From Roseiflexus sp. (GTDB lineage: Bacteria; Chloroflexota; Chloroflexia; Chloroflexales; Roseiflexaceae), in the NCBI GenBank assembly GCA_017743475.1, contig JAGHYV010000047.1, positions 1-37,490 of the forward strand: a stretch of 37,490 nucleotides of DNA, in the 5' to 3' direction. Made by a program: the position numbers and the translations under genes. Positions 1 through 37,490 of this stretch are shown piece after piece (position 1 is the stretch's first letter; each line of letters begins with the position of its first letter). A model generated the notes under the pieces. The model saw only the letters and a list, made by a program, of their open reading frames with translations, was not told the origin of the DNA and did not search any database.

Positions 1-64
1 GACAACAATTGCAAACCCTCTGTCAGGTCAACATGTCCAAACAGAACTGATCACCCGGAAACGT

Positions 65-81
65 GCATCCCGCGCGGATGC
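65..81 (-). terminator. small hairpin after the GH4 stop codon
   Basis: A 6-bp stem (GCATCC / GGATGC) with a CGCGC loop lies directly against the stop codon of the minus-strand glycosidase. No convincing T-run follows, so it is at best a weak terminator or an mRNA 3' end structure. Confidence 0.3.
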
Positions 82-1488
82 TCATACATACGCTGGCAAC
101 CAGTCACCGTGCGCGGCGATCAGGTCATCCACCAGCGCCCAGATTTGATCCAGGTCGAGCTCGGCGGCGGTATGCGGGTCGAGCATCGCTGCGTGGTAGA
201 TGTGATCGCGTTTGCCGGTCAGCGCCGCCTCAACAGTGAGCGCCTGGACGTTGATATTGGTTTGTATCAGCGCGGCAAGATGGGGCGGCAACGCGCCGAT
301 CTTCGTCGGCTGGACGCTGTTTTTATCCACCAGACACGGCACTTCCACACAGCATCCCTGTGGCAGGTTGTCAATCAGACCATTGTTCGGCACGTTGCCA
401 TAAATAACACGCGGTTGACCCGTTTCCATACTGTGGATGATCAGCGAGCCGTATTCGTGGCTGCGCACGACCTTTCCCGCCTCCAGGTCTTCGGCAGCTG
501 TGATGACATACTCGATGAACTCATCAGTCAGATACGGGTTGGTTTTGGCGCGCGCATGCATCATCGCGCGCAGATCGGCGCTCGTCGCTTCGGGATGGTC
601 GAGTTTGTACTGCACGAATTCCCAACCTGCCAGTTGCATCTCGCAGCGACGGATATACTCGTCCAGCGGAATATTGAAACGCTCGATCAGGTCAGGGCGA
701 TCGCGCTTGATGAACCAGGGCGTGTATTCACTGAAATGCTCACTCGATTCAGTGACAAAATAGCCGAGGCGACGGAAGACTTCATACCGCACCCGATTCC
801 ACGGCGGCACACGCCCTTCGTCATAGACCTTGCGGATGAGCGGGTAGAGGTCTTCGCCGTTGCGTTCGAACCGCAGGTAGAACGCCATGTGGTTGATACC
901 GGCGCAGATATAGGTGATCTCCTCAACCGGTACGCCAATATCGTGCGCCAGTTGTTCGGCAGTGCCCTGCACGCTATGGCACAAGCCTACGGTCTTGATC
1001 CGGCTGGCACGACTGATCGCCCAGCAGTTGATTGCCATTGGGTTGACGTATTGCAGGAAGGTGACGTCCGGGCAGACCTCTTCCATATCCCGGCACATCG
1101 ACAACAGCACCGGAATGGTGCGCAACCCGCGCATAATTCCGCCGATGCCGAGGGTGTCGGCGATGGTCTGGCGCAAACCATACTTCTTCGGTATCTCGAA
1201 GTCGATCACGGTGGCAGGTTTGTACCCGCCGACCTGGATCATACAGATTGCATAGTCGGCGCTGTCGAGCGCGCGCCGGCGATCCGTCGTCGCTTCAATC
1301 GTTGGGCGCGCATCGAGCGCTGCCGCGACTTTGTGCGCCACGATCTCGGAGGTGCGCAGGCGCTCCGGGTCAATATCGAACAACGTCAGAGTCGCGTCAG
1401 CAAGTTCGGGGAAGCTCAGAATGTCGCCCATCAGATTTCTGGCGAACACAGTGCTGCCCGCACCGATGAAGACGATTTTTGGCGGCAT
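82..1488 (-). CDS. glycoside hydrolase family 4, alpha-galactosidase/alpha-glucosidase (MelA/AglA-like)
   Basis: This 468-residue cytoplasmic protein looks like a complete NAD+- and Mn2+-dependent family 4 glycosidase. These enzymes cleave alpha-galactosides or alpha-glucosides by a redox-assisted elimination. Visible marks are the N-terminal nucleotide-binding stretch IVFIGAGSTVFARNL (residues 5-19), VNPMA near 148-152, the metal-ligand cysteine in GLCHSVQG (Cys170) and the partner histidine in GINHMAF (His200). I chose the ATG at 1486-1488 because AAGAGG sits about 8 bases upstream; an in-frame start six codons earlier has no such site. The gene stands alone, with a decayed region upstream. 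The family call is firm; the sugar specificity cannot be read from the sequence. Confidence 0.93.
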   Translation of the reverse strand: MPPKIVFIGAGSTVFARNLMGDILSFPELADATLTLFDIDPERLRTSEIVAHKVAAALDARPTIEATTDRRRALDSADYAICMIQVGGYKPATVIDFEIPKKYGLRQTIADTLGIGGIMRGLRTIPVLLSMCRDMEEVCPDVTFLQYVNPMAINCWAISRASRIKTVGLCHSVQGTAEQLAHDIGVPVEEITYICAGINHMAFYLRFERNGEDLYPLIRKVYDEGRVPPWNRVRYEVFRRLGYFVTESSEHFSEYTPWFIKRDRPDLIERFNIPLDEYIRRCEMQLAGWEFVQYKLDHPEATSADLRAMMHARAKTNPYLTDEFIEYVITAAEDLEAGKVVRSHEYGSLIIHSMETGQPRVIYGNVPNNGLIDNLPQGCCVEVPCLVDKNSVQPTKIGALPPHLAALIQTNINVQALTVEAALTGKRDHIYHAAMLDPHTAAELDLDQIWALVDDLIAAHGDWLPAYV

Positions 1489-1550
1489 TGGGAAACCTCT
1501 TTGCAAGGCGATTCTGTACTACAGACGTGGCTATTATGCCATAACCTACA

Positions 1551-1673
1551 TTGTCTATATGCGACGCGCGAAGTTATTCGCTCAGCGCAGCATCGAATGC
1601 ACGAAGTCTACCGTTGTCTGCACGCGACGCGCGATGTCATTCGCCGCTGGCAGCATGAGCGTCATTACGGTAT
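1551..1673 (+). repeat. imperfect tandem duplication, 63-bp period
   Basis: Two imperfect copies begin at 1551 and 1614, each opening with TTGTCT and sharing the core GCGACGCGCGA, then ATTCGC and a GCAGCAT block. The period of 63 is a multiple of three. It lies between the glycosidase start and the metallo-beta-lactamase remnant and probably reflects local duplication in decaying DNA. Confidence 0.6.
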
Positions 1674-2237
1674 AATCGTGTTACCAGTTGCAACTCCGCG
1701 TGGAAACGAACTCCATCTGCCAGCGCCCAACCGCGCCGATCTCGAACGTGAAGGGGTTGTCTTTGTCGAGCGGCGCGATCCGTCCTTCTGATCGACAATC
1801 GGGTGCTGGTGACCGGACAGGTGGAGCGTGTCACGTCATTTGAGCGGGGCATGCCCGGACACCTCGCACGGGACAACGACGGTGATTGGGCGCCGGATCC
1901 GTGGATCTGGGACGATCAGGCGCTGGTTGTCCATGTGCGTAACCAGGGGTTGGTCGTGCTGTCCGCCTGCAGCCATTCCGGGATCATCAACATTCTCCAC
2001 TATGCCCGCAAACTGACCGGCGTGAACGACATTTATGGCGTCATCGGCGGTCTGCACCTCTCTGGACGGGTGTTCGAGCCGATCATTCCCGATACGGTCG
2101 CCGCACTATCCGACATGGCGCCGAAGCTGGTGCTGCCGGGTCACTGCACCAGCTGGAAAGCGCAACACGCGATTGCGCGCGCCTTGCCTGATGCCTACGT
2201 GCAGACCTGTACCGGGACGCGCGTTCGTGTGGGGTGA
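1650..2237 (+). pseudogene. metallo-beta-lactamase-fold hydrolase, 5'-truncated and frameshifted
   Basis: The C-terminal two thirds of an MBL-fold metallohydrolase, of the type annotated as dihydropterin-ribofuranosylaminobenzene phosphate synthase, can be read in two frames. The first part (about 1650-1791) gives GNELHLPAPNRADLEREGV and VERRDPSF and ends at TGA 1789-1791. The second starts directly after, reading IDNRVLVTGQVERVTSFERG, and runs to 2237. Loss of one C near 1790 explains the break. The later metal-ligand regions survive (SACSHSGIIN, GGLHLSG, VLPGHCTSWKAQHA), but the N-terminal HxHxDH region is missing upstream. The gene is therefore broken both by truncation and by a frameshift. 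I am confident of the family and of the pseudogene status; the 5' limit is approximate. Confidence 0.8.
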
Positions 2238-2239
2238 TA

Positions 2240-3473
2240 GGACTCTTTGTTCTTGTTGGGCCGCTCACCGTAACCACGGGCGCCGACGTTCCTGTGACAG
2301 CAGTTCCGAATCGTAGGGCATGCACACCATACAACTCACCCGCAGACGACGGAGCGGGCAGCGTCGTAGTCGGCGGAACGCCGAGCCGCTCCATCTGCTC
2401 AAGTTCGATCTGGTACCCTTCCAGACATCGGATTGCACCATACAACGTTTCGATCTGCTCAAACGCCGTTTCCGGGCGCTTCAGGAAGCGATTGTCATCG
2501 TTTAGTACGGCTTGCAGTCTTCTTCTGAGGTCACTTAGAAATCCCTACTCGTTTATGGCTGGCAGCCTGCTTCTGAGGTCACTCAGAAATCCCTCCTCTG
2601 GCGGATCGTCACGTAGTGACGGCGGAAACTTTTCTCGCCTGATGCCTTCCCTGGCAATCCGCCAGATTGCAGCAGGCAGGTCTTCAAGAATCTCCTCACT
2701 GATGAGGGAAGGTCATTCTTCCGCCAGCGCATCAGCAGCGCCGGTCGCCGGAGTGAGATGCCGGTCTCCGGATGCAGCACGAGCGCCGGTTCGACGCCGA
2801 TGACCATATCGTACTAGAGCCGGAGGTATGGTTCGATCACACGCTCGCGTCCCTCGGCAAGATGCCGCCGGGCGAAGTCGTTCCCCCCAATTCGAGATAA
2901 CAATGCATCGCCCCGACCCGCGCCAGGATCATCATCTTCAGCAAAGGGACGACCGTCCATCCCTCGTGCAACTCCATATCGAGCCGACCGCGATAGTAAC
3001 TTCCAGGAAGGAAGCGAGCGCCTGCTCTGCGCTGCTCCGCCGATTGCGAGGGTTTTGCATCTCCCGTAGCGTGCGCAGCAGGTCGAGCGCTTCGGAAAAC
3101 CGGGCATCGACCGTCAGATCAATCTGTGTGCTGATCTTCGCCAGCATCTGCTTGATTGCTTCAAGTTCCTTCCTGATCGCTTCCAGACGCTAATAGATGA
3201 TTGCAAATGTACCCACGGTCACGCCAATCTGCAGAAACGACAGCGACACGCTGAGAGTATTCAGCGCAAGCGGACGGAGCAGCAGGGTAGAGAGTGCCGC
3301 AGGCGAAACATCGCCAGTCTGACGCAGCCAGGCGATCACCTGCTTGTTGTCGGTTCGACGAACAACGCCGCCGACAAGTTCGAGGCGCCGGAGTTCAAAC
3401 CGTCGATAATTCTGGGGGCAAGTTCTGCGTCAGATCCGAGCGTTACGGTGGTGATCGGTACGGATGCTGCCAT
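2240..3473 (-). pseudogene. decayed gene of unknown function, multiple frameshifts and stops
   Basis: A roughly 400-residue protein can be pieced together on the minus strand across several frames. It begins at ATG 3471-3473 with AAGGAG 8 bases upstream and reads MAASVPITTVTLGSDAELAP. A frameshift in a C-run leads to NYRRFELRRLELVGGVVRR and VIAWLRQTGDVSPAALSTLL, then a hydrophobic stretch near 3205-3260 (SLSFLQIGVTVGTFAIIY). An in-frame TAG follows, then RLEAIRKELEAIKQMLAKI, likely helical or coiled coil. Further pieces include DLTVDARFSEALDLLRTLRE, MVIGVEPALVLHPETGISL and FLKRPETAFEQIETLYGAI. I do not recognise the family. The layout suggests a membrane segment followed by a coiled coil and a long helical C-terminus. 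The intact start signal argues for recent inactivation. The C-terminal limit near 2240 is approximate. Confidence 0.65.
2523..2593 (-). repeat. 48-bp tandem duplication inside the decayed gene
   Basis: The segments at 2523-2545 and 2571-2593 are the same 23 bases apart from one substitution, with a 48-base (16-codon) period. On the minus strand each encodes GFLSDLR-RL. The copy read first ends in an in-frame TAG, so the duplication is part of the damage to this gene. Confidence 0.7.
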
Positions 3474-3630
3474 CGATGCTGCTCCTTTTCACACCAAAAC
3501 ACCGGTTGCATAAGGATTACGGAGAAAACCGCTCGCCACTGCTGGCAGGTGCGGCGCTGCTCAGACATTTCCCATTCCATTATATGCGAACGCTGTGACC
3601 GATATGGTCACATTTCCCGCCGATGTGTCA

Positions 3631-3790
3631 ATGAGTCCACTGCAAAAAGGGTAGGTCACCGCTGAGGTGCAGCGTTCGCAGCGGCGAATTCCATAGCGGG
3701 TCACGCACCCGCATGCTGCGCCATGCATCCATCATGGTTCGTTTTTAGGGTTCTCCGTGCCCTCGGCGTCTCTGCGGTGCGTTTTTGCAG
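3631..3790 (+). repeat. 160-bp dispersed repeat, copy 1
   Basis: This segment matches 35125-35284 base for base in length (160 bp), with about 12 differences by eye. It starts ATGAGTCCACTGCAAAAA and ends GTGCGTTTTTGCAG. The ends are imperfect inverted repeats of each other (CTGCAAAAA near the left end, TTTTTGCAG at the right, plus an ACCGCYGAG block), as in a MITE-like element. It lies 57 bp upstream of the metallophosphoesterase start and may carry its promoter. The flanking 3474-3630 shows nothing else recognisable. Confidence 0.85.
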
Positions 3791-3847
3791 CGAAGTTAAT
3801 CATGGTACTATACACAAGATCGCATCACTCGTATCACCTGGAAACAT

Positions 3848-4729
3848 ATGAAAATCGCCGTTCTCGCCGACATTCATGGCAACCTCCCCGCACTCGCAGC
3901 CGTTGCCGCCGATATTGCCGCCTGGAACCCCGACGCCGTCGTCGTCGGCGGTGATGTGGTCAACCGCGGTCCGTCTTCCGCTGCGTGCCTGCGCTTCGTC
4001 CAGGAGCGCTGCGCCGACAGTGGATGGCGTCTGATCCGCGGGAATCACGAAGATTATGTCATTTCCGTTGTGCGTGATCCGACTGATCGCCCTGGCATCG
4101 AGGGGGCAATCCGACGCAATGTGCGCTGGACGGCGGATCAACTCGGCGCGGCAGCGATAGACCTGGAAAAATTGCCGGAGATCGTGCGGCTCCGCGATCC
4201 TGCTGGCGGTGAGGTGCGTATCGTGCATGCATCGATGCGTCACAACCGCGACAATGTGCTGGCAACCACTCCCGATGACGAACTGCGCGAGCAGATTGCG
4301 CCGCCCTGCCCGCTGATCGTCGTGGGGCATACGCATCGTCCACTCATCCGACGGATCGACTCAACGCTGGTCGTGAATGTCGGTTCGGTTGGACTGCCGT
4401 TCGACGGCGATACGCGCGCGTGTTATGGACGTATGGAGTGGCGCGGTGGGGTCTGGCGCGCTGACATCGTGCGCCTGCCGTATGACCGCGAACGGGCGGA
4501 GTACGATTTTATTGCGACCGGGTATCTGGACACCAGCGGTCCCGTGGCGCGACTGGTGTATGATGAGTTCCGCACCGGCTGGCCCCGTATTTACACCTGG
4601 GTGTCGCTGTACCGTGAACCGGTGCTTGCGGGCGAACTATCGGTCGATGAGTCGATTGACAAGTTACTGGCGCTCTGCGATGGCGGACCACCCCCCGACT
4701 GGAAACAACCAGCAGCGCCACTCTCCTGA
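3848..4729 (+). CDS. calcineurin-like metallophosphoesterase (YfcE/ApaH-type)
   Basis: The 293-residue protein carries the full set of binuclear metallophosphoesterase motifs: ADIHGN (Asp8, His10), GGDVVNRGP (Asp36), IRGNHEDY (Asn66, His67), VHASMRHN, and GHTHRP in the second half. These ligate two metal ions for phosphoester hydrolysis. The layout resembles bacterial phosphodiesterases of the YfcE/MJ0936 group, with about 80 extra C-terminal residues of unclear role. There is no signal peptide, so it should act in the cytoplasm. The ATG at 3848 directly precedes the first motif; the ribosome-binding site is weak (TGGAAA). It stands alone between a dispersed repeat and a hairpin. The substrate is unknown. 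Confidence 0.9.
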   Translation: MKIAVLADIHGNLPALAAVAADIAAWNPDAVVVGGDVVNRGPSSAACLRFVQERCADSGWRLIRGNHEDYVISVVRDPTDRPGIEGAIRRNVRWTADQLGAAAIDLEKLPEIVRLRDPAGGEVRIVHASMRHNRDNVLATTPDDELREQIAPPCPLIVVGHTHRPLIRRIDSTLVVNVGSVGLPFDGDTRACYGRMEWRGGVWRADIVRLPYDRERAEYDFIATGYLDTSGPVARLVYDEFRTGWPRIYTWVSLYREPVLAGELSVDESIDKLLALCDGGPPPDWKQPAAPLS

Positions 4730-4819
4730 ATGATCCTAGCAATGGACGGTGGGCGTGTGGAAAGGCGAACGGCGCACGCAGGCGGGTGTGAGGGCGTGGG
4801 GACGAAAGGCGAGCGCAGG

Positions 4820-4842
4820 GGGGTGCAGCAGGGCTGCGCCCC
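4820..4842. terminator. GC-rich hairpin between convergent genes
   Basis: A 10-bp stem, GGGGTGCAGC / GCTGCGCCCC with one G-T pair and an AGG loop, lies between the end of the metallophosphoesterase (4729) and the end of the minus-strand HTH gene (4842). It has no T-run. It may act as a two-way terminator or be a REP-like palindrome. Confidence 0.4.
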
Positions 4843-5276
4843 TACTGTGGATCGCTGTCATTTGCCTCGACGTGGATGGCAGTGGCGTCGTTCCGGGATT
4901 CACCTACGCTGGCACTGTCGCGCCGCTCGCACGTTGCTGCACTGCGACAATGCATCCCGGCAGTTGTGCGCATTGCTCGGACGTTACGTGCGGGTGCACT
5001 AGCAACATCTTCCGTCGGCAGGGCGACTTCATTTGCCACCTCCGCCAGCCACGTCAGAAACGTTTCACGTGCGCAGCGCCACACGCCAAATCGTGTCACC
5101 TGCACACCTGGCAGAGCATTGCGGCGCAACAGGTAATGAAACCATGCTCGTCCAAGGCAGGCAATCGCATCGTGCGAGGTCAGCACCAAGGGTAAGGCAT
5201 CGCCACCGCCGCACATGCGGAGACGCTCCTGTGCCCGACGAGCGCGGCTGGCTGCTGATTGAGGTCGTGGAGCCAC
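4842..5276 (-). CDS. small excisionase-like helix-turn-helix protein (putative)
   Basis: The 144-residue reading frame starts at GTG 5274-5276, preceded by AAGGAG with 7-base spacing, the best argument that it is expressed. The central part reads LTSHDAIACLGRAWFHYLL then ALPGVQVTRFGVWRCARETF and LTWLAEVA. This is the usual order of an excisionase/MerR-like helix-turn-helix: two helices, a short wing carrying the VxRFGxWRC stretch, then a helix. The N-terminal 30 and C-terminal 55 residues are low-complexity and unlike any domain I know, so the true gene may be shorter or its 3' part degraded. An upstream ATG at 5297 is possible but lacks a site. No integrase or phage gene is nearby, so the role is unknown. 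Confidence 0.45.
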   Translation of the reverse strand: MAPRPQSAASRARRAQERLRMCGGGDALPLVLTSHDAIACLGRAWFHYLLRRNALPGVQVTRFGVWRCARETFLTWLAEVANEVALPTEDVASAPARNVRAMRTTAGMHCRSAATCERRDSASVGESRNDATAIHVEANDSDPQ

Positions 5277-5352
5277 TGTAGCACTCCTTTTTATCATTAG
5301 ATACAGTCATTGTCGGGATGCGGTCAACGGTGAGATGTGACTCAATTTTTGT

Positions 5353-5526
5353 TTAGCACGCCAAACTCACGCCCTCAAACGTCACCAGGCGGACTCGGCG
5401 ACGCTTGACTTCGGTGCGTCCAGACAGACAGCATCCGGTACAGGCAAGAATCTGTCGGACATGGGAGAGTCTCAGCAAAAACCGGAATACGGCAATCAGA
5501 CTGGGAGGTGCGACGATACGGGCAGG
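5353..5526 (-). pseudogene. orphan coding fragment, 3' end of an unknown gene
   Basis: An open stretch on the minus strand runs from just after a TAG (5527-5529) to TAA (5353-5355). It reads PARIVAPPSLIAVFRFLLRL, SHVRQILACTGCCLSGRTEV and KRRRVRLVTFEGVSLAC. The composition looks coding, with a CxxCC cluster and a basic patch, but no start or ribosome-binding site is visible. I read it as the tail of a lost gene. The rest of 5277-5844 shows nothing I can interpret. Confidence 0.25.
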
Positions 5527-5844
5527 CTATTCCATACAATGGGCAATCCTTTCAGGCTTCGGGGAAGCGATGCGCTCTTACAGCAATATGCTGTAGGTCG
5601 GCGACGGCGTCCAGTGAAGGTGCGCTGTATGATCCGGTCGGCAAGATACCATGAACCTGCCTTTCATAAAAGAGGTCGTTGTGTCTAGATACAGCAGGAC
5701 AAGCGGGGGATTAGCGGACATGACTAAAGTCACATAACGCTACGAGTCTGTTGCATCTTTGCGGTGGAATGACTTTGAGAAATGGACGCTATCAGTATCG
5801 ACGGTAAAGCCGCATGGTCGCTGCTACCAGACGCAATGAGCGTG

Positions 5845-6330
5845 CTACCAACCTGGAGGAGCGGTGACCATTGTCATTGTCATCAACTGTGGGCGTCGCA
5901 GCAACAAGGTGTAGCGTTGGATGGTCGGATGCGGAACCTCGAGGCGCGGCGTATCAACCACGTGGGGCACGTCCAGATAGTTGCCCAGTACACGGCGAAG
6001 CATCGAACGCTCAAAGGGGACGCGAAGGCTCCCATCCGCGCCGAGCGCATCGGCAAACACATCGAGATCAGGAGCGGAGGACAGGAAGATCACCGGAACA
6101 TTGCGGGTGGACTGATCGGCGCGCAGGAAGAAGTAGATGTGTGGATTGTCGATGGCGCCGGTCAGTTCGAGAAGGATAACATCCGGCGATGCCTGCCGCA
6201 CTGCCTGCCGGAGCGCATCATTGAGACGGGAGCATGGGAACGGGTACAGGGTATGCCCCCAGGTAGCGATCTCTTCACGCACTGCACGCACCAGTGAGAC
6301 TGTATCGGACAGGCAAACAACGCACGCCAT
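5845..6330 (-). CDS. atypical response-regulator receiver domain protein
   Basis: The protein is 161 residues, close to a single receiver domain plus a short tail. It shows the alternating beta-alpha pattern of CheY-like domains: MACVVCLSD at the N-terminus, PDVILLELTGAI (49-60), NVPVIFLSSAPD (77-88) and ALGADGSLRVPFE (95-107). The phosphorylated Asp expected after the ILL strand is Glu55, and the conserved Lys before PF is Val104, so normal phosphorylation is unlikely. It may be a constitutive or pseudo-receiver. The start was chosen at ATG 6328-6330, preceded by GGGAGG with about 8 bases of spacing. It stands alone with no histidine kinase nearby. Confidence 0.7.
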   Translation of the reverse strand: MACVVCLSDTVSLVRAVREEIATWGHTLYPFPCSRLNDALRQAVRQASPDVILLELTGAIDNPHIYFFLRADQSTRNVPVIFLSSAPDLDVFADALGADGSLRVPFERSMLRRVLGNYLDVPHVVDTPRLEVPHPTIQRYTLLLRRPQLMTMTMVTAPPGW

Positions 6331-6766
6331 AGATGCTTCCTCCCTCACAACCTTATTCTACTGAGTACAAATGCAGATATGCACCGGAAAGATACGTGCT
6401 AACGCGCATGAGGTCTGAATCCGGATCATTCACAAGACTGAAATCAGGTAACTGTTCACTCCTGGGGTGACACGTGCACCTGGAAGTGAGAGCGTCCCGC
6501 CTTCGTTGCATCTACAAGGGAAAGATACCCTTGCTTCTAGAAGGAATGTGAACACTTACGAGATCAGGAGCGCCCGGTGCACAGACCGCGATCGTGGTCA
6601 AATGACCGCAAAAATAAGGTTGCAATCTTGCGCGCTTTATGTCAGAATAAGAACTGTCAACGAACCCGGTCAGCGGCGTACTGCTTATCCACGCCACAAC
6701 ATTCCGAACTATCTGCCAGTTCATTCACGTCACATCGGTGTCCAGGAACGTTGCTGTTTCGCAAGC
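6331..6766. other. intergenic region, nothing recognised
   Basis: These 436 bases hold no reading frame with a credible start, no convincing terminator with a T-run, and none of the dispersed repeats found elsewhere. A short 6-bp hairpin (CAAGGG / CCCTTG) near 6518-6536 is the only structure seen. Confidence 0.4.
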
Positions 6767-7309
6767 TCAGGGTGCAGCAGCGACGTACAACACGCTGATC
6801 GTTCGTTGGTTTGCGCCACGGCACGGAGCGATACCGCTGGACAAAACATTGCGCCAGAAGTCCTGATGGCGCCAGTTCGGTCGAAGCGTCGCTTCGATGA
6901 CGAGTGAACGCGGATAACCCAATACTGGATCGTATGTGGCAAGGACACGAATGTGCGTTTCACACACGCATCCGTGCACGCCACAGACCGGCGTTACAAC
7001 GCCGTCGCCTTCGGCAACGAGGAAGAGCGTTTCGATCGTACGCGCGCGAAGGTTGCAACTGTCGCGGTACCTGCCAGCAATCTGTCCCTGTCGCACCACT
7101 ACGTCATAGGTGCAATTGCCATCTTCAACCACCAGGCGGTAATCGCGAAAGGGACGTTCTTCCCACAAGGCGCGCGCCGCAATACGTTCACGCGCTCTGG
7201 TCAGACGTTCCTGTTCGCCAGTGCCAATCCAGGCGCTTATGGCGAGATACAGAACCAGAATCAGCGCCAGTCCGATGAGAAGCAGTGTGGTGTGATGTGT
7301 GTTTCTCAT
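6767..7309 (-). CDS. membrane-anchored DUF6174-like protein
   Basis: This 180-residue protein starts with a hydrophobic segment (residues 8-28, TTLLLIGLALILVLYLAISAW), probably an uncleaved anchor with the rest outside the membrane. The soluble part has the pattern of DUF6174 proteins: RDYRLVVEDGNCTYDVVVRQ, then a turn and RYRDSCN, followed by a predicted beta-rich domain. Cysteines at CTY, DSCN and PVCGVHGCVCET could form disulfides outside the cell. I preferred the ATG at 7307-7309 over one 18 codons upstream because it leaves a normal signal-anchor; no strong ribosome-binding site is seen for either. The gene diverges from the lipid-synthase operon across about 165 bp. Its function is unknown. 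Confidence 0.7.
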   Translation of the reverse strand: MRNTHHTTLLLIGLALILVLYLAISAWIGTGEQERLTRARERIAARALWEERPFRDYRLVVEDGNCTYDVVVRQGQIAGRYRDSCNLRARTIETLFLVAEGDGVVTPVCGVHGCVCETHIRVLATYDPVLGYPRSLVIEATLRPNWRHQDFWRNVLSSGIAPCRGANQRTISVLYVAAAP

Positions 7310-7474
7310 GATGCGCAGTGTACTGCAAAAGTTACAGACAGGTGAAGACTTCTTTCCATACAATAGATGGTTCTTTCCCGCATGGCGCAGTGCGCATCGC
7401 TACAATCTGCAACGGATTTCCGTGAAGTCAGGTGCAAAGTGTACCGTGCGATACGTTGTGAGGAGGAGCAGGCA

Positions 7475-9112
7475 ATGACCACTCTGGACGTTGAAACGCT
7501 TGATATGGTTCTGGCGACGCTGCGCGAATATGCAGCGCGAAAGTTGACGCCCGAATATCTCCGCCATCTCGACCACAACGACGAATTTCCCGCCGAAGTC
7601 CTGAAAGACCTGTACGATCCCGACAAACTGGGCATTCACCTGTTGTTCATTCCAGAGGAGTACGGCGGTCTGGGTGGCGGCGCCTATGACATTTACCGGG
7701 TTTCGGAGGCATTGGCTGCAATCGACCTCGGCATCGCCACTAGCGTTCTGGCGACATTCCTCGGCACTGACCCGATTACGGTCGGCGGCACCGAGGAGCA
7801 GAAGAAATACTGGATGGGGCGCATTGCCAAGGAAGGCTTGCTCGTTGCCTACGGAGCAACCGAGCCGCAAGCCGGTTCCGACCTGGCGACGCTCACCACT
7901 AAAGCCGTGCCTGTCGAGGAAGATGGCAAAGTGATCGGTTACAAGATCAGCGGGCGAAAACAGTGGATCTCGAATGGCGGCGTCGCGAAGATTTATACCA
8001 TTCTTGCAAACGCGCCAGGTGGCATTTCCTGGTTTATCGTCGAGCACGATGCACCCGGCTTCACCAAAGGCAAACCGGAGGACAAGCACGGTATTCGTGC
8101 CTCCAATACTGCAGCGCTGTTCCTCGATGAGGTCTTCGTACCCGCTGATCGACTAGTCGGCGGCGTAGAAGGCAAGGGACTAGCGCAAGCGGCAGCGGTT
8201 TTTGGGTATACCCGCCTGATGGTCGGGTCGTTTGGACTTGGCGCTGGCTGGGAAGCAATGCGTCGTGCTATTCGCTATGCGCAAACACGCGTTCAGGGCG
8301 GAAAGCCGCTCAGTCAGCAGCAGGGTCTGACCCACAAACTGATTGTGCCGAACGTTGCGCGGCTTGAAGCAGCGCGCCACTACATTGAGTGGGTCGCCGA
8401 AACGATCGACAGCGGCAACGATCAGCAGCAGACCGAAGGTGCCGTTGCGAAGTATATGGCAACCGAAGCTGGCAACAAGGCCGCTGAAGATGCCATTCAG
8501 GTCCATGGCGGCTACGGCTACACCAAAGAGTACATGGTCGAGAAGATCAAGCGTGATGTGCGCATTACCTGCATTTATGAGGGTACGTCCGAAATCATGG
8601 AATGGACAGTTGCGCGCGATCGCTGGCAACTCCATCTAAAGACCAAAGGTGCGTACTATCACGATTGGGCGGCGCGGGTTGAACAGGCGCATCAGCGCGA
8701 TCCAAACAGTGGTGCAAGTGTCGCTGCACTGGCGATGCACGCACTGGCGAATATCCTCGAACGCGCCCGAATCGACCGCCTGACGCGTAATCAGCACATC
8801 CTGTTCCGCCTTGGTGAACTGATCTCCTGGGCAGAAACTGCAGCAATCTTCAGTGAGCGCGTAACTAGCAAACCAACAGTTGCCTCCGGTCTCGATACGC
8901 TGACTGAACAGGCGCTTGCACGCATTTTTGCGCGTATGGCAGCGCACAAGGTGATAACGGATGGGCTTGCCTGGCTGATCGGTGCCGGTCAGACCGATCC
9001 GAACCTGGCAAATACGCTCAACCTGCCTGCCGTCTTTGCAGCGCAGGCAGGGCAGATCGCAGATATGGACTTTGTTGCGGCGAAACTGGTCGAGGCATTC
9101 CCGGCAACCTGA
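7475..9112 (+). CDS. acyl-CoA dehydrogenase family protein, first gene of the lipid operon
   Basis: A 545-residue FAD-dependent acyl-CoA dehydrogenase. Visible marks are the helical N-terminal domain, [12 protein letters not shown], the middle beta domain with [11 protein letters not shown] and QWISNGG, and a C-terminal domain with [17 protein letters not shown] and IYEGTSEI. The Glu of YEGT is the catalytic base position in medium-chain enzymes. About 120 extra C-terminal residues beyond the classic fold resemble the long-form family members. The ATG at 7475 is preceded by GAGGAG; longer upstream starts are less likely. The synthase gene follows after 13 bases. In this setting it may introduce or tune double bonds on the product or a precursor, or stand in for a missing enoyl reductase; that role is inference. 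Confidence 0.93.
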
Positions 9113-9125
9113 AAGGGAGATGACG

Positions 9126-12100
9126 ATGAGTGACTCAGCAGAACGGGCGATTGCGATTGTCGGGGTGGGCGCTATCCTTCCCGATGCCCCTAATGCGCCT
9201 GCCTTCTGGAACAATATCCTGAACAAGCGTTATAGCATTACCGAAACGCCGCCGGAACGCTGGAGCATCGCAGATTACTACGATCCCGATCCCGCTGCGC
9301 CGGATAAGACCTACTCGAAGATCGGCGGTTGGGTGCGCGGTTTTACCTTTGACTGGAAGCGCTTCAAGATACCGCCGCGCGTCGCCGCTGCAATGGACGA
9401 AGGGCAGCAGTGGGCGGTCACAATCGCTGCCGAAGCGCTTGCCGACTACGGCTACCCCGAACGTCCGCTCGATACTGATCGCACCGGCGTCATTCTGGGA
9501 ACGGCAATGGGGGGCGAGTTACACTATATCACGCACCAGCGCATCGTGTTCCCCGAATATGTCCACCTGCTCGAACGCACTGAAGCCTGGCGTCGCCTGC
9601 CCAGAGAAGTCCAGCAGGAGCTGATCGCCCAGTGGCATGCAGAACTCGACCGCAGTCTCCCGCCGGTGACCGAGGATACAATGCCCGGCGAATTGCCGAA
9701 TATCGTTTCGGGGCGTGTGGCGAATGTGCTGAACCTGCGCGGTCCGAACTTCATTACTGATGCTGCCTGTGCCTCAACGCTCGCAGCAGTCGATGCGGCA
9801 TGTGAACAACTTATCCATCACCAGTGCGACGCAGTGTTGACCGGCGGCGTAGATCGCAATATGGGCGCCAGCACGTTTGTGAAGTTCTGCAAGATCGGCG
9901 CGCTCTCCGCCACCGGTACACGACCCTTCGGCGATGGCGCTGATGGCTTTGTAATGGGTGAAGGTTCCGCTGTATTCTTGCTCAAGCGGCTCGCTGACGC
10001 TGAACGTGACGGTGACCGGATCTATGCCGTCATCCGTGGCGTTGGCGGTTCGTCCGACGGCAAGGGGAAAGGTATTACTGCGCCGAATCCGATCGGACAG
10101 ATTCTCGCTGTCGAGCGCGCCTGGCAGGACGCAGGGCTTGACCCAGCGACGGCGACACTGGTCGAGGCGCACGGTACTAGCACGCGCGTCGGCGATGTGG
10201 TGGAGGTTGAAAGTCTATCGTCCTGCTTCGGTCGGGCAGAGCGCGGCAGCATTGGGCTTGGCTCGGTGAAGAGTAATATCGGTCACCTCAAGGCAGGGGC
10301 AGGCGCGGCAGGGTTGCTGAAAGCAGTGATGGCGATTTATCACAAGATTCTGCCGCCAACCTTGAACTGCGAAAAGCCGAACCCGAACATTAATTTCAAT
10401 GCGACGCCGTTCTACCTGCTTACCGAAGCGCGCGAGTGGGAGCGCCGCGGCAACACGCCGCGACGAGCTGGCGTCAGCGCCTATGGCTTTGGCGGTACCA
10501 ACTTCCACGTTGTTCTCGAAGAGTACATTCCGGGAATGATCCGCACAGAGCCAAAGATCTATGCCAGCGCTGCCGTTTCCCAAACCAGCGCGACCGGTAG
10601 CGCGACAGCAGCAATGGGCGTCGCCCCTTCCACGGTGACAGCCAGCGCTCCACCCCCAAGTGGACCAAAGCTGCGCTCTAACAAAATGCCACTACGTGGC
10701 ATTCTGGCAATCGGGGCGCCAACGCCAAAAGCGCTGAAGGACAAGATCGATGCGATCTACCAGAAAGTCGAGGGCGGTTGGACACCGCCAGTTGCGCCAC
10801 CCGACCCAAATGAACTGGTGCAGCAGGAACGCGTGGTAATCGATTTCGGCAATTACGACGAACTGCTTGATCGCCTGAAAAAGGTGCAAAAAGCGGCCGG
10901 TTTCGATAGTCCTGCGGCCTGGAAGTCATTGCAGGCGCAGGGCATCTTCCGCGGCAGCGGTCCCAAGCCTGGCAAGATTGCCTTCCTCTTCCCCGGTCAG
11001 GGCAGCCAGTATGTCAACATGGGGCGGGAACTTCTCAGTGAGCCAGCATTCGCTGAGGTAATCAAAGAGGGTGATGCGGTGATGACGCCGATCCTGGGCA
11101 AGCCGCTCACCAGTTACATATACGTCGATGCGAATGACCCAGACGCACTCAAGAAGGCTGAGCACGATCTGATGCAGACGGCGATCACGCAACCAGCGAT
11201 GCTGATGCTCGATGCTGCGCTCTGCCGCCTGCTCAAGGAATACGGCTTCGAGCCAGATATGGTGATGGGGCACTCGCTCGGTGAGTATGCCGCGCTGAAT
11301 GCAGCTGGCGTTATGCCGTTCGCCGAGGCGCTGGAGGCGTCAGCGGCGCGCGGTGCCGAGATGAGCAAGGTGCAGGTTGATGATAATGGCTGGATGGCAG
11401 CCGTGATGGCGCCGCTTGATATCGTGCTGAGCACTCTGAATGAGATCGATGGGTATGTTATTCCCGCCAATATCAACTCGTACAACCAGGTGGTGATCGG
11501 CGGCGCCAGCAAAGCCGTCGAGCGGGCCATCGAGGTCTTCACGCAGAAAGGGTATCAGGCGCAGCGCATCCCGGTCAGCCATGCCTTCCACACTCGGATC
11601 GTTGCACCAGCGTCTGGTCCGCTGCGGAAGCAGCTCGACCGCTTCCATATCGCCCCGCCTCGCATACCACTGGTTGCGAATGTGACTGGTGAACTCTATC
11701 CAACCACGGTCGAAGAGATCAAGGATATTCTCGAAAAGCAGATCGCATCACCGGTTCAGTGGGTCAAGGGGCTTGAAACTCTCTACCGTGAGGGGGTGCG
11801 CTGCTTCGTCGAAGTCGGACCCAAGAAGGCGCTCAAGGGGTTCGTCGATGATGTGCTGGGCAACAAGCCTGATGTGGTGTCGCTGTTTACCAACCATCCG
11901 AAGACTGGTACGCTTCAGAGTTTCAATCAGGCGCTCTGCGGTCTCTACGCAGCGGGGTATGGTCTCGTCGATGAAACGATTAACACCCGCCAGGATGGCG
12001 CAGCACAGAGTGGCGCAACGGTCGGTACAACGGCTGCGTCTGCTGCTGTACCATCCGTTGCCGGTGCATCCGCATCGGTCGTCAGTGCATCCGCGCCGGC

Positions 12101-15100
12101 ACCTGAGCCGGTCGTCAGTGCATCCGCACCCGCACCCGCATCGGTCGTCAGTGCATCCGCACCCGCATCCGCACCGGTCGTCAGTGCACCCGCGCCAACA
12201 CCCACGCCAGTTGTCAGCGCACCGGCGCGATCAACCATCGAAGAGGCAAACATGGTTAACGGCATACCGATCGAGACGCTGGGGAAACTTCTCGTACAGG
12301 CGCTCCAGGGTGCGCAAGCCGTGCATCCCGCAACACCCGGCGCTTCGGTATACGACCGCAACCTGCCGCCAGCCGGGTCGGTCGTCATCTCAGGCACAGG
12401 TCTAGGGCTGCCCGGTGCCGAGAAACCGGTGATGGACGAGCAGAATGCGTTGCGCATCCTGCACGGCGAGCAGTTCATCGACCTGATCCCGGAGCGTTTC
12501 CGCCGTCAGATGCTGGCGCGTAATATTACGCGCGTCGTCAAGAGTGAGGACGGTAGCGGCAGTTTTGAGACACTTACCGAACCCGATGAAGTTATTCGCC
12601 TCGCCGGACGCCCCGGATCATTCAATCTCAGTGAAGAGTATGGTGTGCCTGCTAAACTTGTCGAAGCGTTCGACTCGACGACCCAACTGGCGATGGCTGC
12701 CGGTCTCGATGCGCTGCGCGAAGCGGGCATTCCACTGGTGCAGACCTACCGCCGAACAACCACTGGGAAAGACCTGCCGGATCGCTGGATGCTACCGGAA
12801 GCGCTGCGTGATGAAACCGGCGTGATCTTTGCATCGGCGTTCCCGGGTCTGGATCGGGTTGCAGAAGAGTTCGAGCGGTACTACACCTACGAACACCGCC
12901 GCGAACAACTGGAGATGCTGGAAGCGCTCCGCCAGACAACGACCGACCCCACAACATTAAGCGAAATCGTTCGGCGTATCGGTGAACTGCGTAGCCTACT
13001 GGAACGCGAGCCGTATGTCTTCGACCGGCGGTTCCTCTTCCGCATTCTGGCGATGGGACATAGCCAGTTCGCTGAATACATCGGCGCACGAGGTCCGAAC
13101 ACGCACGTCAACGCCGCCTGCGCCGCAACTACCCAGGCGATTGCCATAGCAGAAGACTGGATCCGCTCTGGGCGTTGCCGTCGCGTGCTGGTGATTGCTG
13201 CTGACAATGTGACCAGCGACCATCTGCTGGGATGGATTGGCGCAGGCTTCCTGGCAACTGGTGCAGCAGCGACTGATGACCGGGTCGAAGATGCGGCGCT
13301 CCCCTTCGACCGTCGGCGCCATGGCATGATCCTGGGAATGGGTGCCTGTGCGCTGGTGATCGAAAGCGAAGATGCGGTGCGCGAACGCGGTATGCGTGGC
13401 ATTGTCGAGGTGCTCAGCACAGAAACGGCGAACAGTGCCTTCCACGGCACACGCCTCGATGTTGAGCACATTGCCAGTGTGATGAATAGCCTGATGACCG
13501 CTGCCGAACGCCGCTTCGGTATCGACCGTCGAACGATTGCACCGCATCTCGTCTTCGTCTCGCATGAGACGTATACCCCGGCGCGTGGCGGTAGTGCGTC
13601 AGCAGAAGTGGTCGCACTCCGCAGGACGTTCGGCGAGGCGGCAAATCAGGTGATCGTTGCCAATACCAAAGGCTTCACCGGACACCCGATGGGGGTCGGC
13701 ATTGAAGATGTCATCGCGGTCAAGATTCTTGAACATGGCATTGTGCCGCCGGTTCCGAACTATAAGGAGGTCGATCCCGATCTGGGCACGCTGAACCTGA
13801 GCCGTGGCGGACGCTACCCGGTTCAGTATGCGCTGCATCTGGCGGCTGGCTTTGGCTCGCAGATTGCGATGACGTTGCTACGCCGCATTCCTGGAAGCAT
13901 TGATCGGATCGATAACCGTGCACGCTACGATTACTGGCTCGATCAGGTGAGCGGGTACGATCGTGCTGAAACGGAAGTAGTGAAGCGTGTGTTGCGCATT
14001 AAGGCGCAAGGTGCGCCAGCGCGCCGTCCTGCGCCCAGTACGTGGCAGCCTGGTACGGGTCCGACGCTGCGTGCGGCCGCACCGGGTGACGGTATGACCA
14101 TTGCTCTGGCCACGATCCAGTACGCACCCGCGCCTCAACCCACGCCGGTCACGCCACCTCCCCCGCCGAAGCCAGTTGAGCCGCCTGCGCCGGTTGCTCC
14201 CACTCCAATCAACGGCAAAACGGTCGAGACGGCGCCGGTCACACCACCACCTTCGGCTCCTGAACCAGTCGCGACACCGCCGGTTGCGCCTACGCCGGTT
14301 GCGCCTGCATCCGTGACGGTTGCGCCTGCGCCTGCACCAGTTGCCGCTGCACCCGCAATGGATGGGGTGACAGCAAAAGTGTTACAGATCGTGGCGGAGA
14401 AGACCGGCTACCCGCCGGAGATGCTTGACCTCGATCTCGACCTGGAAGCCGACCTGGGGATTGATACCGTCAAGCAGGCGGAAACGTTTGTTGCAGTGCG
14501 TGAAGCATTCGGCATCCCGCAGGTCGAAAATCTGCGACTGCGTGACTTCCCGACCCTGCGCGATGTAGTTAACTTCGTTTACAAGCAGAAACCAGAACTC
14601 AAATCTTCCGCGCCAACTGTCGCCGCACCCGCTGCTGCGGTTGCTGCACCATCTGCACCAGCGCCTGCGGTTGCCCCCGCTCCGACACCGGAGCCCGCAC
14701 CCGCAGCAGCACCAGCAGTTGATCCGGTTGCTACGAAGGTGCTGGCGGTCGTGGCGGAGAAGACTGGCTACCCGCCGGAGATGCTTGACCTCGACCTCGA
14801 CCTGGAAGCCGACCTGGGGGTTGATACCGTCAAGCAGGCGGAAACCTTCGCCGCCATCCGCGAAGCGTTCGGCATCGAGCGGATCGAGAACCTGAAACTG
14901 CGCGACTATCCGACCCTGCGCCACGTCATCAACTTCGTCTATGAGCGCCGACCCGACCTCAAGCCGACTGCTGCGCCGACGCCTGAACCGGCAGCTCCGC
15001 CCGCAGCGGTTGCTGCACCAACGCCTGTCCCTGCGACAGCAACAGCGGTTGCAGCAGACCCTGTCACTGAGAAGGTGCTGGCAGTCGTGGCGGAGAAGAC

Positions 15101-17873
15101 CGGCTATCCGACGGAGATGCTCGACCTCGACCTCGACCTGGAAGCCGACCTGGGGGTTGATACCGTCAAGCAGGCGGAAACCTTCGCCGCCATCCGCGAA
15201 GCGTTCGGCATCGAGCGGATCGAGAACCTGAAACTGCGCGACTATCCGACCCTGCGCCACGTCATCAACTTCGTCTATGAGCGCCGACCCGACCTCAAGC
15301 CGACGGGAGAGGCGTCAGCGACTCCGGTTGCACCGGTGGCTGATCCTTCCACACCGACCACTCCTGCACCCACAGCCCGACCAACCGTGACGCTCGTTCC
15401 GGTCGAGAACGCCGATATGGTTCCGCGTCGCGTCGTCGTTCCGGCGCTGCGCCCGCCTATCGAACTGTGCAAGCCAACCGGCGTTGTCCTCGACGGCAAC
15501 ACACGCGTCGTTGTGATGATGGACCGTGGCGGCGTCGGCAAGGCGTTGCTCAACCGGCTGGAGAAGCGTGGCGTCGGCACGCTGGTGTTCGACGAACCAC
15601 CATCCGCCGAAGCGCTCGAACAGCAACTCAAAGGCTGGCTGGCAGAAGGACCGATCCACGGCGTCTACTGGCTGCCAGCGCTCGACGTCGAACCGGCAAT
15701 TGAAGACATGGACCTGGCGGCGTGGCGCGAGCATAACCGGGTGCGTGTCAAGAACCTCTACCTGACCTTGCGCACACTGTATGACACGCTTGTCGGACCC
15801 GGCACATTCCTGGTTTCGGCAACGCGGCTCGGCGGTCTGCACGGCTACGGACCGGAGGGCGCCAGCGCACCTCTCGGCGGCGCCGTTGTCGGATGCACCA
15901 AGTCATACAAGCGCGAACGGCAGAACATTCTGGTCAAGGCGGTTGACTTCGAACCGGGTCGCAAGACAGCGGAACCAGCAGACCTGCTGATCGCCGAGAC
16001 CCTCTTCGATCCTGGTGTTGTCGAAGTTGGCTACCGTGACGGTTTGCGCTACACGGTTACCTTCGAGGAGCGCCCAGCAGTCGATGGCACCCCAGGGATG
16101 TATCTCGGCAAAGATACCGTTTTCTTTGTCACTGGTGCTGCTGGCGGCATCACATCGGCTATCATTGCCGACCTCGCAGCAGCGTCGGGCGGTGTCTTCT
16201 ACCTGCTCGATTTGACGCCGAAGCCAGACCCGGACGATCCCAACATTGCGCTGTTCCGCCAGGACAAAGAGGCGCTCAAGCGCAAGTTGATCGACGACTT
16301 CCGCGCAGCCGGCGAGCGACCGACACCTGTCATGATTGATCGCAAGATCCTGGCGATCGAGCGCGAAGAGGCGGCATTGCGCGCTATCGAGGCAGTCCAG
16401 GCTGCAGGCGGTACGGCGCACTACTTCAGCGTCAACCTGCTCGACGGTCCCGGCGTTGCTGCGGTCATTGCCGACGTGCGCGAGCGCTATGGGCGGATCG
16501 ACGTCCTGCTGCACGCTGGAGGGATTGAAATCTCCAAGGCGCTGCCAGACAAAGAGCCGAAGGAGTTCGATCTGGTGTTCGACATCAAAGCAGACGGCTA
16601 CTTCAGCATCCTGAATGCGGCAAAGGGTATGCCGATCGGCGCTGTGGTGGTGTTCAGTTCAGTCGCCGGTCGCTTCGGCAACAGTGGTCAGTCCGACTAC
16701 TCATCCGCCAATGACCTGCTCTGCAAGGTGACAAGCAGCATGCGCTCGTGGCGACCGGAGACGCGCGGCATCGCCATCGACTGGACTGCGTGGGGCGGCA
16801 TCGGTATGGCAACCCGCGGATCCATTCCGAAGATCATGGAAATGGCTGGCATCGACATGCTGCCACCGGAAGCCGGTATTCCAACAATCCGCCGCGAACT
16901 GACGCAGAGCGCCTTCCGCGGCGAAATCGTCGTCGGGCAGCGACTCGGTATCCTGGGGGCGGAGTTCGACGAGACTGGCGGACTTGACCTGTCAAAGGTT
17001 GACACCAGCGGTCGCCTGATGATCGGGTCGGTCAAAGCCTTCAAACTGTACGGCGGTATCGAGGTGGAGACGACCTTTGATCCGAAGGAGCAACCATTCC
17101 TCTACGATCATCAGATCGAGGGAGTGCCGGTACTGCCAGGCGTGATGGGAACCGAAGCGTTTGCCGAACTAGCAACCCTCCTCACGCCAGGCTTCTGCAT
17201 CGCCTCGATCAGCGAGCAGTTCAGCAGCCCGTTCAAGTTCCACCGCGGTCAACCGCGCACGCTCTATCTGAGTGCGACGATCCATCCCACGGGTCATGGA
17301 ATGCTAGTGGCGAAGACGACGTTGCGCGGTATGGTGCAACCGCGCCCTGATATGCCGCCGCGCTTCGACACCCACTTCGTTGGTGAGGTGTACCTCACGA
17401 CAGCGCCGGTTGAGGGACGGACAATCGACTTCACGCCGCCGTCCGTCGAAGCACTCGACATTGACCGTGAACGTATCTACCGGGTCTACTTCCATGGTCC
17501 GGCGTACCAGGTGATAGAGCGCGTCGGCGTAGTGGGCGATCAGGCAGTAGCGTTGATGACGGACGGATTACCGCCAAACAGCGCGCCAGACATGCCGATG
17601 CTGACTGCGCCGCGGTTGATCGAACTCTGCTTCCAGACGGCTGGCATGTGGGAAATGGTGACGCACCGGGCAATGGCGCTGCCAGCCGCCATCGAGAGCG
17701 TCATCATCTACCGGCAGCCGGAGAGTGCGGAAGGGCGACGCCTCTACGCACTTGTCACAGCCATCGAGAACGGATCATCGTATGATGCGCACGTAGTCGA
17801 TACTGACGGCAACGTGTATGTCGAACTGCGCGGCTATCGCACGGTGCGATTGCCGGGCGAGGTAAATGTGTAA
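9126..17873 (+). CDS. multidomain iterative fatty acid/polyketide synthase, PUFA-synthase-like: KS-AT-KS-ACP3-KR-DH
   Basis: A 2915-residue megasynthase. KS1 (about 1-470) has Cys215 in DAACAST, His349 in EAHGTST and His387 in SNIGHLK. AT (about 610-925) has GQGSQY, Ser717 in GHSLGEY and SHAFHT, the malonyl-type signature. A 33-bp-repeat Ala/Ser/Pro/Val linker leads to KS2 (about 1085-1590) with Cys1332, His1480 and His1520 and a helical insert near 1247-1300. Three ACPs follow (about 1746-1821, 1866-1945, 1977-2058), each with LGxDTVKQAE, so Thr1781, Thr1901 and Thr2013 stand where the pantetheine Ser should be. KR (about 2091-2628) has VTGAAGGI, Ser2512 and Tyr2525. A double-hotdog DH (2631-2915) has His2662 in [11 protein letters not shown] and Glu2833 instead of the usual Asp. 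There is no ER or thioesterase. ATG 9126 has AGGGAG 6 bases upstream. The KS1, AT and KR style is closest to PfaA-type synthases. Confidence 0.93.
12078..12242 (+). repeat. 33-bp minisatellite in the synthase linker, five units
   Basis: Five consecutive units start at 12078, 12111, 12144, 12177 and 12210, each opening with GTCGTCAGTGC or a close variant. Each unit encodes 11 residues of the form [11 protein letters not shown]. The array sits between AT and KS2 and forms a flexible linker; its copy number could vary between strains. Confidence 0.9.
14787..15304 (+). repeat. 182-bp identical segments in ACP2 and ACP3
   Basis: Bases 14787-14968 and 15123-15304 read identically, covering the carrier-domain core through the last helix. 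The linkers around them and ACP1 differ more. This points to recent tandem duplication or gene conversion between the two carrier domains. Confidence 0.88.
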
Positions 17874-17884
17874 TCTCACCGTAT

Positions 17885-17926
17885 GCGGGGCGTCGGGTAT
17901 GCTCTCCGCCGATCCTGATGCCCCGC
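17885..17926 (+). promoter_or_regulatory. strong intercistronic hairpin between synthase and PPTase genes
   Basis: A 13-bp stem with two G-T pairs (GCGGGGCGTCGGG / CCTGATGCCCCGC) and a 16-base loop fills most of the 69-bp gap. No T-run follows, so it is more likely an mRNA stability or partial-attenuation element than a full terminator. Confidence 0.5.
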
Positions 17927-17942
17927 TTCACAGGACTACTCC

Positions 17943-18704
17943 ATGGTATACTGGCTGATCCAGACGCTCGCCGATCATCCTGCCCTCGCCTGTGCTGAAG
18001 CTCCGGAAGGGATGCTCAGCATAGGCGAGCAGGTGCGCTTCCAGTTGCTAAAACACGCAAAGCGCCGCCGCGACTGGTTGCTAGGCCGCTGGACGGCAAA
18101 GCGTCTGACAGCACAGTATATCGAGACAATCACCGGGCGGCGACCCGCATTGAGCGATATCGTGATCACCACTGATCCAGACGGCGCACCTCGTCTGCAC
18201 AGTCGAAATGGATACGCCTTCATTAATCAGCTGGCGATCTCGATCAGCCACAGTCACGGGTATGCTTTTTGTGCGCTGACAGACGTTCCGGGGTACCGTC
18301 CAGGCGTCGACATCGAATATATTGAGCAGCGTCATCCCGCATTCGTAAGTGATTTCTTTACCGACGCAGAGATCGAGCGCGTGCATCGAACACCGCCATT
18401 GGCGCAACCTTTATTGACGACAGCGATCTGGAGCGCCAAGGAAGCTGTCCTCAAGTCGATCCGTCGCGGGTTGACGGTGGACACGCGCTGCATTGTCTGT
18501 CTGCCTGAAGAGCCTGTGGCAGATGGATGGTCGCCGGTGACGGTGATGTGCTCCCCTGAACTGAACGCAACCGTTCGCTGCGTTTGGTGGCGACAGATCG
18601 GCAGGTTTGTGCTCACCCTGGCGACCGCAGACAGCGAACAGACGACCCACGTCACCGTTCCGATTGTAGAAGTGCAACGGATCGGAGATGGAGTTTCACC
18701 ATGA
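17943..18704 (+). CDS. 4'-phosphopantetheinyl transferase, Sfp type
   Basis: A 253-residue enzyme of the Sfp/EntD family, which moves phosphopantetheine from CoA onto carrier proteins. The three family motifs are present: SISHSHGYAF (100-109), GVDIEYIE with the Mg2+-binding Asp123 (121-128), and WSAKEAVLK (163-171). The length matches the two-lobed pseudo-dimer form that serves polyketide and secondary-lipid synthases rather than the short AcpS form. It lies directly downstream of the synthase, so the three ACPs are its likely targets even though they show Thr at the attachment site. Its TGA overlaps the ATG of the carboxyltransferase gene (ATGA), which implies translational coupling. Confidence 0.93.
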   Translation: MVYWLIQTLADHPALACAEAPEGMLSIGEQVRFQLLKHAKRRRDWLLGRWTAKRLTAQYIETITGRRPALSDIVITTDPDGAPRLHSRNGYAFINQLAISISHSHGYAFCALTDVPGYRPGVDIEYIEQRHPAFVSDFFTDAEIERVHRTPPLAQPLLTTAIWSAKEAVLKSIRRGLTVDTRCIVCLPEEPVADGWSPVTVMCSPELNATVRCVWWRQIGRFVLTLATADSEQTTHVTVPIVEVQRIGDGVSP

Positions 18705-20245
18705 CGAGTATGCAGGAATACATCGAGAAACTGCGCCAGCGCAAGGCGATTGCTCGCGGAACAGTGCAGGACGTTGAAGCGCAGCACAAGAAAGGGCGTC
18801 TGACTGCGCGCGAGCGGATCGACCTGCTCTTCGACCCGGGCACGTTCGAGGAGATCGACACGCTCGTGCTCCCGCGCTACGACGTGTACCCAGGTGGGAA
18901 GCGTTCTCGCTATGGCGATGGCGTTGTAACCGGCTTCGGATTGATCAATGGTCGCCGCGCATTTGTAGCAGCACAGGACGCCTCGGTGATGGGTGGCTCG
19001 CTTGGCGAAATGCATGCCAACAAAATCGTCAAGGTGATGCACATGGCTTTGAAGTACGGCTGCCCTTTCATCGCCATCAACGACTCCGGCGGAGCGCGGA
19101 TCCAAGAGGGCGTCGATAGCCTGAGCGGGTATGCGCGTATCTTCGACGCAAACTGCGAAGCGTCGGGCGTCATTCCGCAACTTTCGCTGATCATGGGACC
19201 GTGCGCTGGCGGCGCAGTTTATTCACCGGCACTGACCGATTTCATTTTCATGACCGAAAACGCCTACATGTTCATCACCGGTCCTGATGTCGTGCGGGCA
19301 GTGATGCAGGAAGAGGTCACGCAAGAGCAACTCGGCGGAGGGCGGGTGCATGCTGAGGAAAGCGGCGTCAGCCACTTCCTGGCGCGCGATGATCAGGAAT
19401 GCCTGGCGATGGCGCGCGAACTGCTCAGTTACCTGCCGCTCAACAATCAGGACGACCCACCGTATGTGCGTCCGGTGGACGACCCGGAGCGACGCTGCCC
19501 GGAACTGGAAGAGATCGTTCCAGTCGATCCCTCCAAACCTTACGATGTCCGCAAGGTGATTACCAGCATTCTTGATGATGGACGCTTCTTCGAGGTACAC
19601 GCCCTCTGGGCGCAGAATATGGTCGTCGGATTTGGTCGACTCAACGGCTATGTCGTGGGGATCGTCGCCAACCAACCAATGGTGCTCGCCGGTTGCATCG
19701 ACATTAAAGCGTCAATCAAGGCAGCACACTTTATTCGCATTTGCGATGCATACAATATTCCGATCATCACATTGCAGGATGTTCCCGGCTTTCTGCCCGG
19801 CACCAATCAGGAATACGGCGGCATCATTCGCAATGGCGCGCGGATGATCTACGCCTATTCCGAAGCGGTCGTCCCCAAACTGATGATCATTCTGCGCAAG
19901 AGTTACGGTGGCGCCTACTGTGTGATGAGCAGCAAAGGGTTGCGTGGCGACCTGTTGTACGCCTGGCCCAACGCTGAACTTGCGGTGATGGGTGCTGAAG
20001 GAGCGGTCAACATCCTGTACCGTAACGAGGTAAAGAATGCGCCTGACCCGGAGGCAAAGCGGCGAGAACTGGTCGAAGAGTACCAGGAGCGGTTCAACAA
20101 CCCATATGTCGCCGCCGCGCGCGGGTTGATCGACGATGTCATCGAGCCGCGCGATTCGCGGCGAGTGCTGATCAAGGCGCTGGAAGTCACCCTGTCGAAG
20201 CGTGAGCGGCACGTGCCGCGGAAGCACGGCGTCTCGCCGTCCTGA
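18701..20245 (+). CDS. acyl-CoA carboxylase, carboxyltransferase (beta) subunit
   Basis: A 514-residue biotin-dependent carboxyltransferase of the PccB/AccD type with two crotonase-like halves. Marks include KKGRLTARERIDLLFDPGTF, MGGSLGEMHANKI, INDSGGARIQEGVDSL, MGPCAGGAVYSPAL in the first half and QDVPGFLPGTNQEYGGIIR and YGGAYCVMSSK in the second. It transfers carboxylate from carboxybiotin to acetyl-, propionyl- or longer acyl-CoA. The residue after GGAY is Cys407; propionyl-specific enzymes usually have Asp there, so acetyl or another acyl group is possible. The ATG at 18701 overlaps the transferase stop, and GGAG lies about 8 bases upstream. With the next two genes it forms a full carboxylase, presumably feeding the synthase. 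Confidence 0.94.
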   Translation: MTSMQEYIEKLRQRKAIARGTVQDVEAQHKKGRLTARERIDLLFDPGTFEEIDTLVLPRYDVYPGGKRSRYGDGVVTGFGLINGRRAFVAAQDASVMGGSLGEMHANKIVKVMHMALKYGCPFIAINDSGGARIQEGVDSLSGYARIFDANCEASGVIPQLSLIMGPCAGGAVYSPALTDFIFMTENAYMFITGPDVVRAVMQEEVTQEQLGGGRVHAEESGVSHFLARDDQECLAMARELLSYLPLNNQDDPPYVRPVDDPERRCPELEEIVPVDPSKPYDVRKVITSILDDGRFFEVHALWAQNMVVGFGRLNGYVVGIVANQPMVLAGCIDIKASIKAAHFIRICDAYNIPIITLQDVPGFLPGTNQEYGGIIRNGARMIYAYSEAVVPKLMIILRKSYGGAYCVMSSKGLRGDLLYAWPNAELAVMGAEGAVNILYRNEVKNAPDPEAKRRELVEEYQERFNNPYVAAARGLIDDVIEPRDSRRVLIKALEVTLSKRERHVPRKHGVSPS

Positions 20246-20256
20246 GAGGTAGTATC

Positions 20257-21738
20257 ATGTTTCGTACTCTTCTGGTTGCCAACCGTGGCGAAATTGCCGT
20301 TCGCATCATACGTACTTGCCGTGACATGGGCATCCGCACGGTTGCGCTCTATGACGACACTGACCTCAGTTCGCTCCATGTGCGCCTGGCTGATGCATGC
20401 GTGCGTCTGAGTTCGGGCGCGATCTACCAAGATGCCTCGGCGCTGGTTCAGATTGCGCGCGACTGCGGCGCGGACGCCATTCATCCCGGCTACGGCTTCC
20501 TTGCCGAGCACGATGAGTTTGCGCGTGCATGCGAGGAAGCCGGGATTACGTTCATCGGGCCGTCCAGCGCAATGCTGGCGCGCGTGCGCGATAAGATCGC
20601 CACACTCGAAGCTGTACGTGCTGCTGGTTTCGCTGTGCCACGCCACTCATTGCAAGCCTATCGCGCTTCGGAAGGGGATGCGTTGCACGCTGCCGCCGGA
20701 CGACTCGGCTACCCGCTGGCGCTCAAGTCGTACCGTGGCGGGCGCAGCTATGGCACGCGCCTGGTGTATGAGCCGACACAGCTGGAGAGCATTGCGCAGC
20801 ATGCGCAGTCGGCGGCACTGACTGCATTTGGTGACGACCGGCTCTATCTGGAAGAAGCATTTCTCCCGGCACGCTACCTGGAAGTCCAGATCGTTGGCGA
20901 CCACTACGGCAATCTGGTGCATCTGGGTGAACGCGATGGCTCGATCCAGCACAACTATCACAAGGTCGTAGCAGAGTCGCCGGCGCCGTATCTAACCGAC
21001 GCACAGCGCGAAGATCTCTGGCGACAGGCGCTTGCAATCGGGCGTTTGCTGGGATGCTCCAATGCCTGCACGATCGAATTCGTCCTCGATGCACAGGGAC
21101 ATTTCTACTTCACCGAAGTCAAAATGCGGATTCAGGTCGAGCATCCAGTCACCGAAATGCGTACTGGTATCGACCTGGTACGCACGCAGATCCAGATCGC
21201 TGCAGGCGAACCACTTGGTTTTTCGCAGGACGATGTCATCCTTCGCGGATGCGCCATCCAGGCACGCGTCAATGCAGAGGATCCCTGGAACCATTACCTG
21301 CCTAGCCCTGGGCGCCTGCGCCGGTTTCGCTTTCCGGGTGGACCAGGCGTGCGCGTTGATACCTATGCCTACGGTGGTTGCGATGTCCCGGTGCGCTATG
21401 ATCCACTATTGGCAAAGGTTGTCGCCTGGGACGATACGCGCGCAGGGGCGCTGCAACGGTTGCGCCGCGCAGTTGCCGATTTTGCGATCAGCGGCGTGCA
21501 AACGAACCTGCCGCTGATCCAGCGCATCCTAGATACACCCGAATTTACTGCCGGAACGTATGACTCAGAATTCGACCGACAATCTCTGCCGGGTGCTGAA
21601 ATTCCTGATGATCAACTCCGCGATCTGGCAGTTGCAGCTGCGCTGGCGTACCTCCGCCGGAGGAGTAATACTGTTGACGCTCTCCCCAACCGTGCCAGTT
21701 CTGGATGGCACCGAGACTCGCGCAGGTTGCCACAGTAG
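20257..21738 (+). CDS. biotin carboxylase subunit, divergent at the ATP-grasp lid
   Basis: A 493-residue biotin carboxylase homologue that would carboxylate biotin with ATP and bicarbonate. The N-terminal VANRGEIAVRIIR, HPGYGFLAEH, the ATP-grasp core and the C-terminal EDPWNHYLPSPGRL are typical. Lys113, Lys157, Lys236, Glu287, Arg291 and Glu295 match the key residues of the E. coli enzyme. Several positions do not. The glycine-rich lid, normally AAAGGGGRGM, reads SYRGGRSYGT (158-167). The metal ligand Asn290 equivalent is Lys289 (TEVKMRIQVEH). ERDCSxQRRHQKV has become ERDGSIQHNYHKV. It is full length with no frameshift, so it may be catalytically altered rather than dead. It starts 11 bases after the carboxyltransferase with an AGAGG site. 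Confidence 0.88.
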   Translation: MFRTLLVANRGEIAVRIIRTCRDMGIRTVALYDDTDLSSLHVRLADACVRLSSGAIYQDASALVQIARDCGADAIHPGYGFLAEHDEFARACEEAGITFIGPSSAMLARVRDKIATLEAVRAAGFAVPRHSLQAYRASEGDALHAAAGRLGYPLALKSYRGGRSYGTRLVYEPTQLESIAQHAQSAALTAFGDDRLYLEEAFLPARYLEVQIVGDHYGNLVHLGERDGSIQHNYHKVVAESPAPYLTDAQREDLWRQALAIGRLLGCSNACTIEFVLDAQGHFYFTEVKMRIQVEHPVTEMRTGIDLVRTQIQIAAGEPLGFSQDDVILRGCAIQARVNAEDPWNHYLPSPGRLRRFRFPGGPGVRVDTYAYGGCDVPVRYDPLLAKVVAWDDTRAGALQRLRRAVADFAISGVQTNLPLIQRILDTPEFTAGTYDSEFDRQSLPGAEIPDDQLRDLAVAAALAYLRRRSNTVDALPNRASSGWHRDSRRLPQ

Positions 21739-21749
21739 GGGGAAAGACA

Positions 21750-22244
21750 ATGAGCAAACTGAGCGTTACTATCGATGGCCGAATCTTTACCGTCGAAACG
21801 CCGCCGTTGCCCCGCACAACTGGCGAGATGACGGTGCGGGTCAATGGGCAGACTGTCAATGTACTGCTGCATGATACGGGCAGTTCCGAACTTCTCGACT
21901 GGCTCATCGTGGAAGGGCGCCCCTACGAACTGGTTATCGATCCCAATCTGCGCTGGATACGCTCGCGCTTCGGTTTGCATCAGGTTGAAGTACGCGATCT
22001 GGAATCCACGATTGCGCGTCCGCCAAGTGGCGATGGACGGATCAAAGCGCCCATCCCCGGCTTGATTACCCGCGTCCTTGTCAATCCTGGCGAACTGGTC
22101 GAGATCGGGCAACCATTGCTGGTGTTGGAAGCAATGAAGATGGAGAACGAAATTCGCGCTCCACGGTCTGGTCGCGTGACACAGGTCAACGTCGCCGTCG
22201 GGCAGAGCGTTGCTCTTGGAATGGTGCTTGCAGAAGTGGAATAG
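21750..22244 (+). CDS. biotin carboxyl carrier protein (biotin/lipoyl attachment domain)
   Basis: A 164-residue carrier with a C-terminal biotinyl domain (about 95-164). Biotin would be joined to Lys130 in VLEAMKMENEI, the canonical motif, followed by the usual APRSGRVTQVNVAVGQSV hairpin. Residues 1-95 form a beta-rich N-terminal part (MSKLSVTIDGRIFTVE, VRVNGQTVNVLL) like the carriers of acyl-CoA carboxylases with separate subunits. ATG 21750 is preceded by GGGGGAAAG, 11 bases after the biotin carboxylase stop. It is the last gene of the operon; a strong hairpin follows at once. Confidence 0.93.
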   Translation: MSKLSVTIDGRIFTVETPPLPRTTGEMTVRVNGQTVNVLLHDTGSSELLDWLIVEGRPYELVIDPNLRWIRSRFGLHQVEVRDLESTIARPPSGDGRIKAPIPGLITRVLVNPGELVEIGQPLLVLEAMKMENEIRAPRSGRVTQVNVAVGQSVALGMVLAEVE

Positions 22245-22250
22245 GGGTCA

Positions 22251-22279
22251 GGTGGGTGAAGGCAGCGCCTTCGCCCACC
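22251..22279 (+). terminator. hairpin at the end of the lipid-synthase operon
   Basis: A 13-bp stem with one G-T pair (GGTGGGTGAAGGC / GCCTTCGCCCACC) and an AGC loop begins 6 bases after the carrier-protein stop. It lacks a clean T-run, but its strength and position make it the likely operon terminator. Confidence 0.6.
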
Positions 22280-22317
22280 ACGGGCGCCTGCTGTTGTAAC
22301 GTGAAAATTTGACTTCA

Positions 22318-22392
22318 CTGCAAAAACGCACCGCTGAGACGCCGAGAGCACGGAGAACCCTGAAAACGGACCTTGATGGATGCACGGCATCT
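22318..22392 (-). repeat. 160-bp dispersed repeat, copy 3 (partial, inverted)
   Basis: In reverse complement this matches the right half of the 160-bp element at 3631 and 35125: it opens CTGCAAAAACGCACCGCTGA and continues through the CGGAGAACCCTGAAAACG block to the GATGGATGCA block. The other half is missing or too diverged to align. Confidence 0.75.
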
Positions 22393-22430
22393 CGCGCCTC
22401 ACGCGGCGACCGAAATGATGGCGATTGAGA

Positions 22431-22732
22431 AATAAATCCGGTATGCGCCTTGTGCCGTCGGGCTCATGGCGATTGAGCATTTATAGCAGTTCTCTTGTCG
22501 GGCAGGGTTGCACCCGCTATCAAAAGCAGACGCCGTGTGCGCCGTCCCTCCGCGTGCTCCGCGTCTCTGTGTGCATCAGACTGGCTCACGCGGAGGCGCG
22601 GAGATGGGGAGCGCAGCGAAGCGGGCGTCTCGCGCGCCACGGCAGACCCGACCAAGGGTCAATGTATCTGAGGACTGCTATAATCCGGTATACGCTCTTG
22701 CTGTCGGGCTCATGGCGATTGAGCATAAATCC
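22431..22732 (+). repeat. direct repeat pair about 55 bp long, 247 bp apart
   Basis: Segments at about 22431-22484 and 22678-22732 share an AATCCGGTAT block and the 20-mer GTCGGGCTCATGGCGATTGA with AGCAT after it. The first copy runs on into TTATAGCAGTTCTC, whose reverse complement recurs at 27473-27503. These are members of a dispersed family linked to the 205-bp element at 27307. Confidence 0.65.
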
Positions 22733-22757
22733 GCTATCCCGAACGAGCTGTCGGGCT

Positions 22758-22894
22758 AAAGCCCTCGGCTGTGGAATGCAAAGCCCGCCTGCGCGGGCTA
22801 AAGCGGATTATTCATTCAAAGACCATAAGCCCTCGGCTATGCAGGGCGAAGCCCGCCTGCGCGGACTATGGCGAATAATCACTTCAAAGACCAT
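22758..22894 (+). repeat. 68-bp GC-palindromic repeat, two tandem units
   Basis: Two units with a 68-bp period each run from GCCCTCGGCT through AAGCCCGCCTGCGCGG (a palindrome-rich core) to TTCAAAGACCAT. The second unit ends against the ribose-5-phosphate isomerase stop, so it may also shape the 3' end of that message. A further relative lies at about 31660-31735. Confidence 0.8.
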
Positions 22895-22895
22895 T

Positions 22896-23597
22896 TTATT
22901 GGTGCACCGATGGCGCGTGCAACTCCACAATCCCATCGGGACCGGCGATCACTGCTAGTGACACCATACCGAGAAACAATCCGTGCGCCACAACACCCGG
23001 AATAGCGCAGATAGACGCTGCGAGTGCTTCCGGATCGGCAATAATGCCAAAATTGCAGTCGAGGATCAGGTTTCCCTCATCGGTCACAAATGGCGCACCA
23101 TTGCGGTCACGGCGCAGCGCTGGCACGCCGCCGAGCGCCCTCAGACGACGCACACAGAGCGGCAACCCAAAAGCAACAACTTCAACCGGGAGCGGCGAGC
23201 GCTCTCCCAGCCGTTCGACACATTTACTGGCAGCTGCCATCACTACGAAGCGCGCTGCGGAAGCCGCCACGATTTTCTCACGCAGCATCGCTCCACCCAG
23301 ACCTTTGATGAGCCTCAGTTGCGGATCGATTTCATCAGCGCCATCCAGCGCCAGATCGAGGTGTGGCTGACGATCCAGCGTTGTTAGTGGGATACCAAGT
23401 TCGCGCGCCAGCGCTGCCGTCACCTCTGATGTGGGCACACCGGTGACCCGCTGCAGACGACCATCAGCCAGACGCGCTGCAAGCCCGTGCAGCATGAATG
23501 TGGCAGTCGAGCCGGTTCCCAGTCCGATCGTCATCCCACTCTCGACATACCCAAGTGCGTGTTCTGCCGCACGCTGGCGGTAGAGATTGTCGTCCAC
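22896..23597 (-). CDS. rpiA: ribose-5-phosphate isomerase A
   Basis: A 233-residue enzyme that interconverts ribose 5-phosphate and ribulose 5-phosphate in the pentose phosphate and Calvin-type pathways. The family motifs are clear: GLGTGSTA (phosphate-binding), the catalytic DGADEID, and KGLGGAMLREK. The length is normal for RpiA. I placed the start at GTG 23595-23597, preceded by CAGGAG with 5-base spacing; a longer frame would overlap the end of the upstream gene. It is the third gene of a short minus-strand run behind the SCO1 and cupredoxin-like genes, an unrelated pathway, so the grouping may be only transcriptional. Confidence 0.94.
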   Translation of the reverse strand: MDDNLYRQRAAEHALGYVESGMTIGLGTGSTATFMLHGLAARLADGRLQRVTGVPTSEVTAALARELGIPLTTLDRQPHLDLALDGADEIDPQLRLIKGLGGAMLREKIVAASAARFVVMAAASKCVERLGERSPLPVEVVAFGLPLCVRRLRALGGVPALRRDRNGAPFVTDEGNLILDCNFGIIADPEALAASICAIPGVVAHGLFLGMVSLAVIAGPDGIVELHAPSVHQ

Positions 23598-23610
23598 GTC
23601 GTCTCCTGAC

Positions 23611-23985
23611 TTATTCCCGTGACACAACGATGCGGAGACGCTGCGACTGATGCAGCGTACAGATCAGTTCGTAGACTCCAGGATTATAGTAGCGCTGCTC
23701 GAACTGCTGACCAGGATCGATTTTGAACGGTCCCACCTGGATCGGCTGCACATCCTCGTTGCGAATGACGAGCGTATCCTTCCCCCGGAGCGACAGTTCG
23801 ATTGTCTGCGGCAGAATGTCGAGTTGCTCACCAGACGCCAGACGCGCCACGCTGCCCGGAGGCACGGTGAAGACCAGGTAGCGGTCAGCATTGCGACGCT
23901 GATACTCGTACCAGACGCCCGTGCCTGCGATGCCGACCGCGAGGAGCGCCAGGATCAGCAACGCTGTACGATGCGCCGACCACAT
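23611..23985 (-). CDS. membrane-anchored cupredoxin-like protein
   Basis: A 124-residue protein with an N-terminal hydrophobic anchor (about 7-25) and an extracytoplasmic beta-sandwich. The final strands, NPGVYELICTLHQSQRLRIVV, have the CxxH spacing of cupredoxins (Cys109, His112). However, the Met ligand expected a few residues later is absent, and the first His, usually after an NxDxxxH stretch, is not seen in IRNEDVQPIQV. It may bind copper in a modified site or only keep the fold. It starts 3 bases after the SCO1 gene, so a role in copper delivery or cytochrome oxidase assembly is plausible. Confidence 0.72.
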   Translation of the reverse strand: MWSAHRTALLILALLAVGIAGTGVWYEYQRRNADRYLVFTVPPGSVARLASGEQLDILPQTIELSLRGKDTLVIRNEDVQPIQVGPFKIDPGQQFEQRYYNPGVYELICTLHQSQRLRIVVSRE

Positions 23986-23988
23986 TGC

Positions 23989-24582
23989 TCAGGCGCCTCC
24001 CTGCCGCACTAGGTAGCGCAGGTCGCTGACAATATCATCAACTGGCATGCCATGGGTAAACAGTAATCGCCAGCGCCCGGCAGCGTCAATTACATAGATG
24101 AAGGTTGAGTGATCAATGGTGTACTTGAGCGCCGAGCCGGGCAGTTCGCGGCGGATCGAGGTCACGCCATAATCCTGCATCACCGGGCTGAGTTCCGACT
24201 CACTGCCACGCAATCCGATAAACGTCGGATCGAAAGCGGTTACATACCGTTTCAGGCGTTCCGGCGTATCGCGGTCCGGGTCAAGCGAAACAAAGACACC
24301 CTGCACCTTTTCTGCATCGGCGCCGAGTTTGCGGCGTGCTGCCGCCATATCGGAAAGGGCAGCCGGGCACATATCAGGGCAGTTAGTGAACCCAAAGAAG
24401 AGAATGACAATTTTGCCGCGGTGTTCGCTCAGGCGAAACGGCTTGCCGTCAAAGTCGGTCAGGGTAAAATCAGGCGCTTCTTTCGGCGGGTCGAGCGTGA
24501 CGCCCCGGAAATCATATCTGCCGCACGCGCTGACAACGGTCACGAGTGCGAGCAGGACGAAAACTCGGAAACCTCGCAGCAT
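23989..24582 (-). CDS. SCO1/SenC/PrrC family copper chaperone lipoprotein
   Basis: A 197-residue thioredoxin-fold lipoprotein that delivers copper to, or reduces the CuA site of, cytochrome c oxidase. The lipobox VVSAC gives Cys20 as the lipidated residue after a typical signal peptide. The copper ligands are all present: Cys68 and Cys72 in TNCPDMCP, and His158 in TIDHSTFIYVID. FVSLDPDRDTPERLKRY is also typical. ATG 24580-24582 is preceded by AAGGA about 6 bases away. It is the first gene of the minus-strand unit and is followed at once by the cupredoxin-like gene. Confidence 0.94.
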   Translation of the reverse strand: MLRGFRVFVLLALVTVVSACGRYDFRGVTLDPPKEAPDFTLTDFDGKPFRLSEHRGKIVILFFGFTNCPDMCPAALSDMAAARRKLGADAEKVQGVFVSLDPDRDTPERLKRYVTAFDPTFIGLRGSESELSPVMQDYGVTSIRRELPGSALKYTIDHSTFIYVIDAAGRWRLLFTHGMPVDDIVSDLRYLVRQGGA

Positions 24583-24684
24583 GGCGTTCCTTTCAGAACG
24601 TTGAACGCTTCTTCACACAACGCTGCATAGTATACCATTCACAAGAAGGGCGTGGATGCAACGAAGCGCCTGTTTATCGTCGGG

Positions 24685-24714
24685 TTGCCAGGTCTTAACA
24701 GAATACCGTATAAA
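24685..24714 (+). promoter_or_regulatory. candidate sigma-70 promoter
   Basis: TTGCCA at 24685-24690 and TATAAA at 24709-24714 are separated by 18 bases. It lies about 150 bp upstream of the membrane protein gene at 24865. The 24583-24864 gap otherwise holds only a possible worn copy of the 160-bp repeat's right end near 24817-24852. Confidence 0.4.
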
Positions 24715-24864
24715 ATGACACCACACGGTCTCAATATCCGTGATGCAATTCAGAGCGAAAGGGTCACTTCACCACAGAGCCGCAGCGGACACAGTGAACG
24801 ATTGATGGAAACCTCCACGTGACGGGTGTCTCGACGGTGAGTTTTTGCGGAGCAGACTCGGGCG

Positions 24865-26826
24865 ATGCGTCTACCGATGGCTGTTTTTCTGATCCTGAGC
24901 GGTTTTTACCTGCTCACGATGAGCGGGCATACCTACTCGTCCGACGAAGAAACGATGCTTGCTGTTACCCGCGGACTGATCGAACGCGGTGATGTGGCAG
25001 TTGTCGTCGAAGATGGTGCGCCGGTATCTGCGCTGCGTTCAGGACACGACGGCAGAGTCTATTCACCCTACGGCGTCCTTCCTTCCCTGCTGGCAATCCC
25101 GCTCCATTTCTTGGGTACGCTGATCGCACCGTCCGGTCTGCAAGCTGACTATGCGTCTCGCTTCGCGGTGATGATGCTCAACAGCCTGCTGACGGCAGCC
25201 ACATGCGCCATTCTGGTTGAATGGACTCAGCGGCTCGGTGCAACCGACGAATGGGCGCTGATGCTGGCGCTCCTCTACGGTCTGGCGACATTCGCCTGGA
25301 CGTATGCCCGAACGTTCTTTTCTGAGCCGCTGGCCGCCCTCTTGATCCTTGGCGCAACCGAACGCGCCTGGAGCGCCTTTCGCGTCAATTCCCTCGGCGC
25401 GCAGTACAGGATGCTGTTTCTATCAGGGCTTCTGGCAGGACTGCTGCCAGCAACCCGGATTGCTGCCGCTATCGCGCTCCCGGTCATCGGTCTCTACGTG
25501 CTTTGGGAAACACTGAAAACCTGGTCAACAAAACCAACTGATCAAACAAAAAGCGCTCCTTGTCAACGCCGGCAGATGCTGGCATACGTACTGAGCGGCT
25601 TGATTATCTGGATCGCTGGTTTGCTTCCCGGTTTTGCACTTGCCGGATGGTACAATCTGGCGCGCTTCGAAACGCTGCTTGCGTCCGGTTATGGAAGCGA
25701 AGCGTTTCAGTTCGCGACGCCGCTCGCCGAAGGTCTGTTTGGGTTGCTCCTCAGTCCGGGCAAAAGTGTGTTCCTGTATGCTCCGCCTCTCCTGCTGGCT
25801 TTTCCCGGCGGTTTCGCTCTGTGGCGGCGTGGTGAACGAACCATAGTCCTGGTGATAGCGGGGCTTTTTCTGTCGCACCTGCTGCTCTACGCGCGCTGGG
25901 GTCAGTGGCCCGGCGGCGGCGTCTGGGGACCACGCTTCCTGCTGCCAGTCGTGGCGCCAGTTATGGTTCTGGCTGCCGGTCTTGGCATCTTGACACCTAT
26001 GCAACGCTTAGGGCTGCGTCTGTTAACTCCTGCGCTCGTGCTGGGTGGTGCAGGATTCGTCGGCAATCTTGGCGGCGTTCTGCTCAACTTCGACACATAT
26101 GCAGTTTCTACCCCCTTCCACACCAGTGTCTATACTTTCTCTGGCTCCCCACTGGTCGGGCACTGGCGCCTGTTGATCGAACGATGGGCGCGTTACAGCG
26201 TGCTACCACCCTTCTGTCGGCTAGGCGACGGTTTGTATGCGAGTGAGTCCAACGATAACCAGGCGCTGCCGCGACGCACTGGATCGAGTGGGAAGGTATC
26301 CTGTGTGGTACGTCGTGAAACGCGAATCACGCTGGTTCTCGATGACCGACGACCCGACAAAGCGCCGTCCAGTCAATTGCGCCTTCGATTAAACGAACGT
26401 GATCAGGGGTTGTTGCCAACCGGTCAGCAGCGAACCTACCACTGGCTCATACCGCCTGGTCGTACCCGTCTGGAGATTGTTGCGCAAACGTGGAATCCTT
26501 TTGAGACAGGCTTCAGTGACCGCAATGATCCCCTGGGTCCGGCAATCGTCGCATTGCGTGGACAGTCTGGTGATGGCGCCGCACTTACACTTGTCGATAC
26601 GGCTGTGGCACCGCTGCCGACGCTTCCACGTCCGCGCTGGGCCTGGTACTATGATCCGCCGAACCAGCATCTGGTCGACCACTGGCTTTGGTATCTGCCG
26701 CGATCCGAACTCACCGTCAACCAGATGCTGGCGATGGGCGGCATAGTCGTACTCACCGGAACGATCAGTCTTGTAGCCGGGATACGTCTGATGCTAGCAG
26801 CCATTCGTAAACGTAGTGTACAATGA
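24865..26826 (+). CDS. polytopic membrane protein, probable GT-C type glycosyltransferase
   Basis: A 653-residue protein with about 10-12 predicted membrane helices in its first 420 residues, then a large extracytoplasmic domain (about 430-620) and a last helix near 630. The first loop after helix 1 carries SSDEETMLAVTRGL, like the acidic DE motif of GT-C glycosyltransferases that use polyprenyl-phosphate sugars. Later features are YSPYGVLPSLLAIPL and WPGGGVWGPRFLLPV. Such proteins are common in Chloroflexota, but substrate and donor cannot be read here. It starts at ATG 24865 with a GGAG about 12 bases upstream, which is loose. The ferredoxin gene follows after 42 bp and may be co-transcribed. 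Confidence 0.72.
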   Translation: MRLPMAVFLILSGFYLLTMSGHTYSSDEETMLAVTRGLIERGDVAVVVEDGAPVSALRSGHDGRVYSPYGVLPSLLAIPLHFLGTLIAPSGLQADYASRFAVMMLNSLLTAATCAILVEWTQRLGATDEWALMLALLYGLATFAWTYARTFFSEPLAALLILGATERAWSAFRVNSLGAQYRMLFLSGLLAGLLPATRIAAAIALPVIGLYVLWETLKTWSTKPTDQTKSAPCQRRQMLAYVLSGLIIWIAGLLPGFALAGWYNLARFETLLASGYGSEAFQFATPLAEGLFGLLLSPGKSVFLYAPPLLLAFPGGFALWRRGERTIVLVIAGLFLSHLLLYARWGQWPGGGVWGPRFLLPVVAPVMVLAAGLGILTPMQRLGLRLLTPALVLGGAGFVGNLGGVLLNFDTYAVSTPFHTSVYTFSGSPLVGHWRLLIERWARYSVLPPFCRLGDGLYASESNDNQALPRRTGSSGKVSCVVRRETRITLVLDDRRPDKAPSSQLRLRLNERDQGLLPTGQQRTYHWLIPPGRTRLEIVAQTWNPFETGFSDRNDPLGPAIVALRGQSGDGAALTLVDTAVAPLPTLPRPRWAWYYDPPNQHLVDHWLWYLPRSELTVNQMLAMGGIVVLTGTISLVAGIRLMLAAIRKRSVQ

Positions 26827-26868
26827 TTGATTGCGTCATACTGAAACAGCACAGAGGAGCACGAGCGT

Positions 26869-27240
26869 ATGCCCAGACTGACAGTTGCAGGCAAAACGGC
26901 TGAATGGAGCGCAGACAAGCGATTGGTCAACGCTATCGAGGACATGGGCATCCACATTGGTCATCGGTGCGGCGGTAAGGCGCGCTGCACAACATGCCGG
27001 GTGATATTCGTCTCCGGTGAACCCGATACGATGACTGCTGCCGAGTACGAGAAACTCAAAGAGCGCGGACTCCTCGGCGAGTACCGCCTCTCCTGCCAGA
27101 TCCTCTGCACCCATGATATGGAGGTCAAAGCAGTGATGACCCTGGAAAATCAGGAAGGATGGACAGATACCGGTCCACGCCCGGCGGATACGGTCGAACC
27201 AGCGGCGGAATGGTTTCCCACATCGACATTCGGTGCATAG
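26869..27240 (+). CDS. 2Fe-2S ferredoxin
   Basis: A 123-residue soluble electron carrier. Residues 1-85 form a plant/vertebrate-type 2Fe-2S domain with Cys34, Cys40, Cys43 and Cys76 (CGGKARCTTC, then LSCQILC), a C-x5-C-x2-C-x32-C spacing close to adrenodoxin and Fdx types. A fifth cysteine, Cys80, follows. The C-terminal 40 residues are an acidic, Pro-rich tail. An AGAGGAG site precedes the ATG at 26869. It is followed by a clear terminator. The redox partner is not evident from the neighbours. Confidence 0.92.
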   Translation: MPRLTVAGKTAEWSADKRLVNAIEDMGIHIGHRCGGKARCTTCRVIFVSGEPDTMTAAEYEKLKERGLLGEYRLSCQILCTHDMEVKAVMTLENQEGWTDTGPRPADTVEPAAEWFPTSTFGA

Positions 27241-27268
27241 CCGGAAGAATCTCACCCTGCTACTCTGC

Positions 27269-27307
27269 GAGCGAAGGCGGATATGTCGTCTTCGCTCTCT
27301 TCTTGTT
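27269..27307 (+). terminator. Rho-independent terminator after the ferredoxin gene
   Basis: An 11-bp stem with one G-T pair (GAGCGAAGGCG / CGTCTTCGCTC), a 7-base loop and the T-rich tail TCTTCTTGTT. It lies 29 bp after the ferredoxin stop. Confidence 0.85.
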
Positions 27308-27511
27308 ATGAAGATTGAGCATTTTAAATTCCCAATCTCCATTAGCCCACATCACGCTCGACGACGGACGATGTCGGATTGCTGATCTCGTTGTTCGAAA
27401 TTCATTTCGGTCATTGCGTGGGGTGCACTATTCCCAGGAGCGTTCAACCTTGTCCATCAGTTCAACCTTCGTGAGAACTGCTATAACTGCTATAAATGCT
27501 CAATCTTCATA
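27307..27511. mobile_element. 205-bp element with perfect 18-bp terminal inverted repeats (MITE-like)
   Basis: The ends TATGAAGATTGAGCATTT (27307-27324) and its exact reverse complement (27494-27511) bound a non-coding segment. The right end is preceded by GAGAACTGCTATAA, a motif recurring in this window. No target-site duplication is obvious and no transposase is present, so it would be a non-autonomous element. It begins inside the T-tail of the ferredoxin terminator. Confidence 0.65.
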
Positions 27512-27522
27512 GCCCGCAGTTT

Positions 27523-27634
27523 CCGCGCGCGGGCAGGGACGCCCGCGCACCCAGATCGCAATCGCACGTGGTTCGGTCATCCCGCCTTCGCCGCGTGCGG
27601 GCGCGGACGCCCACGCTCCCAGCATCAGGTTCAA
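27523..27634 (+). repeat. two GC-rich REP-like copies
   Basis: A block reading GCGCGGGCAGGGACGCCCGC near 27526 and one reading GTGCGGGCGCGGACGCCCAC near 27595, each followed by a run ending in CCCAG, are imperfect direct copies containing a self-complementary core. The rest of 27512-27784 holds no gene that I can support. Confidence 0.5.
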
Positions 27635-27784
27635 CCTTTGCGAGAACTGTTACAAGTTTGCACGGCGGCTCATGAGGCCACGGAGATGGTCTTCGCAAAT
27701 CGAGCCGAGGCGTTTACGCCGACGGCGTGCTCATGCTGACCACCGCGCAACGCGAACTCCAACGATGACCCTCTCGCCTCTCCC

Positions 27785-30349
27785 CTACCCTCGATACAGC
27801 GCATTCGCTTCGGCTTCAATGGCAGCCAGCGCTGATCTGCCAGCATCATCGCTGATGGCTGCGCGCCCGGTGGCAATCCGATAGCGCAACGCGACCAGCA
27901 TGGCTGTGCGACGCACCCCTGGAGGTTCGGTTTTCGCGCGCGCCAGTTGCTGTTTCAGTTCTTCGATCAGCGCCGATCCCTTCCCGCGTCCACCGAACGC
28001 GCTCCTTGCTGGCGGCGTATGTCCCGTCAGCAGCGCTGCGAGGGTCGCCGCCCCAATCTTCGACAGGTGTTGATTGGCGTTGCCGCACTTCGGCGACTGA
28101 ATGCACGCCGGGCAACCGTCACTGCACGGACAGTCAATCAGCAACCGCCACGTCTGCTCCCACCACTGCGCTGCCTGTTCGTACCCCACCTCTGCAATTC
28201 CCACACCGCCCGGTACGCCGTCGTACACAAAGATCGTTGCTGCGCCGGTATCCGGGTGAACATCGGTCGATAGCCCGCCAATATCACCACGGTCACATTG
28301 AGCAAAGAGCGGCAACAACCCGATTGCTGCGTGCTCCATCGCGTGCAGCGCATCGATCACTCCATCGCACGCCTGCTCGACCTGCCGACAGATTGGATCG
28401 GGGACTGTCCACCACACTGCGATGGTGCGAAATGTTTGCGGCGGCATCGTCAGGCCATGCTCGCTGAGCACCTCGTCGGTATAGTGCTGCTTGCGCCGGT
28501 AGCCAACCACACGGCGCGTTACTTCAACAACGCCGAGAAAGAGGGTCGCCGGTCCAACATTGCACTGCCGACGCACCTGCTCGACGGTGATGTCAGTTTC
28601 GTCCAGGGTCTGGGTATAATACTCAACCCGTGCCCGTCGCGCCAGCGCCCGGCGCGGGGTCAACTCAACGACGATATAGGTATCGCCCTGGTGCATGTAG
28701 ACGGCGCCGGGAAAGACCTCGAACGGTGCGCGGGTGGCGGCAATCTGCTCGATCCGACGATCAGTATCAATATCGATCAGGTCAATCGAGTCTCCATCGG
28801 CGCTGCGAATGTTGACCCCAGCGGCCGGTCGGGGATCGCCAGCATACGCGAATCGACCGTCGGGCAGTGCGGCTAATTCACCGCGCCGGAGCAACCAGTC
28901 ACGCAATTTTGCGAAGGTTGCGCCAAACCAGAGATCATCGGCGTCGTGCAGCGGGAGTTCGGCGGCAGCGCAGCGCACCTGGTCACGCAGAATATATGGG
29001 TTGTCCAGCGCAACGCGCGCATATTCGTGGGGGCGGCTGAAGAACTCCGCCGGATGCCGCATGTAAAACTGGTCGAGCGGGTCGTCCTGCGCCACAAGCG
29101 CCGCCAGACTCTGCCCCTGCGAGCGCCCGGCGCGCCCTGCCTGCTGCCAGGCGCTGGCAATTGTTCCCGGAAAACCGCCCATAACGACAGCATCCACACC
29201 CCCAATATCGACCCCCAGTTCAAGGGCGTTGGTCGATACCAGACCCCGCAGATCACCGGCGGCAAACGCCTGCTCCAGACGACGACGCTCCTCGACGGTG
29301 TATCCCGCGCGATAGGCGGCAATGTGCCCAACGTCCGATTGGCGCTTTTCTGTCGCGTCTTCCGACCGGGGCTGGTTTTCCAGCGCCTCACGCGCATAGC
29401 GCAGCACCAGCTCCGCGCTGCGCCGGGTTCGGGCGAATGCCAGCGTCTTGACGCCAGCACGAACCAGCAACGCCAGCAGGCTGGCAGTTTCGACGTTGGT
29501 GCTGCGTCGTTGTCCCTGTTCTGACATCCAGGCAATGCCGCGTTGCCGGTCGGTCAGCGGCGGATTCCAGAACAGGAAGGTGCGTTCCCCCTGTGGTGCG
29601 CCATCGTCGTCGATCACCCGCACCTCATCACCGACCAGCGCCGCCAGGTGCTGCTGCGGGTTGGCGCTGGTCGCCGAACAGCAGATGAACTGCGGCGCAC
29701 TGCCGTAATGGGCGCACAACCGCCGCAACCGCCGCAGAATGAGCGCAACGTGGGTGCCGAATACGCCCCGATAGACGTGCGCCTCATCCAGCACGACGTA
29801 GCGCAACCGCACCAGGACTCCCCGCCAGCGCGCGTGATCGGGCAATAGCGTGCGATGGAGCAGATCGGGGTTCGACAGAATGACATGCGCCCCAGCGCGC
29901 AGACGGTCGCGTGCCGGGCGAGGCGTATCGCCGTCCAGGGTTGCAGCCGTAAGCGCCGGACCGCCCGCGGCTTTGAGCGTCGCAAGCAGACTGTTCAACG
30001 CGCGCAACTGGTCGGCGGCGAGCGCTTTGGTGGGGAAGAGGAAGAGCGCACGGGCAGTGTGATCGGTGATCGCTGCCTCAATGGTCGGCAACTGATAGCA
30101 GAGGGTCTTCCCCGATGCCGTCGCTGTCACGATGCCGATATGATAACCGGCGCGCGCTGTATCGAGCGCAGCTGCCTGGTGGGTATAGAGGCGGGAAATC
30201 CCGCGTGCAGCAAGCGCGGCAGCAAGCGGTTGCGGCAGCGGCGCGGAAGGTTCCGCAAAGCGCGCAGCGCGCGCAGGGAGACGTTCGATATGCGCAATTT
30301 GACCAGCATAACCGCGCGCGCCGCGCAACAGTTCAACAAAATCGGTCAT
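27785..30349 (-). CDS. DEAH-box DNA repair helicase with DUF1998 domain (Hrq1/MrfA/YprA family)
   Basis: An 854-residue superfamily 2 helicase. The N-terminal RecA lobe has a Q-like YTHQAAALD, Walker A TATASGKT (Lys81), the LDEAH box (188-191) and CSATSANP; the second lobe has GVDIGGVDAVVMGGFPG and QQAGRAGRSQG. The C-terminal DUF1998 part carries the zinc-binding cluster CPCSDGCPACIQSPKC (740-755). This order matches bacterial MrfA, which acts in mitomycin-type DNA damage repair, and fungal Hrq1. It should unwind DNA 3'-5' in the cytoplasm. No partner nuclease gene is beside it. The ATG at 30347-30349 has only a weak upstream site. The family call is firm; the repair role is from homologues. 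Confidence 0.9.
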   Translation of the reverse strand: MTDFVELLRGARGYAGQIAHIERLPARAARFAEPSAPLPQPLAAALAARGISRLYTHQAAALDTARAGYHIGIVTATASGKTLCYQLPTIEAAITDHTARALFLFPTKALAADQLRALNSLLATLKAAGGPALTAATLDGDTPRPARDRLRAGAHVILSNPDLLHRTLLPDHARWRGVLVRLRYVVLDEAHVYRGVFGTHVALILRRLRRLCAHYGSAPQFICCSATSANPQQHLAALVGDEVRVIDDDGAPQGERTFLFWNPPLTDRQRGIAWMSEQGQRRSTNVETASLLALLVRAGVKTLAFARTRRSAELVLRYAREALENQPRSEDATEKRQSDVGHIAAYRAGYTVEERRRLEQAFAAGDLRGLVSTNALELGVDIGGVDAVVMGGFPGTIASAWQQAGRAGRSQGQSLAALVAQDDPLDQFYMRHPAEFFSRPHEYARVALDNPYILRDQVRCAAAELPLHDADDLWFGATFAKLRDWLLRRGELAALPDGRFAYAGDPRPAAGVNIRSADGDSIDLIDIDTDRRIEQIAATRAPFEVFPGAVYMHQGDTYIVVELTPRRALARRARVEYYTQTLDETDITVEQVRRQCNVGPATLFLGVVEVTRRVVGYRRKQHYTDEVLSEHGLTMPPQTFRTIAVWWTVPDPICRQVEQACDGVIDALHAMEHAAIGLLPLFAQCDRGDIGGLSTDVHPDTGAATIFVYDGVPGGVGIAEVGYEQAAQWWEQTWRLLIDCPCSDGCPACIQSPKCGNANQHLSKIGAATLAALLTGHTPPARSAFGGRGKGSALIEELKQQLARAKTEPPGVRRTAMLVALRYRIATGRAAISDDAGRSALAAIEAEANALYRG

Positions 30350-30519
30350 AGGCGCCCGCCGATGCGTCCAATTCCAGACACCGCACCATCATGGCACGGC
30401 GTCAAACGGATGTCAAGACCGCAATCCGCTCGGAGAGCCGGAATAGAACATGGATTGGCGCGGATATGACGGATAAGCGCGGATGGTGAGGAGGATCCCC
30501 TCCGCTGCAGCCCGGATGT

Positions 30520-30720
30520 CAGCCTCAGACAGGCTGAAGCCTGCCTGAGTTCGGACAAGCCCCGCGGGCTAGATTAACCCGGCGCACGTTCGGCGCGTGG
30601 CAGGTGACGAACGCGCCAGCCCCGCAGGGGCTTCCACGCGCTCAGGGAGGGCTTCAGCCCGCACGAGCAACGTCGCCCGCAGGCGGGCTTCGCTCTGGAT
30701 GGTCGAGGGCATCAGCCCCA
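30520..30720. repeat. cluster of GC-palindromic repeat fragments
   Basis: Several short units such as CAGGCTGAAGCCTGCCTG, AAGCCCCGCGGGCT and GCCCGCAGGCGGGCTTCG occur here, relatives of the 68-bp units at 22758 in both orientations. No reading frame in 30350-30924 looks coding. Confidence 0.5.
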
Positions 30721-30767
30721 CAGCTATTTAAGGAACACGCCTTGTGTACGATGCCCACTCATGCGAT

Positions 30768-30816
30768 ACCGGATCGTAATCAGCCACATGCACGTTTGCA
30801 CAGGTTACGATCCGGT
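30768..30816. promoter_or_regulatory. perfect 12-bp inverted repeat
   Basis: ACCGGATCGTAA (30768-30779) and TTACGATCCGGT (30805-30816) are exact inverted copies separated by 25 bases. A short T-rich stretch follows on the plus strand. It could be a terminator-like hairpin, a repeat end or a protein site; the sequence does not decide. Confidence 0.5.
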
Positions 30817-30924
30817 TTTAGTGTGCATAACCAAAAGTCAACAGCATCGACCCGCTTGCCAAAAATGCCATGATGCACGTGCAGCATTCAATGTCGCGCA
30901 GAAACCACGAAGTCGCAATGAACC

Positions 30925-31657
30925 ATGAATGTTCCCGACCATGCCCCATTCGTCCAGCGGCATCGGTATGACCTCATCCGACTGCGCGATCATCTCGCCG
31001 GAGGTCATCGCTGCACCGACGCATGGATCGCGATAGCGCATCTGGTGCATGAACCGTGGCAACGCCTGGACTGTCTGGAACGGGCGTGCGCCGTCGACTC
31101 CGATGACCAGAACCTGCAGATCGCCCGCCTCGAACACTATATCGTGCTGCATCCAGACGACGCACACGCAGCGGAAGAACTGCGCGAAGCGAAAGCCCGC
31201 CGTGTGCTGGAACGTTACAAGCCGCGCGTCTTTCGCCATCAGGACGCTTCACAGCCGATCGGCGCCATTCTGCGCGCTGCGCGCCATCTGCGACGCCGAT
31301 CTGGAAGTTGTGCCGGAAGAGCAGGATCGTCTCCGTCGCCTTGGACGCTCACTACTCATGGGTGACCTGCTGGTGCGGCGCAGCAAGGTAGCGCCAGAAA
31401 CGCTGGCGCGCGCTCTGACGTTGCAAAGCCGCCTCCGTGCGGTGAACGGCGCTGTGCCGCGCACGCTGGGAGAGTAATCGTCTGGAAGTACGTTACCCCT
31501 GATTAGCCGCGCCCCGCTCAAACAGATCCGTCTGCACGCATCCGGCGCCCATGAACCGCTCGGCGAAATCCTGCCGCGTCACGGCGCCATCGATGCCGGC
31601 ATCCTGCAACGCGCCTTCCAGCAGCACATGCACGATGCAATGATGGCATTCGAGTGA
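30925..31657 (+). pseudogene. TPR-like plus MshEN-like protein, frameshifted and interrupted by a stop
   Basis: The first frame (from ATG 30925) reads a helical, TPR-like region: TDAWIAIAHLVHEPWQRLDC, LERACAVDSDDQNLQIARLE, HPDDAHAAEELREAKARRVL. Near 31270-31282, in a GCGC-rich run, the reading passes to another frame: LRAICDADLEVVPEEQDRLR, GDLLVRRSKVAPETLARAL. That resembles the short repeat of type II secretion E N-terminal (MshEN) domains. A TAA at 31475-31477 stops it, but the same frame continues with LKQIRLHASGAHEPLGEILP and ILQRAFQQHMHDAMMAFE to 31657, another such repeat. One indel plus one stop make it a pseudogene unless the sequence is in error. Confidence 0.6.
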
Positions 31658-31659
31658 GT

Positions 31660-31735
31660 ATCGGCTATGCGAGGCGAAGCCTGCCTGTGCGGGCTATACC
31701 GGATTATTTATTCAAATGTGAGGGCTGCTATAATT
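31660..31735 (+). repeat. 68-bp family repeat, single copy, ending in a TATAAT box
   Basis: CGGCTATGCGAGGCGAAGCC, then TGCGGGCTATACCGGATTAT and TTATTCAAA parallel the second unit at 22829-22894. It ends GAGGGCTGCTATAATTC, so TATAAT lies at 31729-31734, about 87 bp upstream of the HAD gene start; a good -35 box is not seen. Confidence 0.6.
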
Positions 31736-31820
31736 CTTAGGGATCATTACCAGCAACACACGTGCCCATCATTTCCGGTAGAGATCGTGGCAGATAGAAG
31801 GGCAACAGAAAAGACGCACC

Positions 31821-32483
31821 ATGACGCTTGCGGCAATTTTATTTGATCTCGACAGCACGCTCTACCCGCGTTCCGCAGGCGTTCAACATGCTCTCGACGA
31901 GCGGATGAACGCGTATGTTCAGCGCGTCACCGGTTGCGCCCTCGAAGAAGCGCCCATCCTGCGCGATTCCTGGTTCAAACGGTACGGTACGACCCTTGCC
32001 GGATTACAGCACGAGTACCATATCGATGCCGAAGATTATCTGCGCGTCATTCATGACATTCAGCTGGAAACGTTCTTGAAGCGTGATCCGGAACTCGACG
32101 CTCTGCTGGAACAACTCGATCTTCAGCGTGCAATCTTCACCAACTCGCCTGCCGAACATGCAGCGCGAGTGCTGCGCACACTCGGCGTTGCGCGGCACTT
32201 CCCCCTGATTTTCGATATTCGCTTCTTTGAGTTTCAGCCCAAACCGAAACTGACCGCCTACACCCGCGCGCTTGATGCGCTCGGAGTCGCCGCAGGCGAA
32301 ACGCTCCTGATCGAAGACATGCCGCAAAACCTGCCACCAGCGCGTGAACTTGGCATGCGCACCATCCTGATCGATGAGCAGGGTACGCACACTGCCGATG
32401 GCATCGCCGACCACGTTTCACCCGATATTCGTGCCGCGCTGCGCATTGTGCTGAACGGCGGCATTCGCAGCGTCCGGGCATAG
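31821..32483 (+). CDS. HAD-superfamily hydrolase, pyrimidine 5'-nucleotidase-like
   Basis: A 220-residue haloacid dehalogenase-fold phosphatase. Motif I is FDLDSTLYP (nucleophile Asp9, acid/base Asp11), motif II is IFTNSP, motif III lysine lies in QPKPKLTAY, and motif IV is LLIEDMPQN. The helical cap after motif I, with the STLYP signature, resembles yeast Sdt1/Phm8 and plant pyrimidine 5'-nucleotidases, so a nucleotide or small phosphate ester is the likely substrate. There is no signal peptide. The ATG at 31821 directly precedes motif I; the ribosome-binding site is weak. It is monocistronic, facing the SPFH gene tail to tail. Confidence 0.88.
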   Translation: MTLAAILFDLDSTLYPRSAGVQHALDERMNAYVQRVTGCALEEAPILRDSWFKRYGTTLAGLQHEYHIDAEDYLRVIHDIQLETFLKRDPELDALLEQLDLQRAIFTNSPAEHAARVLRTLGVARHFPLIFDIRFFEFQPKPKLTAYTRALDALGVAAGETLLIEDMPQNLPPARELGMRTILIDEQGTHTADGIADHVSPDIRAALRIVLNGGIRSVRA

Positions 32484-32534
32484 TAGCGAATGTGATCACG
32501 CCGCCTCGTTTTTCTCTCGACAAAGAAATGCAAA

Positions 32535-32554
32535 GGACGCGGCAAGCCGCGTCC
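32535..32554 (-). terminator. terminator of the SPFH gene
   Basis: GGACGCGG and CCGCGTCC form an 8-bp perfect stem with a 4-base loop. On the minus strand it is followed by TTTGCATTTCTTTG, giving the T-rich tail expected downstream of the gene ending at 32588. It may also stop transcription from the convergent HAD gene. Confidence 0.75.
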
Positions 32555-32587
32555 CTGCTGGTATTCCGGATCAGTTCGTTTCCACCC

Positions 32588-33544
32588 CTACGGCGACGTT
32601 GCTGGTTGTTCGTTTGCTGGCGCGGGCGCGGGCGCCTCCGCTGGTGCGCGCTGTGGCGCTGGCGCCTGACTGCCCAGCACCTCGCTCGAAGGAATGCTGA
32701 GCATTGGCAGCAGACTGTTTTCGCCGCCGACAAACCGTGGCATCACCCCATCCCAGCGCTCGATGAAGCGCAGTTGCAGCAGTTCCGCCGAAATCACCTC
32801 GCGCTGTAAACGCAACGCTTCGGCTTCCGCGCGCGCAATTTCCAGGCGCGCCTTCGCTTCGGCTTCCGCGCGCGCAACCTGCTGCTGCGCCTCGATCCGC
32901 GCCCGCTCCAGTTCACGCGCCGCACGCAACGCATCCTGCTCGGCAACCTGCTTCGCCTCGATTGCGCGCGCAAACTCCGGGCTGAAGTTGAAATCGGTGA
33001 TCGAAACGCTCTCGACAATCACACCACGCGGTGTCAACCGCTCGCTTAAGCCGCGCTGGATCAACTCCGAAACTTCAGGACGACGGGTAATCAACTCTTC
33101 TGCCGTAAAACGCGCCGTTGCCGCCTTGATCGATTCCTGGATCGCCGGATCGACGACCCGCCGCTCATAATCGACGCCGATCTCCCGAACCAGACGGTCC
33201 ACCTGACCTGCATCGGGGCGATAGTTGATGACCACCTGGGTCGTCACCGTCTGCAAGTCGCGCGAAGCGGCGCTTGAGTTCGACTCATAGCGCTGGGTGC
33301 GCACCTCAACAATTGTCACCGACGTGATAAACGGCATACGGAAATGCAACCCCTCTTCGAGCACACCCGTGATTTCACCGAACGTCTTCAGCACACCGCG
33401 CGTTCCCGCCTCGATGGTCGTGACCGAACTGCTTCCAAGAAAAATCCCGATCACCACGATCAAACTCAACACAATCAGAACCGATACCGAACGTCCACGC
33501 GCATCAGGGTTCTGAAACGCCCTTCCTTCCTGTCCCTGGTTCAT
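32588..33544 (-). CDS. SPFH/Band 7 (prohibitin, HflK/HflC-like) membrane protein
   Basis: A 318-residue protein with a short cytoplasmic N-terminus, one membrane helix (about 20-40, VSVLIVLSLIVVIGIFLG), a Band 7 domain (about 45-220, with AGTRGVLKTFGEITGVLEEG and LHFRMPF), a long charged coiled coil (about 195-265, rich in Ala-Glu-Arg) and a Pro/Ala-rich tail. SPFH proteins build ring-like scaffolds in membranes and often regulate proteases such as FtsH. ATG 33542-33544 follows AAGAGG by 6 bases; a GTG one codon earlier is less well placed. No second HflK/C partner is adjacent. Confidence 0.9.
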   Translation of the reverse strand: MNQGQEGRAFQNPDARGRSVSVLIVLSLIVVIGIFLGSSSVTTIEAGTRGVLKTFGEITGVLEEGLHFRMPFITSVTIVEVRTQRYESNSSAASRDLQTVTTQVVINYRPDAGQVDRLVREIGVDYERRVVDPAIQESIKAATARFTAEELITRRPEVSELIQRGLSERLTPRGVIVESVSITDFNFSPEFARAIEAKQVAEQDALRAARELERARIEAQQQVARAEAEAKARLEIARAEAEALRLQREVISAELLQLRFIERWDGVMPRFVGGENSLLPMLSIPSSEVLGSQAPAPQRAPAEAPAPAPANEQPATSP

Positions 33545-33586
33545 CACTCACCTCTTCTTATGACCTTTCTTGTCGCTATGACAACA

Positions 33587-33613
33587 AAGCCCGGAGAGAA
33601 ACCCTCCGGGCTT
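33587..33613 (-). terminator. terminator of the amine oxidase gene
   Basis: AAGCCCGGAG and CTCCGGGCTT form a 10-bp perfect stem with a 7-base loop. On the minus strand it is followed by TGTTGTC. It lies between the amine oxidase stop (33821) and the SPFH start (33544), about 208 bp past the oxidase. No gene was seen in the rest of this gap. Confidence 0.6.
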
Positions 33614-33820
33614 CTATCCACTGTATCACCAAAATCTTCTACTGAAGTATACCCGATCCTGATGCGTTGTGGATGGAAAGAGCGCTCGATTGGAGTATTA
33701 CCGTGAACGTGTCATCGCAAACGGAAATTCAGTCAACGTGTAGCAACCTCTGCGGGAACCGAACTCGTCGCCGGACACGACACGCCTGCAGGACACACAC
33801 TCAGAGCAAGATTGTCCTTA

Positions 33821-35074
33821 TCATCTGCCCACCTCATCAGCGGCGCGCCACCCACTTTCGATGGCGCCATGCACCGTTTGCGGGTTGCTGTCGTATGCGG
33901 TTGCCTCGCCTGCGAAGAAGAGCGTAGCACCCTCCGGCGCCGCCAGCACGATGCGCGCATCCGCTGCACCGGGCGGAACGTGCGCATATCCGCCATATGC
34001 GAAGGGGTCGGCACCCCACGCGACTCGCCGCGCAGCGCGCTGCCGCTGCGCCAGATCGCGCCGCCCCAGCAGGATTTGCAACTCTTCCAGACCTGCAGCC
34101 AGCGCTTCATCGTCGTCGAGAGCATCGAGCGCACGGGCGCGCGCTGCGGTTGCATAGGCGACAATCACTGCGGCATCGTGGGTGGTATGCGCGGCAGTCC
34201 ACCAGCGCGCCGATAGACCTTTGTGCGCCATGAACGTCAGGTCGGCATCCCATACCGGTTCGTCGAACCGATAGAACAGTTTGGTCGCCGGTTCGATGCG
34301 CAATGCGTTGATCGCCTGGCGCTTCCGGGCGCTGAGCGGCGGATCGAACTGCGGAAGACCACGCTGCAATACGGCAACCGGAATGGTGACAATGCACCGG
34401 TCGCCGTGGAAGATACCCGCATCGGTTTCGACAGTCACACCGCTGGACGTGTGACGCACCAGGTGCACCATCGTGCCGGTACAAATGTCGAGACCACGCG
34501 CGTACCACTCGAGCAGTGCAGCATACCCCTCGCGCACGCGATACTCGCGCCTGCCGTGATCGACGCGCAGTTCACGCGAGAGATCGACGCAACTCAATGT
34601 TTCGACGGAAGCGCAGCACGTCTGCGCAAGCAATACATCCGCTACCGTGAGCGCCTCTTCGTCGAAGCCGCACTCACGCAAGTAGTGCGCCAGTGAACGA
34701 TCCGGCACATCGTGTGGAACATCACGCAACCGGTCGAATGCGCGAAACAACGCGCCAATCAGGTCACGACGGTGCGGTGGCAGCGCATCGAGGGCGCGCG
34801 CCGATCCGCCATCGCTCCAGCGCAACCGTCCGTAACGATCAACCGGGATCGCCTCCAGACCGGCAGCTGTCACTAGCGCGCGGGTAACGGTGTATTCACC
34901 GTGGATGAATTCAGCGCCGTGTTCGACGGGAAATGGCGCAAAGGTGTAGTCAGTCCAGATCCTGCCGCCGATGCGCTGCCGTGCTTCGATCACCTGCACC
35001 GTTACGCCTGCATCGTGAAGACGACGGGCTGCGGCAAGACCGGAAGCGCCTGCACCAAGGACAATGACATGCAT
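33821..35074 (-). CDS. flavin-containing amine oxidase (monoamine oxidase family)
   Basis: A 417-residue FAD enzyme. The N-terminal dinucleotide fold is clear: VIVLGAGASGLAAARRL (3-19), then VIEARQRIGGRIWTD, the GG-motif of amine oxidases. The C-terminal FAD motif is LFFAGEATAYDSNPQTVHGA. It would oxidise an amine or similar substrate with oxygen as acceptor; the substrate cannot be inferred. I chose ATG 35072-35074, eight codons after a longer option, because MHVIVLGAG starts the fold directly; no ribosome-binding site is seen, so the message may be leaderless. There is no signal peptide. It diverges from the GNAT gene, and the second 160-bp repeat lies between them. Confidence 0.9.
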   Translation of the reverse strand: MHVIVLGAGASGLAAARRLHDAGVTVQVIEARQRIGGRIWTDYTFAPFPVEHGAEFIHGEYTVTRALVTAAGLEAIPVDRYGRLRWSDGGSARALDALPPHRRDLIGALFRAFDRLRDVPHDVPDRSLAHYLRECGFDEEALTVADVLLAQTCCASVETLSCVDLSRELRVDHGRREYRVREGYAALLEWYARGLDICTGTMVHLVRHTSSGVTVETDAGIFHGDRCIVTIPVAVLQRGLPQFDPPLSARKRQAINALRIEPATKLFYRFDEPVWDADLTFMAHKGLSARWWTAAHTTHDAAVIVAYATAARARALDALDDDEALAAGLEELQILLGRRDLAQRQRAARRVAWGADPFAYGGYAHVPPGAADARIVLAAPEGATLFFAGEATAYDSNPQTVHGAIESGWRAADEVGR

Positions 35075-35124
35075 ACAGGGATAGCAGGTATAATGCAATC
35101 AGAACGGACAACGATAAGCATACC

Positions 35125-35284
35125 ATGAGTCCACTGCAAAAAGGGCATGTCACCGCCGAGGCGCAGCGTTCGCAGAGGCGGATTCCATAGCGAGTCACGC
35201 ACACGCATGCTGCGCCATGCATCCATCATGGTTCGTTTGTAGGTTTCTCTGTGCCCTCGGCGTCTCGGCGGTGCGTTTTTGCAG
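35125..35284 (+). repeat. 160-bp dispersed repeat, copy 2
   Basis: Same length as copy 1 at 3631-3790, with about 12 substitutions by eye and no indel. The right end TTTTTGCAG stops 12 bases before the GNAT start codon, so any promoter or leader of that gene must lie within the repeat or upstream of it. Confidence 0.88.
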
Positions 35285-35296
35285 CAATGTCATATT

Positions 35297-35722
35297 ATGG
35301 ATATTCGGGTCGCAACACTGGCGAATGCACACATTCTTGCCAATCTGAACGCGGACTTCGATGGCGTGCAGATGACGCCGGAACGCATGGCGGAACAGAT
35401 GCTCCGCTGCTACGATGTTGAACGTGCGTTGATCGCAAGTATCGATGGTACGGCGGTCGGTTTCGCCTACCTGCGATTGATCCCCTGGCTGTACTACGAT
35501 ACGCTGTATGCAGAACTGACCGAACTGTTCGTGCGGGAACCCTTCCGGCGTCGTGGCATTGCATCTGCACTGGTGGCACACGCTCAGGGTCTGGCGCGCG
35601 CGGCTGGCGCGAATGAGTTGCGCATCCTGACCGGACGCGACAACCCGGTGGCGCGTGCGTTCTATCGGAAACTGGGATGCGCTGAGGAGGACGAGGTGTT
35701 GCTGATACTGCATCTCGTATAA
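35297..35722 (+). CDS. GNAT family N-acetyltransferase
   Basis: A 141-residue single-domain acetyltransferase using acetyl-CoA. The acetyl-CoA-binding loop is in FVREPFRRRGIASALVAHA (about 77-95), the RxxGxA signature, and the last strands follow GRDNPVARAFYRKLGC, typical of motif B. The acceptor is unknown. I placed the start at ATG 35297 because MDIRVATLAN begins the fold; the upstream TTG frame reads into the repeat. No ribosome-binding site is visible. The lipoprotein gene follows after 40 bp, but the functional link is unclear. Confidence 0.88.
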   Translation: MDIRVATLANAHILANLNADFDGVQMTPERMAEQMLRCYDVERALIASIDGTAVGFAYLRLIPWLYYDTLYAELTELFVREPFRRRGIASALVAHAQGLARAAGANELRILTGRDNPVARAFYRKLGCAEEDEVLLILHLV

Positions 35723-35762
35723 TGAAAGCGCATAGACACAGATACCATCAAGGAGTCAACAG

Positions 35763-36485
35763 ATGTCGCAGTGGTTACGCGCGGCGTTATCCGCGATTAT
35801 GGCGATGATCGTCGTCGGGTGCGGTCCGGCGGCGCCGGTCGTCACCCCAACGCCCACCCCGACGCCAGCGGAGATCAGTGCGCGTGCGGGACAGGCGACA
35901 AGTGCAGCGCAGAGCCTGGCATTTTCGATCACCGTCACCGGGCAACCGGTGTACACCGATCCGTCGCGGGTGTTCGTCATTACGGCTATCGACGGCGCGC
36001 TCCGCCGACCGGACGGGGTGCTGGCGACGCTGAAACTGCGCAGCGCAGCCGGTCTTGCAGAAGTGCGAACCGTCTCGCTGGCAGGGAAACAGTACGCTAC
36101 CAATCCATTGACCCGCGCCTGGCAGTGCCTGACGCCAGGGCAGGCGTTCGATGCCGCAGTGCTGTTCGACCCGCAAAAGGGGATTGAACGCCTGCTTCAG
36201 GATGGCATCGAAAATATCACCCTCGTTGGTGAAGAAACTCTCGACGATCGCCTGACGTACCACCTGCGCGGCACGATTCCCGGCGCACGCATGGCGGACA
36301 TCAGCGGCGGATTGATCGGCGCTGCTCCGGTCACCGCCGACATCTGGGCGGATCGGGAGACGCTGCGCCTGGCAAAAATTGTCCTGGTCGATCAGGCGCC
36401 CAATGCGCCAGAGCCAACCACCTGGACGCTGGTGTTCAGCGCCTATGACCAGCCAGTCGATGTGCGCCCGCCGATCGAGTGTTGA
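35763..36485 (+). CDS. LppX/LprAFG-family lipoprotein (LprG-like)
   Basis: A 240-residue lipoprotein. The signal peptide ends in the lipobox MIVVGC (Cys20), followed by a Pro/Thr-rich tether (PTPTPTPAE) and a mature domain that follows the LppX/LprG pattern: paired beta strands with SLAFSITVTGQPVY, a Trp-containing ATNPLTRAWQC, then FDPQKGIERLLQDGIENITL, VGEETLDDRLTYHLRG and TADIWADRETLRLAKI. In mycobacteria such proteins hold diacyl or triacyl lipids in a pocket and hand them to or from an MFS exporter. A GGAG site (AAGGAG) precedes ATG 35763. The exporter-like gene follows 44 bp downstream, reproducing the lprG-p55 order. Confidence 0.82.
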   Translation: MSQWLRAALSAIMAMIVVGCGPAAPVVTPTPTPTPAEISARAGQATSAAQSLAFSITVTGQPVYTDPSRVFVITAIDGALRRPDGVLATLKLRSAAGLAEVRTVSLAGKQYATNPLTRAWQCLTPGQAFDAAVLFDPQKGIERLLQDGIENITLVGEETLDDRLTYHLRGTIPGARMADISGGLIGAAPVTADIWADRETLRLAKIVLVDQAPNAPEPTTWTLVFSAYDQPVDVRPPIEC

Positions 36486-36529
36486 ACCGTCTTTCGGGAT
36501 GAATATCGTTCGTGAAAGGTGATTCCTTG

Positions 36530-37490
36530 GTGCTCGAACAGAAGCCAACTGCGATTGGTTCGGCACAGACGACACAGGATCGCGGCGCGATGGCGTGGCT
36601 CCAACGCCCATCGACGGCGCTTGCCCTGGTGTGCGCCGCTGTCTTCGTTGGCGCCGTCGATCTGACGATCGTGACTGCGGTGCTGCCGAAGATCATGGTC
36701 GATCTGAGTGTTTCGATCGACACCGAACTCCATCGCGCCTCGTGGGTGATTACCGGCTACCTGCTGGCATATACCATCAGCATGACCTTTACTGGTCGCC
36801 TGTCCGACCTATATGGACGACGCATCGCCTACCTGATCTGTCTGACCATCTTTATCCTCGGTTCGGTTGTGGTTGCTGCCGCACCCGCGCTCGAAGAGGT
36901 CGTTCTGGGTCGGGTGGTGCAGGCGCTGGGCGCTGGGGCGCTGGTGCCGATCTCGATGGCGCTTGTCAGCGATCTCTTCCCGCCAGAGCGCCGCCCGGCA
37001 GCACTAGGGATTATTGCCGCCGTCGATACTGCCGGTTGGATGGTCGGGCATGTGTATGGCGGCGCGCTTATGCGCCTGTTCGATGACTGGCGCCTGCTGT
37101 TCTGGATCAATGTCCCATTCGGCATAATTGCCCTGGCATTGACCTGGCTGGCGCTGCGGCGCGTAGTAATCACCCGTGCATCGGGCAGTTTCGACTGGCG
37201 CGGCGCTGTCCTGATTTCGGTCAGTTTGACTGCGTTCAACATCGGGATGGGCGCAGGCGCAGAACTGGGACAGACCGATTTCTATGGCGAACGTCCCGGA
37301 CCTCCGCCCTATGCCTTGCCGCTGACACTGGCATCCCTTGTCGTCCTTGCGGCGTTCATCTGGGTCGAACGCCGCGCGCGCGACCCGCTGCTGGACTTGG
37401 CGCTGTTCCGGCAGCGCGGCACTGTTGCGGCATCGATCATGAATGTGCTGATCGGGTTCGTGCTGGCGCTGGCGATTGCGAATGTGCCGC
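36530..37490 (+). CDS. MFS transporter, DHA2/14-TM type, 3' end outside the window
   Basis: At least 320 residues are visible before the window ends. Helix 1 is ALALVCAAVFVGAVDLTIVT with an Asp typical of drug/H+ or P55-type carriers. Motif A-like GRLSDLYGRR follows helix 2, then VVQALGAGALVPISMAL, and later helices up to about the ninth are seen, with the pattern of DHA2 14-helix exporters. GTG 36530 has AAAGGTGA 7 bases upstream; a GTG at 36512 is in frame and possible. Coupling with the LprG-like lipoprotein suggests lipid or amphiphile export rather than simple drug efflux. The C-terminus is missing only because of the window edge. Confidence 0.87.
   Translation, partial: MLEQKPTAIGSAQTTQDRGAMAWLQRPSTALALVCAAVFVGAVDLTIVTAVLPKIMVDLSVSIDTELHRASWVITGYLLAYTISMTFTGRLSDLYGRRIAYLICLTIFILGSVVVAAAPALEEVVLGRVVQALGAGALVPISMALVSDLFPPERRPAALGIIAAVDTAGWMVGHVYGGALMRLFDDWRLLFWINVPFGIIALALTWLALRRVVITRASGSFDWRGAVLISVSLTAFNIGMGAGAELGQTDFYGERPGPPPYALPLTLASLVVLAAFIWVERRARDPLLDLALFRQRGTVAASIMNVLIGFVLALAIANVP

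Follow-up and report, generated by a model that had tools for sequence, protein, structure and literature searches.

Interest in the LprG-P55 pair of mycobacteria has centered on virulence and on sealing of the mycomembrane, and the carrier MHAS2168 (8pnl) is a solved mycobacterial homologue of P55. The mechanism of the mycobacterial pair has been described, with TAG as the substrate (PMC10576003, PMC4709180). MHAS2168 depends on an aspartate (D35) and on an ion lock (E157-R426) that is absent from 46 characterized MFS carriers. It also requires linker helices A and B and the extended TM11 and TM12; its TM9-TM10 beta-hairpin is dispensable, as truncation left transport in mycobacteria unaffected (PMC10576003). 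LppX, another lipoprotein of this family, works with MmpL7 and not with an adjoining MFS carrier (PMC4709180). No report of an lprG-p55 pair outside Actinobacteria was found in the open literature, a search that did not cover subscription papers or database annotations. Known from mycobacteria, the pair is described here as conserved in much of Chloroflexota, a green non-sulfur phylum unrelated to Mycobacterium.

The analyzed window, a Roseiflexus contig of 37490 bases taken as a whole, ends in two genes on the plus strand. The upstream gene (35763-36485, +) encodes a 240-aa LprG-type lipoprotein of the LppX_LprAFG family, assigned by PF07161, by a profile of Chloroflexota homologues (A1), and by its AF2 fold. 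After a gap of 26 bp, it is followed on the same strand by the gene for a P55-type DHA2 MFS carrier (PF07690, MFS_1), whose open reading frame (36512-37489, +) is 3'-open and broken off by the contig end at 37490; the N-terminal 326 of about 530 residues are left, and the C-terminal part is lost. The initial annotation had read this segment as an LppX/LprAFG-type lipoprotein followed by a DHA2-type MFS carrier, which was borne out by both family matches and by the close spacing. The remaining fragment of the carrier was not found anywhere else in the assembly of the window, and therefore full-length orthologues of close relatives were used: those of L004 (a Roseiflexus MAG), L053 (a closed congeneric genome), and L005, all three of which have the complete pair. 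Identity between the window carrier and its full-length L053 orthologue was 97%. A gene for a GNAT acetyltransferase (35279-35722, +; PF00583, 63 bits) ends 40 bp upstream of the lipoprotein gene and is possibly cotranscribed with the pair, its membership in the system being without support. Scans for sigma-70 promoters and terminators returned nothing above chance.

The lipoprotein begins with a signal peptide and lipobox (35763-35822, +; MSQWLRAALSAIMAMIVVGC), the lipobox IVVGC ending at the lipidated Cys20 (codon 35820-35822), a cysteine that was invariant across 81 aligned homologues. Its match to PF07161, the only one in the genome of the window and the check called for in the initial annotation, scored 115 bits against a cutoff of 24 and ran over the full length (profile positions 2-192 of 192). 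Profile A1, built from 81 Chloroflexota lipoproteins, had four matches among solved structures: LprG twice (3.6e-36 for 3mh9 and 2.2e-34), LprF (5.6e-25), and LppX (3.3e-15). By profile, LprG stands nearest to the lipoprotein, ahead of LprF and LppX. The structural comparison left LprG and LprF tied: the AF2 model (pLDDT 94.5, pTM 0.85) matched LprG at Z 22.7, LprF at 22.4, TAG-bound LprG (4zra) at 22.3, and LppX at 17.1, with LolA-type folds next at about 11, and Foldseek concurred. A hydrophobic pocket had been expected of the fold, and the model leaned that way, with one hydrophobic face on most predicted strands; in the predicted model, Leu90 is the equivalent of V91 of LprG, a residue inside the LprG pocket. 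An LppX-type partner of MmpL was also considered and was ruled out, since profile A1 favors LprG and the adjoining gene encodes an MFS carrier.

The window carrier matched PF07690 at 119 bits, and its best NCBIfam model was TIGR00711 (efflux_EmrB), with a score that fell under the cutoff because the protein is truncated. That NCBIfam's top models describe DHA2 carriers for drug efflux, that P55 was originally described as a drug pump, and that an element separates TM11 from TM12 in QacA as well (PMC10576003) could all suggest an ordinary multidrug DHA2 pump, with an unrelated or accessory lipoprotein encoded upstream by chance. Comparisons with full-length carriers spoke against such a pump. 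The orthologue at L004:6828-8441 had MHAS2168 as its best match (E 2.7e-57 over residues 41-531), with EfpA second (9e-31). A profile built from 64 lipoprotein-partner carriers (A2) scored 487 bits for MHAS2168 versus 196 for EfpA, 185 for EmrB, and 164 for QacA; for a control DHA2 paralogue of the same genome, the scores were 159 bits for EmrB versus 84 for MHAS2168. In the carrier tree, all lipoprotein-linked carriers formed one clade (100/99) with MHAS2168 and Rhodococcus P55 that left out EmrB, EfpA, QacA, and three own-genome paralogues, giving the grouping with P55 and apart from drug pumps on which the initial annotation had staked its reading.

Within that clade, MHAS2168 and Rhodococcus P55 nested among the Chloroflexota carriers, together with 15 partner carriers (100/100), and a second tree gave the same picture of actinobacterial P55s among Chloroflexota carriers. 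With only two actinobacterial carriers in the tree and long outgroup branches, this nesting may fit transfer in either direction between Chloroflexota and Actinobacteria, or common descent. The Rhodococcus carrier ranked first by bit score among the matches listed in an unbiased tblastn search of plasmids with the Roseiflexus carrier, and its upstream neighbor is an annotated LppX_LprAFG lipoprotein gene with a 4-base overlap. This lprG-p55 pair (L144, positions 2210-4494) lies on the Rhodococcus plasmid pRZP2, a linear plasmid typed as mobilizable; horizontal travel of the pair is therefore possible.

The residues on which MHAS2168 depends could be followed by alignment. The TM1 aspartate of the window carrier, D50 (36659-36661, +), is the equivalent of D35 of MHAS2168 and D22 of Rv1410, a position that held D in 78 of 80 partner carriers and was gapped in the other two. 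Among the same 80 carriers, R118 and Q121 were present in all, N184 in 79, and R426 in 77. The equivalent of R426 falls in the region missing from the window, and the orthologues have R457 (L004) and R450 (L053); the TM11 arginine alone is unspecific, as it also occurs in EmrB and in two own-genome paralogues. At position 157, E was found in 52 partner carriers, D in 2, and T in 26. Whenever a partner carrier of the tree subset had T157, position 156 held D or E, and an acid at 156 or 157 was present in 48/48 partners; the count was 0/10 among non-partner DHA2 carriers, and EmrB, EfpA, and QacA also had none, so that the ion-lock acid, too, counts against a drug pump. Three carriers encoded near a lipoprotein gene, not adjoining it, fell inside the P55 clade and had both the acid and the arginine. 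Relative to the mycobacterial position, the ion-lock acid of the Roseiflexus/Chloroflexus branch sits one residue earlier on TM5, as in D172-T173 of the window carrier (37025-37030, +), and this shifted acid may be the putative partner of the TM11 arginine. The shifted form (DT or ET, not xE) was observed in L055, L056, L080, L111, and L134 as well as in all Chloroflexales partner carriers, and it makes up one major branch of the tree; L114 and L121 have DD, with Gln replacing the TM11 Arg.

An AF2 model of the L004 carrier (pLDDT 90.7) had 14 helices, including linkers at residues 236-258 and 275-295. Both TM11 (residues 443-481, 39 residues) and TM12 (residues 491-524, 34 residues) were extended in this full-length orthologue, which supplied the long helical element of P55 that had been sought in a completed carrier; the spacing from R426 to TM12 in partner carriers was mostly 46-61, versus 62. 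In this one model, TM9 and TM10 were joined by a short loop with no strands and no beta-hairpin. The best structure match of the model was again MHAS2168 (Z 45.8 over 459 residues; next, 39.3). The Chloroflexota pair is a homologue of mycobacterial lprG-p55, and the link is more than a mere resemblance. The likeness to that operon put forward in the initial annotation stands in this sense, across profiles, tree, ion-lock residues, TM11/TM12 extension, folds, and operon structure.

Across a sample of 400 Chloroflexota genomes from throughout the phylum, PF07161 was matched in 153, and a same-strand carrier of the P55 family was encoded directly downstream in 83 of 107 lipoprotein loci, a set that includes one actinobacterial plasmid and a few duplicates from the same genome. 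Linked genes mostly overlapped or were at most 100 bp apart. The survey of the phylum proposed at the outset thus found the pair to be widespread. In a co-occurrence scan that scored only three candidates per genome, a P55-tier carrier (by profile) was present in 122 of the 153 lipoprotein-positive genomes versus 9 of the 247 negative ones (odds ratio, about 104). Several of the 31 lipoprotein-only genomes are artifacts, because inspection of their loci showed an adjoining carrier, and others reflect contig breaks. Split pairs, with lipoprotein and P55-type carrier at separate loci, were seen in G024, G295, G347, and the f3/g6 genomes. The nine genomes with a P55-tier carrier and no PF07161 match (G010, G083, G109, G258, G279, G286, G346, G358, and G364) possibly reflect lipoproteins missed by the model, contig gaps, or partnerless carriers. 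An Embleya replicon, used as a monoderm actinobacterial control, had no PF07161 match. Such linkage and co-occurrence (odds ratio near 100) are hard to square with a lipoprotein placed upstream by chance. The ordinary drug pump, ruled out by the profile scores, the ion-lock acid, and the P55 clade, is in our view very improbable.

The family assignments, the pairing, the retained key residues, and the predicted folds indicate that the locus probably encodes a Chloroflexota representative of the LprG-P55 couple for lipid extraction. For the direction of transport, proton coupling, and hand-off, we infer the following from the mycobacterial system. In its inward-facing state, the 14-helix MFS carrier would pull a hydrophobic, multi-acylated lipid from the core of the cytoplasmic membrane. 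The switch between inward- and outward-facing states would be driven by proton exchange, both at the TM1 aspartate and at the acid-arginine lock between TM5 and TM11. The lipid would then slide along the extended TM11 and TM12 and settle in the hydrophobic pocket of the lipoprotein, which, tethered to the membrane, would take it outward.

As a first guess, tentative and a little short of an even chance, the substrate would be a lipid that is neutral or triacylated, TAG or wax ester for instance, and its candidate destinations may be the cell surface, the extracellular matrix, or an outer layer. The Roseiflexus genome of the window encodes two WS/DGAT homologues, and across the sampled genomes WS/DGAT was associated with the lipoprotein at an odds ratio of 5.6 that is confounded by lineage. 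However, no WS/DGAT was found in 119 of the 153 lipoprotein-bearing genomes, the Chloroflexus group among them, and TAG as a general substrate is therefore doubtful. Co-occurrence with WS/DGAT was accordingly set aside as proof of a TAG substrate, being lineage-confounded and with the Chloroflexus group having the pair without WS/DGAT. An exporter of the same family might instead deliver to the surface or matrix some lipid of these bacteria other than TAG (glycosyl-diacylglycerol, wax ester, a long alkene, or a further multi-acylated type), a reading that we find credible without quite calling it probable. The many lipoprotein-bearing genomes without WS/DGAT are consistent with it, and the wax esters of Roseiflexus and Chloroflexus have been set beside those of hot-spring mats (PMC4400912), so that other neutral lipids or glycolipids are possible. 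LprG, moreover, also binds PIM and LAM (PMC4214796; structure 3mha). The two WS/DGAT homologues of Roseiflexus and the association with the lipoprotein, phylogeny-confounded though it is, weigh against a non-TAG substrate.

A tie to lipid export had also been drawn from an unusual lipid synthase said to be encoded 13 kb away. The gene in question (8982-17873) encodes a 2963-aa polyketide/fatty-acid synthase of KS-AT-ACPx3-KR-DH domain composition, and its real distance from the pair is about 18 kb, with genes of opposite orientation lying between. The distance is 29 kb in G166, a closed genome from the genus, and in G330 the synthase is on a contig other than the 101-kb one that carries the lipoprotein gene. 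The synthase cluster was conserved in the two Roseiflexaceae genomes tested; a search of three Chloroflexus-group genomes with the pair did not turn up the synthase. The proposed tie was given up on these grounds: separation by 18 kb, lack of linkage in the sister genus, and the three Chloroflexus-group genomes. The surrounding region of the window (7367-21738) encodes an acyl-CoA dehydrogenase, the synthase, a 4'-phosphopantetheinyl transferase, and carboxyltransferase and biotin carboxylase subunits. The synthase itself has two KS stretches, an AT, three ACPs, a KR, and a DH, and it resembles secondary-lipid/PUFA-type synthases.

Cryo-tomography has revealed an outer-membrane-like layer in Chloroflexus aggregans and Viridilinea, which are without Lol, LPS, or Bam genes, and exposed peptidoglycan with no outer membrane in R. 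castenholzii (PMC7332563; see also PMC13319060). The pair might supply this non-LPS layer, much as it does in mycobacteria. The missing lol, lps, and bam genes would leave room for such a role, and within the phylum it is the Chloroflexus group, g7, whose proteins match the LprG family profile most closely. We nonetheless think this unlikely, as Roseiflexus retains the pair and R. castenholzii shows no outer layer. With the pair kept in Roseiflexus, delivery to an outer membrane cannot be its sole role; transport to such a membrane is not to be assumed, because the proposed layer is absent from the R. castenholzii tomograms. An evolutionary scenario that we likewise offer as improbable speculation has an ancient lipid extractor, widespread in Chloroflexota, that the mycobacterial lineage later co-opted or received by transfer for building its mycomembrane; in Chloroflexales the couple, with its shifted ion lock, would build a Lol- and LPS-free, lipid-containing outer layer or surface coat.

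For the lipid-extraction couple that we favor, conservation in a phylum without a mycomembrane and the nested position of the mycobacterial version argue that its basic job is not specific to the mycomembrane. The pair also occurs in bacteria that show no outer membrane, and its original role was therefore probably wider than building the mycobacterial outer coat. Research on the Chloroflexota envelope gains a concrete candidate lipid-export gene to knock out. To the P55 field, these genomes offer a naturally occurring ion-lock variant whose acid has shifted by one residue, along with dozens of distant sequences for work on mechanism and inhibitors.

Among known systems, EmrB, QacA, and EfpA share the 14-helix DHA2 fold of the carrier but score 160-200 bits compared with 487 for MHAS2168, lie outside the clade, and have no acid at 156/157. 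LppX (2byo) and LprF (4qa8) have the same Pfam family and fold as the lipoprotein, with a weaker sequence match than LprG. The closest counterpart is the LprG-Rv1410 (P27-P55) operon of Mycobacterium. Compared with MHAS2168, carriers of the Roseiflexus branch have the acid one residue earlier, the TM11-TM12 element of the Chloroflexota carriers is slightly shorter, the modeled Chloroflexota carrier lacks the TM9-TM10 hairpin, and the Chloroflexota host, unlike Mycobacterium, is without a mycomembrane. Identity to the mycobacterial pair is about 20% for the lipoprotein (LprG 3mh8/3mha/4zra) and 30-33% for the carrier. The Chloroflexota carrier and MHAS2168 nevertheless have in common the TM1 Asp, the TM4 Arg/Gln, the TM5 acid, the TM11 Arg, linker helices A and B, and extended TM11 and TM12, and the two operons share gene order, lipoprotein family and fold, and carrier clade.
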